Source: Gammaproteobacteria bacterium
Lineage (GTDB): Bacteria > Pseudomonadota > Gammaproteobacteria > Steroidobacterales > Woeseiaceae
Length of the DNA stretch: 58,124 nucleotides
Assembly (NCBI GenBank): GCA_009937525.1
Contig: JAACFE010000005.1
Coordinates: forward strand, 1 to 58,124
Direction: 5' to 3'
Positions within the stretch are counted from its first letter, which is position 1; every line of letters begins with the position of its first letter. Shown one piece after another: positions 1 to 58,124 of this stretch. A program made the translations under genes and the position numbers. The notes beneath the pieces are model-generated. The model was not told the origin of the DNA and ran no database searches. It saw nothing but the letters and a program-made list of their open reading frames with translations.

Positions 1-1356
1 GCCCAGGGGACCATGTCGTACACGGTGAGCCCGGTGCATACGATCGATCTGTGGGTCGACCTCGGCAAGCGCATCGAGGATATGGGCGCCCACTCCGTCT
101 GCATCAAGGATATGGCCGGTTTGTTGCGTCCCTATGTGGCTCTCGAACTGGTCAGCCGGCTCAAGGAAGCGGTGGACATCCCGATCCACATGCAGTGCCA
201 CGCCACGACGGGCCTGTCCACGGCGACCTGTGTGAAGGCCGCGGAGGCGGGCATCGACAACATCGATACCGCCATTTCTTCGATGAGTATGACGTACGGC
301 CATTCCCCGACCGAGTCGCTGGTCGCGATACTGGAAGGCACGGATCGCGACACGGGCCTCGACCTGCAGGCGCTCGAGGAGGTGGCCGCCTATTTCCGCG
401 ACGTCCGCAAGAAGTACGCCAGGTTCGAAGGCGCGCTCAGGGGCGTCGATTCGCGCATCCTGGTCGCGCAGGTCCCCGGTGGCATGCTGACCAATCTGGA
501 GAACCAGCTGCGCGAACAAAATGCCAGTGACAAGCTGGATGCCGTGCTCGAGGAAATCCCGCAGGTTCGCAGGGACCTCGGCATGCTGCCATTGGTAACG
601 CCGACGTCGCAGATCGTCGGTACCCAGGCGGTTATCAACGTTCTCTCCGGCGAGCGCTACGCGACGATTACCAAGGAGGCGGCAGGCATTCTCAAGGGCG
701 AGTACGGCGCGACGCCTACCGACGTCAACGCGGGCCTGCAGGCGCGCGTGCTCGAAGGAGCCGAACCCATTACCTGCCGCCCGGCCGACCTGCTCGAACC
801 GGAACTCGGGCTGCAGACCGAAAAGCTGAATCACCTGGCGATCGAAAAGAAAATCCGCCTGGCGCCCGACGTCATCGATGACGTCCTCACCTATGCATTG
901 TTTCCGCAGATAGGCATCCGATTCCTGCAGAATCGCGGCAATCCGGAAGCCTTCGAGCCGCCACCCGGCCTCGAGGCGCAGACGGCGCCGGCGGCCGTGC
1001 CTGCCGCCGCGGCGGAGGGACCCGCGGTGTATTCCGTGCGCGTGAACGGCCGGGAGTTTACGGTCGAAGTAGCCGAGGACGGGCAGCTCGCGGGTGTCGC
1101 GCCGGCATCCGCCGGACTGAAGCCGGCGCCGGGCTCGTCAGGTGAAGTGGTAAAGGCGGTGCTTGCCGGCAATGTCTTCAAGGTGCACGTGGCGCCCGGC
1201 GACCGCGTCGAGGAAGGACAACCGTTGATCGTCGTCGAAGCGATGAAGATGGAGACGGCGGTGAGCGCTCCAAGAGCAGGGACGATAAGCGAGGTGTTCG
1301 TCCGTGAGGGTGATGTCGTTGCCGTGGGTGACTCGCTCGTCGCCATCGCCGGCTGA
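1..1356 (+). CDS. oadA: oxaloacetate decarboxylase alpha subunit (5'-truncated)
   Basis: Biotin-dependent carboxyltransferase subunit of the sodium-pumping oxaloacetate decarboxylase family. It takes the carboxyl group from oxaloacetate onto biotin. The reading frame is open to base 1, and the visible residues [14 protein letters not shown] are internal to the family's TIM-barrel domain, so roughly the first 150 residues are missing. Visible parts are the end of the barrel (MQCHATTG, with a metal-binding His), the conserved carboxyltransferase C-domain, an Ala/Pro-rich linker, and a C-terminal biotinyl domain with the EAMKMET biotinylation motif. Its stop overlaps the start of oadB by one base, so the two are translationally coupled. 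A pyruvate carboxylase B subunit has the same architecture, but the neighbouring oadB favours the decarboxylase. Confidence 0.93.
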
Positions 1357-2486
1357 TGGAACTGATTCTCGAAATCTGGCGCGGCTCGGGACTCTACCTG
1401 ATCACGGGCGGCCAGGCCGCGATGCTGGTCGTCTGCCTCGGTCTGCTGTACCTCGGCATCGTCAGGAAATTCGAGCCGCTGCTTCTCGTGACCATCGGTT
1501 TCGGTGGCCTCCTGAGCAACATCCCCGGAGCCGGTATCGCGGAGCCGGGCGGGCTGCTCTACCTGTCGTACGAAGTAGGCATCAAGACCGGCGCGTTTCC
1601 GCTCATCATTTTCATGGGTGTCGGGGCGCTCACGGATTTCGGGCCTCTGCTCGCAAATCCGCGCACGCTGTTCCTGGGCGCCGCGGCGCAGTTCGGCATC
1701 TTCGCGACGCTGCTGGGCGCGCTCGGAATGACCGAGCTCGGCCTGATGGACTTCACATTGAAGGAGGCCGCTGCCATCGGCATCATCGGCGGTGCGGACG
1801 GGCCGACGGCGATCTACGTCGCTGGAATTCTGGCGCCGCAGCTGCTCGGCGCGATTGCGGTCGCGGCCTACTCGTACATGGCGCTCGTGCCGATCATCCA
1901 GCCGCCGATCATGCGCCTGCTCACCACCGAGGAAGAGCGCAAGATCCACATGGTGCAACTGCGCGAAGTCTCGAAGACCGAGCGCATACTATTTCCCATC
2001 GTATTGCTGCTGCTGGTCGCTCTGCTGCTGCCGACGGCTGCGCCGCTGCTCGGCATGCTGGCGTTCGGTAACCTGATGCGCGAGTGTGGCGTCGTCGATC
2101 GCCTCTCCGATACGACGCAGAACGCGCTCATCAATACCGTGACGATATTCCTGGGGCTGTCGGTGGGCTCGAAACTCGGTGCCGAGCAATTCCTGTCCGT
2201 CGAAACCCTCGGCATCCTGCTGCTCGGCATCGTCGCCTTCGCGATCGGTACGGCCAGCGGCGTGCTGATGGGCAAGCTCATGAACAGGCTGTCGCACAAT
2301 CCGATCAACCCGCTGATTGGTGCCGCGGGCGTGTCGGCGGTACCGATGGCGGCGCGGGTCGCCAACAAGGTCGGCCTCGAAGCCAACCCGCACAACATCC
2401 TGCTGATGCACGCCATGGGGCCGAACGTCGCCGGCGTCATCGGGTCGGCCGTGGCCGCCGGCATCATGATCATGTTCACGACGTAG
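1356..2486 (+). CDS. oadB: oxaloacetate decarboxylase beta subunit, sodium pump
   Basis: Integral membrane subunit of about 376 residues. It decarboxylates carboxybiotin and couples this to Na+ export. The protein is almost wholly hydrophobic with many membrane segments. It carries the family signatures [14 protein letters not shown] (conserved Asp in the ion path) and [20 protein letters not shown], and ends [18 protein letters not shown]. Glutaconyl-CoA and methylmalonyl-CoA decarboxylase beta subunits are close relatives, so substrate identity rests on the adjacent alpha subunit. The small gamma subunit, usually the first gene of the operon, would lie left of the window. Confidence 0.95.
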
Positions 2487-2506
2487 GAAAAGCTTCAGCC
2501 CGCGTT

Positions 2507-2626
2507 GCGCTTCGAGAAGCGCTCCTACGGCAATTGACAGGCAGCCACGCGAGGACCGGGTCGCGCGCTTCGAGAAGCGCTCCTACGGCGGGATTCTTTC
2601 CGTAGGAGCGGCTCCCGAGCCGCGAT
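2507..2626. repeat. REP-like palindromic repeat cluster
   Basis: Two identical 25-base direct copies lie at 2507-2531 and 2565-2589. Each is built on the palindrome GCGCTTCGAGAAGCGC followed by TCCTACGGC. A third unit in opposite orientation at about 2600-2625 begins CGTAGGAGCGGCT and ends GAGCCGCGA. The TCCTACG and CGTAGGA cores face each other, the BIME-like arrangement seen in xanthomonads and pseudomonads. The cluster fills the space between the convergent oadB and M20 peptidase genes and may also act in transcript 3' ends. Confidence 0.75.
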
Positions 2627-2631
2627 AGATC

Positions 2632-4062
2632 TCAGGCAGCCGCTCTGACGCCCGTCTTATGCTCGTAGTGATCGGCGAGCACCTGCGCGACGCAACTGGT
2701 CACGCGTTTGCCGGTGTCGATGTGCAGGAACTCGTTCGGCCCGTGCGCATTCGAATTCGGCCCGAGAAGGCCCGTGATGAGGAACTGTGCCTCCGGGAAC
2801 TTCTCGCCGAGCATACCCATGAACGGAATCGTGCCGCCGGTACCCATGTACATGGACGGTTTGCCGAAATAGGCCTGTGATGCTTTCTGCATCGATGCTT
2901 CCAGCCACTCGGCCACAGGCGGCGCGTTCCACCCGGCCATCGTCGATTCGACATGGAACGACACCTTCGACAACGGTGGCGTGTCCGCTTCGAGCATCTC
3001 CCGCACGGTCTTTGCGGCATCGTCCGCATTGCAGGTCGGCGGCAGGCGGAACGACAGCTTCAGCGTGTTGAACGGCAGCAGCACGTTGCCCGCGTCGACC
3101 AGCGCCGGCAATCCGGCCGCGCCCGTCACGCTCATGGTCGGTCGCCAGGTGTTGTTGAGCAGCAGCTCGTACGCTGACTCGCCGGGGGCCGCGTCCTCGA
3201 CTGCCCACGGGTACTTGCTGTACACGCCGGCGCCAAGCGTCTCCGCGGCGAGCCTCGCCTGTTCGATGCGCTGTTCCGGAATCTCCACGTGCAGCGCTTC
3301 CGGCGTGATGCGGCCGCTGTCTTCGTCCTCGATTCGGCTCAGCAATTTGCGCAGGATCCGGAAGCTCGACGGCACGACGCCGCCCGCGCTGCCGGAGTGC
3401 ACGCCTTCGGTCAGCACGTCCGCGCGCAGGGTGCCCGTCAGGTTGCCACGCAGCGAGGTCGTGCACCAGAGTTGCTCGTAGTTGCCGCATTCCGCGTCGA
3501 GGCAGACCACCAGGTCCGGCGAGCCGATCCGGTCTTCCAGCTTCTCGATGTAATAGGGCAGGTCGAAGCTGCCGGACTCCTCGCAGCCTTCGATAAGCAC
3601 CACGCAGCGCGCGTGCGGAACCCCCTGTTCCTGCAGTGCTCGAATTGCCGTCAGAGAACCGAACACGGCGTAACCATCGTCGGCGCCGCCGCGGCCGTAG
3701 AGCTTGCCGTCCCTGATCGTCGGCTCCCACGGATCGAGATCCTCGGCCCAGCCGCTGAACTCCGGCTGCTTGTCGTAGTGTCCATACAGGAGCACCACAT
3801 CCTCCGAGTCACCGGGGATCTCGGCGAACAGTACGGGCGTGCGTCCCTCGATGCGGACGACTTCGACCGACATGTCCTTGACGGGCTGCGTCCTGCACCA
3901 GGCTTCCAGCTGCTGTACCGCCTTTTCCATGTGGCCGTGCTTTTCCCAGTCCGGATCGAAATGCGGTGACTTGTTCGGCAGTTTGATGTAGTCGCAGAGC
4001 TCGGGAATGATCGAGCTGTCCCACATGTCGTTGACGAAATCTTCTGTCTTCTTGTTGTCCAT
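2632..4062 (-). CDS. M20 family metallopeptidase
   Basis: Zinc-dependent amino- or dipeptidase of 476 residues, in the size range of carnosinase-like M20 enzymes. Metal ligands and catalytic residues are visible in order: YGHYDKQPE (His and Asp), GRGGADDG (bridging Asp), EGCEESGS (catalytic Glu pair), CLDAECG, and a C-terminal HGPNE His. The lid/dimerisation domain lies between. No signal peptide is seen, so it is cytoplasmic. It starts 4 bases after the stop of the upstream metallo-beta-lactamase-fold gene, so it is probably the last gene of the transaminase operon. A dipeptidase releasing beta-alanine would suit that context, but substrate is inference. Confidence 0.9.
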   Translation of the reverse strand: MDNKKTEDFVNDMWDSSIIPELCDYIKLPNKSPHFDPDWEKHGHMEKAVQQLEAWCRTQPVKDMSVEVVRIEGRTPVLFAEIPGDSEDVVLLYGHYDKQPEFSGWAEDLDPWEPTIRDGKLYGRGGADDGYAVFGSLTAIRALQEQGVPHARCVVLIEGCEESGSFDLPYYIEKLEDRIGSPDLVVCLDAECGNYEQLWCTTSLRGNLTGTLRADVLTEGVHSGSAGGVVPSSFRILRKLLSRIEDEDSGRITPEALHVEIPEQRIEQARLAAETLGAGVYSKYPWAVEDAAPGESAYELLLNNTWRPTMSVTGAAGLPALVDAGNVLLPFNTLKLSFRLPPTCNADDAAKTVREMLEADTPPLSKVSFHVESTMAGWNAPPVAEWLEASMQKASQAYFGKPSMYMGTGGTIPFMGMLGEKFPEAQFLITGLLGPNSNAHGPNEFLHIDTGKRVTSCVAQVLADHYEHKTGVRAAA

Positions 4063-4066
4063 TGTT

Positions 4067-4948
4067 CTATTCCGAGGTCAGGTCACGGTAGTGCGTCTTG
4101 GTCATACGCTCCGTGGTGATGAAGCTCCAGCTGTAGTCGTCGTGGTATTTGCCGAGAGGATTGGCGGCCAGCACCTCCTCCTCGGTCTTACCCTCGTCGA
4201 CCAGCGCCTTCACGAGCTTGCGGCCATCCTTGAGGACGGCAAGGTTTGTTTCGACGTCGGCCTTGCTCGCGACCGGGTCGCCGTGGCCTGCAATCAGAAC
4301 GGTATCGTCGTCGGATATCGCGATGAGCTTCTCCTGCGCCTTGATAAATCCTTCTATGCTGCCGCCGTTGTCGAGGTCGATGTACGGAAACACCTTGTTG
4401 AACAGGACGTCGCCCGCATGGATGACGTTCTGGTCGCGGAAGTGGATGACTCCGTCGCCGTCGGTGTGCGCGTGATGAACGTGAAACACGAATACCTCGT
4501 GCCCGTTGACGTGGAAGGTCACCGAATCCGAGAACGTAATGATAGGCAGGCCGCCGTCGCCACCGGCACCCTTGCTGTCGGCGGCGAGGCGCTTGCGGAT
4601 ATTGTCGTGTGCGACGACGTAAGCGCCGTTTTCCTGCATCAACGCGTTGCCGCCAACGTGGTCGCCGTGGATGTGCGTGTTGATGACGAAGTCGGGAGCA
4701 CGCCCGGCCAGCCTGGTGACGGCGTCCAGTATTGGCTGCGCCGTGGGTACCATGGCGTCGTCGATCAGCACGATCTGCTCGTCGCCGACGAGCACGCTGA
4801 TAGTGCCACCGCCGAATTTCCCTTCCGCGCCCGTCAGCGTGTAAATGCCGGGCGCCACTTCGGTGGCGTCGAACGAGGTGGCGAAGTCCTGCGCCTGGAG
4901 TGGCGCGGCAAGGGCGAGGCAGGCGATCGCCAGAAATCGCTTCGTCAT
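4067..4948 (-). CDS. exported MBL-fold metallo-hydrolase
   Basis: Metallo-beta-lactamase-fold hydrolase of 293 residues with an N-terminal signal peptide (MTKRFLAIACLALAAPLQA, cleavage after the Ala) and therefore likely periplasmic. The zinc motif THIHGDHVGG is complete. Later ligands are the His-rich stretch FHVHHAHTDGD and the Asp/His in AGHGDP. It resembles the class-B-lactamase-like or quinoprotein-relay-associated hydrolases, but the substrate cannot be read from sequence. It lies between mmsA (72-base gap) and the M20 peptidase (4-base gap), all on the minus strand. Confidence 0.9.
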   Translation of the reverse strand: MTKRFLAIACLALAAPLQAQDFATSFDATEVAPGIYTLTGAEGKFGGGTISVLVGDEQIVLIDDAMVPTAQPILDAVTRLAGRAPDFVINTHIHGDHVGGNALMQENGAYVVAHDNIRKRLAADSKGAGGDGGLPIITFSDSVTFHVNGHEVFVFHVHHAHTDGDGVIHFRDQNVIHAGDVLFNKVFPYIDLDNGGSIEGFIKAQEKLIAISDDDTVLIAGHGDPVASKADVETNLAVLKDGRKLVKALVDEGKTEEEVLAANPLGKYHDDYSWSFITTERMTKTHYRDLTSE

Positions 4949-5020
4949 GGATGTCTCCAGAGCTGATTCGGGAACCGCATAGTGTTCCCGAATCGCGCCA
5001 GATTCTCCACCCCCGCAGGC

Positions 5021-6550
5021 TTACTGGTTGCTCGGGAAGGTGTACAGGGCCTTCTCGCGCACGCCGCCCGAGGGCCAGCGCTGGCTTATCGTCTTGCGGC
5101 GCGTATAAAAGCGCACACTGTCGGGGCCGTAGGCATACAGGTCGCCGAAGAGGGAGCGCTTCCAGCCGCCAAAGCTGTGACAGGCGACGGGAACCGGGAG
5201 CGGCACGTTGATACCGACCATGCCGACTTTGATCCTGTCGGCAAAGTAACGCGCAGCCTCGCCGTCGCGCGTGAAGATGCACGTGCCGTTGCCGTATTCG
5301 TGCTCGTCGATGAGTTGCATGGCCTCTTCTTCGGATTCGGCTCGAACGACGCACAGGACCGGACCGAAGATTTCTTCATTGTAGATGCGCATGTCACGCG
5401 TCACCCGGTCGAACAGGCATGGGCCCAGGAAAAATCCGTCGTCGTGACCTTCAACGACGAGATCGCGGCCGTCGATGACGAGTTCCGCGCCTTCATCGAC
5501 GCCGAGGTCGACGTAGGAACGCACCTTGTCAAAGTGCGCTTTGGTTACCAGCGGTCCCATGTCGTTGTTGGTGTCGGTGCCGTTGCCCACCCTGAGTTCC
5601 GCGATGCGCTCGCGGAACTTGCCGACGACGGTATCCGCAGTCTCGTCGCCGACGCACACCGCGACCGATATCGCCATGCAGCGCTCGCCACAGGAACCGT
5701 AGGCTGCGCCCATCAGTGCGCTGACCGCGTTGTCGATGTCGGCATCAGGCATCACGACAGCATGATTCTTTGCGCCGCCGAGGGCCTGCACCCGTTTGCC
5801 GTTGCTCGTGCCCGTGGAATAGATGTACTCCGCCACCGGCGTCGAGCCGACGAAACTGACGGCCTGCACGCGTTCGTCATTCAGCAATGTATCGACGGCT
5901 TCCTTGTCGCCGTTGACGAGGTTGAATACGCCGTCCGGCAGACCCGCTTCGCTCAGCAGCCGGGCGCAGAGCAACGGCGCCGTGGGGTCTTTTTCCGAGG
6001 GCTTCAGAACGAAGGTGTTGCCGCAGGCGATCGCCATCGGGTACATCCACATGGGCACCATCGCCGGGAAATTGAAGGGCGTGATGCCCGCGACGACACC
6101 GAGCGGCTGGTGCTCCGCCCAGCTGTCGATGCCGGGGCCGACGTTTCTGGAGTATTCGCCCTTGAGCAATTCCGGGATGCCGCAAGCGTATTCGACGACT
6201 TCGACACCGCGCAGGAATTCGCCCATCGCGTCGTCAAGGACCTTGCCGTGCTCGTTGGTGATGGTCGCGACAATCTCGTCCGAGTGCTCTTCCAGCAATT
6301 GCTTGAAGCGGAACATGATGCGCGCCCGCTTGATCGGTGGCGTGTCTCGCCACGCGGGGAAAGCGGCCTCGGCCGCGGCAATCGCCGCTTCCACGGTTTG
6401 CCGCGACGCCATGGCGACATGCCGTGTGACTTTACCGGTGGCGGGATTCGTAACGGGTTCGAGCCGCTTCGTATCGGCAACGTCCTGGCCGTCGATGAAA
6501 TGACCGACGATGTTCGCCGTGTCGATGTCCTGTGCGGGGCGGGCGCTCAT
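5021..6550 (-). CDS. mmsA: CoA-acylating methylmalonate-semialdehyde dehydrogenase
   Basis: Aldehyde dehydrogenase superfamily member of 509 residues. It converts methylmalonate or malonate semialdehyde to propionyl-CoA or acetyl-CoA with NAD+. The catalytic cysteine lies in the family-specific context [11 protein letters not shown], and the N-terminal half shows the [11 protein letters not shown] substrate/NAD segment. A good ribosome site (AAAGGAGAA) precedes the ATG. It follows the transaminase gene by 21 bases, so the two enzymes act in sequence: transamination of beta-alanine or 3-aminoisobutyrate, then oxidative decarboxylation of the semialdehyde. Confidence 0.95.
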
Positions 6551-6571
6551 AAGTTCTCCTTTCGGTGTCGA

Positions 6572-7894
6572 CTAGTCGATGCTGTCGATGATTCGACGCA
6601 CGCTGTCGAACGCCTTGTTCCAGTCGTCGAGCTTCGAATTCAGGAAGGGTGAAAAGCTGAGGATGTCCATGCCATTTCGCACCATCAGCTTTTCATCCCA
6701 GAAACAGCGCTTGTGGGTCTCGAGGCCGCGTGCCCCCGGCGCGCCGTCGCGCGGCGCCATTTCGATCGCCCCCATGAGGCCGAAGTTGCGCACGTCGATG
6801 ACCTTGTCGTGGTCGGCGAACGAGTGCAGCAGGTCCTCGAAGGGTTTCTCGAGCGCATGCGACTGCTCGAAGATGCCTTCCTCCTCGTAAACATCCATTG
6901 CGGCCAGCCCGGCAGCAGCCGCGACAGGGTGTCCGGAATACGTATAGCCGTGGAACAGCTCGATCATGTAGTCGGGACCCTGCATGAAGGCTTCGTACAC
7001 GTGATCGCGCACCAGCACGGCACCCATCGGGATCACGCCGTTGGTCAGTCCCTTGGCGGTCGTGATGATATCCGGCATGACGTCGAAACGCTCTGCAGCA
7101 AACGCCTTGCCGACACGGCCGAATGCCGTGATGACCTCGTCGAAGATCAGCAGGATGCCGTGCTTGTCACAGATCTCGCGCAGCCGCTCGAGGTAGCCGA
7201 CGGGCGGCGGCAGAACGCCCGCCGATCCTGCAACGGGTTCGACGATGACCGCGGCGATATTGCTGCCGTCGTGCAGGCCCGCAAGGCGTTCCAGGTCATC
7301 GGCAAGCTGCGCGCCCCATTCAGGCTGGCCGCGCGAAAAGGCCGTATGCTCGATGTCCATGGTTGCGCGGATGTGGTCGACACCCGGTATCAGGTTGGGG
7401 CTGAACACCTTGCGGTTCGGTACCATGCCGCCAACCGACATCCCGCCGAAGTTAACGCCGTGATAGCCGCGCTCACGGCCGATCAGGCGCGTCCGGTTGC
7501 CTTCGCCGCGGGCGCGGTGGAATCCGAGCGCGATCTTCAGCGCTGTGTCCACGGACTCCGATCCGGAGTTGGTGAAGAAGCAGTGATTGAAGCCTTCGGG
7601 CGCCATGCCGGTCACACGTTCGGCCAGTGCGAACGACTTGTCATTGCCCGACTGGAAGGTCATCGAGTAATCGAGCTGCGCAACCTGTTTCTGCACGGCC
7701 TCGACGATCTTCGGGTGGCAATGACCGATTCCCGTCGTCCAGAGACCTGCGAACAGGTCGTAGATCCTGTCACCATCGAGTGTCGTGTAATGGTGACCGC
7801 TTCCCGACGTGATGATGCGGGGCTTTTTCTTGAAATCGCGGTTGGCCGTGAACGGCATCCAGAAGGCGTCAAGTTTCTCGGCGGGTGCGCTCAT
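6572..7894 (-). CDS. omega-amino acid:pyruvate transaminase (class III, PLP)
   Basis: Class III PLP aminotransferase of 440 residues, closest in appearance to beta-alanine:pyruvate transaminases. Motifs are the N-terminal FWMPFTANRDFK, the cofactor phosphate-binding FFTNSGSESVDTALK, the IFDEVITAFGR Asp that holds the pyridine ring, and the Schiff-base lysine in TTAKGLTNG. It is first in the minus-strand operon with mmsA and is divergent from a PuuR-like regulator, which fits catabolism of beta-alanine, beta-aminoisobutyrate or polyamine-derived amines. The exact amine is not determined by sequence. Confidence 0.92.
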   Translation of the reverse strand: MSAPAEKLDAFWMPFTANRDFKKKPRIITSGSGHHYTTLDGDRIYDLFAGLWTTGIGHCHPKIVEAVQKQVAQLDYSMTFQSGNDKSFALAERVTGMAPEGFNHCFFTNSGSESVDTALKIALGFHRARGEGNRTRLIGRERGYHGVNFGGMSVGGMVPNRKVFSPNLIPGVDHIRATMDIEHTAFSRGQPEWGAQLADDLERLAGLHDGSNIAAVIVEPVAGSAGVLPPPVGYLERLREICDKHGILLIFDEVITAFGRVGKAFAAERFDVMPDIITTAKGLTNGVIPMGAVLVRDHVYEAFMQGPDYMIELFHGYTYSGHPVAAAAGLAAMDVYEEEGIFEQSHALEKPFEDLLHSFADHDKVIDVRNFGLMGAIEMAPRDGAPGARGLETHKRCFWDEKLMVRNGMDILSFSPFLNSKLDDWNKAFDSVRRIIDSID

Positions 7895-7952
7895 GGTGTG
7901 GCTGCTCCAATCTGACCAGGCAAAAGAAAAAGAGTGTACGCCCGAGCAGCTA

Positions 7953-8044
7953 TGTTAAACAATCAGTTAGGTGGCGATTAATAAGCCCTTGATTTGACTG
8001 GCTCGTATGGACAAACTGTTTAGTAAGCTGAACAGACTCAGGAG
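7953..8044 (+). promoter_or_regulatory. divergent promoter/operator region of the XRE-cupin regulator
   Basis: A near-perfect inverted repeat CTGTTTAG-TAAG-CTGAACAG lies at 8016-8035. A second short palindrome TGTTAAACA lies at 7953-7961, nearer the transaminase gene. A candidate -35 TTGACT (7994-7999) and -10 TGTTTA (8017-8022), spaced 17 bases, would place the large inverted repeat over the -10. AGGAG at 8040-8044 is the ribosome site for the ATG at 8052. The arrangement suits autorepression plus control of the divergent catabolic operon. Confidence 0.6.
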
Positions 8045-8051
8045 CCCATCG

Positions 8052-8600
8052 ATGGATCAGCCCATCGGACCCCGCCTGCGGCAGATTCGCCTGCGCCACC
8101 GGCTCTCGCAGCGGCAACTGGCCAGGCAGTCCGGCGTTGCCAACGCCACCATTTCTCAGATCGAGGCCGGCAAACTCAACCCGACCGTGAGCATGCTGAA
8201 GAAAGTGCTCGACGGTATCCCGGTGCGCCTGTCGGAGTTCTTCAGTGACGAGCCGGAGACGCCCGACCGCGTCTTCTTTCGCGCCGATGAATTGACCGAG
8301 ATCGCCGACGGCGGCGTGTCCTTCCTGCAGGTCGGTGCCAACCTGACCGACCGGGCCATCCAGTTCATCAAGGAGTGCTATCAGCCGGGTGCCGGCACGG
8401 GCAGGCATGCCATAACCCACGAAGGCGAGGAATGCGGCCTGATCCTGAAGGGCAGGCTGCAGGTGACCGTGGGTGAGCAATCGGCGATCCTGCGTGCCGG
8501 CGACGCTTACTACTTCAGGAGCAATCAGCCGCACAGTTTCACGAATCCGGGAAGCGAACCCTGCGAACTCATTTCGGCGTGCACGCCGCCGAGTTTCTAG
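8052..8600 (+). CDS. XRE-family regulator with C-terminal cupin (PuuR-like)
   Basis: Transcription regulator of 182 residues. The N-terminal helix-turn-helix (about residues 8-62) includes RHRLSQRQLARQSGVANATI and SQIEAGKLNPTVSMLKKVL. A C-terminal cupin (about 105-175), with HEGEECGLILKGRLQVTVG and DAYYFRSNQPH, probably senses a small metabolite. I chose the ATG at 8052 because it has AGGAG seven bases upstream. An in-frame ATG at 8007 exists, but using it would put the promoter inverted repeat inside the gene. The family controls putrescine and amine catabolism, matching the divergent transaminase-mmsA operon. Confidence 0.88.
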   Translation: MDQPIGPRLRQIRLRHRLSQRQLARQSGVANATISQIEAGKLNPTVSMLKKVLDGIPVRLSEFFSDEPETPDRVFFRADELTEIADGGVSFLQVGANLTDRAIQFIKECYQPGAGTGRHAITHEGEECGLILKGRLQVTVGEQSAILRAGDAYYFRSNQPHSFTNPGSEPCELISACTPPSF

Positions 8601-8681
8601 GCGGCGGCTTCCGGGCTGGCCAACGGTGGCCGTTTAATGGCAAAGTTACCGCCCCCGGTTTTAATCCAGATTAGAATTCCC

Positions 8682-9677
8682 ATGGCTCAATTCGGCACCG
8701 TTTTCTGCGATCACCTGGCAATCGCGCGCTTCAAGGACGGCGGCTGGGGCGATGCGGCGATCGAACCGCTCGCGCCGTTGCCGATGCACCCGGCATCCCA
8801 CGTCTTTCATTACGCGAGCACCTGCTTCGAGGGTTTCAAGGCCTATCGCTGGCAGGACGGCAAGGCACGGATCTTTCGCCTGCACGACCACGTCGCGCGC
8901 ATGCAGCGCAGCGCGAAATCGCTGCACCTTCCCATTCCGGACCCGGACCTTCTGACGGGCATGGTCGAGGACCTCGTGAGAAAGCAGATCGACGACATTC
9001 CGGAACCGCCCAGTTCGCTCTACCTGCGGCCGACGCTGATCGGTACGTTGCCCAACATCGGCGCCGCCGCGGCACCCTCGACCGAAGCGACGCTGTTCGT
9101 GCTCGCATCGCCGGTCGGCGACTACTTTGCCGGCGGAGCGCGGCCGCTGAAGCTGCTCGTCGCCGATACCTATGCGCGTTCCACCGAGCAACTCGGCAGC
9201 ACCAAGACCGGCGGCAACTATGCGGCGGCCCTCGGGCCGACGCTCGACGCGAAGGAAAAATACGGGGTCGACCAGGTGCTGTTCTGTCCGGGTGGCGACG
9301 TGCAGGAAACGGGCGCCGCGAACTTCCTCCTGATCAGCGACGACGAAGTCATAACCAAGCCGCTGGATACCTCGTTCCTGCACGGCATGACCCGCGCCTC
9401 GATCCTCGCGCTTGCCAAAGACCTCGGTTATCGGGTCAACGAACGGGACTTTACGGTGCAGGAACTCCTGGAATGGGTCGCCACGTACGAAGCTGCGCTC
9501 TCCGGTACGGCGGCCACGCTGACCCCTGTAGGCACGCTCGTCTACGATGAGAGGGAGATCCCGGTACGTGATGGTGGCGCCGGGCCCAACACCGAGAAGC
9601 TGCGCAAAGCCTTGCAGTCCATCCAGTACGGAGACGCGCCGGATGTACACGGCTGGCTGACCGAGGTGAGCCAGTAG
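8682..9677 (+). CDS. ilvE: branched-chain amino acid aminotransferase
   Basis: Fold-type IV PLP aminotransferase of about 331 residues, performing the last step of Val, Leu and Ile synthesis. Family motifs: FHYASTCFEGFKAYR near the start, the PLP lysine in GSTKTGGNYAAAL, the CPGGDVQETGAANFLLI segment, and GTAATLTPVG near the C-terminus. An in-frame ATG at 8637 would add 15 residues (MAKLPPP...) that do not look like the family; I prefer MAQFGTVF at 8682. Neither start has a strong ribosome site. ilvB and ilvN are elsewhere in the window (about 40.8-43.3 kb). Confidence 0.92.
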   Translation: MAQFGTVFCDHLAIARFKDGGWGDAAIEPLAPLPMHPASHVFHYASTCFEGFKAYRWQDGKARIFRLHDHVARMQRSAKSLHLPIPDPDLLTGMVEDLVRKQIDDIPEPPSSLYLRPTLIGTLPNIGAAAAPSTEATLFVLASPVGDYFAGGARPLKLLVADTYARSTEQLGSTKTGGNYAAALGPTLDAKEKYGVDQVLFCPGGDVQETGAANFLLISDDEVITKPLDTSFLHGMTRASILALAKDLGYRVNERDFTVQELLEWVATYEAALSGTAATLTPVGTLVYDEREIPVRDGGAGPNTEKLRKALQSIQYGDAPDVHGWLTEVSQ

Positions 9678-9728
9678 GAGCGCTTCTTGAAGCGCGATCG
9701 ATCGCGGGCCGGGGCCCGCTCCTGCGGC
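9672..9728. repeat. REP-like palindromic unit
   Basis: The gap between the convergent ilvE and hemN genes begins with TAGGAGCGCTTCTTGAAGCGC and continues through CGATCGATCG to CGGGCCGGGGCCCGCTCCTGCGG. TAGGAGCG and CGCTCCTGC are inverted outer arms, with inner hairpins GCGCTTC/GAAGCGC and GGGCC/GGCCC. It belongs to the same repeat class as the cluster at 2507-2626 and could act as a transcript-end structure for both genes. Confidence 0.65.
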
Positions 9729-9744
9729 TCGATACGATCGATGC

Positions 9745-11157
9745 TCAGATCGCCCGGGAGAACCGTTTGTCGGTATCGACCTCGGCCATGTGACGGTCGA
9801 AGACCATCGCGATACTGCGCAGGAGCAACCTGCCTTTCGGGGTGATGTTTATGCCGCCGGCATCGAGCTCGATCAGGTCGTCCCCTGCAAGCGGGTTCAT
9901 GCGCTCGAGTTCCGACTTGAAGTACTCGCGGAAGTCGGTGCCGTGGATGGCATCGAAAGCGCCGAAGTCGAGACGGTCGTAGCACATCAGTGCCTGGATC
10001 ACGTCGGCGCGCAGCAGGTCGTCGTCGTCCACGGCGATCCCTTTCTTGATGGGCAGATGACCGTCCTCGATCAGCGTCTCGTACTCCATCGTCGTGACGG
10101 CGTTCTGCGCATAGACATTGCCGATGCTCGAGATCGAGCTGACGCCGAGACCGATCAGGTCGCATTCACCGTGGGTCGAATAGCCCTGGAAATTGCGCTG
10201 CAGCGTGCCGTCGCCGCGGGCCAGCACGAGGTCGTCTTCAGGCAAGGCGAAATGATCCATGCCGATATAGAGATAACCGCTCTCGGAGAGCCGGTCGATC
10301 GTGTGGTGCAGGATATCCAGCTTGGTCGACGGCGGCGGAATGTCGTCCGCATTGATCATGCGCTGACCCTTGAACCGCTCCGGCAGGTGCGCGTAGTTGT
10401 AGACCGCCAGGCGGTCGGGACGCAGCCCGATGACCCGGTCGAGAGTCGTATCGAAGCTTGCGACATTCTGGTGCGGCAGACCATAGATCAGGTCGAAGGA
10501 GATCGACTTGAAGTTTGCCGCCCTGGCCTCGTTGACGAGGCGCGACACCTCCTCGTAGGACTGCATGCGGTTCACCGCCTCCTGCACCGTGGGATCGAAA
10601 TCCTGGATGCCGAGGCTGAGCCGATTGAAGCCCAGGTCGGTCAGGTACCTGATGCCGTCCGCGTCGACGGTTCTCGGGTCCACCTCGATGGAAAACTCCC
10701 GCTCGTCGCTCTCGTCGAAGTTGAAGGCCGTGCGCAGCGCGGCCATCAGCTCGTCCATCTGATCATTGTCGAGATAGGTGGGCGTGCCGCCGCCGAAATG
10801 CAGCTGACGCGTCTGGCGCGAGCGGTCGAACAGCTCCGACTGCATCCGGATTTCCTTGTGCAACATCTCCATGTAACGCTCGACGCGCGCCTGGTTGCGC
10901 GTGACGATCTTGTTGCAGCCGCAGTAATAGCAGAGCGAGTGACAGAAAGGGATGTGCACGTACAGCGACAGGGGCGCACCGCCCGCATTGCTGTTCAGCG
11001 CATTGGCGCGGTATTCCGCCTCGCCGAGTCGCTCGCTGAACTGCAGGGCGGTCGGGTAGGACGTGTAACGTGGGCCGCGCCCGTCGTAGCGTTCGATCAA
11101 TTCCTGATCGAAACAGATGGCCGGAGGTGCGGAATTTGCTGCAGGTACGTTTTTCAT
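9745..11157 (-). CDS. hemN: oxygen-independent coproporphyrinogen III oxidase
   Basis: Radical SAM enzyme of 470 residues. It oxidatively decarboxylates coproporphyrinogen III to protoporphyrinogen IX in heme synthesis without oxygen. The 4Fe-4S motif is HIPFCHSLCYYCGCNK (CX3CX2C plus the extra Cys of true HemN). GGGTPTYLD is the SAM-binding glycine motif and GRGPRYTSYPTA is the N-terminal family signature. The C-terminal HemN domain is present, so this is a genuine HemN rather than the HemW look-alike. It is convergent with ilvE and upstream of ctaA on the same strand. Confidence 0.95.
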   Translation of the reverse strand: MKNVPAANSAPPAICFDQELIERYDGRGPRYTSYPTALQFSERLGEAEYRANALNSNAGGAPLSLYVHIPFCHSLCYYCGCNKIVTRNQARVERYMEMLHKEIRMQSELFDRSRQTRQLHFGGGTPTYLDNDQMDELMAALRTAFNFDESDEREFSIEVDPRTVDADGIRYLTDLGFNRLSLGIQDFDPTVQEAVNRMQSYEEVSRLVNEARAANFKSISFDLIYGLPHQNVASFDTTLDRVIGLRPDRLAVYNYAHLPERFKGQRMINADDIPPPSTKLDILHHTIDRLSESGYLYIGMDHFALPEDDLVLARGDGTLQRNFQGYSTHGECDLIGLGVSSISSIGNVYAQNAVTTMEYETLIEDGHLPIKKGIAVDDDDLLRADVIQALMCYDRLDFGAFDAIHGTDFREYFKSELERMNPLAGDDLIELDAGGINITPKGRLLLRSIAMVFDRHMAEVDTDKRFSRAI

Positions 11158-11220
11158 GTCGCGGATAGTGGCCGAAGCGGAATGCCGATTATATGGGTAT
11201 TTGCCCTTATGATGCAGCGG

Positions 11221-12252
11221 TCAGCCACGGCGGAGGCCGTGCGAAAGGTACAGGGCGGACGTGAGCAGCAGCAGCGCCGTGCCCTGGTGGCCGACGGCCG
11301 GCAGGGTCGGAACCGCCAGCACCACGGTGGTGATTCCGAGCAGCACCTGCAGGACCGCTGTCACCAGCAGCGCATTCGCCCCCGCGCGCGCGCGCCGCGG
11401 AAATTCCGCGCTCCTCGCCCGGAGCCAGTAGGCGGCGATCAGCGCGAACGTGGCGAGGGCGAGCAGGCGGTGATCGAACTGCACCGTGGTCAGGTTATCG
11501 AAGACGTTGCGCCACGCAGGGTCGAGCGCGAACAAGCCGGGCGGAATCCAGTAGTCGCCCATTTTCGGGAACGTGTTGTAGATGAGCCCGGCGTCGAGAC
11601 CGGCGACAAATCCCCCCGAGACGATCGTGACTGCGATCAGCGCCGTCAGCGCCACCGTCCGTCGATACCACGGGTGCGACGCCCCGGGCGATAAGCCGTG
11701 CAGCAAGGACAGGGCACGCCAGAACATCAACGCGTACACGAGGAAAGCGGCGGACAGGTGCGCGGTCAGGCGGTAGTGACTCACCTGCGGTGCATCCACC
11801 TGGCCGCTCGCGACCATGACCTTGCCGATTACAGCCTGCATGCCGCCGAGGGCGAACATCAGCAGATACCACGGCAGCTGGCGCATCGTGATGTACTTGC
11901 GGGCAACGAAGTAGATCAGCGGCAACAGAAAGGCGAGTCCGAGCAGCCGGCCCAGCAGGCGATGCAGGTACTCGAGCCAGAAAATGCCCTTGAAGTCATG
12001 CACATCCATGTGCGAATTGACCGTCTGGAACTCCGGCGTCTGTTTGTAGATCTCGAAGACACGCTGCCACTCGGCGTCCGACAGCGGCGGCAGCGTTCCC
12101 ATGATCGGCCGCCATTCCGCGATGGACAGGCCCGATCCCGTGAGGCGTGTAAAGCCGCCGAGGACGACCATCGCGAATACGAACCCACAGCAGATCAGCA
12201 GCCAGGTCGCAATCGCCCTGTCGCGGGTCCGGGTCTCCGGAAGTGAGTTCAT
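11221..12252 (-). CDS. ctaA: heme A synthase
   Basis: COX15/CtaA protein of 343 residues with about eight membrane helices in two four-helix bundles. It oxidises the methyl group of heme O to a formyl group to make heme A for cytochrome c oxidase. Conserved histidines that ligate heme are visible in EYLHRLLGR, HYRLTAHLSAAF, FDHRLLALATF and GHQGTALLLL. TRLTGSGLSIAEWRPI is the first-loop signature. Its presence implies an aa3-type terminal oxidase in the organism. It lies upstream of hemN on the minus strand with a 63-base gap. Confidence 0.95.
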   Translation of the reverse strand: MNSLPETRTRDRAIATWLLICCGFVFAMVVLGGFTRLTGSGLSIAEWRPIMGTLPPLSDAEWQRVFEIYKQTPEFQTVNSHMDVHDFKGIFWLEYLHRLLGRLLGLAFLLPLIYFVARKYITMRQLPWYLLMFALGGMQAVIGKVMVASGQVDAPQVSHYRLTAHLSAAFLVYALMFWRALSLLHGLSPGASHPWYRRTVALTALIAVTIVSGGFVAGLDAGLIYNTFPKMGDYWIPPGLFALDPAWRNVFDNLTTVQFDHRLLALATFALIAAYWLRARSAEFPRRARAGANALLVTAVLQVLLGITTVVLAVPTLPAVGHQGTALLLLTSALYLSHGLRRG

Positions 12253-12337
12253 GACACGCGCGAGAATCCGTTTACGGGGCGCGCAATCATAGCAGCAGCC
12301 GAGCTATCTTTGTCGAGCCGCGTGCTATTCTCGTCCG

Positions 12338-13489
12338 GTGAGGATCCGCCACTGCAACAACGTCATGGATTTCCGCCAGATAGCCAGGCGCAGGTTGCCT
12401 GCGCCGGTTTTTCACTACCTCGATGGTGGCGCGGACGATGAACTGGCGCTGGCGCGAAACACGGAGGCGTTCGGCGACTACGAGTTGCTGCCGTCGCAAC
12501 TGTCGGACGTCAGCAATGTCGATCTGCGCTCGAACGTGTTCGGACAGGAGGTGGACTGGCCGGTAATGATTGCGCCGACCGGCGCTTCGAAGCTGTTTCA
12601 CGCTTCGGGAGAGCAGGCGGTGGCACGCGCTGCCGGGAAGTTCGGCATGATCTACAGCCTGTCTACGCTGAGTACGGCGACCATAGAGGAGGTCGCCGCG
12701 GTGACCGGCGGGCCCAAAGCTTTTCAGCTGTATATTTTCAAGGATCGCGGCCTGACCGATGAATGGCTCGGTCGTTGTCGAGACGCCGGCTACATTGCGC
12801 TGCAGCTGACCGTCGATACACCGGTCGCGGGGAACCGGGAGCGTGACTTCGTCTACGGCTTCGGAGCTCCTCCACGTTCGCGCCTGCGCCAGCTTGCCAG
12901 TTTCGCGCGCTATCCCGAATGGCTTTATCGCGCGCTGGTCCGCAAGGACCTGGAGATGGTGAACATTACGAGCGGCAGCGAGGCGGCGCGGAACTGGAAG
13001 GGCGGCATCCGCAAGTATATCGACGAGCAGCTGGAACGATCACTGACCTGGAAAGACGTAGAGTGGCTCGCAGGGCGATGGTCGGGCGCGCTTGCCATAA
13101 AAGGCGTGCAGACCGTCGAGGATTGTCGCAAGGCAGCCGAGTCGGGCGCTACCGCCGTCATGTTGTCGAACCACGGTGGCCGGCAGCTCGAGTCCGCACC
13201 GGCACCCGTCGACTGCATCGCCGCGGTCGCCGACGCGTTGCGTGATCGCCTCGAGATCATCTGCGACGGCGGTATTCGTCGCGGCAACCACGTCGTCAAG
13301 GCGCTGGCCCTGGGCGCTCACGCCTGCAGTATCGGTCGCGGCTACCTGTTTGCGCTGGCCGCCGGCGGCCAGGCCGGGGTGGAACGCGCGCTGACGTTGC
13401 TGCGTGCCGAAGTGGCACGCACGATGGCGCTCGCCGGCTGCGACTCCGTGCGCAAACTCGGGCGCAGCCACGTGAGGCGCCGCGGCTGA
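12338..13489 (+). CDS. FMN-dependent alpha-hydroxy-acid oxidase/dehydrogenase
   Basis: TIM-barrel flavoenzyme of 383 residues in the L-lactate dehydrogenase (LldD)/glycolate oxidase/mandelate dehydrogenase family. It shows FHYLDGGADDE at the N-terminus, the FMN-binding MIAPTGASKLFH, the LQLTVDTPVAGNRERD segment, the catalytic histidine in LSNHGGRQLES, and the phosphate-binding DGGIRRGNHVVKALALGA. The start is a GTG; the next ATG at 12365 would cut into the conserved N-terminus. No electron-transfer partner gene is adjacent. The exact 2-hydroxy acid cannot be told from the sequence. Confidence 0.9.
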   Translation: MRIRHCNNVMDFRQIARRRLPAPVFHYLDGGADDELALARNTEAFGDYELLPSQLSDVSNVDLRSNVFGQEVDWPVMIAPTGASKLFHASGEQAVARAAGKFGMIYSLSTLSTATIEEVAAVTGGPKAFQLYIFKDRGLTDEWLGRCRDAGYIALQLTVDTPVAGNRERDFVYGFGAPPRSRLRQLASFARYPEWLYRALVRKDLEMVNITSGSEAARNWKGGIRKYIDEQLERSLTWKDVEWLAGRWSGALAIKGVQTVEDCRKAAESGATAVMLSNHGGRQLESAPAPVDCIAAVADALRDRLEIICDGGIRRGNHVVKALALGAHACSIGRGYLFALAAGGQAGVERALTLLRAEVARTMALAGCDSVRKLGRSHVRRRG

Positions 13490-13507
13490 CGCACCATAAT
13501 GCGCGCA

Positions 13508-13585
13508 ATGCTGCGCAATTCCATTCAGGAGCAACTGCAGGCCGAAAACCTGCTGCGTTGCGGCAAGCCGAAAAAAGCCCTCTAA
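13508..13585 (+). other. possible 25-residue ORF upstream of csp
   Basis: A short open frame starts MLRNSIQEQLQAENLL and ends KPKKAL before TAA. The pattern (SIQEQL followed by a basic stretch) recalls the N-terminus of DUF2058 proteins, but there is nothing after it, so it may be a remnant, a leader peptide or chance. Upstream bases carry no convincing ribosome site. It lies just before the A/T-rich promoter of the cold-shock gene. Confidence 0.25.
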
Positions 13586-13605
13586 AAAAAGGGTCTTATT
13601 ATTAC

Positions 13606-13736
13606 TATAATATTGCAGCCGCATAATGACGTTCCGCAAACTTGCGCTCATGGCGTCAATTGCGGTTACGATGAGCACCCTGAACCGTTGCGGCGAACTC
13701 GTGCCGAGCGGGCAGGTGGGTTGTATTGAGGTAACT
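13606..13736 (+). promoter_or_regulatory. cold-shock gene promoter and long 5' leader
   Basis: A perfect TATAAT (13606-13611) sits in an A/T-rich patch that stands out from the GC-rich surroundings. The -35 is poor. The csp start codon is about 120 bases further on, giving a long leader like those of cspA-type mRNAs, where the leader folds as a temperature-sensing element. GAGGT at 13728-13732 is the ribosome site. Leader function here is inferred by analogy. Confidence 0.5.
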
Positions 13737-13949
13737 ATGTCAGAAGAAAGAGTTTCGGGAACCGTCAAGTGGTTCAACGACGATAAGGGATTCGGCTTCA
13801 TCGAGCGCGAAGATGGTAAGGACGTATTTGTTCACCATAGCGCCATCGTTTCGGAAGGATTCAGGACCTTGAAAGAAGGCCAGAAGGTTACGATGGAAGT
13901 AACCCAGGGCCAGAAGGGACCGCAGGCGGAAAACGTCATCCCCGAATAG
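13737..13949 (+). CDS. CspA-family cold-shock protein
   Basis: Single OB-fold nucleic-acid-binding protein of 70 residues. RNP1 (KGFGFIERE) and RNP2 (VFVHHSAI) motifs are both intact, with the family opening [11 protein letters not shown]. It acts as an RNA chaperone that melts mRNA secondary structure. The start ATG has GAGGT upstream. A longer in-frame reading from 13626 would translate the leader and adds 37 residues unlike the family, so it was not used. Which csp paralogue it is cannot be told. Confidence 0.95.
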
Positions 13950-14084
13950 GCGATGCCATGTCGGTCCGCTGAGCGAGTTACCGGCAACCCCAAGCGAAAT
14001 CCGCACCGGGCAGGTCGTGAAGAGAACGGCCGGCGTCGCCCGGGTGTTGTCTTCACTCGGTATGCGCGAGGCACCGGCCGCGAT

Positions 14085-14846
14085 TCAGAAACAGGTCGCG
14101 ATGCCGTCGTAGAGAAGTTTGCAGCCGACGACGAACAGCAGCACGTACATGAGGCGGAAAAAGAAGCGGTCCGAGACACGCCGGTGCAGCCACACGCCGG
14201 TGTAAACACCGACCGGTGCGAGCGGCGCGAGCACGAGCGACGTCAGCAGGTTCTCGGCCGACAGCTGTCCCAGCCAGCCGTACGGCAGCAGCTTGGTGTA
14301 GTTGATCGCGGCGAACAGCAGCACCGTCGTTGCGACGAAGTCGGTGCGGTCCAGTGGTCGCCTGAGCAGGTAGATGCTGATCGGCGGCCCGCCGGCATGG
14401 GCGATGAAACTCGTAAATCCGCCGGCCGCGCCCGCGGCGATTCCGACCGCCGGCGGAAAGTTCGGCAATTCGGAATCAGGCCTGTGGCGCGTCGCGTAGG
14501 CGTAGTGCGCGGCAAATGCGACGGCGACGATACCGACGATGATTTTCACGGTCGCCGCGCTCATGAAGCCGAATAGCAGCGTGCCGGCAACAATGCCGAG
14601 CATCGAGGCAGGAATCAGGACTCGCAATTCCGGCCACAACCACCTGCCGCGGTATGCCCAAAGCCCCACGAGATCCATGACACAGAGTATGGGCAGGAGC
14701 ACTGCGGCCGCCTGCAGTGGTGATACGACGAGCGCCATGAGTGGCACGGCGAGGACGCCGAGTCCGCCTCCGAAGCCACCCTTCGCAATTCCGAACAGGA
14801 GCACAGCCGGGACAGCAGCCACGTAAAACCATGGGTCAGTGATCAA
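14085..14846 (-). CDS. TSUP family (TauE/SafE) membrane permease
   Basis: Membrane protein of 253 residues with about eight hydrophobic segments and the two-fold TauE/SafE repeat: GIAKGGFGGGLGVLAVPLMA in the first half and GFTSFIAHAGGPPISIYLL in the second. Family members export sulfite, sulfoacetate or related organosulfur anions. The start is TTG, supported by AGGAG a few bases upstream. It stands alone, convergent with csp and divergent from the 14926 gene, so its substrate is unknown. Confidence 0.9.
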   Translation of the reverse strand: MITDPWFYVAAVPAVLLFGIAKGGFGGGLGVLAVPLMALVVSPLQAAAVLLPILCVMDLVGLWAYRGRWLWPELRVLIPASMLGIVAGTLLFGFMSAATVKIIVGIVAVAFAAHYAYATRHRPDSELPNFPPAVGIAAGAAGGFTSFIAHAGGPPISIYLLRRPLDRTDFVATTVLLFAAINYTKLLPYGWLGQLSAENLLTSLVLAPLAPVGVYTGVWLHRRVSDRFFFRLMYVLLFVVGCKLLYDGIATCF

Positions 14847-14925
14847 CGGCTGCTCCTGCCAGGCGGACTTACCGGCCTCGGGGATTCATGCTTTAATCGA
14901 GGCCGGCGGACTATCGTAAACAATA

Positions 14926-15270
14926 GTGAAACTCAGAATCCGTGACAATTCCGTGGGATTGCGACTCACGAAGGAAGAAGTCGAGACCCTGAGGAAGCAA
15001 GGCGTGGTTTCCGCGCGTTCGGGCTTTCCCGGCGGGCGTGAATTGCGCTACGAACTCGAGAGCAGCCCGGCCAGCGTCGCACCGGCGGCGTTCTACTCCG
15101 ACAACGTGCTCACAGTGCGCCTGCCGGAGACGGCTGTCCTCGCGTGGGTCACGACCGAACAGGTGACCATTGAAGGTGAGCAGGTGCTGGTGGACGGCGA
15201 GAAAATCGCGATCGCCGTCGAGAAGGATTTCGACACGTGTACGCGGCGCGACGACGCAGGCCGCGGCTAG
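14926..15270 (+). CDS. small conserved hypothetical protein (DUF7009-like)
   Basis: Protein of 114 residues beginning MKLRIRDNSVGLRLTKEEVE, which looks like the small DUF7009-type family. It has a beta-rich middle and ends EKDFDTCTRRDDAGRG, with one cysteine near the C-terminus. No catalytic motif, signal peptide or membrane segment is visible. It overlaps or abuts the next gene (DUF2461), suggesting one transcript. Function unknown. Confidence 0.75.
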   Translation: MKLRIRDNSVGLRLTKEEVETLRKQGVVSARSGFPGGRELRYELESSPASVAPAAFYSDNVLTVRLPETAVLAWVTTEQVTIEGEQVLVDGEKIAIAVEKDFDTCTRRDDAGRG

Positions 15271-15965
15271 TGGCTCCCCCGCGTTACGTCGGTTTCGAGA
15301 GAGCGTCGATTGAATTCCTCGAGCAGCTTGCGGCCAACAACAATCGTGAGTGGTTCAACGAAAACAGGTCGCGCTACGAAGAGCATGTGCTCGATGTGGC
15401 TCTGCGGTTCATACAGTCGATGCAGGATCCGATCGCGCAGTTCGCACCGCATTTCACCGCGATACCGCAACGCGTTGGCGGGTCACTGATGCGGGTCTAC
15501 CGCGACACCCGTTTCTCGAAGAACAAGCTGCCGTACAAGACCAATATCGGCATCCAGTTTCGCCACGAGCAGGCCAGGGACGTCCACTCCCCCGGTTACT
15601 ACGTGCATGTGGACCCCGAACAGGTGTTTCTTGGTGTGGGGATGTGGCGGCCCGATTCGGATGCACTGCAGGCAATCCGGCAGCGCATCGTCGCACGGCC
15701 ATCCGAATGGCAGAATGCGCTCGGCGATGCCGGGTTCCGGCGCCACTTCGAACTCGGCGGTGAGTCGCTCAGCCGCGCTCCCCGGGGATTCCCTAACGAT
15801 CACGAACTGATCGAGGACATCAAGCGCAAGAGTTTCATCGCGGTCAGGAACCTGGAGGTCGGGGACGCGCTCAGCCCTGGTTTCCAGCGCAAGGTGGAAG
15901 CATCGTTCATCGCGGCAGCGCCGTTCATGAATTTCCTGTGCAAGGCGGTGGGCGTGCCCTTCTAG
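15237..15965 (+). CDS. DUF2461/TIGR02453 family protein
   Basis: Protein of 242 residues with the family's N-terminal signature FLEQLAANNNREWFNENR, the central RVYRDTRFSKNKLPYKTN, and YYVHVDPEQVFLGVGMW. The function of this widespread family is not established. Two GTG starts are possible: 15237, with AAGGA nine bases upstream and overlapping the previous gene, or 15270, where the previous stop and this start share a base (TAGTG). I give the longer form. It is followed by leucine dehydrogenase after 12 bases. Confidence 0.88.
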   Translation: MYAARRRRPRLVAPPRYVGFERASIEFLEQLAANNNREWFNENRSRYEEHVLDVALRFIQSMQDPIAQFAPHFTAIPQRVGGSLMRVYRDTRFSKNKLPYKTNIGIQFRHEQARDVHSPGYYVHVDPEQVFLGVGMWRPDSDALQAIRQRIVARPSEWQNALGDAGFRRHFELGGESLSRAPRGFPNDHELIEDIKRKSFIAVRNLEVGDALSPGFQRKVEASFIAAAPFMNFLCKAVGVPF

Positions 15966-15977
15966 AGGAATGAAGCA

Positions 15978-17027
15978 ATGACTGTCTTCAGCAACCCGGC
16001 ATTCGATAATCATGAGCGCGTACTGTTTTGCCGCGACGAACCCACCGGCCTTTGCGCGATCATAGCGATCCATTCGACAGCGCTCGGCCCGGCGGCGGGA
16101 GGAACGCGGCTATGGACCTACGCCGAAGATGACGACGCGCTTTACGATGTGCTGCGTCTGTCGCAGGGCATGAGCTACAAGAACGCGATGGCGGGCCTGA
16201 AGTTCGGTGGCGGCAAGGCCGTAATCATGAAGACACCGGGCTTCGATGGCAGCGATGCGCTATTCGAGCGCTTCGGTGAATTCGTCGACACGCTCGGTGG
16301 AGACTACATCACGGCGGAAGATGTCGGCATGAGCGTGGAGATCATGGAGACTATCGCGCGCAAGACGCGTTACGTGTCCGGCTTGCCGTTGAAGTCGGGC
16401 AGGGCGGGCGGCGATCCGTCACCGAAAACCGCCTACGGCATCTACCACGGCATCCGGGCCGCGGTGCAGGCAAGGCTCGACCGCCACGACCTGGAGGGTC
16501 TGCGCGTTGCGGTGCAGGGCGTCGGACACGTGGGCTACTACCTCTGCAAGCTGCTACACGATGCGGGCGCGACGCTGGTGGTTTCGGATCTCGACGAGGC
16601 GAGGGTCGACAGGGCGTGCAGCGAGTTCGGTGCCGAACGTGTCGGCGGTCCCGACATATTGTCGGCCGACGTCGACGTCCTCGCGCCCTGCGCACTCGGA
16701 GCCATCCTGCACGAGAAGTCCATACCGGAGATCAAGGCCAGGATCATCGCTGGCGGCGCCAATAATCAGCTGCGCAGCCGGGAGGACGGGCAGCGACTCG
16801 CGGACGCAGGCATCCTCTATGCACCCGACTACGTGATCAACGCCGGCGGCATCATCAATGTTGCGTGTGAATATTTCGGCGATGTGGACGATGAAGGGGT
16901 GATGGATCTCGTTGCGCAGATCGGCCCGCGCCTGGCAGAGATCTTCGACGAAGCACAGCGCACCGGCGAACCGACGAACGTCATTGCCGATCGCAAGGCA
17001 CAGGAGATCATCACCGCCGCCGCCTGA
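15978..17027 (+). CDS. Leu/Val/Phe-type amino acid dehydrogenase
   Basis: NAD-dependent oxidative deaminase of 349 residues in the leucine/valine/phenylalanine dehydrogenase branch. GPAAGGTRLW and MSYKNAMAGLKFGGGKAV carry the substrate-binding and catalytic lysines. The Rossmann domain begins VQGVGHVGYYLCKLL. The segment IAGGANNQL is the family signature. It converts branched-chain amino acids to 2-oxo acids. GAGGAA precedes the ATG. It ends 7 bases from the convergent redoxin gene, leaving no room for separate terminators. Confidence 0.92.
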   Translation: MTVFSNPAFDNHERVLFCRDEPTGLCAIIAIHSTALGPAAGGTRLWTYAEDDDALYDVLRLSQGMSYKNAMAGLKFGGGKAVIMKTPGFDGSDALFERFGEFVDTLGGDYITAEDVGMSVEIMETIARKTRYVSGLPLKSGRAGGDPSPKTAYGIYHGIRAAVQARLDRHDLEGLRVAVQGVGHVGYYLCKLLHDAGATLVVSDLDEARVDRACSEFGAERVGGPDILSADVDVLAPCALGAILHEKSIPEIKARIIAGGANNQLRSREDGQRLADAGILYAPDYVINAGGIINVACEYFGDVDDEGVMDLVAQIGPRLAEIFDEAQRTGEPTNVIADRKAQEIITAAA

Positions 17028-17034
17028 TCGGGTT

Positions 17035-17622
17035 TCAGGCGTCGATCACTTTCCGCAATTCGCGCAACAGTGTTTTCGGATTCGGCCGGTCGATGATGTG
17101 CTTCGAAAGCTCGACGAATCGAATAATGCCGTGCGCGTCGATCACCAGCGATGTCGGCCAGATCGTATCCCTGCCGTATTCGGGGTAGTAGTCCCCGGGC
17201 ACACCGGATTCGAGCAGCAGCCCGAGTCCGCGCGTCGCGGCCAGCGATTCGTCGAGCCAGAACTCGAATTCGACGTCGAAGAACTCGGCAACGCGTCGCG
17301 TCGTCTCCTGCGGTTTGGGCGTGACGAATATCAGTCTTGCGCCCAGGTCGACGATGTCCTTGTAGTAAGCAGTGAGGTTCTTGACCTGCCGGCTGCAGAA
17401 GGGGCACCAGTTGCCGCGCACGAAGATCATGACGACGGGTGTGCCCCGCAGCCGGGCTGAGTCAAGGCTATTACCTGCCTCGTCCAGGGCCGCGAACTCC
17501 GGCAATGGTTGACCCTGCCGCAGCTGCTCGGGCACCGGCCGCGCCGCGCGCTTGCGGAAATAGAGGTAGCCGGCGCCGGCGATCAGCAAAAGGATGATCA
17601 GGCCTGTCAGTACTTCAGTCAT
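17035..17622 (-). CDS. membrane-anchored redoxin (AhpC/TSA-like)
   Basis: Protein of 195 residues with an N-terminal membrane helix (about residues 3-22: LTGLIILLLIAGAGYLYF) followed by a thioredoxin-fold peroxiredoxin-like domain. The active-site CXXC is in RGNWCPFCSRQ, as in the PrxL/AhpC-TSA group rather than typical two-Cys peroxiredoxins. The domain would face the periplasm if the helix is an uncleaved anchor. Its ATG overlaps the end of the quinone oxidoreductase gene by 8 bases (ATGACTGA), so the two are coupled. Confidence 0.85.
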   Translation of the reverse strand: MTEVLTGLIILLLIAGAGYLYFRKRAARPVPEQLRQGQPLPEFAALDEAGNSLDSARLRGTPVVMIFVRGNWCPFCSRQVKNLTAYYKDIVDLGARLIFVTPKPQETTRRVAEFFDVEFEFWLDESLAATRGLGLLLESGVPGDYYPEYGRDTIWPTSLVIDAHGIIRFVELSKHIIDRPNPKTLLRELRKVIDA

Positions 17623-18628
17623 TCGTCACTGTGTCCTGCGCTGCGAAACTCGTCGTAAGCACGATTTTCCCCATGTGGCGGCTGCTTTCCATCAATTCGT
17701 GCGCCGCCGGGGCGGAATCCAGGGCAAACGTTTCGTGGATAATGGGTTTGACGCCGCCGGATTCAAGCAGCGGCAGCACGTTCCGTTCCAGGTCGGCGGC
17801 GATGCGGGCCTTTTCCGCCACGGTCTGCGGTCGTAACGTCGAACCCGTGAGCGTCAGGCGTTTCGACAGCACAACTTGCAGGTCCACTTCAGCCTTCGGC
17901 CCCTGGAGGAAGGCGATGACGCAGCAGCGCCCGTCTCGCGCCAGCGATTCCAGATTCTTCTGGGTGTAAGGGCCGGCTACCATGTCCAGCAACACGTCGA
18001 CGCCACGACCGCCGGTCGCATCCCGGACGACGGCCTGCCAGTCCTCGACGCGGTAATTGATCGCCTTGTCCGCACCGAGCTGCTCGCAAAAATCGCATTT
18101 CTCGTCGCTGCCGGCCGTCGTAATCACAAAACAGTCGTGGGCCCTGGCAAGCTGGATCGCGGTCGTGCCAATGCCGCTCGAACCGCCATGCACCATGAAC
18201 GTCTCGCCACGCGCCAGCGCGCACCGAGTGAATACGTTGTACCAGACCGTAAAGAACGTTTCCGGGATGGCGGCCGCCTCGATGAACGACAGCCCGGACG
18301 GGATCGGCAGGCAGTGACCGCCCTCGACCGTGCAAAATTCGGCATAGCCGCCACCGTGTGTAAGTGCCATCACCCGATCGCCGACCCGCCAGCGCGCGAC
18401 GTCACTGCCGACGGCTACAATTTCACCCGCGACTTCAAGCCCCGGTAAAGGACTGGCGTCAGGCGGCACCGGGTACTTGCCCAGGCGCTGCAGGATATCG
18501 GGGCGGTTGACGCCGGCCGCAATGACGCGGATCAGCACCTCGGACGGGCCGGGGCGGGGAACGGGGTAATCGATCTCGCGAAGCACGGCGGGACCGCCGG
18601 GTTCCACGATGGAAATCGCTTTCATCAT
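17615..18628 (-). CDS. NAD(P)H:quinone oxidoreductase, PIG3/QOR family
   Basis: Zinc-independent medium-chain reductase of about 337 residues. AAGVNRPDILQRLGKYP is the PIG3-type substrate signature and VHGGSSGIGTTAIQLA the NADPH-binding loop. There are no structural zinc cysteines. It reduces quinones or other enones. The start was set at the first Met of MMKAISIVEPGG; an upstream in-frame start at 18649 adds residues that do not match the family. It is divergent from the acetoacetyl-CoA synthetase gene, with about 100 bases between them. Confidence 0.88.
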   Translation of the reverse strand: MMKAISIVEPGGPAVLREIDYPVPRPGPSEVLIRVIAAGVNRPDILQRLGKYPVPPDASPLPGLEVAGEIVAVGSDVARWRVGDRVMALTHGGGYAEFCTVEGGHCLPIPSGLSFIEAAAIPETFFTVWYNVFTRCALARGETFMVHGGSSGIGTTAIQLARAHDCFVITTAGSDEKCDFCEQLGADKAINYRVEDWQAVVRDATGGRGVDVLLDMVAGPYTQKNLESLARDGRCCVIAFLQGPKAEVDLQVVLSKRLTLTGSTLRPQTVAEKARIAADLERNVLPLLESGGVKPIIHETFALDSAPAAHELMESSRHMGKIVLTTSFAAQDTVTND

Positions 18629-18726
18629 TGCGGGAACGGTGTCGGGCACTGCGAGTCTCGCCGGACGTAGACAGCGATGATGTTATGTGCATACTGACAC
18701 GCCCGGCAAATCAAAATACGACGGTG

Positions 18727-20664
18727 ATGGGCGACAACCCGATCTTGTGGGAACCGAGTGCCGAGAGACTGAGCTCGTCGGCGATGTACCGGTTCATGCA
18801 ACTGCAGGGGTTCGACGATTACGAGTCTCTGTACCAGTGGTCGATTGACGAATCGGCGGCGTTCTGGGAAGCGCTGTGCAAGTATTGCGACATACGCTTC
18901 TTCAAACCGCCTGCCACTGTGCTCAAGCGACCGGACGACATCATGAATGCCGGCTGGTTCGACGGCAGCGAACTGAATTACGCCGAGCACCTTCTGCGCC
19001 ACGCGGGCGAGCGTGAGGCCCTGGTGTTCTCGGCGGAGGACGGAGAGCGGCGCTCGCTCAGTTTCGACGAGCTTCGCGACGCCGTTGCCGGCGTTGCGGC
19101 GGGCCTCAAACGTGCAGGCGTCGTCAAAGGCGACCGCGTTGGTGGTTACCTCCCGAACTGTCCCGAGGCGATCATTGCGATGCTCGCAACGAGCAGCATC
19201 GGCGCAATCTGGTCGTCATGCTCGCCGGACTTCGGGGTTACCGGCGTCGTCGACCGTTTCGGTCAGATCGAGCCGAAGATCCTGTTCACTGCCGATGCCT
19301 ATTTCTACAACGGCAAGCGCTTCGATTGCCTGGATGCGGTGGCGCAGATCGTCAAAGCGATACCCGCGATCGAGCGAACCGTCGTGGTGCCGTTCGCCGG
19401 CGACACCGTCGACGTACGTGGAACGGACGATCAGTTGACGCTCGAGTCTTTTGCGGAACCTGGCGCCGCGCTGGCGTTCGAGCCCGTTGCGTTCGACCAT
19501 CCCCTGTTCATCATGTATTCGTCGGGAACGACGGGCGTTCCCAAGTGCATCGTCCACGGCCACGGCGGCACCCTGCTGCAAATCGTCAAGGAGCACGTGC
19601 TGCACTGTGATATCGGCCCACAGGACCGCCTGTTCTATTTCACGACCTGCGGCTGGATGATGTGGAACTGGCTCGCGACCGGCCTCGCAAGCGGCGCAAC
19701 GCTCGTGCTGTACGACGGCTCGCCGTTTTATGGCGACGGCCGCGTCCTCTGGCAGATGGCGGAGAGCGAGAAGCTCACCGTGTTCGGCACCAGCGCGAAG
19801 TACATTTCGGCGCTGCAGAAAGCCGGCGTGCGGCCGCGAGAGGAATTCGAGCTGCCGGCGCTGCGGGCTGTGCTGTCGACCGGTTCGCCGCTGGCGCCGG
19901 AAAGTTTCGATTACGTCTACGACGCCATCGGCAGCGATTTGCAGCTGTCGTCGATCGCGGGCGGGACCGACATCATCAGCTGCTTCGTGCTCGGCAATCC
20001 GACGCTTCCCGTGCGCCGCGGCGAGATCCAGTGCCGTGGCCTCGGAATGGCGGTGGCGTTTTTCGACGATGAGGGCCATGCCCTGCTCGAGGAACGCGGC
20101 GAACTCGTTTGCACGCGGCCGTTCCCGTCCGCACCGGTCGGTTTCTGGAACGATCAGGATAATGCGAGATACAGGTCCGCGTATTTCGAGAAATACCCCG
20201 GCATCTGGGCACACGGCGACTTCGCCGAGTTGCGCAGGACTGGCGGCATCGTCATCCATGGGCGGTCCGACGCAGTATTGAACCCCGGTGGCGTCCGCAT
20301 CGGCACCGCTGAAATCTACCGGCAGGTCGAGAAACTCGACGAGGTTGTCGAGAGCATCGCGGTCGGCCAGGACTGGGACGACGACGTCAGGGTGGTGTTG
20401 TTCGTCATACTTCGGCCGGGCGTGGAACTCGATGACGCGCTGCGCGACAGGATCCGCCGTGTAATAAGGGAGAACACGACGCCCAGGCACGTGCCCGCGA
20501 AGATCCTGGCGGTGCCCGAGATTCCGCGGACAAAGAGCGGCAAGATCGTGGAGATCGCGGTTCGCTCGGTCGTCCACGGCGAAGAAGTGAAGAACACCGA
20601 AGCGCTCGCCAACCCCGATGCGCTGCAGCACTTTCGTGATATCCCGGAACTGGGCACCGACTAG
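18727..20664 (+). CDS. aacS: acetoacetyl-CoA synthetase
   Basis: ATP-dependent acetoacetate:CoA ligase of 645 residues. The AMP-binding P-loop is MYSSGTTGVPKCIVHG. The family-specific HCDIGPQDRLFYFTTCGWMMWNW follows in two stretches, and the catalytic lysine is in PRTKSGKIVEIAVR near the C-terminus. It channels acetoacetate, for example from leucine or ketone body breakdown, to acetoacetyl-CoA. I start at MGDNPILWEPSAER because that matches the expected length; in-frame codons reach back to 18628 but give non-family residues and overlap the divergent gene. Confidence 0.93.
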   Translation: MGDNPILWEPSAERLSSSAMYRFMQLQGFDDYESLYQWSIDESAAFWEALCKYCDIRFFKPPATVLKRPDDIMNAGWFDGSELNYAEHLLRHAGEREALVFSAEDGERRSLSFDELRDAVAGVAAGLKRAGVVKGDRVGGYLPNCPEAIIAMLATSSIGAIWSSCSPDFGVTGVVDRFGQIEPKILFTADAYFYNGKRFDCLDAVAQIVKAIPAIERTVVVPFAGDTVDVRGTDDQLTLESFAEPGAALAFEPVAFDHPLFIMYSSGTTGVPKCIVHGHGGTLLQIVKEHVLHCDIGPQDRLFYFTTCGWMMWNWLATGLASGATLVLYDGSPFYGDGRVLWQMAESEKLTVFGTSAKYISALQKAGVRPREEFELPALRAVLSTGSPLAPESFDYVYDAIGSDLQLSSIAGGTDIISCFVLGNPTLPVRRGEIQCRGLGMAVAFFDDEGHALLEERGELVCTRPFPSAPVGFWNDQDNARYRSAYFEKYPGIWAHGDFAELRRTGGIVIHGRSDAVLNPGGVRIGTAEIYRQVEKLDEVVESIAVGQDWDDDVRVVLFVILRPGVELDDALRDRIRRVIRENTTPRHVPAKILAVPEIPRTKSGKIVEIAVRSVVHGEEVKNTEALANPDALQHFRDIPELGTD

Positions 20665-20708
20665 ACATGCTGAATGAGCCCCATTCATATTGACGGAGTG
20701 ATACTGAC

Positions 20709-22190
20709 GTGACCAGGCAATACCTGCTGGCGATAGACCAGGGTACGAGCAGCAGCCGCAGCGTAATTTACGATGAGCGCGCGGACGTCGTCGCGAGCGC
20801 GCAGCAGGAGTTCCGCCAGATCTATCCGAAACCGGGCTGGGTCGAGCATGATCCTGAAGAGATCTGGGCATCCGTCAGGCAGGTCACTCGGGAAGCGCTG
20901 GCCAGCGCCGGCATCACGATGCGCGAGATCGCCGGCATCGGTATCACCAACCAGCGTGAGACGACGGTGGTGTGGGACCGGCGCAGCGGCGAATGCATCT
21001 ACAACGCGATCGTCTGGCAGGACAGGCGAACGGCTGCCTACTGCCGTGACCTGGGTGAGCGTTACGCGGACAGCGCGGTTGCCGGCAAGACCGGCCTGCG
21101 GCTCGACCCGTACTTTTCGGCGACCAAGGTCGCCTGGATACTGAATAACGTGGACGGCGCCCGACGCCTCGCCGACGATGGGCACCTTGCGTTCGGCACC
21201 ATCGACAGTTTCCTGTTATGGCGTCTCACCGACGGTGCCGTGCACGCGACCGATGCGACCAACGCGTCGCGCACGATGCTGTTCAACATTCACACGCAGG
21301 CCTGGGACGACGAACTGCTGGAACTTCTGGAAATTCCGGCGTCGATGTTGCCGCAGGTGCTCGACTGCGCGGCGGAGTTCGGCGACACCAGCGAAGGCGC
21401 CATCGGTGGCGCCGTTCCCGTCTGCGGTATCGCCGGTGATCAGCAGGCTGCATTGATCGGACAGGCCGGGTTCGATTACGGCATGACCAAGAGCACGTAC
21501 GGCACGGGATGTTTCGCGATTGCCAACACCGGCAACACCGCGCTGACGTCCCACAACCAGCTGTTGACGACGGTCGCGAGCCGCATCGGTGGCGAAGTGA
21601 CGTACGGTCTCGAGGGCAGCGTGTTCGTGGCGGGATCGGCGCTGCAGTGGCTGCGTGACGAACTGCGGATCATCGATTCCGCGCCCGAGTCGGAGCAGGT
21701 TGCCAACCGCACCGGCGTCGTCGACGATGTCTACGTCGTGCCCGCGTTCGCGGGGCTCGGCGCGCCGTACTGGGACCCGGACGCTCGCGGCGCGATCGTC
21801 GGCCTCAGCCGGGGCAGCGGACGCGACCAGATCGTAACCGCGACCCTGCAGGCGGTCGCCTACCAGACGCGTGACCTCTTCGATGCGATGAAGGACGACG
21901 GCATGGCGCCGAGCGTGATTCGCGTCGATGGCGGCATGGTCGCCAACGACTGGTTCCTGCAGTTCCTGTCCGACATCCTCGATGTGCGCGTGGAGCGCCC
22001 GACGAACGTGGAGTCCACGGTGCTCGGCGCCGCTTACCTGGCGGCGTTACAGTGCGGCATGATCGACGACCTGCAGCAGGCGTCGCACCTGTGGCGCTGC
22101 GACGCCGTGTTCGAGCCGCGCATGTCGAGCGATCAGCGGGACGCGTTGCTTTCGGGCTGGGCGACCGCCGTAGCTCGGGTCAGGGGTTAA
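20709..22190 (+). CDS. glpK: glycerol kinase
   Basis: FGGY-family kinase of 493 residues that phosphorylates glycerol to glycerol 3-phosphate. N-terminal ATP/phosphate motif DQGTSSSRSVIYDE, glycerol-binding GITNQRETTVVWDR, family signature KSTYGTGCFAIANTG, and the adenosine motif RVDGGMVANDWFLQF are all present. The start is GTG with GGAG about ten bases upstream. No glpF or glpD is adjacent; the partner dehydrogenase lies about 23 kb away at 45689, so the glycerol regulon is split here. Confidence 0.96.
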   Translation: MTRQYLLAIDQGTSSSRSVIYDERADVVASAQQEFRQIYPKPGWVEHDPEEIWASVRQVTREALASAGITMREIAGIGITNQRETTVVWDRRSGECIYNAIVWQDRRTAAYCRDLGERYADSAVAGKTGLRLDPYFSATKVAWILNNVDGARRLADDGHLAFGTIDSFLLWRLTDGAVHATDATNASRTMLFNIHTQAWDDELLELLEIPASMLPQVLDCAAEFGDTSEGAIGGAVPVCGIAGDQQAALIGQAGFDYGMTKSTYGTGCFAIANTGNTALTSHNQLLTTVASRIGGEVTYGLEGSVFVAGSALQWLRDELRIIDSAPESEQVANRTGVVDDVYVVPAFAGLGAPYWDPDARGAIVGLSRGSGRDQIVTATLQAVAYQTRDLFDAMKDDGMAPSVIRVDGGMVANDWFLQFLSDILDVRVERPTNVESTVLGAAYLAALQCGMIDDLQQASHLWRCDAVFEPRMSSDQRDALLSGWATAVARVRG

Positions 22191-22316
22191 GGCAATTGTC
22201 GAGGCTCACGCTGGAACGCCGCGGAATTTTCATCCCTTGACTGATCTCCAATCTGGCCCAATGATTGCTTCCCAGCTCAGCACCACCGCCCGGCGTCATC
22301 GATAGCGCAACCAGAC

Positions 22317-23603
22317 TTGCTAAGAGCCCGACAAAAAATTGGAAAGTACCGGATCACCGGCCGCATCGCCTCCGGGCCCCTCGCGGACGTGTACCGCGCA
22401 TACGATACGATCCAGAAGCGGCGTGTGGCCCTCAAGATACCGAAGGCAGACACGCACACAGGACACGAGGAATTCCTGCACGAGGTCCAGGTCGCGACGA
22501 AGCTGCAGCATCCGAATATCCTGGCGGTTCTCAATGCGAGCTACATCGACGGGCACTTCGTGATAGCGATGGAACTCGGCGAGGAGTCACTCGCCGACCG
22601 GATCGAACGCCGTATTTCGACGGCGCGCGCGCTTGATCTCGCCGGTCAGGCGATCGCGGCACTGGCCCACGCGCACGAACACAAGATCATCCATTGCGAT
22701 ATCAAGCCCGAGAATTACATCCTGTTCCCGGGCAACCAGCTCAAGCTCTGCGACTTCGGATTCGCGAAACTCAGCCTGCGCACCCTGAAAGCGTCCGGCT
22801 CCGGCACGATCGATTACATCGCGCCGGAACAGGCCATGGGCCGGCCGAAATTCCAGTCCGACGTGTTCTCGCTGGGGTTGGTGCTCTACCGGCTGTTGTC
22901 GGGCAGACTGCCCGAGTGGCCGTTTGCCTGGCCAATGGTCGGCCACGAGCGACTGACCGCCAAAGTACGCCCGGAACTCGTCGAAATGTTGCGGAAGTCT
23001 ATCCAGCTCGACCCGGCGGATCGTTATCGTGATGCGGTGCAGATGATGTCGGCATTCGAGCAGCTGCAAAGCCATGCCCGGCGGCAGAAGCGATCCAGGG
23101 TCCGGGGCGATCGCAAGGTCGGCACGACATGGCGGCGCATGCAGTGGCGCGAATTCCAGCAGCAGTACAAAAAGGTCCTCGATTCCCGGCACCAGTGCCG
23201 GCACTGCGAGGGTCCCGTGTCCGAGAGCATGCAGGCCTGTCCCTGGTGTGGTTTCGACAATCCGGCACGCAGTTCGGGGTCATCCATGCCGTCGAGCTGC
23301 CCGCGATGCGAGCGCGGCGTCAAGAATGACTGGGACTACTGCCCCTGGTGTTACGGGCCCGGCTTCGTCGAGGAGACGACGCGTCGCTACCCGGACAAGC
23401 GCTATTCAACCCGATGCGGCAACAAGCGCTGCCGCGGACAACTGATGCCATTCATGCGCTACTGTCCGTGGTGCCGCATGAAGGTGCGGCAGCCGTGGAA
23501 ACTGCAGGGCAGCCGGCATCGCTGCAAGGCGTGTGGCTGGGGTATCGCGCGGGAATTCTGGAATTATTGCGCCTGGTGCAGGGAGCCGGTGAAGCGCGCC
23601 TGA
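22317..23603 (+). CDS. Ser/Thr protein kinase with C-terminal zinc ribbons
   Basis: Cytoplasmic kinase of 428 residues, first gene of the signalling array. The kinase domain spans about 9-250: a loose glycine loop (GRIASGPLADVY), Lys40 in VALKIPK, catalytic HCDIKPEN (a non-RD kinase, Cys in place of Arg), DFG at 147-149, and APEQ in the activation segment. After a basic linker come four zinc-ribbon-like Cys pairs of pairs at about 294-311, 328-345, 367-386 and 403-421, most containing CPWC or CAWC. The start is TTG without a clear ribosome site. The PP2C gene follows immediately. The ribbons probably bind partner proteins or nucleic acid. Confidence 0.88.
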   Translation: MLRARQKIGKYRITGRIASGPLADVYRAYDTIQKRRVALKIPKADTHTGHEEFLHEVQVATKLQHPNILAVLNASYIDGHFVIAMELGEESLADRIERRISTARALDLAGQAIAALAHAHEHKIIHCDIKPENYILFPGNQLKLCDFGFAKLSLRTLKASGSGTIDYIAPEQAMGRPKFQSDVFSLGLVLYRLLSGRLPEWPFAWPMVGHERLTAKVRPELVEMLRKSIQLDPADRYRDAVQMMSAFEQLQSHARRQKRSRVRGDRKVGTTWRRMQWREFQQQYKKVLDSRHQCRHCEGPVSESMQACPWCGFDNPARSSGSSMPSSCPRCERGVKNDWDYCPWCYGPGFVEETTRRYPDKRYSTRCGNKRCRGQLMPFMRYCPWCRMKVRQPWKLQGSRHRCKACGWGIAREFWNYCAWCREPVKRA

Positions 23604-23623
23604 CGGCGCGTCCGGGTAGCGTC

Positions 23624-24472
23624 GTGGCGAATCACATAGACGGCCTCCTCGTACTCGACGGTGCGTTCAAACCGGACAGCCAGTCGGCGGAAGCCGGCGG
23701 CGGCCTGGTGGTGGCATTCACCGAGCGCGCCCCGGACAAGGACACGGAAAACGAGGATACGGTCGCCGTAATCCCGTGGGGTCCGGAGTCGGTCGTGCTC
23801 GTGATCGCCGACGGTGCCGGCGGCCTTCCGGCCGGGAAACGGGCGTCGCTGACCGCGGTCTCGTCGCTGGTCGAGGCGCTGTCCGTCGCGATGTCCGAAA
23901 CCGTCGTGCTGCGCACCGCGATTCTCGATGGCATCGAAGCGGCGAACGAGGCTGTCCAGCGCCTGGCGAACGGCTCTGCAACGACACTGACCGTTGTCGC
24001 GATCGAAGGACAGACCGCGCGCTCCTACCAGATCGGCGACTCGGAGGCATTGGTCGTCGGCCAGCGCGGCCGGATCAAATTGCAGACGACGGCGCATTCG
24101 CCCACCGGTTTCGCCGTCGAGGCGGGATTCCTCGACGAACGTGAGGCTCTGCACCATGCCGAGAGGCACCTGGTGTCCAATTTCCTCGGCACCAGCGACA
24201 TGAGCATCGATATCGGTGCGCCCGTCGAAATGCGTCCGATGGACACCGTCCTCCTGGCGAGCGACGGGCTGATGGACAACGTGCATCTCGCTGAAATCAT
24301 CGAGCATATTCGCAAGGGACCGGCCGAAGCCGCCGTGAATTCCGTCGTCGAACTCGCGCGCAGGCGCATGCGCCTGGACAACGGCAGGGAACCGTCGAAA
24401 CCCGACGATCTGTCACTGATCGTTTTCAGAAAACAACGCAAAGCCGGCCGAAATTCCACCGGCACGCCGTAG
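23624..24472 (+). CDS. PP2C-family Ser/Thr phosphatase
   Basis: Metal-dependent phosphatase of about 282 residues, the natural counterpart of the kinase 20 bases upstream. PP2C metal ligands are visible: ENEDTVAVI (motif 1), VIADGAGGLPAGKRAS (motif 2, DGxGG), SATTLTVVAI, QIGDSEALVV, LLASDGLMDNV, and PDDLSLIVF near the end (in place of the usual DNxT). I place the start at a GTG at 23624. A GTG at 23576, overlapping the kinase, is also open, and the frame extends back further without family resemblance. It should reverse kinase action on shared targets. Confidence 0.85.
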   Translation: MANHIDGLLVLDGAFKPDSQSAEAGGGLVVAFTERAPDKDTENEDTVAVIPWGPESVVLVIADGAGGLPAGKRASLTAVSSLVEALSVAMSETVVLRTAILDGIEAANEAVQRLANGSATTLTVVAIEGQTARSYQIGDSEALVVGQRGRIKLQTTAHSPTGFAVEAGFLDEREALHHAERHLVSNFLGTSDMSIDIGAPVEMRPMDTVLLASDGLMDNVHLAEIIEHIRKGPAEAAVNSVVELARRRMRLDNGREPSKPDDLSLIVFRKQRKAGRNSTGTP

Positions 24473-24748
24473 AAGCATCTCGGTCTCGGGCATAAACTTC
24501 TGCCAAATCATGTGCTTGTGGCGTCGCCGTTTGCAAGGGAGCCGAGCTGGACGGGACTATTGATTGACTATTGGCCGCGTATTATCGTCACAGGGTACCG
24601 GCGAGACGCTCGCCGACTCGGCCAGCGCCCGGATTCCGATGGAACTCCGGCCTGTGTTTAGCGCTCAAAACAAGGCGTACCGGTCGTTCCATGTCATCGG
24701 GACGAAACAGGCCGGGCCTCCAAGCTCGCCATCGAGAGGCACGAGCAT
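24473..24748. other. 276-base gap between phosphatase and lipoprotein genes
   Basis: This is the largest gap inside the signalling array. Short open frames here (for example from 24564) have no ribosome site and no recognisable product. An A/T-rich patch around 24559-24590 contains TTGACT and TATTAT, spaced only 10 bases apart, so no standard promoter can be claimed. A second promoter driving the lipoprotein-to-vWA part is plausible but unproven. Confidence 0.35.
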
Positions 24749-25891
24749 ATGAACCGCAATCAGTCAGGGATATCACTGTCACGCTGGGCCGGAACGGGCC
24801 TGGTCATCTTCGCCGCAACGCTGTTTGTCGCCGGCTGCAAGTCATCGGCGGTGATCCAGCCGCCCAGCAGCGGCATTCCCACGCCGCCGTCGGGCGGCGC
24901 GCCGTCGTCAGGCGGTTCGTCGGGTGGTGGCTCGCAAAGTGGCGGCCAGCAGAGCGGCGAACAGGGCGGTGGCTCGCAGGGCGGCGGTTCTTCCGGTGGT
25001 GAATCGTCCGGCGGCGGTTCGTCGGGCGGCGGTTCTTCCGGCGGCAGTGAGTCGCCGAGCGCGGGCACATCGGGCGGCAGTTCCGGCCAGTCCGGGAGCG
25101 TCGGCAGCGTGCCGCAGGTCGAATTCCCGATGCCGGGCGGCGCGCCGGGGATGGGCGGCAGTACGGCCGGTGACGGTGCCGAGGGTGATGCCGGAGACGA
25201 AGGCGGCGACGGCGACGGGCAGAGCGCGAGCGACTGCGGAGACACGGGCCCGTTGCCCGGCGGCGTAGGCGGCATGGGCCAGGCCGGCGAGTGCCTCGGA
25301 GGCGGAGCGTCCGCGAGCGAGTCCGCCGAGGCCGCCGGAGGCGGCGCCGAGGCGGCGATGGAAGGTGGCGGCGGGGGCGCGTCCGGCGAAGGCGCAGCAG
25401 GCGGTGCCGCGGGCGGTTCCGAGGGCGCAACGGGAACCGGCGGCGCGGGCAGCGCGGGCCAGTTTCCTACCGAGTCCGATGCTGAACGCGCAGAGAGGCT
25501 GGGTCGCGAACTTGACGAGTCGCTCGGCGGTTTCGACGAGGTCCTGAGCGAGGAGCAGAGCGAAATCGCGTCGGTCGGACGCAATATGGAAGGTTTCGGG
25601 GGCACCGGCGGTTCCAGTGGCGGAGCCGGCGGCATCAGCCTCGGCGAGCAGGCGGCAGGCGGCTCGGGTGCGGGAACGGTGGCCGTGGCGAATCAGCCCC
25701 AGGCGCAGCGCGAATCGCCCGTTGCCGGCCTCAGCCAGGAAGAGATTCGTGAGCGGACGCCGGACGACATTCCGGTCATGGTCGACGACGACATCATCGC
25801 GCGGCAGCTTCGCGAAGCGGCACTGGCGGAGGAAGACCCGGAACTGCGTGAGCGTCTGTGGGAAGAGTACCGTAAGTACAACGGGATTTAA
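24749..25891 (+). CDS. Gly/Ser-rich lipoprotein of the signalling array
   Basis: Protein of 380 residues with a signal peptide ending in a lipobox (LFVAGC, lipidated Cys at about residue 30). A long low-complexity Gly/Ser tract (about 40-240) follows, with repeated SGGGS and SGG units and acidic patches, then a charged helical C-terminus ending ERLWEEYRKYNGI. Membrane-anchored, periplasm-facing or surface-exposed. The low-complexity tract looks like a flexible tether of some 200 residues that could span the periplasm. The C-terminal helical part (VDDDIIARQLREAALAEED) is probably the functional end. No known family recognised. Confidence 0.75.
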   Translation: MNRNQSGISLSRWAGTGLVIFAATLFVAGCKSSAVIQPPSSGIPTPPSGGAPSSGGSSGGGSQSGGQQSGEQGGGSQGGGSSGGESSGGGSSGGGSSGGSESPSAGTSGGSSGQSGSVGSVPQVEFPMPGGAPGMGGSTAGDGAEGDAGDEGGDGDGQSASDCGDTGPLPGGVGGMGQAGECLGGGASASESAEAAGGGAEAAMEGGGGGASGEGAAGGAAGGSEGATGTGGAGSAGQFPTESDAERAERLGRELDESLGGFDEVLSEEQSEIASVGRNMEGFGGTGGSSGGAGGISLGEQAAGGSGAGTVAVANQPQAQRESPVAGLSQEEIRERTPDDIPVMVDDDIIARQLREAALAEEDPELRERLWEEYRKYNGI

Positions 25892-25900
25892 GGAGACGAT

Positions 25901-27142
25901 TTGCTCAAGATGAGGAGAGTATCGCCGCTTATCGCCATGGCCCTGTTTGCAGTCCAGGGCTGCACGGTCAACGAGGTAATCACTGCCGAAGAAACGGAGC
26001 TGGTCGTCGCCGATGACACGGTCGATGAGGCTCTGCTTCTCGATATCGGTGTTGTCGAATTCGACGGCGGCGTGCCGGATGACAACGATCCCTCGGATAC
26101 CCGGGTCTACGCGGAAATTCGCGGTGCCGAGTCGCGCTACCTGCCGTATCACCTGAAGACGACACTGCAGGGAACCGGTCACTGGGGTGCGGTGCGCGTG
26201 ATCCCGTCGCGCGAGGCGTTCACGGACGTCATCATCAGCGGCCGCATCGAAACATCGGATGGCGAGTACGTGAAGCTCGAGATATCCGTCGACGACGCCG
26301 CCGGCCGGCACTGGTACTCGGAAGAATACAGCGCGCAGACGGGCGTTTCCTCCTATTCCGAGCGGCGCGACCGGCGCCAGGACCCGTACCAGAAGGTGTT
26401 CAACGACATAGCGAATGATCTGCAGGCCTACGTTGCAAAGATGCCGCCCGAGGAGATCAAGCGGATCCGCCAGGTCTCCGAGCTGCAGTTCTTCGGTGAC
26501 ATGTCTCCGGGGCAGTTCGGCGGGCACCTGGCGGGCGACGACGACGGTATCGTGCAGGTCGTGCGGCTGCCCGCGGAAAACGACCCCGCCGTGGCGCGCC
26601 TGCGGCAGATCCGTGAGCGCGACCGGCTCGTCGTGGACACGCTCAACGAACACTACGCCAACTTCTATTACGGCATTTCCATTCCTTACAGCGCCTGGCG
26701 CAAGACTTCTCGCGAGGAGGCCATCAACTACCGCCAGGTGAAACGCTCGGCGACGCTGCAGACACTGATGGGCGTCGTTGTCCTTGCGGGTTCCCTGGCG
26801 GTTGAAACGGACAGCTCCAGTTCGTCGACCCGACGCATGCAGAGAAGCCTGCAGAGCATCGGTATCTCCCAGGGCATCGACCAGATATTCGCGGGTTTCT
26901 CGCGGCGCTCCGAGGCTTCACTGCATGTCGAAGCAATCAAGGAGCTGTCGGAATCGTTCGGGTCCGAAGCGGCGCCGATGGTGATCGACGTCGAAGGCCA
27001 GACCCGGCGCCTCACCGGTACGGCTGCGGCCCAGTACGAGAGCTGGCGTCGGTTGCTTCGTGAAATCTACGAGGCAGAGACCGGCTTCCCGACGTCCATC
27101 GAGGTCGGCTCGCCGTCTCGCGAGGGTGAACCGACTGGATGA
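25901..27142 (+). CDS. second lipoprotein of the signalling array
   Basis: Protein of 413 residues with a lipoprotein signal (LFAVQGC). The N-terminal domain reads IGVVEFDGGVP and VIISGRIETSDGEYVKLEI, which recalls the beta-alpha fold of CsgG/TolB N-terminal domains; this is weak resemblance only. The remainder is helical, with a hydrophobic segment near 290-305 (LMGVVVLAGSLAVE). AGGAG lies six bases before the TTG at 25901; an ATG at 25910 is the alternative. It overlaps the next kinase by 4 bases (ATGA), so they are co-translated. Confidence 0.75.
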   Translation: MLKMRRVSPLIAMALFAVQGCTVNEVITAEETELVVADDTVDEALLLDIGVVEFDGGVPDDNDPSDTRVYAEIRGAESRYLPYHLKTTLQGTGHWGAVRVIPSREAFTDVIISGRIETSDGEYVKLEISVDDAAGRHWYSEEYSAQTGVSSYSERRDRRQDPYQKVFNDIANDLQAYVAKMPPEEIKRIRQVSELQFFGDMSPGQFGGHLAGDDDGIVQVVRLPAENDPAVARLRQIRERDRLVVDTLNEHYANFYYGISIPYSAWRKTSREEAINYRQVKRSATLQTLMGVVVLAGSLAVETDSSSSSTRRMQRSLQSIGISQGIDQIFAGFSRRSEASLHVEAIKELSESFGSEAAPMVIDVEGQTRRLTGTAAAQYESWRRLLREIYEAETGFPTSIEVGSPSREGEPTG

Positions 27143-29514
27143 GCGATCGAAAACCGGCGCGAGACCTGAGCGTTGGCAGCCGGCTCGCTAATCGGTACAC
27201 CTTATCCCGGCGCCTTGGCAGAGGAGGCGCGGCCGAGACATGGCTTGCGACGGACCGGATCACCGGTGCGTCGGTCGCGCTCAAAATCCTCGTGGACGAT
27301 CGCGTCGGCCCCGACGCGCTGCGCCGCGAATGGCAACTCGCGATTCGCCTTATGCACGCACATATCGTGCGCGCGTTCGAATTTCACGAGGACGAGCGCG
27401 CTTTCTACAGCCTGCAGTTCATCGACGGGCCAGACATCAGTGTGCTTGCCGGCGCGGCACCTGCGGAATCGCTGCCCCCGGTCGCGCTGATTGCCGACGC
27501 GCTGCGCTATGCGCACGCCAAAGGCGTCGTACACCGCGACCTCAAAGCCACAAACATCCTCCTCGATCATAACGGCGCGCCATGCCTGATCGATTTCGGA
27601 GTATCCGCGACCCGTGGTCAGGACCCCGGCGGTGGTTCGCTGATCGCCGCCAGCCCCCAGCAGCTCTCGGGTGCGGCGCCAGATCCTGCCGACGACATTT
27701 TTGCGCTCGGCGGACTCATCTACGAACTGGTCAGCGGCCGTTCGCCGTGGAGTTCCGCGGACACGGCAGGCGACATTCTCAACCGGGAGCCACCGCCGCT
27801 CGAGGCGGCCGACGGTTCCGCGGTGCCGGCGGGCCTGAAGGCGCTGGTTGCCTCGATGCTGGACAAGGACGCGTCCAGCAGGCCCGACGCGGAATCCGTC
27901 GCGTCCAGGTTATCGGAGTTGGGCTATGCTCCGGCATCTGCCGCGAAGCGCTTCGTTGCCTCGGCGGGCGGTGTTCGCGACGAGATCATTCAGTCGCAGG
28001 ACGCCATCCGTCCCGTGCAGCGCGCACCGCGGGCCGCGGCCTCGACCAGCGGCACGACATCCAGCGGCGTGAGCCCCCGGACGCTCGGTATCGGCCTTGC
28101 CGTATTGCTGCTGCTCCTGCTCGGCGTCGTGTTCCTGTTGCCGAGAACGGTCGACAAGCCGGCTACCGTGCCGGCGGTGGACGCCGATGCGCAGGACGAA
28201 GCGTCGCAGCCGGTGACAAGTGGGGACAAGAGGCCTGCCGTCGATTTCAGCGAGAACATCGACGACCTCAGTGGCCGTGATCAGCGTGTGCAGGACCGGG
28301 CATCCACCGAAGACGTGCTGGGCGAATTGCTCGCAAAGATGGATACGCTGGAAAGCCGCGCCGTTCGGCGTTGGGGCGGGTTGCGGTTCGCGCGCGCGCA
28401 GGCCGTGTATGCCGAAGGTGACGAGGCCTACCTGGCCCGCGATTACGCCACGGCATCGCAGAAATACCGCGAAGCCATCGAGATCGTCGAACCGTTGCTG
28501 GACGAGGTCGACAGGGTCTTCGAGTCGACCTACGCCGAGGCGCGCGCGGCCCTGGAAGCCGCCGATCCGGTCGAGGCCGTGCGCCTTTTCGACCTGGCGG
28601 CAGCAATCAGCCCGGGGCACCGGGGCGCGCAGGCCGGTCTGGCGCGGGCGCGGAACCTGGAATCCGTCCTCTCGCTGATGGACCAGGGCCTCGCGCACGA
28701 GAAGGACCTGGAACTACAGGCAGCACGACAAAGCTTCGAGAGGGCTGCCGAGCTCGATCCGGAATGGGAGCCGGCACAGATTGCGCTGCAACGCGTGCGC
28801 GGCACGATCACTCAGATGGAGTTCGATCTGCGCATGACGGAGGGAATTTCAGCGCTGGCGGAGGGCGATTTCCTGGCGGCCCGTGCAGCGTTCCGGATGG
28901 CGCAGAAGCTCATGCCGGGGTCGCCCGAGCCGGCGGACGGCCTGCTGCAGGTGGACCAGGGTATCCGGCTGCAGGAAATCTCGTCGCTGGAGCAAAAGGC
29001 GCAACAACACGAACAGGCTGAGGAGTGGAGCGATGCGACGGCGACCTACGAGCGCATCCTCGAGCTCGATTCCAACCTGGCATTCGCCCAGGACGGTATC
29101 GCGCGGACACGCCAGATGGAGGCGCTGCACGACATGCTCGACCGGTTCATTGCCGAGCCGGACAGCCTGAGCCGTCAGTCGAACATGCAGTCAGCCACCA
29201 GGCTTCTGCTCGACATCACTCGCATGGAAAGCATCGGGCCGCGACTCGCGGACCGCCGCGACGAGCTGTCCAGACTGTTGAAGCGGGCCGCAACGCCGCT
29301 GACGGTGAAACTCGTTTCCGACAGCCAGACCGACGTTTCGATTTATAAAGTTGGTAAACTCGGCAGCTTCGACGAGCATGAGCTCAGCCTGCGGCCGGGA
29401 ACCTACGTCGCGGTCGGCGTGCGGCCGGGATACCGCGACGTACGTCTGGAGTTCCGCGTGGCACCGGAAATTGACATGCAGCCGATCGTCGTTCGCTGCG
29501 AGGAACCAATTTGA
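27139..29514 (+). CDS. transmembrane Ser/Thr protein kinase with repeat-rich C-terminal domain
   Basis: Protein of 791 residues. The cytoplasmic kinase domain (about 18-265) has GRGGAAETW, Lys49 in VALKIL, HRDLKATN (an RD kinase) and DFGVS; the usual APE reads SPQ. After a Ser/Thr/Ala linker comes one membrane helix at about 316-335. The outer part (about 380-730) is helical with repeated A-x-D/E-L-D-P/S patterns typical of TPR-like repeats (RAAELDPEWEPA, RILELDSNLAFA). A small beta domain ends the protein, resembling a PEGA domain. This is a receptor-kinase layout: periplasmic sensing, cytoplasmic phosphorylation. Confidence 0.88.
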   Translation: MSDRKPARDLSVGSRLANRYTLSRRLGRGGAAETWLATDRITGASVALKILVDDRVGPDALRREWQLAIRLMHAHIVRAFEFHEDERAFYSLQFIDGPDISVLAGAAPAESLPPVALIADALRYAHAKGVVHRDLKATNILLDHNGAPCLIDFGVSATRGQDPGGGSLIAASPQQLSGAAPDPADDIFALGGLIYELVSGRSPWSSADTAGDILNREPPPLEAADGSAVPAGLKALVASMLDKDASSRPDAESVASRLSELGYAPASAAKRFVASAGGVRDEIIQSQDAIRPVQRAPRAAASTSGTTSSGVSPRTLGIGLAVLLLLLLGVVFLLPRTVDKPATVPAVDADAQDEASQPVTSGDKRPAVDFSENIDDLSGRDQRVQDRASTEDVLGELLAKMDTLESRAVRRWGGLRFARAQAVYAEGDEAYLARDYATASQKYREAIEIVEPLLDEVDRVFESTYAEARAALEAADPVEAVRLFDLAAAISPGHRGAQAGLARARNLESVLSLMDQGLAHEKDLELQAARQSFERAAELDPEWEPAQIALQRVRGTITQMEFDLRMTEGISALAEGDFLAARAAFRMAQKLMPGSPEPADGLLQVDQGIRLQEISSLEQKAQQHEQAEEWSDATATYERILELDSNLAFAQDGIARTRQMEALHDMLDRFIAEPDSLSRQSNMQSATRLLLDITRMESIGPRLADRRDELSRLLKRAATPLTVKLVSDSQTDVSIYKVGKLGSFDEHELSLRPGTYVAVGVRPGYRDVRLEFRVAPEIDMQPIVVRCEEPI

Positions 29515-31937
29515 GTCTGATCCTATTCATCAGGGATGTTGAAGGCGAACGACCAATAGAAGCGGAACGTTTGCCGCTGCGCGTCGGTACCGGCAGCGAC
29601 TGCGATCTGCGACTGCCCGGCCCGGGCGGCGGGCCGGTCATGATGCTCGACGTGCTCGACGACGTGCCCTTCGTACAGCCCGTCGGCCGCGACGGGTCGA
29701 TGGCAATCAACGGCGAGCCGCTGACCGCCAGCCGGCGATTGCGGGACGGCGACGAATTGCATTATTTCGGCAGCCGCGTCGTCATCCACCTGGACGAGGC
29801 GCGCCTGACGCTGGAAGTCCTCCTCGAGGACAGCGCCTATGTGACGAAGCCGCCCGAGCTGGGCGATACCGGCGAACGGCCCGCCGAGGAAACCATCGCG
29901 CCGACAGCGTTCCGGCGAGCGTCGGAGATGCCGCAGGCGGCCGCGGAAAGGACGGGACACGGCACCCTGCGCTGGATCATCGGTGCCGCGCTGACGGTGC
30001 TGGTCGTGATTTCGTTTCTGCTGTTCACCGCCAAGTCGGTCAAGTTCGAAGTGACGCCGGGGGAGCCCGATTCGTTCTCCGTGAGCGGTGGCTGGTTCCG
30101 CATGCCGCTCGGCGATCGCGTGCTGCTGCGCAAGGGCAGCTATACGGTGCAGGTGTCGCAACAGGGCTATTTCGACGTGAGTCGGAACTTCGAGGTAGGC
30201 GACGAACAGAATGTCATCATCGATATCGAGATGCGCAAGCTGCCGGGGCACGTTACCGTCGTCACGAATCCGCCGACGGATGCGGTCGTCACGATCAATG
30301 AGAGCGAAGTCGGGCCCGCGCCGTTCGGGCCGATCGAATTGTTGCCGGGCGAGCACAGCGTCAGCGTCCGCGCCCGGCGATTTCTGCCTTATGGCGGCGT
30401 CATCAACGTCCCCGGGCTCGGCAGGCACGAACAACTCAGCGTGCAACTGGTCCCGCGTTGGTCCGAAGTCGAAATCACCTCCGAGCCGCCCGGGGCGCGC
30501 ATATACGCCGGTGAACAGGAGGTCGGCGAGACCCCGGCGACTATCGAGCTGATGGAGGGCACGCACCAGGTCAGCGTCGTGCGGGACGGCTACAGTGCCT
30601 GGGACGGTACGTTGGTCGCGGAGCCCAATACGCAAGTTGCGCTGCCGGTCATCCGGCTGCAGCCGGCCAATGCCAGGCTGCGCGTCAACTCGATCCCGCG
30701 CGGTGCCAACGTCACGGTGAACGGCCGCTACCGCGGCCAGTCGCCGATTTCGCTCGATCTTGCACCGGACGTCAACTACGAGATCGGCCTTTCGAAGGCC
30801 GGTTACGGCATGACGAGTCGCAAGGTGCGCCTCGAGGCAGCGGCGAGCGACTCGATTACCGTCGACCTTACGGCGAGGACCGGGACGCTGACGGTTAACG
30901 TCGAACCGGCCGATGCTACCGTCTACGTGGATGGCCAGGCCCGTGGCACAGGCAGCACGACACTGCGCCTTAGTTCTGCACCGCACCGCATCGAGGTGCG
31001 CAAGGCCGGTTACGAATCCTGGTCGCGAACCGTGACGCCGCGGCCGGGCTATCCCCAGACACTGTCCGCACGCCTGCGTTCGCAGGAAGAGATCGAGCGC
31101 GAATCGGTTGCGCTGGAGCGCCAGACGGCAGTCGGCCAGGTATTGCGTCTGGTCGAGCCCGGCACCTTTACACTGGGCTCGTCGCGCAGCGAGCAGGGGC
31201 GCAGGGCAAACGAGGTCATCGTCCCGGTCAGGCTGAGCGGGTCGTTCCTCATCGGCGTGAAGGAAGTGAGCAACCGGGAGTTTTCGCAATTCCGGGCCAA
31301 TCATGATTCGGGTGCCGATATCCACCCGTCGATGGCCGGCGACAATAATCCCGTGGCCAACGTGACCTGGGCGGATGCCGTACAGTACTGCAACTGGCTC
31401 AGCGCACGCGAAGGCCTGACGCCGGTCTACAAGGAGGAGTTCGGCGAATGGATTGCCATACGCCCATTACCGGACGGTTATCGGCTGCCGACCGAGGCGG
31501 AATGGGCCTGGGCCATTCGTTATCAGGGCGGCAATGGCGCGCTGAAGTTTTCCTGGGGCAAGGACTGGCCGCCCCGTCGGGACGCGGGCAATTACGCCGA
31601 CAAGTCCGCGGCTGATCTCGTTCCCACGATCATTCCCACGTATGACGACGGTTTCGCGTCGACCGCGGAAGGCGGCAGGTTTCCCGCCAATGCCGTAGGA
31701 ATATTCGACGGCGCCGGAAACGTGGCCGAATGGGTGAACGATTACTACACCGTACCCACTCCCGGCGTTAGCTCGCCGCTGGTCGATCCGCTCGGTCCCG
31801 AGCGCGGGCAGTCTTACGTGATCCGGGGCTCCAGCTGGCGTCACGCTTCGCCCACCGAGTTGCGACTGTCTTTCCGCGACTATGGCAAGGACCCGCGGCC
31901 GGACGTCGGCTTCCGCGTGGCGCGCAATGCCGACTGA
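29511..31937 (+). CDS. FHA-like/TM/PEGA/SUMF1-like membrane protein
   Basis: Protein of 808 residues. The N-terminal 100 residues resemble an FHA-type beta domain (LRVGTGSDCDLRLPG). One membrane helix lies at about 154-174. Four to five PEGA repeats follow (about 180-525), each with a P-x-G/D-A-x-V/I-x-V/I core, for example SEPPGARIYAGEQEVGETP and NSIPRGANVTVNGRYRGQSP. The C-terminal domain (about 545-805) is of the SUMF1/FGE type: GYRLPTEAEWAWA, GNVAEWVND, VIRGSSWRHA, GFRVAR. The catalytic cysteines of true formylglycine enzymes are absent. The start TTG overlaps the kinase stop by 4 bases. The outer part may bind ligand or cell wall. Confidence 0.85.
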   Translation: MSLILFIRDVEGERPIEAERLPLRVGTGSDCDLRLPGPGGGPVMMLDVLDDVPFVQPVGRDGSMAINGEPLTASRRLRDGDELHYFGSRVVIHLDEARLTLEVLLEDSAYVTKPPELGDTGERPAEETIAPTAFRRASEMPQAAAERTGHGTLRWIIGAALTVLVVISFLLFTAKSVKFEVTPGEPDSFSVSGGWFRMPLGDRVLLRKGSYTVQVSQQGYFDVSRNFEVGDEQNVIIDIEMRKLPGHVTVVTNPPTDAVVTINESEVGPAPFGPIELLPGEHSVSVRARRFLPYGGVINVPGLGRHEQLSVQLVPRWSEVEITSEPPGARIYAGEQEVGETPATIELMEGTHQVSVVRDGYSAWDGTLVAEPNTQVALPVIRLQPANARLRVNSIPRGANVTVNGRYRGQSPISLDLAPDVNYEIGLSKAGYGMTSRKVRLEAAASDSITVDLTARTGTLTVNVEPADATVYVDGQARGTGSTTLRLSSAPHRIEVRKAGYESWSRTVTPRPGYPQTLSARLRSQEEIERESVALERQTAVGQVLRLVEPGTFTLGSSRSEQGRRANEVIVPVRLSGSFLIGVKEVSNREFSQFRANHDSGADIHPSMAGDNNPVANVTWADAVQYCNWLSAREGLTPVYKEEFGEWIAIRPLPDGYRLPTEAEWAWAIRYQGGNGALKFSWGKDWPPRRDAGNYADKSAADLVPTIIPTYDDGFASTAEGGRFPANAVGIFDGAGNVAEWVNDYYTVPTPGVSSPLVDPLGPERGQSYVIRGSSWRHASPTELRLSFRDYGKDPRPDVGFRVARNAD

Positions 31938-31998
31938 ATTTCATGCGACAATTGCGCTCTGCGGCGGTCAAAGCACGAGGAAAGGACAGGGATCAACG

Positions 31999-32244
31999 AT
32001 GCGTCGTTATGTGTTGACCATTCTGCTGTTGATGGCGGGCGCCGTCGCGTGGGCGCAGGACAGTGCCCCGCAGGGCGAGGACGAGACCCGGGAACCCGGG
32101 GAGACGGCGGAAGAAGTGGCTGACGAGCAGGATGAGGATCTCGACCTCGATGAAGAAAGCTACCTGGACGCCGAGGAAGAGGATTTCGTGCCGACCGAAG
32201 ACATACCTGCCGACCAGGCAATTCCGTTTCCCACCGACATCTAG
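31999..32244 (+). CDS. small acidic exported protein
   Basis: Protein of 81 residues: a clear signal peptide (MRRYVLTILLLMAGAVAWAQ, cleaved after AWA) followed by about 60 residues almost wholly made of Asp, Glu and small residues. It has no recognisable domain and is probably disordered in the periplasm. AGGACAGGG upstream of the ATG at 31999 supports this start. It lies between the PEGA/SUMF1-like gene and the TolQ-like gene on the same strand. The acidic tail could bind cations or a basic partner. Confidence 0.7.
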   Translation: MRRYVLTILLLMAGAVAWAQDSAPQGEDETREPGETAEEVADEQDEDLDLDEESYLDAEEEDFVPTEDIPADQAIPFPTDI

Positions 32245-32279
32245 GCCCGACCCATATTCAAGACTGACGTTGCTGACTT

Positions 32280-33080
32280 ATGAACAAGAGAGACATTCCT
32301 GTTGAGTTCGTGTACCAGATGTTCGCGCTGATCATCGCGATCATCGTCGTGCACGCGTTCTACGTTTCAGTTGTGCGGCCGAATGCGGCGCAGATCATCG
32401 AGGAACAGAACGCGGCGGCTGCCGCCGATCTCGGTTATGTCCGCGAGCGACGCATCCCGGTCCTGATCAAGGACCTGGAACAGGAAGCCTGTTTCATCCT
32501 CATGTTCTGGGCACTCGCGATCATGGGGTACAAGGCCGTCAAGATCACGCGCGAGCGCCGTCTGCTCGACGTCGATCTCGTCCCTGTCGCCGAGGGCATG
32601 CGAATATTGCCCGAGGATTCGCGGGAATTCGCCCGCCAGGTGCAGCAGTTGCCGGGCGAGCAGCAACAGATGCTGTTGCCGCGGGCGCTGCTGAATGCTC
32701 TCCGGCGCTTCAATTCGACGCATAGCATCCAGGACGTCTCGAGCAGTACGAATACTATCTGCGAGTCCGAAGCCGAGCGACTGGAATCGGAGCTGTCGAT
32801 GATCCGCTACATCTCCTGGGCGATTCCCTCGATCGGATTTATCGGCACGGTGCGCGGTATCGGTGAAGCGCTGGCGCAGGCCGACAAGGCGGTCCAGGGC
32901 GATATCGCCGGCGTTACCCAGAGCCTGGGCGTCGCGTTCAACTCGACCTTCATCGCGCTCCTGATCAGCATCTTCCTGATGTTCCTGGTGTACCAGCTCC
33001 AGCTCCTGCAGGAACGGCTCGTGTTTGACACGCAGGCGTACTGCGACGACAAGCTGATCCGACACATGAGAGCGGACTGA
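32280..33080 (+). CDS. MotA/TolQ/ExbB-type proton channel protein
   Basis: Membrane protein of 266 residues. Helices at about 10-30 and 70-86, then the conserved channel pair at about 175-200 (SWAIPSIGFIGTVRGIGEAL, the MotA_ExbB signature) and 218-242 (FNSTFIALLISIFLMFLVYQL). A cytoplasmic domain of about 85 residues lies between helices 2 and 3, as in TolQ/ExbB. Such proteins form rings that pass protons to drive an ExbD/TolR/MotB partner. No tonB, tolR or motB is nearby; the two vWA proteins downstream carry the likely partner helix. Confidence 0.87.
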   Translation: MNKRDIPVEFVYQMFALIIAIIVVHAFYVSVVRPNAAQIIEEQNAAAAADLGYVRERRIPVLIKDLEQEACFILMFWALAIMGYKAVKITRERRLLDVDLVPVAEGMRILPEDSREFARQVQQLPGEQQQMLLPRALLNALRRFNSTHSIQDVSSSTNTICESEAERLESELSMIRYISWAIPSIGFIGTVRGIGEALAQADKAVQGDIAGVTQSLGVAFNSTFIALLISIFLMFLVYQLQLLQERLVFDTQAYCDDKLIRHMRAD

Positions 33081-33099
33081 TCTCCGCGCGGAGCGACCC

Positions 33100-34467
33100 G
33101 TGTCCTTGCTCGCAGCACACATCAACGACGCCGGGATTTCCGTGCTCAGTAACGAGCGCCTGCTTTACCGGGAACCGGGGTTCGCGCTGCTCGACGATGA
33201 CGAACTCGCGACCGGCTCGAAGGCATTCGAAAACGCGCGCATACAACCGCGAAGAATACAGAATCGATTCTGGTCGGAGCTGACGACCGACGCATTGCCC
33301 GATCGACGATTTCAGCACCTGAGCGCTGCGGACCTCGTCAGCCGGCAGCTCGAACAGATCTGGCGGGGCGCTGCCGCTTCGGGCGACCGCCTGGTCGTCG
33401 CCGTGCCGGCCTACATGACGGGCGATAATCTCGGCCTGTTTCTCGGCATTGCGCACGAACTCGGCGTGCCCGTCGTCGGCCTGGTCGATGCCGCCGTCGC
33501 GGCGACGCGCCGCGAATACCGGGGTGCGGTGCCGGTGCACGTGGATCTCAGCCTGCACGCGACAAGCCTTTCGCGCCTGAAGCAGAGCGGCCAAGTACAG
33601 CTGGACCGCAGCGAGGTCATCGATAACAGCGGCATGCTGGCGCTGTACGACGCCTGGATCCGGGTGATCTCGGATGCCTTCGTAAAGCAGTCGCGATTCG
33701 ACCCGCTGCATACGGCGGAAACAGAGCAGCTGCTGCTCGATCGACTCGGCGAGTGGCTTGCGAGCGCGTCGGCCAATGACACGGTGGCGCTCGAGATCGA
33801 ATACCGGGGCATTGCACACGGCGCGGAAATCGAATCCCTGCACCTGATCTCGGCGGCGGCGCCGGTATACCAGCGCATCGCGAGCCAGCTGCGGGCCATC
33901 TACCGGGCGGAGGAAACGCCGGCGATCCAGCTGAGCGATCGTGCCGCACGCATGCCGGGCCTCGCGGACATGCTTGCCGCGCGCGTCGGCGGCGACATCT
34001 TCCTCCTGGAACCCGGCGCTACCGCGCGCGGATTACTGACTCGCTGCCGCGACATGCAGCGTGGCGACAGCGGCGTGACGCTGATCCGGCAGTTGCCGTG
34101 GGACCAGTCGCCTGTGACCATCGAGCGAGACGAAACGCCCGTCGTGGCGGGGCAACCGACTCACCTGCTGTTCGGCAATACGGCCTACGCGATCGGCCGT
34201 CGGGCGCTGGTGATGGGCTCGCAGCCTGCGGGCGGCGAGCGCTGGATAGACCTCGGCGGCGACATGCCGGGCATATCCCGGCGGCATTGCTCCATCGAGC
34301 GCAAGAGCGGCCAGTGCATCGTCCAGGACTTCAGCCGCTACGGCACCTTCCTCAACGGACACAAGATCGATGGGTCTGCAGTCCTCCAGGTCGGCGACCT
34401 CATCCGCCTGGGCAGCCCAGGCCACGAGTTTCGAGTGATCATGACGGAGCCCGACGATGGCTCGTAA
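33100..34467 (+). CDS. actin/Hsp70-like N-domain with C-terminal FHA domain
   Basis: Protein of 455 residues. The N-terminal part (about 1-300) has alternating strands and helices with segments RLVVAVPAYMTGDNL and LGVPVVGLVDAAVAAT that resemble the actin-like ATPase fold of Hsp70/FtsA-type proteins; the phosphate loops are not clear, so nucleotide binding is uncertain. The C-terminal FHA domain (about 365-450) is convincing: GISRRHCSIE and DFSRYGTFLNG hold the phosphothreonine-binding Arg, Ser, His and Asn. It should read the phosphorylation state set by the array's kinases and phosphatase. The start is GTG. It overlaps the vWA gene by 11 bases. Confidence 0.8.
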   Translation: MSLLAAHINDAGISVLSNERLLYREPGFALLDDDELATGSKAFENARIQPRRIQNRFWSELTTDALPDRRFQHLSAADLVSRQLEQIWRGAAASGDRLVVAVPAYMTGDNLGLFLGIAHELGVPVVGLVDAAVAATRREYRGAVPVHVDLSLHATSLSRLKQSGQVQLDRSEVIDNSGMLALYDAWIRVISDAFVKQSRFDPLHTAETEQLLLDRLGEWLASASANDTVALEIEYRGIAHGAEIESLHLISAAAPVYQRIASQLRAIYRAEETPAIQLSDRAARMPGLADMLAARVGGDIFLLEPGATARGLLTRCRDMQRGDSGVTLIRQLPWDQSPVTIERDETPVVAGQPTHLLFGNTAYAIGRRALVMGSQPAGGERWIDLGGDMPGISRRHCSIERKSGQCIVQDFSRYGTFLNGHKIDGSAVLQVGDLIRLGSPGHEFRVIMTEPDDGS

Positions 34468-35554
34468 GCGCCGGCCATTCGAGGTATTCAGCATGTCGTT
34501 TCTCGACTGCATGAGCTGCGGGTTCGGCGCCGTGATCCTGTTCTTCATGATCATCAATGCCCAGGTCAACGAGATCACGGAGGAGGACCCGACGAAGCTG
34601 ATGGCCGAGACCAAGCGCCTGGAAGTCGAAATACTTGAAGGCCGTAAGAACCTCGTGTTTGCCAAGAATACAATCGAGACTCTGGAAGACGAAAAACAGA
34701 CTGCAGAAGGCAAGATTGCCGAGATCATTGCCCTGATCAAGGAATTGCGCGAAGAACTCGCCGAGTACGATGATGAAACGCTTGCCAGGATCGAGCGTAT
34801 CGAGAAGCTGCAAAGCGACATCAAGTCACTCGAGGAAGAGGTGAAGCGCCTGCTGGCGCTCAAGGCCGAAGAGGAGAACCTGGGCGCGAGGATCCGGGAA
34901 TTCAAGGGCGAAGGCGACCGCCAGTACCTGACGGGGCTCAAGCTCGGGGGCGACCGCACGCTGATACTCGTCGATCGTTCGGCGAGTATGCTGGACGACA
35001 CGATCGTCAATATCATCCGGCGGCGCAACATGTCGAAGGAGGACAAGCTGCGCGCCGTCAAGTGGCGCCAGGTCGTGGCCAGCGTCGACTGGCTCACTTC
35101 GCAATTCAAGCCGGGCAGCAAATTCCAGATCTACATGTTCAACAACGAAACCCAACCGGTCATCAAGGGCAGCGACGGCGTCTGGCTCGAGGCCGACGAT
35201 GCGACCAAGCTGGATGAAGCCATACGGGTGCTGCGCCGCACGCCGCCCGAGAACGGCACCAACCTGCGTGCCGCCTACGAGGTCGCCTCCAGGCTTACGC
35301 CGCGGCCCGACAATATCATCCTGCTCGTCGATGGTCTTCCGACGATGATGGAGTCCACCACCAACCGCAGGATGGTTACCGGCCGCGACCGCATGAGCAT
35401 GCACGGACGGTCGATCCGTGAACTGCCCAGCGGCATCCCGATCAACATACTGTTGTTCCCGATGGAGGGTGATTACGATGCCGCTATCGCATACTGGACG
35501 CTGGCTTACGGGTCCGGCGGGTCTTTCATGGCGGTGAGCCGGGACTGGCCGTAG
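34457..35554 (+). CDS. membrane-anchored vWA protein 1 with ExbD-like helix
   Basis: Protein of 365 residues. A basic N-terminus (MARKRRPFEVFS) precedes one membrane helix, SFLDCMSCGFGAVILFFMII, with an Asp at residue 17. A long coiled coil spans about 45-150. The vWA domain (about 165-360) has an intact MIDAS: DRSAS at 173-177, the Thr in NGTNLRAA, and the Asp in LLVDGLPT. Helix topology (basic side in) puts the vWA domain in the periplasm. The helix resembles the ExbD/TolR helix with its essential Asp, so it is a candidate partner for the TolQ-like protein. Confidence 0.85.
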   Translation: MARKRRPFEVFSMSFLDCMSCGFGAVILFFMIINAQVNEITEEDPTKLMAETKRLEVEILEGRKNLVFAKNTIETLEDEKQTAEGKIAEIIALIKELREELAEYDDETLARIERIEKLQSDIKSLEEEVKRLLALKAEEENLGARIREFKGEGDRQYLTGLKLGGDRTLILVDRSASMLDDTIVNIIRRRNMSKEDKLRAVKWRQVVASVDWLTSQFKPGSKFQIYMFNNETQPVIKGSDGVWLEADDATKLDEAIRVLRRTPPENGTNLRAAYEVASRLTPRPDNIILLVDGLPTMMESTTNRRMVTGRDRMSMHGRSIRELPSGIPINILLFPMEGDYDAAIAYWTLAYGSGGSFMAVSRDWP

Positions 35555-35569
35555 CAGGTTGGAGTATCT

Positions 35570-36568
35570 ATGAGCAAGCGACGTCGAAACGTTGATGCAT
35601 TCAGTCTGTCCTTCCTGGACTGTATCTGCTGCGGATTCGGCGCGATCATCCTGTTACTCGTGCTGTCCAAGATCTACGAGCCGATGATCATCGAGAAGAC
35701 CCAGGATGACCTTGAGTCACTGATCGCGTTGTTGCAGCAGGAGCTTTTCGATATCCGCGGCGAGACGGCAATCTTGAACCGTGAACTCGTGGATGTGCGC
35801 GAGCAGACCTCGGACACCAAGATCCAGCTCGCCCGCCTGCAGCAGGAACTCAGTACGGTCAAGGGTCAGTATGATGCGTCGCAGGAGGAGTCGGAGTCGA
35901 CCATCGACGAGGGGGCACTGGCCTCTGCCAAGCAGCGCCTGACCGAGGAGATGCGCCGCCTGCAGCCGTATTACAAGCGAGCGGACGACGATGCAGTTGC
36001 CGGCATACCCGTGGACAGCGAGTACATCATTTTCATCATCGATACGTCCGGCAGTATGCAGCAGTACAACTGGGACCGGGTGCAGCAGAAGCTCAACGAG
36101 ACGCTGGACGTCTATCCGCAGGTTCAAGGCCTGCAGATCATGAACGACAACGGCAATTACATGTTCTCGCAATATGCGGGCAAGTGGATCCCCGACACGC
36201 CGGGTCGCCGCGAGGCAATCAAGAACACGATGCGCCTGTGGCGCCCGTTCAGCGACAGTAATCCCGTCGACGGCATCATTTACGCGATCAGCACCTACTG
36301 GTCGCCGGACAAGAAGATCAGCATCTACGTGTTTGGTGATGAATTCAGCGGACGCTCGGTCGAAAACGTGGTTCGGCAGGTGGATGCCGTTAATCGCGCG
36401 GACGCGCAGGGCAACCGCATGGTACGCATACACGCGGTTGGCTTTCCGTTCCTGTTCCGTGGCAGCGGTGACATCCCGCCGACCGCCCACAAGTTCTCGC
36501 AGCTGATGCGCGTGCTCTGCGAGCGCAACGGCGGCACCTTCGTCGCGCTGACTCACTGGGATCGCTGA
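35570..36568 (+). CDS. membrane-anchored vWA protein 2 with ExbD-like helix
   Basis: Protein of 332 residues, paralogue of the preceding gene. Basic N-terminus MSKRRRNVDAFSL, then SFLDCICCGFGAIILLLVL with Asp17 and Cys18/Cys21 at exactly the same positions as in vWA protein 1. A coiled coil spans about 42-130. The vWA domain (about 150-325) carries MIDAS DTSGS (158-162), ending GGTFVALTHWDR, which parallels the GGSFMAVSRDWP end of protein 1. The two may form a heteromer. It starts 15 bases after protein 1 and is followed by a terminator that ends the array. Confidence 0.85.
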   Translation: MSKRRRNVDAFSLSFLDCICCGFGAIILLLVLSKIYEPMIIEKTQDDLESLIALLQQELFDIRGETAILNRELVDVREQTSDTKIQLARLQQELSTVKGQYDASQEESESTIDEGALASAKQRLTEEMRRLQPYYKRADDDAVAGIPVDSEYIIFIIDTSGSMQQYNWDRVQQKLNETLDVYPQVQGLQIMNDNGNYMFSQYAGKWIPDTPGRREAIKNTMRLWRPFSDSNPVDGIIYAISTYWSPDKKISIYVFGDEFSGRSVENVVRQVDAVNRADAQGNRMVRIHAVGFPFLFRGSGDIPPTAHKFSQLMRVLCERNGGTFVALTHWDR

Positions 36569-36616
36569 TCGCACCCGACGCACAATTCGCCACAATTGAT
36601 CGGCGGTTTTCCATGA

Positions 36617-36640
36617 GGTGGTCCAGGGCCCACCGTTTTT
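36617..36640 (+). terminator. Rho-independent terminator after the vWA genes
   Basis: Hairpin GGTGGTCC-AG-GGCCCACC (36617-36634, one mismatch) is followed by G and five T residues. It lies 49 bases after the second vWA stop and before the OmpA-family gene. Confidence 0.65.
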
Positions 36641-36702
36641 ACGCACTGTAATCATCCTGTCGACGGCCACACGGGTGGCTGCAAAATCAGGAGGAGATTT
36701 CA

Positions 36703-37428
36703 ATGCGTAAGACGATTTCAGCAATAGTGGCTCTCAGCCTCGTCACCATGGCGCCGTTTGCCGCACAGGCAGCTGCATCGAAACAGGAACGCATCGGTGT
36801 AGGTGCCGGCGCGATCGTAGGTGCGGCGGCCGGCGGTCCGATCGGGCTGGTTGTCGGTGCAGCCGTCGGTGCATACCTCGGCGACAATATGTACCGGAAG
36901 AATGACGAAATCGAGACGCTAGCGGCGAAGCTCGACGCATCCAGGTCCGAGGTTGTGCGCCTGGAGGGCGATATAGACAGGATGGACCGCGATCTCGACA
37001 CGCTGAGCGCCGAGCTGCAGCGCATGCAGCGCTTTTCGAATCAGGACATGGTCGGCTTGCTGGAGGCGGGCATCGTCATGGACCTGCTCTTCCGAACGGA
37101 CGAGGCGGTGCTTGCCGATACTACCGGCATCCGGCTGCACGAACTCGCGACCATACTGGCCGGCATGCCCGGAATCCAGGTGCAGCTCGACGGTTTCGCC
37201 GATGAACGCGGCGATGAGCAATATAACCAGAGGCTCTCCGAGCAGCGCGTCAACTTCATTCGCGACCAACTGACAGCGGCCGGTGTCAATGACTCGCGGA
37301 TCTCCGCTGCGGCACACGGCGAGTCGCCGGCGCAGGACGATACCGTCGACAGCTATGCCCTCGAGCGGCGCGTTAGCCTGACTCTGTATACGGAGGATGC
37401 GACGACCGTAGCCGCCAACCCCGAATAG
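36703..37428 (+). CDS. OmpA-family protein with glycine zipper
   Basis: Exported protein of 241 residues. Signal peptide MRKTISAIVALSLVTMAPFA (cleaved near AQA), glycine zipper GAGAIVGAAAGGPIGLVVG (about 37-60), coiled coil (about 68-108), then a C-terminal OmpA/MotB peptidoglycan-binding domain with LDGFADERGDEQYNQRLSEQR and ERRVSLTLY. The zipper-plus-OmpA layout recalls PdsO-type proteins of proteobacterial sortase systems, but no sortase is seen here. It could anchor the upstream machine to the wall, but a terminator separates them. A strong AGGAGGAG ribosome site precedes the ATG. Confidence 0.88.
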   Translation: MRKTISAIVALSLVTMAPFAAQAAASKQERIGVGAGAIVGAAAGGPIGLVVGAAVGAYLGDNMYRKNDEIETLAAKLDASRSEVVRLEGDIDRMDRDLDTLSAELQRMQRFSNQDMVGLLEAGIVMDLLFRTDEAVLADTTGIRLHELATILAGMPGIQVQLDGFADERGDEQYNQRLSEQRVNFIRDQLTAAGVNDSRISAAAHGESPAQDDTVDSYALERRVSLTLYTEDATTVAANPE

Positions 37429-37470
37429 CACGCATACCGGTTCCCCCGACTCATCGTGAGTCCCTGCCTT

Positions 37471-37498
37471 GCCGGCCCTCCGGGGCCGGCTCTTTTTG
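37471..37498 (+). terminator. Rho-independent terminator after the OmpA-family gene
   Basis: Perfect 8-bp stem GCCGGCCC / GGGCCGGC with loop TCCG (37471-37490), followed by TCTTTTTG. Strong canonical terminator, 42 bases after the OmpA-family stop. Confidence 0.9.
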
Positions 37499-37530
37499 TC
37501 GCGATTACGGGCATGCGATCCCCCGCCGAG

Positions 37531-37606
37531 GCGCGCTCCTGCGACAAATTGTAGGGGCGGTTCTCGAACCACGACCGCCCCCGGACGCGCCCCTGCGGTT
37601 CGAAAA
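37531..37606. repeat. degenerate REP-like repeats
   Basis: Between the terminator and the pterin dehydratase gene, GCGCGCTCCTGCG faces TTGTAGGGGCGGTTCTCGAA, and CGACCGCCCC and GCGCCCCTGCGGTTCG follow. TAGGGGCGGT/ACCGCCCC-type arms are decayed versions of the TAGGAGCGGCT repeats seen at 2507-2626 and 9672-9728. Confidence 0.5.
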
Positions 37607-37643
37607 ACGGTGCCGCAGCCCGCGATTGCATTATAGTTACGGC

Positions 37644-37988
37644 ATGAGCACCGACCTCGCTGACAAGCGCTGCAAGCCCTGTGAGGGCGGCGTGGAGCCG
37701 CTGCTGCCAGAGCAGGTCGCCGATCTCATGCAGGGGCTGCATGGCGACTGGAAGCTGAGCGAGGATGGTCTGGAAATCTCGCGGCGCTTCGCGTTTCCCG
37801 CATACAGCCGGACGATCGCGTTCGCCAACGCCGTTGCCTGGATCGCCATCGTCGAGCATCACCATCCGGTGCTGACCGTCAGTTATGGTGACTGCATCGT
37901 CAGTTACACGACGCACGCCATCGGCGGGCTTTCCGACAACGATTTCATCTGTGCGGCCAAGATCGACCGGCTCGCTGCCGACGCTTGA
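37644..37988 (+). CDS. phhB: pterin-4a-carbinolamine dehydratase
   Basis: Protein of 114 residues that dehydrates 4a-hydroxytetrahydrobiopterin, recycling the cofactor of aromatic amino acid hydroxylases (or moonlighting in molybdopterin metabolism). The active-site histidines are in VEHHHPVLTVSYG and YTTHAIGGLSDND, and the N-terminus KRCKPCEGGVEPL is typical. No phenylalanine hydroxylase gene is adjacent. Its stop shares one base with the start of the dehydratase gene that follows. Confidence 0.92.
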   Translation: MSTDLADKRCKPCEGGVEPLLPEQVADLMQGLHGDWKLSEDGLEISRRFAFPAYSRTIAFANAVAWIAIVEHHHPVLTVSYGDCIVSYTTHAIGGLSDNDFICAAKIDRLAADA

Positions 37989-38962
37989 TGATCGACATAT
38001 CGGCTATCGAGGCGGCGGCCGGGCGACTCGAAGGTGTCGCGGTCCGCACGCCCCTGATATGCAATGACGAACTCGATCGCGTCGCGGGCGGCCGGGTGCT
38101 GGTAAAGGCCGAGAATCTGCAGGCCATCGGTTCGTTCAAAATACGCGGTGCCTATAACCTGATGAGCCAGCTTTCCGCCGCTGAAGCTGCGCAAGGCGTC
38201 GTGGCGTTTTCCTCAGGCAACCATGCGCAAGGCGTCGCGCTGGCGGGCCGGTTGCTGGGAATTCACGCGGCCATCGTCATGCCGGAGGACGCACCGCGTG
38301 CGAAGATCGAAAACACGCGGCGTCTCGGCGGCGAGGTCATTACTTACGACCGCTACACGGGCGACCGCGAGGCCATAGCCAGCCGGATTGCCGCGGAGCG
38401 CGGCGCCGCGGTGGTGCCTTCTTACGACCACGAGCACATCATCGCGGGACAGGGTACCGTCGGCCTCGAGATCGCGGAACAGGCTCTCGAGATGCGGATG
38501 CCGCCCGACCAGGTGCTGATCAATTGCGGCGGGGGCGGCCTGTCGGCTGGCAGCGGCGTGGCGCTCAAGGCACGCCTGCAAAGCGTATCCGTGCGAACCG
38601 TCGAGCCCGTCGATTTCGATGACACGGCGCGTTCTCTCGCCGCGGGTGAGAGGTTGAGCATTGCGGCAGGCGCGCGTTCGATCTGCGATTCCTTGCTCGC
38701 CGAGAGCCCCGGCAAATTGCCGTTCGAGATTCACAGGCGGCTCTTCGATCCAGGACTCACGGTGAACGACCGCGAAGTCCGCGACGCCATGCGGTTCGCA
38801 TTTCAACATTTGAAAATGGTCGTCGAGCCGGGCGGCGCAGTGTCCCTCGCTGCAGTGCTCAACGGCAAGATCGAGACCGTCGGCAAGACGACGGCCGTCG
38901 TCATCAGCGGAGGCAATGTCGACCTGGAACAGTTTGCGGCGATACAGGAAACCGCGGACTGA
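37988..38962 (+). CDS. PLP-dependent serine/threonine dehydratase
   Basis: Fold-type II PLP enzyme of 324 residues, resembling catabolic threonine ammonia-lyase, eukaryote-type serine racemase and 3-hydroxyaspartate dehydratase. The Schiff-base lysine is in AIGSFKIRGAYN, SSGNHAQGVALAG is the substrate loop, and NCGGGGLSAG is the phosphate-binding glycine loop. No regulatory ACT domain follows, so it is the short, non-allosteric kind. Start chosen at the ATG overlapping the previous stop by one base. Exact substrate is uncertain within this group. Confidence 0.88.
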   Translation: MIDISAIEAAAGRLEGVAVRTPLICNDELDRVAGGRVLVKAENLQAIGSFKIRGAYNLMSQLSAAEAAQGVVAFSSGNHAQGVALAGRLLGIHAAIVMPEDAPRAKIENTRRLGGEVITYDRYTGDREAIASRIAAERGAAVVPSYDHEHIIAGQGTVGLEIAEQALEMRMPPDQVLINCGGGGLSAGSGVALKARLQSVSVRTVEPVDFDDTARSLAAGERLSIAAGARSICDSLLAESPGKLPFEIHRRLFDPGLTVNDREVRDAMRFAFQHLKMVVEPGGAVSLAAVLNGKIETVGKTTAVVISGGNVDLEQFAAIQETAD

Positions 38963-38965
38963 CGC

Positions 38966-39715
38966 CTAGCGCGCCGAGGCGGCGGCTGAAAGAGGGCCCC
39001 GGCGCATCGCCGTGATCTCCAGCCCGCGCTGCCTGCGCTGCCGCCAGCCGTCCAGCCAGCTGACGATTCGGTCGATCTGCTCGACGTCCGGGCGGACGCG
39101 GGACGGCTGCATCTCGTGTATGCCGATTCCTTCCTCTGCCGCGTACACGAAGTTCTGGCTGTCCCGCAGCACCGCAATGATAGGAATGCCCAGCGAGTCG
39201 AGGAAACGCATCAGCTTCGCGAGGCTCTTGGTGTTCTTGCGGGTCCGGTTGGCGATGACCGCGAGTTTTTGCTCGTTTCGATTGACCTTCGCAACCAGCA
39301 GCAGGTCGGCAATGATTCGCGAGGCCGCATGCGTGTCCATCATCGACGGAAGTACGGGGACGAGTATGGACGAGGAGTCCCGGGTCAGTTCCCGCAACTC
39401 GTCATGACTGATGCCGGCGGCGGAGTCCACGAGCAGCGTGTCGGTTTCCTCCGGTACGCGCAATTGCCAGCTACGTGTTGCGTGAATCGATCGCTTGTAC
39501 GCGGCGATGCCGTGGATGCCGGGTTTGTCGCCGGACCGACGGCCCAGCCACGCCATCGCCGATCCCTGCGGATCGAAATCCATGATGGCCGGGGCTGCAC
39601 CGCGGATCGCGTAACAGGCTGCGATATTGGTTACCAGCGTCGATTTGCCGCAACCCCCTTTGGGATTGAGGATGATTATCCGGTTCAGATTGTCGCGTTG
39701 CGGCGTTCTCAGCAT
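38966..39715 (-). CDS. orphan ParA/MinD-type ATPase
   Basis: Protein of about 249 residues with the deviant Walker A motif NPKGGCGKSTLVTNIA, Walker A' region MDFDPQGSAMAW, and Walker B LLVDSAAGIS. ParA-type ATPases position plasmids, chromosome origins or protein clusters on the nucleoid. No parB, centromere repeats or chemosensory genes are adjacent. Start placed at MLRTPQRDNLNR. The frame is open further upstream (GTG at 39787 and 39892), and the longest form would overlap the GFA gene. The C-terminus is basic and Ala-rich. Confidence 0.8.
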   Translation of the reverse strand: MLRTPQRDNLNRIIILNPKGGCGKSTLVTNIAACYAIRGAAPAIMDFDPQGSAMAWLGRRSGDKPGIHGIAAYKRSIHATRSWQLRVPEETDTLLVDSAAGISHDELRELTRDSSSILVPVLPSMMDTHAASRIIADLLLVAKVNRNEQKLAVIANRTRKNTKSLAKLMRFLDSLGIPIIAVLRDSQNFVYAAEEGIGIHEMQPSRVRPDVEQIDRIVSWLDGWRQRRQRGLEITAMRRGPLSAAASAR

Positions 39716-39834
39716 ATCCCGATCACCCGGATCCTTTACCCTGTAAATATCGCGCAGACCGAGCCAGCTTTCCTTGCGCCGGTTCACATAATACCCGAGC
39801 CCACGCGGAACAGAAACGCCGCCGAGGCTCGCAT

Positions 39835-40251
39835 TCAGGGCCGCGGCGGGTAGGTATCGTGGCAGGGGAGTGGGTCGCCGGCGCAGGACCACTCTGCCCG
39901 CGAGCCGGAAAATATCCTCGCTTCGGGGGCGATGCCGGGTTCGTGATCGAGCGAACCGGCCGGTACCACGGCGATTCCGCCGTCGTATACGCGTGGCAGC
40001 GGGCTTCCGCAGACACTGCAGAATACGGCGGAGAATCGTTCCGCTTCAGGTAATTTGTATCGGCGGGTAAGCGATTCGCCCGCGGTCCAGGTAATCGATT
40101 TCAGGCGCAGGATAATATTGCTGGCGTGGGCGCTGCCGCTCGCCTTGCGGCAGCGCTCGCAATGGCAATGATAGAAGCGCCTCGCGTCACCCTGCAGCTC
40201 GTAGGCCACCGAGCCACAGAGACAGCTGCCCGATAAAGCCACGTCCCCCAT
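39835..40251 (-). CDS. GFA family protein
   Basis: Small zinc protein of 138 residues of the GFA (glutathione-dependent formaldehyde-activating enzyme-like) fold. It shows GSCLCGSVAYEL, CHCERCRKASGS and FCSVCGSPLPR, giving the characteristic Cys sets for two zinc ions. Most members have no proven function. GGAGGGGACC directly before the ATG at 40251 fixes the start; the open frame continues upstream to 40557 but that part has no family resemblance and overlaps the Cys-rich gene. Confidence 0.9.
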   Translation of the reverse strand: MGDVALSGSCLCGSVAYELQGDARRFYHCHCERCRKASGSAHASNIILRLKSITWTAGESLTRRYKLPEAERFSAVFCSVCGSPLPRVYDGGIAVVPAGSLDHEPGIAPEARIFSGSRAEWSCAGDPLPCHDTYPPRP

Positions 40252-40310
40252 GGTCCCCTCCCGCCGGGAATCTTGACGATGGCAGGATATCAGGCCTGCG
40301 CCTCTTCGGC

Positions 40311-40658
40311 TTACTTGACGTTCGAACTCTTGAAATGCCGGGCCTCGCGCAGCCAGCGGCATGTCTTGCAATAGCAGGTCTTCTTGTGGCGATGCGTGGC
40401 CCGCAGCTGCTCGATCGCTGCCTCGAGCGCATCGGTCAGCTGCTCGATGGTTGCTCCCTCGAGCGAGCGGCTGCTGTCGAGCCAGCGGCAAGCACTGCCG
40501 AACTGGCAGTTCTCGCATTCCCTGACACGCGCATCGTAGTGACCACCATAGCGGCAATTCGTGAAATCGACCTCCCGTTCGAAGACCCAGCGCGGATATT
40601 CGAGGAGATCCGAGATATAGCCCGTTATGGTCCGGGTCTTATTGGTCTGCGTAGCCAT
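40311..40658 (-). CDS. small Cys-rich protein, unknown
   Basis: Protein of 115 residues with no family I recognise. It has eight cysteines in two clusters: C-x(12)-C-x(2)-C-x(5)-C (FTNCRYGGHY, ECENCQFGSAC) and CYCKTCRW near the C-terminus, spaced by a helical stretch TIEQLTDALEAAIEQL. The arrangement suggests metal (zinc or Fe-S) binding. No signal peptide. The neighbouring GFA gene on the same strand is also Cys-based. The start ATG is uncontested; bases upstream hold an inverted repeat TAGGCTC/GAGCCTA. Confidence 0.65.
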   Translation of the reverse strand: MATQTNKTRTITGYISDLLEYPRWVFEREVDFTNCRYGGHYDARVRECENCQFGSACRWLDSSRSLEGATIEQLTDALEAAIEQLRATHRHKKTCYCKTCRWLREARHFKSSNVK

Positions 40659-40760
40659 GGATAGGCTCCAAGTTTAGCCGTTGAGCCTAGCAACCGCACG
40701 GTAGGCATTTTATGTCGGCATCTACGTATCGACGCCGAAATGCCGCACTGTAGCCCGGGC

Positions 40761-42554
40761 TCAGAACATCTCGCTGGTGTCCAGGCGTTCTTCCTGTGGC
40801 TTGCTGCGGCCCTTGATGAAATCGCCCGTGATCATCTTGTCATAAGACATGCCCGGACCCACCATCGGGTACACGCCGGCGTCGGGGTCGATGATCACTT
40901 CGAGGAATGCGGGTCCTTCGAACGCCATGAACTCGGCAATAATCGTTTCGAGATCTTCTTTCTGGTCGAGCTTCTTCGCATATCCGAAACCGTCGGCCTC
41001 GGCCGCCTTGACGAAGTCCTTGCTGTGCAGCGACTTGTCGCTCGCCGCCATGCGGCTGTCGTAGTAGAGCTTTTGCCACTGCCGCACCATGCCGTCGCCG
41101 TAGTTGTTGAGCACGACGACCTTGATCGGCAGCTTGTAGGTCGTGGCTGTCTCGAGTTCGCCGAGGTTCATGCGCATGCTGCCGTCGCCGTCGATGTCGA
41201 TCACGACGCGATCCGGCTGCGCGAACTGCGCGCCGATCGCGGCGGGCAGGCCGAAGCCCATCGTGCCCATGCTGCCGGACGTCAACCAGAGTCGAGGTTC
41301 GCGATAGTCGAAATACTGTGCGGCCCACATCTGGTGCTGGCCGACGCCGGTCGAGATGATGGCCTCGCCCTTCGCATGCTTGTTGATCTCCTCGACCACC
41401 GCATACGGCTGGATGAGCTTGCTGTCTCGATCGTAGTTCAGGCAGTGCTCTTTCTTTAGATGTGCGATCTCCCCATGCCACGCATCAAAGTCCTTCTGAA
41501 ACTCGATGCGCCGGCCATAGTCGAGCAGTTCCGTCAGATCACGGTCCAGCAACCCGACGTGGTGCCAGTCGACCCGCTTGACCTTACCGATCTCGGCGCT
41601 GTCCACGTCGAAGTGAGCTATATGCTTCGCGTTCGGCGCAAATCGGCCCGGGTCGCCTGCCACGCGGTCGTCGAAGCGCGCACCGATCGCAATCAGGAAA
41701 TCGCAGTCCTCGACCGCGTAGTTCGCCGAGGCGAGCCCGTGCATGCCGAGCATATGCAGCGCCAGTGGATGCCTGGTGTCGCTCGCGCCCAGCGCCATCA
41801 GTGTGGTGGTCACCGGGATGCCGTACTCCGACGCGAGCCGCCGCATGGATTTCGCCGCATTGGCGTTGATCACGCCGCCGCCCGCGTAAATCAGCGGCCG
41901 CTCCGACTCGGCCAGCATCTCGAAGAAACGTTCGCAGGCGTCCCTGGTCAGGCGGTTCTCGATGACGGCCTGCAGGCGCCGGCGGTAACCCGGCAGGGGC
42001 AGCGCGCCGCTACCCATGAACGCACCCTGCCAGTTCTGGACGTCTTTCGGAATGTCGATGACAACGGGTCCGGGGCGCCCGGTTCGCGCCAGTTCGAATG
42101 CGCTGCGTACGGTCGCCTCGAGGCGTTCCGGGTCGGTAACGAGGAATACGTGCTTGGCGACCGCCCCCATGATCGCGGAGACGGGTGCTTCCTGGAACGC
42201 ATCGGTGCCGACGGCGCTCCTCGGCACCTGGCCGCAGATGACCACGATGGGGATGGAATCCGCCATGCAGTCACGCACGGGAGTAACCGTGTTGGTGGCG
42301 CCGGGGCCCGAGGTCACCATGACGACGCCGACCTTGCCGCTGGCCCGTGCATAGCCGGATGCCATGAATCCGGCGCCCTGTTCATTGGCGGGCACAATCA
42401 GCGGCATCGGTGAGCGGCCGTCCTCGCCTTTGTGCATTGCGTTGTAGCGAAACACGGCGTCGTAGGTCGGCAGGATCGCGCCGCCGCTGTAACCGAAGAT
42501 CGTATCGACGCCTTCATCAGCCAGCACCTGCACCACGATGTCGGCGCCGCTCAT
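40761..42554 (-). CDS. ilvB: acetolactate synthase large (catalytic) subunit
   Basis: ThDP-dependent enzyme of 597 residues making acetolactate or acetohydroxybutyrate for branched-chain amino acids. Motifs: FGYSGGAILPTYDAV, catalytic Glu in NEQGAGFMASGYAR (most homologues have HEQGA-H-AADGYA), VTSGPGATN, and the ThDP motif DGDGSMRMN...LNNYGDGMVRQW in two stretches. AAGGAAAG upstream of the ATG at 42554 supports this start; the frame runs back to 42722. The small subunit ilvN is divergent rather than downstream, which is unusual. Confidence 0.93.
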   Translation of the reverse strand: MSGADIVVQVLADEGVDTIFGYSGGAILPTYDAVFRYNAMHKGEDGRSPMPLIVPANEQGAGFMASGYARASGKVGVVMVTSGPGATNTVTPVRDCMADSIPIVVICGQVPRSAVGTDAFQEAPVSAIMGAVAKHVFLVTDPERLEATVRSAFELARTGRPGPVVIDIPKDVQNWQGAFMGSGALPLPGYRRRLQAVIENRLTRDACERFFEMLAESERPLIYAGGGVINANAAKSMRRLASEYGIPVTTTLMALGASDTRHPLALHMLGMHGLASANYAVEDCDFLIAIGARFDDRVAGDPGRFAPNAKHIAHFDVDSAEIGKVKRVDWHHVGLLDRDLTELLDYGRRIEFQKDFDAWHGEIAHLKKEHCLNYDRDSKLIQPYAVVEEINKHAKGEAIISTGVGQHQMWAAQYFDYREPRLWLTSGSMGTMGFGLPAAIGAQFAQPDRVVIDIDGDGSMRMNLGELETATTYKLPIKVVVLNNYGDGMVRQWQKLYYDSRMAASDKSLHSKDFVKAAEADGFGYAKKLDQKEDLETIIAEFMAFEGPAFLEVIIDPDAGVYPMVGPGMSYDKMITGDFIKGRSKPQEERLDTSEMF

Positions 42555-42762
42555 GATCTTTCCTTCCAGGGAATGGCTGCTCGTGCGCTCTGCGCTGGCC
42601 TTTTCGCTCACGTTTTCGCCGTCGCTCTTTGATTTGCGGGTCTTGATCGAGTGTTTACTAATTTTTATTGCATTGCAATACTCGCTGTATGGCGCGCACG
42701 ATCGATGGTCTGAAGCGCGCATGTAGTTTCAAACGATTCTTTTTTGCGGGGAATACGAAGCG
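42555..42762. promoter_or_regulatory. divergent ilvB-ilvN promoter region
   Basis: About 208 bases separate the two divergent start codons. A markedly A/T-rich patch (42637-42690) contains the perfect inverted repeat TTGCA-T-TGCAA (42668-42678). TTGATC (42643-42648) followed by TTTATT (42664-42669) is one weak promoter candidate toward ilvN. A shared operator for joint control of both subunits is a reasonable inference. No leader peptide rich in Val, Leu or Ile codons is evident. Confidence 0.45.
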
Positions 42763-43284
42763 ATGCGACACGCGATATCCGTACTTTTGGAGAACGAAGT
42801 CGGCGCCCTTACGCGCATGACCGGCATGTTTTCGAGCAGGGGCTACAACATCGAGTCCCTGAACGTTGCGCCAACCAACGACGCCACCGTATCCCGCGTG
42901 ACGCTCGTGGTGTCCGGTTCCGATGCCGCAATCGCGCAGCTCAACGCGCAGCTCGCGAAGCTCGTCGACGTCGTCAACATCCACGACATGACCCTCGGCG
43001 AGCATTTCGAGCGGGAACTGGCAATTATCAAGATGAGTCTCGACAAGCACAGCGTCGCCGGTGCCGAAGCTCTCGCGAAGAAATTTGGCGCCGAGGTGCT
43101 GGATGAGGATGCATCGAGCTATACCCTGCAGCTCACCGGGCGCATTTCCGAGGTCGACGACTTCGTCGACGATGCCGCGCAGATCGGACAGTTATCGGCG
43201 GTAGCGCGCAGCGGCAGTGTCGCGGTGTCGAAAGGCGAGGTCACGCTATCTTCCTACGACAGGGATCATCGCCTGTCCGGCTGA
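42763..43284 (+). CDS. ilvN: acetolactate synthase small (regulatory) subunit
   Basis: Protein of 173 residues with an N-terminal ACT domain (RHAISVLLENEVGALTRM, FSSRGYNIESLNVAPT) and the C-terminal ALS_ss domain. It stimulates the catalytic subunit and mediates valine feedback inhibition. The residues of the valine-binding site (EVGALTR and GYNIESL) are conserved. It is divergent from ilvB and 4 bases upstream of proB, so its transcript probably runs into proline synthesis genes rather than ilvC. Confidence 0.95.
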   Translation: MRHAISVLLENEVGALTRMTGMFSSRGYNIESLNVAPTNDATVSRVTLVVSGSDAAIAQLNAQLAKLVDVVNIHDMTLGEHFERELAIIKMSLDKHSVAGAEALAKKFGAEVLDEDASSYTLQLTGRISEVDDFVDDAAQIGQLSAVARSGSVAVSKGEVTLSSYDRDHRLSG

Positions 43285-43288
43285 CGCG

Positions 43289-44431
43289 ATGAGCGATCTC
43301 GCCATCGAGACATTTCGCCGAATCGTCGTCAAGGTCGGCTCGTCCCTGCTGATAGGCAGCGACGGGCGCGTCGACCGGCAATGGCTGGCCGGCCTCGCCG
43401 AGGACATCGCGGACCTGCACAAGCGGAATCACGAGGTGCTCGTCGTATCCTCCGGCGCCATCGCGATCGGCAGCACGACACTCGGTATCAACAAGCGCCG
43501 CGCGCGGCTCGAGGACCTGCAGGCGGCCGCTGCGGCGGGCCAGGTGCAACTGGCGCACGCTTACCAGGAAGCGTTGGAAGATTTCGGAATCACGACGGCG
43601 CAGGTTCTTCTGACGCCGGAAGATACGGAGAACCGCCGCCGTTTCCTGAATGCGCGCGGCACGCTGGGGCGGCTGATCGAACGGCGTGTAGTGCCCGTCA
43701 TCAACGAGAACGACACGGTAGCGACCGAGGAGATCCGATACGGTGATAACGATCGGCTGGCGGCCCGTGTCGCCCAGCTGGTCATGGCGGAAGCATTGAT
43801 CCTGCTTTCGGACGTCGACGGGTTCTACACGGCAGACCCGGTGGCGGACCCTCAGGCCGAGCACATCCCGCTGGTTACGGCGATCACAGACGACATGCAG
43901 CGCAAGGCGGGAGAGACCCGCTCGGATTTCGGCACTGGCGGCATGGCAACCAAGGTGCAGGCAGCACGGATTGCCACGCACGCCGGCTGTGCGACGATCA
44001 TCACGAGCGGCGTCGTGCAACGGCCGCTCAGCAAGCTGGCGGCGGGTGGCCGGTGCACGCTGTTCCAGGCGCCCGGGACGCCGGCAGCTGCGCGCAAACA
44101 GTGGCTTGCCGGTGTTCTCGAGGTTCGTGGCGAGATAAGGTTGGACGATGGCGCCTCGGAGGCGCTGCGTAATGGCAAGAGCCTGCTGCCGGTGGGCGTC
44201 GTCGACGTGATCGGCAATTTTCGCCGCGGCGACGTGGTGACGCTGGTTGACTCGCGCGGCCGGGAACTGGGGCGCGGACTCGCGGAATATTCCTTCGACG
44301 AGGCGACGCAGCTCGCCGGCCGCCAATCGGAGAGCATCGAAGCGGTACTGGGTTACCGTGGACCTGCCGTGATGGTACACCGCGACGAACTGGTGATATT
44401 TGATCGTGACGATGGAAACAGCAATGTCTGA
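43289..44431 (+). CDS. proB: glutamate 5-kinase
   Basis: Amino-acid-kinase-fold enzyme of 380 residues, first step of proline synthesis from glutamate. Shows VVKVGSSLL (ATP/substrate), [31 protein letters not shown], and a C-terminal PUA domain (about 280-375). Full length compared with the proline-sensitive ProB enzymes. The ATG at 43289 follows the ilvN stop by 4 bases. Its end overlaps proA by 8 bases (ATGTCTGA). Confidence 0.95.
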
Positions 44432-45692
44432 TTCGCTTCCGCGGGTAATGGACGGCCTCGGCCGCCACGCTCGCGACGCTGCACGAATTCTGGCGATGTC
44501 GAGTGGCGATGTTCGCAACTCGGCGCTGCACGCCGCGTCGGCGGAGCTGCGATCACGCCGGGCCGAGATACTCGAAGCCAACGCGACCGACATGCAGAAG
44601 GCGAGTGAACGGGGACTCAGCGCTGCCATGCTGGATCGCCTCATGCTCGATGAGGGGCGCATCGAAGCCATGGCCGCCGGACTCGATGCGATCGCCGGTC
44701 TCGCGGATCCGCTGGGTCGCGTCCTGGCGGAGTGGCAGCGGCCGAACGGCTTGATGATCCAGCGCGTTGCCGTGCCTCTCGGCGTCATCGGGATCATCTA
44801 CGAAAGCCGGCCCAACGTAACAGCGGATGCAGCGGGGCTCTGCGTCAAGTCGGGCAACGCGGTGATCCTGCGGGGCGGTTCGGAGAGCTTTCACTCCAGC
44901 CGCGCCATTCATGCCTGCCTGACGTCCGGGCTGGAAAAGGCCGGTTTGCCGGCCGACTGCGCGCAGATGGTGCCCACCACCGACCGGGCGGCGGTCGGCT
45001 ACCTGCTGTCGTCGATGTCGCAGTGGGTCGACGTGGTCGTGCCACGAGGCGGCAAGAACCTCATCCGGCGCGTGCAGGAGGAAGCCCGGGTGCCGGTGAT
45101 CGGCCACCTCGAAGGCATCTGTCACGTCTACCTGCACGAAGCGGCCGATGCCGCGATGGCGGCGGAGATCGCCGTCAACGCGAAGATGCGCCGCACCGGC
45201 ATCTGCGGCGCGGCCGAGACGCTGCTGGTCGATCGCGAGGTTGCCGCGAGGCTGCTGCCGGGCGTGCTCTCCGCGCTCAGGGAGGCAGGCTGCGAAATCC
45301 GGGGCGATCGGGACGTCATCGCCGTCTTCCCGGAAGCGACGGAGGCCAGTGAGGACGACTGGGGCACCGAGTACCTCGACGCGATCCTGTCGGTGCGGGT
45401 GGTTGCAGATATCGACGCTGCGATCCGGCACATCGCGCAATACGGCTCCGGGCACACCGAGTGCATCGTTACCAACGACGACGATGCGGCCGCAAAATTC
45501 TTCCGTAACGTTGACAGCGCAATCCTGTTGCAGAATGCATCGACGCAGTTTGCCGACGGTGGAGAGTTCGGAATGGGCGCCGAGATCGGTATCGCAACGG
45601 GCCGCATTCACGCGCGTGGGCCCGTCGGTGCGGAGCAATTGACAAGCTACAAATACGTTGTCCGGGGCAGCGGACAGACCCGGCCCGGATGA
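44424..45692 (+). CDS. proA: gamma-glutamyl phosphate reductase
   Basis: NADPH-dependent reductase of 422 residues, second step of proline synthesis. The catalytic cysteine is in [36 protein letters not shown] and PRGGKNLIR are family signatures. Start chosen at ATG 44424, with GGAA six bases upstream; ATG 44412 would add four residues. Overlaps the glpD start by 4 bases (ATGA), which couples proline and glycerol phosphate genes in one transcript. Confidence 0.95.
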
Positions 45693-47287
45693 CCGCGGAA
45701 TCGCGGACCTGTGATGTTGCAGTCATCGGCGCCGGCATCAACGGTGCCGGAATTGCCCGTGACGCGGCCCTCCGTGGCCTGTCGGTCGTGCTTTTCGACA
45801 AAGGAGACGTCTGCAACGGTACGTCGTGGGCTTCCAGCCGCCTGATACACGGCGGCCTCCGATACCTCGAATACGGCGAGGTATCGCTCGTGTACGAGTC
45901 CCTGCACGAGAGGCGCCGCCTCAGGCGCATCGCGAGCCACCTGGTCAAGCCGCTGAGGATCTGCATCCCGATCTACCGGGGCGCGAAACGCGGACCGTTC
46001 CTGATACGTCTCGGTCTGCTCGGCTACGACGTGCTCTCCTGGCGCAAGCCGCTGCCGCGTCACAAGATGCTGGGCGAGGACGAGATCCGGGCGCGTGAGC
46101 CTGGCCTGCTGCAGGACGATCTGCGGGCAGCTGCCTGTTACTACGATGCACAGGTGACCTTTGCCGAGCGGCTCGTGCTCGAGAACGTGCTGGCGGCACG
46201 GGCGGCAGGCGCCGAGATCTTGACCTACACCGAGGTCACGGACATCGGTGTACGCGGCGGCAAAGTGGCTTCGCTGGCCGCCACGGACACGCTGACCGGC
46301 GAAGAGACGCGGTTAGCGCCGAAAGTCGTGGTCAACGCCGCCGGACCGTGGGTCGACGCGGTGCTGGGCAGGACCGGCGCGCGGTTCCCGGAATTCATCG
46401 GCGGCACCAAGGGCAGCCATATCATCGTGAGCCCGTTCGAGGATGCGCCACGCGATGCGTTCTATGTCGAGGCGCAATCCGACGGCCGGCCATTCTTCAT
46501 ATTGCCCTGGAACGGGTTGTACCTGATCGGAACGACCGACATGCGGTACGACGCGGACCTGGACGATGTCCGTGCCAGTGCAGAGGAAATCGAATACCTG
46601 CTGGCCGAAACCAATCGCGTATTTCCGGGCGCGGGACTGACCATCGACGATGTCCATTATGCCTATGCGGGCATTCGGCCGCTGCCGCAGCGAACGCATG
46701 GCCCCGAGTCCGCGATAACCCGCAAGCACGTGATCAAGTCCCATCGGCGTATCGCCCGTGGTCTGTTGTCAGTAATCGGCGGCAAGCTGACGACCTACCG
46801 CAACCTGGCCGAGCAGGTCGTCGACAGGACCGGCAAGCTGCTCGGTCGACGATTGCCCGAATGCCGCACGCGCGACACGGTGTTGCCGGGGGGTTGGGGG
46901 CTGGAGCAGGCGCGCGATGCACTGGGCGAGCTGCCGGGCTTGTCCCGAGAGGGTATCGAGCGGCTGTTGCACATTTACGGCGGGCGTGCCGCAGGCATCG
47001 CGGCCGTGGCGCGGCAACGGCCGGATCTGGCGGGCTGCATCGACGCTGCAGCTACGCTTCCCAAAGCGGAAATCGCGTTCGTGATCGCCGAGGAATTGCC
47101 CAGAACGCTGATCGATATTGTTTACCGCCGCATGATGATCGGCCTCGACGCTGACCAGGGACGGCCACACTATGACAGGATCGCGGAACTCGCGGCCGCC
47201 GAATTTGGCTGGGGCGACCGGCGCCGCGCTGACGAATTGCGCTCCCTGCGAGCCTATAGCGACTCTTTACGCAGGAGCATTCGGTAG
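45689..47287 (+). CDS. glpD: aerobic glycerol-3-phosphate dehydrogenase
   Basis: FAD-dependent membrane-associated dehydrogenase of 532 residues. It oxidises glycerol 3-phosphate to dihydroxyacetone phosphate and passes electrons to quinone. FAD-binding [20 protein letters not shown] at the N-terminus, the [18 protein letters not shown] signature, [11 protein letters not shown], and the C-terminal helical domain are present. It works with glpK at 20709. The ATG overlaps the proA stop. It is the last gene of the ilvN-proB-proA-glpD run. Confidence 0.94.
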
Positions 47288-47386
47288 CTCGGAGTGGGGT
47301 GATGCCAAGTCGCGGCCAAGGAGCAGTTATTCAGACCTGCTGAACACGACCATTCCATGTCGGAACTTAGGTCTTTTCTTTGCCGT

Positions 47387-48442
47387 CTATGCAGATACTG
47401 CCGATTCGAGTCGCTCGAGCAGTTGCCCGGTACTTGCAGCTGTCATCCGGTACCTGAGGTTAATGATGTTATCCAGCTCGCGGTTTGGTTCCCCCCGGCG
47501 CAGTGAGCCTCCAATCTCGGGATAATCGCTTAGAGGGAGATAGAGAGTGCTCGTTGCTATTCCATGCTTTTTGAGGAACGACATGACCTCCCGCTGTGCC
47601 GATTGAGAGGAGGTCTTGAAGCTGTATCGCCAGGGGAGCCAGTCCAATGACCAGTCGTAGCAGAATGGAATCACGGTTTCGATTTGCCGAACAAACCTGT
47701 CGATCGCTCTCAAATTGTCCCGCACGTCCGGCACTTCATTTACGAAATCAGCCCAACTTCTTCCAAGTCGATTCTCTGCGTGGGCGGGCATCGAATACCT
47801 GAGCAAATCAACAGAGTTCGCGAGCCGGTTGGCGAAGCTGATATGGCCCGTGCGCATCAAGGTCCGCAAAACAATATTCTTGAAAGTTGAAATGAGACCT
47901 GAATGTGCGTCCTCCAGGGATCGTTCTACTTTCTCGGCGAGTTCCTTTGAGTTTGTAAGAACCAGTCCACCGCCTTTGGCATCGACGGGTTTGGCGTACC
48001 CGAAACTCACAACACCGATATCTCCCCGGTTTCCAAGCTTTATTCCATTGACAGTTCCTCCATATGCCTGGCAGGCATCGTCAATTATCGGCACATTGTA
48101 GGAGCCGATGGCCTGTCTGATTTCCTGTACATCAACGGGATATCCGAAACTGCTCACGGCAAGCACCGCTTTGGTCGAATCGTCGATTGCTCTGGCAACC
48201 GCGGCAGGTGAGATATTGTAGTCGCGCGTGTCGTTGCGGACCGGGACAGGAATGCCTCCTGATGCCACAACTGCAATCACAACATTGGGACACGTCCGTT
48301 CGGGCAAGATTACGGTGCCGCCATTTACGTCCAACGCCGTCATCGCCAGGTAGAGGCCCGTGGTTCCGCTGCCAACGGGAATGCAATAGCGACTGCCGAA
48401 GTATTCGCAGACCTCGGAAACGGCACTGGGGCTCACTGGCAT
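47387..48442 (-). CDS. DegT/DnrJ/EryC1/StrS-family PLP aminotransferase
   Basis: Sugar-aminotransferase-type protein of 351 residues. PVGSGTTGLYLAMTAL is the cofactor phosphate-binding segment, IIDDACQAYGG the Asp that contacts the pyridine ring, and SFGYAKPVDAKGGGLVLT holds the candidate PLP lysine. The N-terminus is shorter than usual: it begins only about 25 residues before the SGT motif. Codon use and base composition are less GC-rich than the flanks. Its start overlaps the sulfotransferase stop by 10 bases. Members modify nucleotide sugars for polysaccharides or natural products; the substrate is unknown here. Confidence 0.82.
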   Translation of the reverse strand: MPVSPSAVSEVCEYFGSRYCIPVGSGTTGLYLAMTALDVNGGTVILPERTCPNVVIAVVASGGIPVPVRNDTRDYNISPAAVARAIDDSTKAVLAVSSFGYPVDVQEIRQAIGSYNVPIIDDACQAYGGTVNGIKLGNRGDIGVVSFGYAKPVDAKGGGLVLTNSKELAEKVERSLEDAHSGLISTFKNIVLRTLMRTGHISFANRLANSVDLLRYSMPAHAENRLGRSWADFVNEVPDVRDNLRAIDRFVRQIETVIPFCYDWSLDWLPWRYSFKTSSQSAQREVMSFLKKHGIATSTLYLPLSDYPEIGGSLRRGEPNRELDNIINLRYRMTAASTGQLLERLESAVSA

Positions 48443-49395
48443 GATTTCTCTCCGAGCGCTGTGTTGTCGCCCAGGGCGTTTCGAATCTCCCGCTTGAGAG
48501 AATTGCTTGTTGCCTTATCGAAACGGGCAGCTTTGGATCTTATTTCATAACTGCCGGGAAGATCATTCGACCAGGCCACCAATTCATGGCCAAACTGGCG
48601 GTAACGTTCTTCTACTAACTTGCAGAGTTGCGCAGGGGCGCGGCAGAAGTCTTCGTAGGAAATCGAAATCCGTTGCAAATCCGGAATCAGGGAAAGACTG
48701 TCTTCGATATGTCTCTGCAACCCAACTACCTGTTGAGCCACCAGACTTTCTTCGGAAGGAAATCGACTGTTCTTCAGATCCGGTGGTGGTGGCCCCCACC
48801 ACTCACCAGCGTGCACTCTGTGTTTTTGCCTGGCATCCAGTAGAGAGAGAGCTGATTGCATGGGGTCTCTGTGAACATGGATAAACAGCGCATCCGGAAA
48901 CAGCTCAGACAATTCACGAATACGGACCGAGTTTGCATTGTTCTTGTTGATGAAAGGCGCATCAAAAAGTTTTTCGTATATTCTGACGATATTCTTCAAC
49001 TCATAGAGTCTCGGCATTTTCTCCATCGGTAACGTGCCGTTTCTCGGAAACCAGCGGTGAAATATCCGCCAGCCGTCGCTGGGTGCCATCGCGCCCCGCG
49101 TAACGCCGAAATCGTTCTCAAGCGATGATTTCCGTCTAAAGAAGGCTCGGCCCAGGAGTGCGCTCGGAACAGAAAAGAATGACATTCGCCTCGAGATATT
49201 CGAAAAGTATGCAAAATGAAACTGATTCGTGAGGTGCAGATAGACAATGGTCGTTCCACTGCGCGGCGTTCCCACGATGAATAAGGGGGGACGGACATTT
49301 TCGAGCCGAAAACCTAACAGTATAGGTCGTTCCGGGCTATAGCGATCCACTAATGTGGAGATGCTGTTCAGTGCCAATCTTGAGTAGTTCGTCAT
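48433..49395 (-). CDS. sulfotransferase family protein
   Basis: PAPS-dependent sulfotransferase-like protein of about 320 residues. The 5'-phosphosulfate loop is FIVGTPRSGTTIVYLHL, and the 3'-phosphate-binding region FIHVHRDPMQSALSLLD is clear. AAAGGGAA supports the ATG at 49395 (a TTG sits one codon upstream). Base composition is clearly lower in GC than neighbouring metabolism genes, as in the DegT gene it overlaps. The pair could decorate a carbohydrate or small molecule. Both genes look horizontally acquired. Confidence 0.83.
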   Translation of the reverse strand: MTNYSRLALNSISTLVDRYSPERPILLGFRLENVRPPLFIVGTPRSGTTIVYLHLTNQFHFAYFSNISRRMSFFSVPSALLGRAFFRRKSSLENDFGVTRGAMAPSDGWRIFHRWFPRNGTLPMEKMPRLYELKNIVRIYEKLFDAPFINKNNANSVRIRELSELFPDALFIHVHRDPMQSALSLLDARQKHRVHAGEWWGPPPPDLKNSRFPSEESLVAQQVVGLQRHIEDSLSLIPDLQRISISYEDFCRAPAQLCKLVEERYRQFGHELVAWSNDLPGSYEIRSKAARFDKATSNSLKREIRNALGDNTALGEKSCQ

Positions 49396-49510
49396 CAATT
49401 CCCTTTGTGAAATCGTTCCGGCTGCAAATTCACTCGGTCGAAACGATCTCCGTCGGAAGGCGACAGTATATCCTCGCGCAGCATATTACGTTGGTGCTCG
49501 ACACGATAGA

Positions 49511-52024
49511 ATGATCTACAGATTATCTTTTCCGTCGATAGTTGGAGCAAAACCGTTGTCAACGTCTACCAATTATCTGGTTCGAGTTCCTTGCCGAGCG
49601 GGTATTGGCATGTTCTTCCTCATTCACTCCATTGCAGGAATGGCCCAGGCGCCCATCATCCAACCGGGTGCGCCGGGTGAAGTCTCCCGCGAACTCCGCG
49701 CCGACGAAGCGATCGAGATCGCAAATACCAGCCACTCACCGGCCGACGCGCGATTCATGCAGGACATGATTCCGCATCACAACCAGGCGATGGAAATGGC
49801 CGCACTCGTGGCGGATCGCACGAACCGCCAGGAACTGATCGACATCGCAGGGCGCATCAATGCCTCACAGGCCGACGAGATCGAGTTCATGCAACAGTGG
49901 CTGAGAGACCGCGGCGAGCACGTTCCGGAGCCGACCGCCCACGACGCGATGCATACCTCGCACAAGATGGCGGGTATGGCGTCGCCGGAGCGGATGGCAG
50001 AGCTCGCCGAGTCGAAGGGCACCGGTTTCGATCGCCTGTTCCTCAAGTTGATGATCACGCACCACGAGGGGGCGGTCACGATGGTCGAGGAGTTGCTCGA
50101 ACAACCCGGGGCGGCTTACGATCCCGTCCTGTTCGAATTTACGACTGACGTCACCAACGACCAGACCGCGGAAATAGAGAGGATGAACGCGCTGCTGGTC
50201 AGCCTGTCCGATGATCCGCGTGCCGGTCTCGCCGCCGGTTTCGATGATGCCGGCCAGGCAATTTCGAACCTGGAACTCGTGGCTTCGCTGCCCAGGCCGG
50301 CCGGCTTCTTCGACCCGGCCAATCCCGCCGAATTGCCGCCGACGCACCTGCAGCCGGAGGCCGCCGAGCCCGAGGGGCAGGAGGGCGCAGATGCGCCGGG
50401 CGATGATGACGAGGAGACGGAGGAGGACGAGGGAGAGGACTACGAGCGTTACCCGCTGCTCAGTTTCTCCAATACCGACATGGCATTTGCGGGCGACGTC
50501 CTCGTCGCGGGCAGCTATCACGGTTTCAACGTCTACAGGCTGCAGGACGACGGCGTGCCGGCACTGATGAGTTCCATCGTGTGCCCCGGCGGGCAGGGCG
50601 ACGTATCGATCGTCGGCGATCTGCTCATCATGTCCGTGGAAGAGACTCGTGGCAGGGTCGACTGCGGACTCGAAGGTGTCGGCGAGGACGTGAGCCCCGA
50701 GCGCTTCCGCGGGATCCGCATCTTCGACATCAGCGATCTCACGCGGCCGGTCCAGGCGGGCGCGGTGCAGACCTGCCGCGGTTCGCACACGCACTCGGTC
50801 GTGTCCGGCCCGGGCGATGACGGCAAGATCATCGTGTATAACTCGGGCACCTCCACCGTGCGCGAGGAAGACGAACTCGAAGGCTGCGTGGACGAATCAC
50901 CGGGCGACGATCGTACGGCGCTGTTCCGCATCGACGTCATCGAGATCCCGGTCGACGATCCGTCGACATCCCGCATCGTCGACAGCCCGGCCGTCTTCGC
51001 GGACCCCGAGACGGGCGTGCTCGCCGGCCTCTGGCGCGGCGGCGACCATGGCGAGGATACGCAGGAGACCTACCCAACCGACCAGTGCCACGACATCACG
51101 GTGTTTCCCGATCGCGAGCTGGCCGCGGGCGCCTGCTCGGGCAACGGCATCATCTTCGACATTTCCGACCCGCGGAAGCCACAGCGCATCGACGCCGTGG
51201 TCGACCAGGGCTTCGCGTACTGGCACTCGGCGACGTTCAACAACGACGGCACCAAGGTGATCTACACCGACGAGTGGGGCGGCGGGCGTCGGCCGCGCTG
51301 CCGTGCCTACGATCCGCTGACCTGGGGTGCCGACGCGATCTACGACATCGTGGACGGCAAGCTCGAGTTCCGGGGCTACTTCAAGATGCCCGCGCCGCAG
51401 GTGGACCAGGAGAACTGTGTTGCACACAACGGCTCGATCATCCCGGTGCCCGGCCGCGACATATTCGTGCAGGCCTGGTACCAGGGCGGAATTTCGGTCA
51501 TCGACTTCACTGATTCGTCCGAACCCTTCGAGATCGCGTTCTTCGATCGCGGCCCGATCGACGAGAACGCCTTGATCCTCGGCGGCTTCTGGTCGGCCTA
51601 CTGGTATGGCGGCCGCATCTATGGCACGGAGATCGTGCGCGGGCTCGACGTCCTGGCCCTGCTGCCGAGCGAACACCTGACGGCTAACGAGATTGCCGCC
51701 GCTGCCATCGCGGATCAGGGCGATGTGTTCAATCCGCAGCAGCAGTTTCGCGTCACCTGGCCGGCCGAACCAGTCGTGGCCCGGGCCTATGTCGACCAGC
51801 TGGTGCGCGACGATGAACTCGGCGCCGGGTATGTCGATGATCTCTCGCAGGCGCTGGACCGTGCGGAGGATCTGCTTGCAGCCGGTTCCCGCGAACGGGG
51901 ACTCGCCCGCACGCTCGAGCGGCTTGCAGCAGGCCTCACCGAGGAGGCCGGCAGCCCGATCGCCGTCAAACGCCGCCTGGAGCTTGCCGAAACGCTGGCC
52001 GGCATTGCCGCAAGACTGCGCTGA
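49511..52024 (+). CDS. exported DUF305 / LVIVD-repeat fusion protein
   Basis: Protein of 837 residues. After a signal-like segment (FFLIHSIAGMAQA) comes a DUF305 ferritin-like domain (about 70-235) with FMQDMIPHHNQAMEMA and MITHHEGAVTMVEE, the Met/His pattern linked to copper binding. A highly acidic linker (about 285-310) follows, then a seven-bladed-propeller-like LVIVD region (about 315-720) with repeats such as RIFDISDLTRPVQAG and IIFDISDPRKPQRID. The C-terminus is helical. An inner start at 49610 would give a normal-length signal peptide. Likely periplasmic or surface; possibly metal handling or adhesion. Confidence 0.82.
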   Translation: MIYRLSFPSIVGAKPLSTSTNYLVRVPCRAGIGMFFLIHSIAGMAQAPIIQPGAPGEVSRELRADEAIEIANTSHSPADARFMQDMIPHHNQAMEMAALVADRTNRQELIDIAGRINASQADEIEFMQQWLRDRGEHVPEPTAHDAMHTSHKMAGMASPERMAELAESKGTGFDRLFLKLMITHHEGAVTMVEELLEQPGAAYDPVLFEFTTDVTNDQTAEIERMNALLVSLSDDPRAGLAAGFDDAGQAISNLELVASLPRPAGFFDPANPAELPPTHLQPEAAEPEGQEGADAPGDDDEETEEDEGEDYERYPLLSFSNTDMAFAGDVLVAGSYHGFNVYRLQDDGVPALMSSIVCPGGQGDVSIVGDLLIMSVEETRGRVDCGLEGVGEDVSPERFRGIRIFDISDLTRPVQAGAVQTCRGSHTHSVVSGPGDDGKIIVYNSGTSTVREEDELEGCVDESPGDDRTALFRIDVIEIPVDDPSTSRIVDSPAVFADPETGVLAGLWRGGDHGEDTQETYPTDQCHDITVFPDRELAAGACSGNGIIFDISDPRKPQRIDAVVDQGFAYWHSATFNNDGTKVIYTDEWGGGRRPRCRAYDPLTWGADAIYDIVDGKLEFRGYFKMPAPQVDQENCVAHNGSIIPVPGRDIFVQAWYQGGISVIDFTDSSEPFEIAFFDRGPIDENALILGGFWSAYWYGGRIYGTEIVRGLDVLALLPSEHLTANEIAAAAIADQGDVFNPQQQFRVTWPAEPVVARAYVDQLVRDDELGAGYVDDLSQALDRAEDLLAAGSRERGLARTLERLAAGLTEEAGSPIAVKRRLELAETLAGIAARLR

Positions 52025-52029
52025 CGCCC

Positions 52030-52053
52030 GCCGGGATCCACGAGGATCCCGGC
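52030..52053. terminator. bidirectional hairpin between convergent genes
   Basis: Perfect 10-bp stem GCCGGGATCC-ACGA-GGATCCCGGC in the 33 bases between the fusion gene and aceK stops. No T-tract, so it may act as an mRNA 3' stabiliser or a weak bidirectional terminator. Confidence 0.6.
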
Positions 52054-52057
52054 CCGG

Positions 52058-53821
52058 TCAGCTATGGGCTCTGGGCACGATGGTGTGGCCGCGGTGCTCC
52101 GTGCGCTGATCGACAACGTACGGCAGCACCTCGAATATCTCGCCGGCCTCGAGGCGATGCTTCAGGCTCGTCCAGTACTCCGGCGTCAGCAGGTCACTGT
52201 GATGCTCCAGGAACGCCTGCTTCGCATGCGCCTTGAAGCCGAGGAACTCGATGAACTGTTCCGGGAAGATGTCATGCGGCCCGACGTAGAACCAGGCACC
52301 GGGCCGCATCTCGTCGATGTCGTCCCTTGGTTCGGGCATGCGGCGAAAGTTGCAGTCGGTAACGAGGCATAACTCGTCGTAGTCGTAGAAGATGACGCGC
52401 CCGTGGCGTGAGACGCCAAAATTCTTCAGCAGCAGGTCGCCGGCGAAGATGTTGCTGAGAGCGAGGTCCTTGATCGCCTGTCCGTAGTCGATCGCAGCGG
52501 CTTGCGCCTGCTCGTCGGTGGCGGTTTCCAGGTACAGATTCAGCGGTACCATCCGTCGCTCGATGTAGGCGTGTTCCACAACCACATCGTCACCGTCGAC
52601 CCTGCAGGTGGAGCCGCACTCCTCCAGCAGGTCGTGCAGCAGGTCGGCATCAAAGCGCCCGCGAGGGAATCGCAGGCGCCGAAACTCCTGGGCATCGACG
52701 AGGCGACCGGCACGGTCGCGCATGAACACGAGCTTGTATTTTTCCATCACGTCGGCACGGCTGCCGGTCTTGGGGTAGTCGAACCGGTCCCGAATGACTT
52801 TGAATACGACGTCATAAGAGGGCAGCGTGAATACTTCCATGACCATTCCCTTGACGCCCTGCGCTCTGACGAACAAATCGTGCGAGTTTCGAAGGTGTTC
52901 GAAGAACAGGCGATAGCGTTCGGTCTTTCCCTGTTTCGCGCGACCGAGCACGGTATAGATCTCGTCCATCCGCTTTCGTGGCATCAGCCGTTGCAGGAAC
53001 CCGACGGTCGCGCCAACGTGTTCGAGGTCGACGTGAAAATACGAGCGCGTGAAACCGAACAGCATGCTTACGTCATTGACAGACAGTATCACTGCGTCCG
53101 CGAAGATGCCGTCGCCGGAATTACGCAAGGCGATGACCAGCGGGGCCACCCAGTCGTCGCCGCCAATGCGTCCGACAATGAAAGCGCGCGTTGCCCGATA
53201 GAAGACCGGCACCAGGAGTTCGACGATTTCGAGATCCTGCTGAATACGGCCGTCCTTGCAGTAGGCCTCGATCTCGGCCGTCACAAAGCGAATCGTGCGT
53301 TCGCGGTCCCGGTACGGCACTCCGAAATTGAAGTCTGACAGGACCTGGTCGATCAAGAATTGCAGCGCGCCGCGATTGTGATAGGTGCGCACGTCCTTTT
53401 CGTCAAGCGGCTTCTCGTCCAGCAGCACGTCTGCCGCAATGAATTCGACCCGCGGGTCGACGCCGACGGTGTTGAACAGCCTTCGCGAGATCGAGCTGAA
53501 GAATGTCTTGAAGAAGGCGTTGTCCGGATACTGACGGATGAGCTCGGCGTAGCGATCCTTTACGGCGATCCAGAACGCCTTGCCGCTCTCGGATGCCTCG
53601 ACGGTAGCGCCGAGTTCGCCCAGTGCGCGATTAACGGCCTGGTCGTACAGCTCGATCCGTGCGACGGCGTTAGAACGCCCCTGCTGCCAGTCGCGCTCCT
53701 CGAAACAGCGCGCCGCCCGCTGCGTCAGCTCGCGGAAATCCGCGTTGTAGCGCAGGAACGCATCGACGAGCTGTTGCGCTATTGCAGACTCTGCGGCGGG
53801 TGAGTGCGCCTCCTCGTCCAT
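52058..53821 (-). CDS. aceK: isocitrate dehydrogenase kinase/phosphatase
   Basis: Bifunctional enzyme of about 587 residues that phosphorylates and reactivates isocitrate dehydrogenase, steering carbon between the TCA cycle and glyoxylate bypass. The kinase-like core shows NIFAGDLLLKNFGVSRHG and VIFYDYDELC (metal-binding Asp residues), and GVKGMVMEVFTLPSYDVVFK is the ATP-binding region. ATG 53821 chosen; a TTG at 53830 adds three residues. It lies 10 bases after icd, its substrate gene, instead of in the aceBAK operon known from enteric bacteria. Confidence 0.94.
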   Translation of the reverse strand: MDEEAHSPAAESAIAQQLVDAFLRYNADFRELTQRAARCFEERDWQQGRSNAVARIELYDQAVNRALGELGATVEASESGKAFWIAVKDRYAELIRQYPDNAFFKTFFSSISRRLFNTVGVDPRVEFIAADVLLDEKPLDEKDVRTYHNRGALQFLIDQVLSDFNFGVPYRDRERTIRFVTAEIEAYCKDGRIQQDLEIVELLVPVFYRATRAFIVGRIGGDDWVAPLVIALRNSGDGIFADAVILSVNDVSMLFGFTRSYFHVDLEHVGATVGFLQRLMPRKRMDEIYTVLGRAKQGKTERYRLFFEHLRNSHDLFVRAQGVKGMVMEVFTLPSYDVVFKVIRDRFDYPKTGSRADVMEKYKLVFMRDRAGRLVDAQEFRRLRFPRGRFDADLLHDLLEECGSTCRVDGDDVVVEHAYIERRMVPLNLYLETATDEQAQAAAIDYGQAIKDLALSNIFAGDLLLKNFGVSRHGRVIFYDYDELCLVTDCNFRRMPEPRDDIDEMRPGAWFYVGPHDIFPEQFIEFLGFKAHAKQAFLEHHSDLLTPEYWTSLKHRLEAGEIFEVLPYVVDQRTEHRGHTIVPRAHS

Positions 53822-53831
53822 CCGCAGCAAC

Positions 53832-55130
53832 TTACATGTTGGAGATCAGGGCATCGCCGAATTCGCTGCACTTGACCTTCTTCGCGCCTTCCATCAGACG
53901 CGCGAAGTCGTACGTAACCGTCTTCTGGCCGATGGTCGTATCCATGGCCTCGAGGAGGATATCGGCCGCTTCCGTCCACCCCATGTAGCGCAGCATCATC
54001 TCGCCGGACAGGATCAGCGAACCCGGGTTCACGACATCCTTGTTCGCATACTTCGGCGCAGTACCGTGTGTTGCCTCGAAGACGGCATGACCGGTCGTGT
54101 AGTTGATATTGCCGCCGGGCGCGATACCGATGCCGCCGACCTGCGCCGCGAGCGCGTCGGACAGGTAGTCGCCGTTGAGATTCATGGTTGCAATGACGTC
54201 GAACTCTTTCGGCCGCGTCAGGACCTGCTGCAGCGTAATGTCGGCGATCGCATCCTTCACGAGAATCTTGCCGGCGGCAAGCGCAGCCTCCTGTTCGGCA
54301 TTTGCGGCATCCTGCCCTTTCTCGACCACGGTGCGGTCCCACTGGTCCCACGTGTAGGTGTGGTCACCGTACTCTCTCTCCGCGAGCTCGTAGCCCCAGT
54401 TGCGGAATGCGCCCTCCGTGAATTTCATGATGTTGCCCTTGTGCACGAAGGTCAGGCTCTTGCGGCCATTCGCGATGCAGTACTCGAGCGCCGCACTTAC
54501 CAGCCGCTCGGTGCCCTCCTGCGAGACCGGCTTCAGGCCGATGCCGCAACTGTCCGGGAAACGGATCTTCTGGAACTCTGCGGGGAAGTTCTGCTTGAAG
54601 AGTTCGAGGAACTTCGCGTTGGCCTCCGAGCCGCGCTCGAATTCGATGCCCGCATAGATGTCTTCCGTGTTCTCACGGAAGATCACCATGTCGACGCTGG
54701 CCGGATCGCGCACGGGCGACGGTACGCCCGTAAACCAGCGTACGGGCCGCAGGCAGACGTACAGATCGAGCAGCTGGCGCAGGGCCACATTCAGGGACCG
54801 TATTCCCCCGCCGATCGGCGTGGTCAGCGGGCCCTTGATGGAGACGAGGTATTCGCGACAGGCGTCGACCGACTCGTCCGGCAGCCAGTTGCCGAAGTTG
54901 TCGAACGATTTCTGGCCCGCGTAGATCTCCATCCAGTGGATCTCGCGCTTCCCGCCGTAGGCTTTTTCGACGGCCGCGTCCAGAACGCGCACGGTTGCGC
55001 GCCAGATATCGGGGCCCGTGCCATCGCCCTCGATGAAAGGCACGATCGGATTGTCCGGGACCTGCAGTTTGCCGTTGTCAATGGTGATCTTCGCACCGCC
55101 CTCGGGCGGTGTCGGTGCTGCCTCGGCCAT
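53832..55130 (-). CDS. icd: NADP-dependent isocitrate dehydrogenase
   Basis: Decarboxylating TCA-cycle enzyme of 432 residues. [13 protein letters not shown] holds the serine that AceK phosphorylates. [36 protein letters not shown] (metal Asp) and [13 protein letters not shown] (NADP-binding) are all present. GGAG lies six bases before the ATG. It is the first gene of the icd-aceK pair, so enzyme and regulator are co-expressed. Confidence 0.96.
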
Positions 55131-55233
55131 AGTTCGCTCCGCTTGTTCTGGTTTTGTCGTGCCGCTCGGGAGGCGGCGGGGCGCATATTATGAGGGATTT
55201 GCCCGCCAGTCCCAAGGGTATTGCGGAAAATCA

Positions 55234-57324
55234 CTAGTACACGTAGCGAAACTCGACAAACAGCTCACGCCCGCGCCCAGGAAAGTAGCGGTAGTCGCCA
55301 AAAGCATAGTCTGCGCGATCGGCGACATCGACGTCGGCAAGATTGTTGAGCCGGGCCGTAACGGTCAGGCTGCGGGTCAGGCCGAAAGCGGCGCGCAGGT
55401 TGAGAAGATCGTGGCCCGGATAATCAAAGCGGTTTTCGGCGTCGATGTAATAGCGGCCCATGGAGACCCACTGCAGGGATGCACGCAGCCGATCCCCTCC
55501 GTCATAGCTGATTTCGGTGCTGCCCATCCAGCGCGGTGCAGTATCGACGTCCCGCCCGGAAACGAAAGACTCGCCGCGCGCGGCAATCGTATCGAAGTCG
55601 TAGCGGTGGCGCGCATAGGTGGCACCGACGGCCAGCGACCATGCGCCGGCAAACTGCCAGTCCAATGCGGCCTCGACCCCGTCGTGGCGGGTGCGAGCGC
55701 CGTTCACATTGAAGCCCTGTGCATCGCGAAAGACGCTGTTTCGTTTGCGCATGAAAAAGGCGGCAAGGTCGAGCGAGAGCAATTCCGAGTCGTAGCGAAG
55801 CCCGAGTTCCACACTGTCGATACGTTCCGAGTCGAGATCCGCGACCTGCTGACCGCTTTGCAGCCGGTACAACTCAGTCATTTGTGGTGCGCGAAATCCG
55901 CGCGCGGCGGCGAGGTATAACGCGGTCATTGGGGCCAGCCGGTAGTTCAGCGACGCCTTGGGCGCAAGATTGAAGAAGCTGTCGGTCCTGTCGGCAGGCC
56001 GGGTGTAAAGGCAGCCGCCGAAGCCGCAGGGCGTGCCGTCTTCGCGAGTATTGCCGTCGAGCATGCGATTGTCGTAGTCATAATGCAGGTATTCTCCGCG
56101 CAGACCGAAAGCCAGCGTCAGGTCCCGGGTGATGTCGACGTCGCTCTGGATGTACGCGGCGATACCCGCGCTTACGACCTCGAAGTCGTAGTGCAGGCCT
56201 TCCGGCCGGGTCTCGACAAGGAAATCGGACCCTTCCGCCGGCGCGAACTGGGTCTCCGTCAGGTCGACCCTGCTCCATTCGACGTCGATCCCGGCAATAC
56301 TCGTGTGTCGATCCGCGGTAAACGTCAACGCGCTGATAACGCCTGCGCTGACGTGACCGTTTTCCTCGAGCGGCTGGCCCGGCAGAAAGTGCTGCAGAAA
56401 CCGCATGTCCGAGTGACGCAGGAAGGGCCGGACATCGATGGCATACCGCGCCGTCGATTTCGACCAGATGCCATAGAGCCGTTGACTTGCCGCCTGCCGG
56501 AATGCTTCCGGGTTGGGGTTGCTGCGGTTTACCGCGGGATCGCGGTACGCGTCTTCGCCGACGATGAAACCAGCAGTCTCCTGGTCGAGATCGGTGGCCG
56601 AGAAAGCCGCGGTAAATTCGCCATCGACAAAGTCCCTGGTCGTGTTCGCGTGGATCTTGATCTGCCGGTAACCGGAATCATCGCGAAACCCGCCATCGTC
56701 GCTGAGCGAAAACCCCGCGAAGTGGGGCGACTGCGGATTCCCCGGGAGTTCGGCCTGCAGGCGCAGGAATCGATTGACGCCGACTTCGAGGATGCCGTGC
56801 GCGGCGGAGCGGTTGCCCTGCATCGGCATCAGGACGTTGACGATGCCGTGCAGCGCGTTCGAGCCGTACAGCGCGTTGCCTGGGCCGCGAATGACCTCGA
56901 TCGACTGGGCCTGCTCGGTATCGATCTCGAAAAGCTGGTTCACGTTGCAAAAACCCGCGGGGCGGATCGGGACGCCGTTCTCCAGGAACAGGAAAGCGCC
57001 GCAGGACCCCGGCCCGGTCAGCACCGGAGACCGGATGGCCGTCAGGTGCTCCTGGCCGCTGCCACGGCTGACCCAGACGCCGGCGACCCGGGTCATGAGC
57101 TGGTGGATGTGCTGGTGAAAGACGTTGTCGATCAGCGCTCCGTCCAGCAACTCGATGCTGCCCGAATGCGCCAAAGCGGACTGTTCACGCCGCTGGCCCG
57201 TGACCACGATCTCGCTGAACGTATCGTTCGCCGCTGCGACGGGTGCGGTGCCGGACTCGGCGAGCATTATAATCACAGCCAGTTGAATCGGGATGAACAA
57301 CGAGAGCCTCAGTCGATGAATCAA
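55234..57324 (-). CDS. TonB-dependent outer membrane receptor
   Basis: Protein of 696 residues with signal sequence, TonB-box-like DTFSEIVVTGQRREQ, plug domain (about 50-165, including IEVIRGPGNALYGSNALHG) and a 22-stranded-type barrel ending in FVEFRYVY, the aromatic C-terminus of outer membrane barrels. Plug cysteines (GPGSCGAF, AGFCNVN) may form a disulfide. The start codon is TTG with an overlapping divergent patatin gene; an inner TTG at 57300 has GAGG six bases upstream. Substrate (siderophore, cobalamin or carbohydrate) cannot be told. Confidence 0.9.
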   Translation of the reverse strand: MIHRLRLSLFIPIQLAVIIMLAESGTAPVAAANDTFSEIVVTGQRREQSALAHSGSIELLDGALIDNVFHQHIHQLMTRVAGVWVSRGSGQEHLTAIRSPVLTGPGSCGAFLFLENGVPIRPAGFCNVNQLFEIDTEQAQSIEVIRGPGNALYGSNALHGIVNVLMPMQGNRSAAHGILEVGVNRFLRLQAELPGNPQSPHFAGFSLSDDGGFRDDSGYRQIKIHANTTRDFVDGEFTAAFSATDLDQETAGFIVGEDAYRDPAVNRSNPNPEAFRQAASQRLYGIWSKSTARYAIDVRPFLRHSDMRFLQHFLPGQPLEENGHVSAGVISALTFTADRHTSIAGIDVEWSRVDLTETQFAPAEGSDFLVETRPEGLHYDFEVVSAGIAAYIQSDVDITRDLTLAFGLRGEYLHYDYDNRMLDGNTREDGTPCGFGGCLYTRPADRTDSFFNLAPKASLNYRLAPMTALYLAAARGFRAPQMTELYRLQSGQQVADLDSERIDSVELGLRYDSELLSLDLAAFFMRKRNSVFRDAQGFNVNGARTRHDGVEAALDWQFAGAWSLAVGATYARHRYDFDTIAARGESFVSGRDVDTAPRWMGSTEISYDGGDRLRASLQWVSMGRYYIDAENRFDYPGHDLLNLRAAFGLTRSLTVTARLNNLADVDVADRADYAFGDYRYFPGRGRELFVEFRYVY

Positions 57325-58124
57325 TCAATGCCGCTACGGCGTGTGGCGTTCCTGTGTGTCGCGTTATCGTTCGCGGCGCTGGCGAATGCCGGGGATACGG
57401 AACGAGCAACCGATGTTACGTCATCTGACCGGCTTCGAGTAGGACTGGTGCTGGGCGGCGGTGGCGCGCGCGGAGCCGCACACATAGGCGTATTGCGCGA
57501 ACTCGAGCGGATGCGCATTCCGATCGATGCGATCGCAGGCACGAGTATGGGTGCGATCGTAGGGGGCCTGTATGCATCGGGAATGAGCGTGGACGAACTC
57601 GAGGAACTCATCGCCGGGATGGACTGGGCGGACGCAATGTCCGATGAACCCGAGCGCAGCGACCTGAGATTTCGACGCAAGCAGGATGAGAGGGACTTTC
57701 CTGTCAACCTTGATATCGGGCTCGAACGCGGCCGGCTGAAGTTACCGCTCGGCGTGGTGCAGGGGCAGAAGCTCGACCTCATACTGCGCAACCTGACTCT
57801 GCCGGTGTCAAACGTGTCGAACTTCGACGATCTGCCGATCCCTTTTCGTGCGATCGCATCCGATATCACGACCGGCGAGATTCACGTCATGGACAGCGGC
57901 GATCTCGCGCTTGCCATCCGGGCAAGCATGTCCGTGCCGGGAGTGCTCGCGCCGGTCAGTGTCGACGGCCACCTGCTGGTCGACGGCGGTCTCGTCGGCA
58001 ATCTGCCTGTCGATATCGTTCGCGACATGGGTGTCGACGTCGTCATCGCCGTGGATGTGGAGTTCCCCCTGTACACGCTCGAAGAGCTGCAGTCGGCAAT
58101 CACGGTTTCGGAGCAGATGCTGAC
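57316..58124 (+). CDS. patatin-like phospholipase, RssA/NTE type (3'-truncated)
   Basis: Partial gene (269 codons visible) running off the window. Signal-like N-terminus (VAFLCVALSFAALANA), then the patatin fold: oxyanion-hole GGGGARGAAHIGVL, nucleophile GTSMG, SMSVPGVLAPV, and the catalytic Asp in VDGGLVGNLPVD. A lipid acyl hydrolase probably acting in the envelope; in longer homologues a POTRA and barrel follow (PlpD-type), but the window ends too early to tell. The ATG lies inside the divergent receptor's first codons; TATAAT at 57268-57273 is a candidate -10. Confidence 0.9.
   Translation, partial: MNQSMPLRRVAFLCVALSFAALANAGDTERATDVTSSDRLRVGLVLGGGGARGAAHIGVLRELERMRIPIDAIAGTSMGAIVGGLYASGMSVDELEELIAGMDWADAMSDEPERSDLRFRRKQDERDFPVNLDIGLERGRLKLPLGVVQGQKLDLILRNLTLPVSNVSNFDDLPIPFRAIASDITTGEIHVMDSGDLALAIRASMSVPGVLAPVSVDGHLLVDGGLVGNLPVDIVRDMGVDVVIAVDVEFPLYTLEELQSAITVSEQML

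Follow-up and report, generated by a model that had tools for sequence, protein, structure and literature searches.

A conserved TolQ/vWA gene cassette of Woeseiaceae and other bacteria, a putative trans-envelope motor with attached phosphorylation genes

RESULTS

An array of eleven co-oriented genes

The window analyzed here is a whole stretch of 58,124 nucleotides from the genome of a marine bacterium of the family Woeseiaceae (contig JAACFE010000005.1), a family name also carried by its close protein matches. Re-reading its open reading frames (ORFs) confirmed an array of eleven plus-strand genes at 22317..36568. The ORF coordinates bear out the preliminary description of co-oriented genes overlapping by 4 to 11 bases: Lp2 and K2 share 4 nt (27139-27142), K2 and the PEGA/FGE gene 4 nt (29511-29514), and the Hsp70-like/FHA gene and vWA1 11 nt (34457-34467).

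The array opens with K1 (22317..23603), a Ser/Thr kinase with a C-terminal double zinc ribbon, both called by Pfam (Pkinase, 5.9e-37), followed by a PP2C phosphatase (23348..24472; PP2C_2, 2.7e-15). Since the longest ORF of the phosphatase overlaps K1 by 256 nt, its real start is probably later than 23348, for example at the GTG codon at 23624. Two lipoproteins come next, the Ser/Gly-rich Lp1 (24749..25891; VAGC lipobox), recognized by sequence and conserved position, and Lp2 (25901..27142; VQGC lipobox), which has a long helical part. The N-terminal domain of Lp2 is predicted to fold like those of the TolB-N/PelC/CsgG/FlgT type, with a weak Foldseek match (best E 1.4e-3); the Lp2 alignment gave no match among PDB sequences at E 1. 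Then, K2 (27139..29514) combines, on the basis of Pfam and hydropathy, a cytoplasmic Ser/Thr kinase domain (Pkinase, 3.3e-29), a transmembrane (TM) helix (309-340), TPR repeats, and a C-terminal domain.

The PEGA/FGE protein (29511..31937) carries a cytoplasmic FHA-like N-terminus, a TM helix (151-179), PEGA repeats (3.4e-49), and an FGE-like domain (FGE-sulfatase, 5.2e-36), as read from Pfam, alignment, and hydropathy. The PEGA and FGE parts of the earlier domain call are thus supported, but Pfam gave no FHA call for the N-terminus, and this part is absent from the shorter versions found in relatives. Catalytic FGE carries a C-terminal cysteine pair. In the FGE-like domain of the cassette, this pair is missing: no Cys appears in the most frequent residues (up to seven per column, over 20 columns and 82 rows), nor in the window's own protein at those 20 aligned columns, which rules out a catalytic FGE identity.

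Next are Ac (31999..32244), a small acidic, exported protein with a signal-peptide-like N-terminus, recognized by sequence and conserved position, for which 31999 is the more likely start, and a TolQ-like channel subunit (32280..33080; MotA_ExbB, 1.3e-14). The following gene (33100..34467) encodes an Hsp70/actin-fold domain fused to a C-terminal FHA domain (6.6e-13). The preliminary description, whose kinase, PP2C, PEGA, FGE, MotA/ExbB, FHA, and vWA1 calls Pfam supports, had named this domain actin-like, but its best match is the Hsp70/DnaK nucleotide-binding domain. Hsp70s carry a glycine-rich phosphate loop motif; the consensus of the cassette domain lacks it, and ATP use by this domain is therefore doubtful. 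The array closes with vWA1 (34457..35554; VWA_2, 1.3e-6) and vWA2 (35570..36568), whose Pfam VWA matches were all below the cut-off (best 18.6 bits). Both present a TolR-like TM helix, a coiled coil, and a vWA domain with a MIDAS site.

Downstream, on the same strand, lies an OmpA-family, PdsO-like gene (36703..37428; 135.4 bits against a cut-off of 152.2), which by eye opens with a signal-peptide-like stretch. It is a downstream neighbor in Woeseiaceae, occurs in 26/81 loci, and is probably a separate unit. A promoter-like site (22237-22265) and terminator-like sites (36617-36634 and 37471-37490) fit a unit running from K1 to vWA2, and such sites are not more numerous than in shuffled sequences. 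No Rfam or tRNA matches were obtained.

The core of the array is a widely conserved cassette

The core of the array is a widely conserved cassette of nine genes, in the order Lp1, TolB/PelC-like Lp2, TPR protein (kinase-fused in the window), PEGA/pseudo-FGE, small acidic protein, TolQ-like, Hsp70-like/FHA, vWA1, and vWA2. A stretch of at least 9 kb upstream of vWA2 was available in 72 distinct loci; 59 of them contained all nine genes and 69 were collinear, thus the order is beyond chance. These counts leave out the 33/109 loci in which this stretch is shorter, as well as L048 and L049. The true exceptions in order were L082, split into two divergent halves, and L041, with TolQ in last position. 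In L085 the two vWA genes seemed swapped, and in L114 Lp1 and Lp2 seemed oddly ordered, but both cases proved to be artifacts of over-long ORF starts. vWA1 was present in 72/72 and TolQ in 71/72 distinct long loci (not seen in L043), most of them picked via vWA2. Indeed, 80 named loci were retrieved by two vWA2 peptide patterns, one including the Asp discussed below, and 29 came from other searches. Of the matches of the Lp1 and Ac profiles, both of low complexity, 1/73 and 1/88, respectively, lay outside the cassette. The records carry the names of Pseudomonadota, Desulfobacterota, Myxococcota, Acidobacteriota, and Kiritimatiellota, although most are metagenome-assembled, so the phylum names carry a binning risk. 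TolQ, the two membrane vWA proteins, the lipoproteins, and the PEGA/FGE and FHA proteins thus recur as a conserved set in unrelated genomes.

Flanking genes vary between lineages, which left function prediction from neighbors without a lead. In 69 clustered loci, three extras that look envelope-related recurred, namely two lipoproteins (in 10 and 7 loci, respectively) and an M48 peptidase (in 7), all downstream save one lipoprotein copy upstream in L039; the other repeated flanking genes were metabolic or other genes common to close relatives.

The distribution also bears on a role in anti-phage or stress defense, as considered in the preliminary description. MotA-type channels, vWA proteins, kinases, and PP2C phosphatases occur in Zorya-type and TerY-P-type systems, and all these parts are present here; coherently, PADLOC returned generic kinase matches, a 27.5-bit match for PP2C, and 16-19-bit LmuB matches for both vWA proteins. 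However, PADLOC gave no match for Lp1, Lp2, or the Hsp70-like/FHA protein, nor for TolQ at 1e-3, with a model set not confirmed to include ZorA. The channel gene is present in 57/61 genomes of the window's family and in 37/37 of the good ones, and defense is for this reason unlikely. Furthermore, a locus of the same genus (L038) has the same flanking genes on both sides, and the OmpA neighbor recurs in 16/20 further regions of the family. Zorya ZorAB pairs a MotA-type channel with an Asp-bearing, OmpA-headed ZorB partner. The cassette resembles this in its MotA-type channel and Asp-bearing partners, but its partner heads are vWA, not OmpA, and its channel is conserved across the family. In TerY-P, a soluble TerY-type vWA protein accompanies kinase and PP2C, whereas the cassette vWA proteins have an N-terminal membrane helix of the channel-partner type. 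Overall, we regard a defense function as very improbable.

The vWA proteins as candidate stator subunits

vWA1 and vWA2 each begin with a helix of the TolR/ExbD kind that holds an invariant Asp. Asp17 of vWA2 was found in 106/106 distinct rows, a count partly due to construction in the 80 pattern-fetched loci, and in 29/29 rows for the loci chosen without the Asp-containing motif; vWA1 and TolQ are unaffected by this selection. In vWA1, Asp17 was found in 97/97 distinct rows with a residue there (two further rows were gapped), and T190 and T223 of TolQ in 89/89 rows. The vWA2 MIDAS positions that we examined are kept across its family. The profile match to the closest PDB chain (TolQ) was weak (E 0.069).

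Pfam gave neither an ExbD nor an OmpA match for vWA1 or vWA2. We then compared the loci with an ExbD profile built from seven of the eight ExbD matches of the window's genome (L133 left out). It matched all six control loci, the places from which six of the seven seed proteins originate, and gave no match in 109/111 cassette loci. Of the two matches, the ORF in L062 is part of a separate, opposite-strand TolQ-ExbD unit, and that in L154 (19.7 bits) corresponds to the acidic protein of the cassette itself, with an alignment lying entirely behind the Asp position. Thus, a true ExbD gene is not part of the cassette. Within the window's genome, the six other MotA/ExbB matches all adjoin ExbD matches, whereas the cassette TolQ does not. 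Two of the seven aligned ExbD proteins of this genome have Asn at the Asp position, so the Asp is not universal in ExbD-type helices. The Asp-bearing helices, the invariant Thr residues of TolQ, and the lack of an ExbD gene suggest that vWA1 and vWA2 probably serve as inner stator subunits in a motor of the 5:2 type. An ion-driven envelope complex, close to the proton-driven one proposed in the preliminary description, is the best reading of the gene set.

Compared with known motors, the cassette shares a TolQ-type channel with Tol-Pal and Ton, and the predicted Lp2 N-domain resembles that of TolB, but it lacks TolR/ExbD, and neither TolA/TonB nor a TolB propeller is among its Pfam calls. GldK of type IX secretion is an FGE-fold protein, and a proton-motive-force motor with such a protein (GldL/GldM with GldK/GldJ) recalls the cassette, whose channel is however TolQ-type rather than GldL-type and whose partners have vWA heads.

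The closest counterpart is the TPH-vWA/TolQ family, predicted independently in 2025 with AF3 models (Mol Biol Evol, PMC12204202). According to the sections of that paper considered here, its vWA genes adjoin a tolQ-like gene as heterologous pairs with no tolR/exbD nearby, and Asp-bearing vWA helices are predicted inside a TolQ pentamer whose channel has Thr. The cassette shows the same tolQ-like gene with a heterologous vWA pair, the same absence of tolR/exbD, and the same Asp and Thr; the TolQ/vWA-pair core is therefore already predicted there. In contrast, section 8 and the Fig. 4 legend of PMC12204202 name no further members, whereas the cassette, in a comparison with the text alone, has nine genes including lipoproteins, TPR, PEGA/FGE, and Hsp70-like/FHA proteins and an optional kinase. 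The reference proteins of that family come from Idiomarina; none of the sequences in the cassette loci was recognized as Idiomarina.

The same paper predicts, in the part considered, that a separate first vWA family acts as TolA/TonB-like transducers. By analogy, our vWA proteins could lie outside the ring, with the inner subunit encoded elsewhere. That first family, however, has an SHLS-motif helix and tolR-like neighbors (PMC12204202), whereas the cassette helix has its invariant Asp and no ExbD gene accompanies it, and we find this arrangement rather improbable.

Similar ingredients are also described for Myxococcus Agl-Glt (PMC3169522, in the part considered): one TolQ-like protein and inner subunits of two kinds, along with TPR proteins, a lipoprotein, and a transmembrane protein with FHA. 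The cassette could accordingly be a surface motility or adhesion motor moving its vWA heads against outer-membrane adhesion complexes. Nevertheless, neither an adhesin nor an outer-membrane barrel turned up as a constant member of the cassette. AglQ/AglS belong to ExbD/TolR by Pfam, whereas the inner subunits here bear vWA heads and are matched by no ExbD profile, and the PEGA/FGE and Hsp70-like/FHA proteins are extra. We consider such a motor unlikely, if less so than the transducer arrangement.

Phosphorylation genes are recurrently attached to the cassette

The preliminary description proposed that phosphorylation gates the complex. No locus outside the window's family showed stand-alone K1 and PP2C upstream of the cassette (0/8, with 2.3 to 8.1 kb read and only 2.3 kb in L039): they are Woeseiaceae additions. 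The TPR protein lacks its kinase domain in 20/66 loci, and in relatives this part is optional. Neighborhoods and this absence rule out the kinases as cassette core, and neither they nor the phosphatase define it; nevertheless, phosphorylation genes are recurrently attached. Indeed, a divergent second cassette (L176) brings together TolQ, vWA, FHA, PP2C, and kinase, and a divergent TolQ/vWA cassette (L048) has FHA and PP2C.

The FHA site was intact in 40/46 kinase-fused loci versus 4/20 kinase-free loci (raw Fisher p 2.6e-7); these 66 loci leave out those without a detected TPR, TolQ, vWA1, or Hsp70-like/FHA gene and those with short kinase-free TPR genes. In the raw counts, an intact FHA site thus mostly accompanies kinase fusion to the TPR protein. 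On the tree, however, the kinase trait changed only 4 times, and the independent pairs were not significant (of 4, 1.3 the same way, 0 opposite, 2.7 unchanged). The TagH model (type VI secretion FHA/kinase pathway) scored 22.9 bits, below its cut-off of 120.25.

A motor could also exist with kinase, PP2C, and FHA as passengers, phosphorylation controlling something else and the Hsp70-like/FHA protein being a plain scaffold. The optional kinase domain and the family-restricted K1 and PP2C are coherent with this, as are six kinase-bearing loci whose FHA site is degenerate and four kinase-free loci with an intact one. On the other hand, the kinase is joined in frame with a member of the cassette, most kinase-bearing loci keep the FHA site, and the divergent cassettes repeat the association. 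We hold the passenger interpretation to be a serious contender, though we lean against it.

DISCUSSION

We consider it fairly probable that the cassette encodes an ion-driven, most likely proton-driven, trans-envelope motor, phospho-adjusted in lineages such as Woeseiaceae. The gene set, its order, the invariant residues, the lack of an ExbD gene, and the predicted folds of two parts come directly from the data. Complex formation, ion flow, force, phospho-control, and purpose are what we infer.

In the motor that we propose, TolQ-like subunits would form a ring, and vWA1 and vWA2, as a heterodimer or homodimers, would stand in for TolR/ExbD with their Asp-bearing helices inside it. Ion flow would rotate or flex these helices, moving the periplasmic coiled coils and vWA heads. 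The MIDAS sites of the heads may hold the periplasmic PEGA/FGE and TPR scaffolds and, via them, the outer-membrane Lp1 and Lp2, with the Hsp70-like/FHA protein as cytoplasmic adaptor. In Woeseiaceae-like lineages, the TPR-fused kinase, K1, and PP2C would set a phospho-threonine state, read by the FHA domain, that adjusts motor assembly or activity. The likely purpose would be force-driven organization or stabilization of the outer membrane or cell surface.

More tentatively, and with rather less confidence than in the motor itself, the cassettes could represent an undescribed class of phospho-regulated trans-envelope motors, whose TolQ/vWA stators are switched by Ser/Thr phosphorylation, read by the Hsp70-like/FHA adaptor in cassette I or by trypsin-FHA proteins in cassette II, and which act on a TolB/PelC-like outer-membrane lipoprotein assembly, both divergent cassettes sharing this logic. 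The preliminary description knew of no such system: in the open-access literature searched, the whole cassette and its phosphorylation link appear undescribed, while the TolQ/vWA-pair core does not.

The flagellum, Ton, Tol-Pal, gliding, and type IX secretion are all driven by 5:2 motors that run on ion flow. The cassette, multi-phylum and family-wide, brings inner subunits, a periplasmic scaffold, outer-membrane lipoproteins, and a phosphorylation layer of its own. It gives the orphan vWA motors of 2025 a concrete list of partners and makes their role, and any phospho-control, directly testable.

Gene order and distribution of the cassette

The pattern scan for vWA2 across the genome collection gave at least 594 matches; among the matches listed, 566 were confirmed and 80 kept. 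Profile annotation of the 80 kept loci and further relatives revealed a single gene order: Lp1, Lp2, TPR protein (with or without kinase), PEGA/FGE, acidic protein, TolQ, Hsp70-like/FHA, vWA1, vWA2. Of 109 loci, 76 offered 9 kb or more upstream of vWA2 and were used for the order count: 63 of these had all nine genes and 73 were collinear, and after duplicate removal the figures were 59 and 69 of 72 distinct loci. Lp2, TPR, PEGA/FGE, TolQ, Hsp70-like/FHA, and vWA1 were all present in 65/72. The cassette is split into two divergent halves in L082 (record name Myxococcales), and TolQ occupies the last position in L041. The non-collinearity of a third locus, L114, was rejected as an ORF-start artefact.

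By record name, the loci belong to Pseudomonadota, Thermodesulfobacteriota (Desulfobacterota), Myxococcota, Acidobacteriota, and Kiritimatiellota. Outside the 72 distinct loci, a Phycisphaerales contig (L085) carries eight of the nine genes in unchanged order, the acidic gene not being detected there by profile annotation. The TolQ profile matched 57/61 genomes of the window's family (37/37 of the good-quality ones) and, in the phylum sample, 16/349 genomes (E 1e-20), 13 of which belong to one other family. The vWA2 search (E 1e-3) found matches in 17/229 gammaproteobacterial genomes.

Some accessory features were also observed. Two forms of the PEGA/FGE protein exist: the long one has an FHA-like N-terminus in the cytoplasm, and the short one starts almost at the membrane helix. 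In some lineages (L042, L081, L105, L107, L113, L119, L127, and others) the cassette is joined, mostly downstream of vWA2, by an M48 peptidase and two additional lipoproteins. The OmpA protein at 36703-37428 is near the sortase-associated PdsO model, with a score under the cut-off, and such an OmpA/PdsO-like gene adjoins the cassette in 26/81 loci; the one sortase match in the window's genome (G000:C55:2914-3264) lies on another contig. The GC content of the step 48001-50000 is 53.5%, vs 60.6-66.6% in the remaining 2-kb steps, with two minus-strand ORFs at 47387-48442 and 48433-49398.

The TolQ/vWA core

Both vWA proteins have one hydrophobic N-terminal helix of the form F-x-L-S-F-L-D-x-x-x-C-G-F-G-A. 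Its Asp is present in 106/106 distinct rows of vWA2 and 97/99 of vWA1 (the remaining two are gaps), and also in the loci picked without an Asp-containing motif (29/29 and 28/28, respectively). In both proteins, the MIDAS positions that were checked hardly vary. TolQ keeps T190 and T223 in 89/89 distinct rows; in four other ExbB-type proteins of the window's genome, the aligned positions are the GTV and the second Thr. Among seven aligned ExbD proteins of this genome, five have an Asp in a similar setting (e.g. NLTPMLDV) and two an Asn.

The profile built on these seven ExbD proteins matched 2 of 111 cassette loci, L062 and L154, and 6/6 control loci, the latter largely by construction. The L062 match is part of a separate TolQ-ExbD unit on the opposite strand. 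That of L154 (19.7 bits) is to the cassette's own acidic protein, aligned solely behind the Asp position. The simplest reading of these sequences is that the vWA proteins would stand in for TolR/ExbD.

In two more loci of the window's genome (G000:C7 and G000:C147), a single ExbB-type gene is accompanied by two distinct ExbD genes, resembling the Agl arrangement of the Myxococcus gliding machinery; in each, Asn replaces the channel Asp in one ExbD.

Association with Ser/Thr phosphorylation

In the window's family, the kinase is fused to the TPR protein in 20/20 further regions. The stand-alone kinase K1 (22317..23603, plus strand, in the window) and the PP2C gene lie directly upstream in 13 of these, and PP2C lies farther upstream in five; neither arrangement was found in two, one of which is on a contig that stops at Lp1. 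The preliminary description named conserved co-occurrence of TolQ, both vWA proteins, and the kinases in unrelated genomes as a sign of a system. Such co-occurrence was seen for TolQ with both vWA proteins, across several phyla. Outside the family, K1/PP2C were upstream in 0/8 loci (2.3 to 8.1 kb examined) and the kinase-TPR fusion occurred in 1/8.

The FHA site was scored as intact when three or four of S393, R394, H396, and N419 were kept. Among 66 distinct loci, it was intact in 40 and not intact in 6 with the kinase, and intact in 4 and not intact in 16 without it (Fisher p 2.6e-7, raw count). On the tree, only four kinase changes are needed, and independent pairs fall short of significance.

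A few Gammaproteobacteria carry a second type of TolQ/vWA cassette, which is divergent and has FHA, PP2C, kinase, and trypsin-FHA proteins in combinations that vary by locus. In genome G035 (L176, 3078-12952) it comprises FHA, TolQ, PP2C, two trypsin-FHA proteins, a vWA protein, one further protein, and a kinase-PEGA protein; the vWA protein has the helix INIFNVSALDLFASALGAFILI and a VWA_2 score just below the cut-off. G090 (L048, 9719-15167) has the vWA protein together with TolQ, FHA, PP2C, and trypsin-FHA; nine proteins were scanned here, and no kinase was found. In G032 (L175, 5563-10174) a kinase was identified by Pfam, and PP2C-like and trypsin-like genes were recognised by eye beside the helix protein; TolQ was not recognised at this locus. 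The head of the helix protein varies, being vWA in L176 and L048 and lacking a Pfam match in L175. TolQ retains both Thr in L176 as well as in L048. The INIFNVSALDLFASALGAFILI-type helix was found in 5/350 gammaproteobacterial genomes (E 1e-8), one of the five being a fragment at a contig end. This divergent type lends weight to the tie to phosphorylation.

Relation to described systems

The cassette had initially been regarded as a set without a described counterpart. This has to be revised for the motor core, which had already been predicted: section 8 of PMC12204202 describes vWA genes that occur in pairs, in close linkage with tolQ and without tolR/exbD. Their products bear an Asp-containing helix and are placed inside the pentamer by AF3 models, and the paper gives the function of this core as unknown. 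For the rest of the nine-gene set we found no description in the open-access literature searched, including passages of PMC9389320 and PMC3169522, although Fig. 4c or the supplement of PMC12204202 may show some neighbours. The mechanism would be the one suggested by the sequences and the predicted fold. The machine itself is real and widely conserved; what looks new is its nine-gene composition, together with its repeated link to Ser/Thr phosphorylation.
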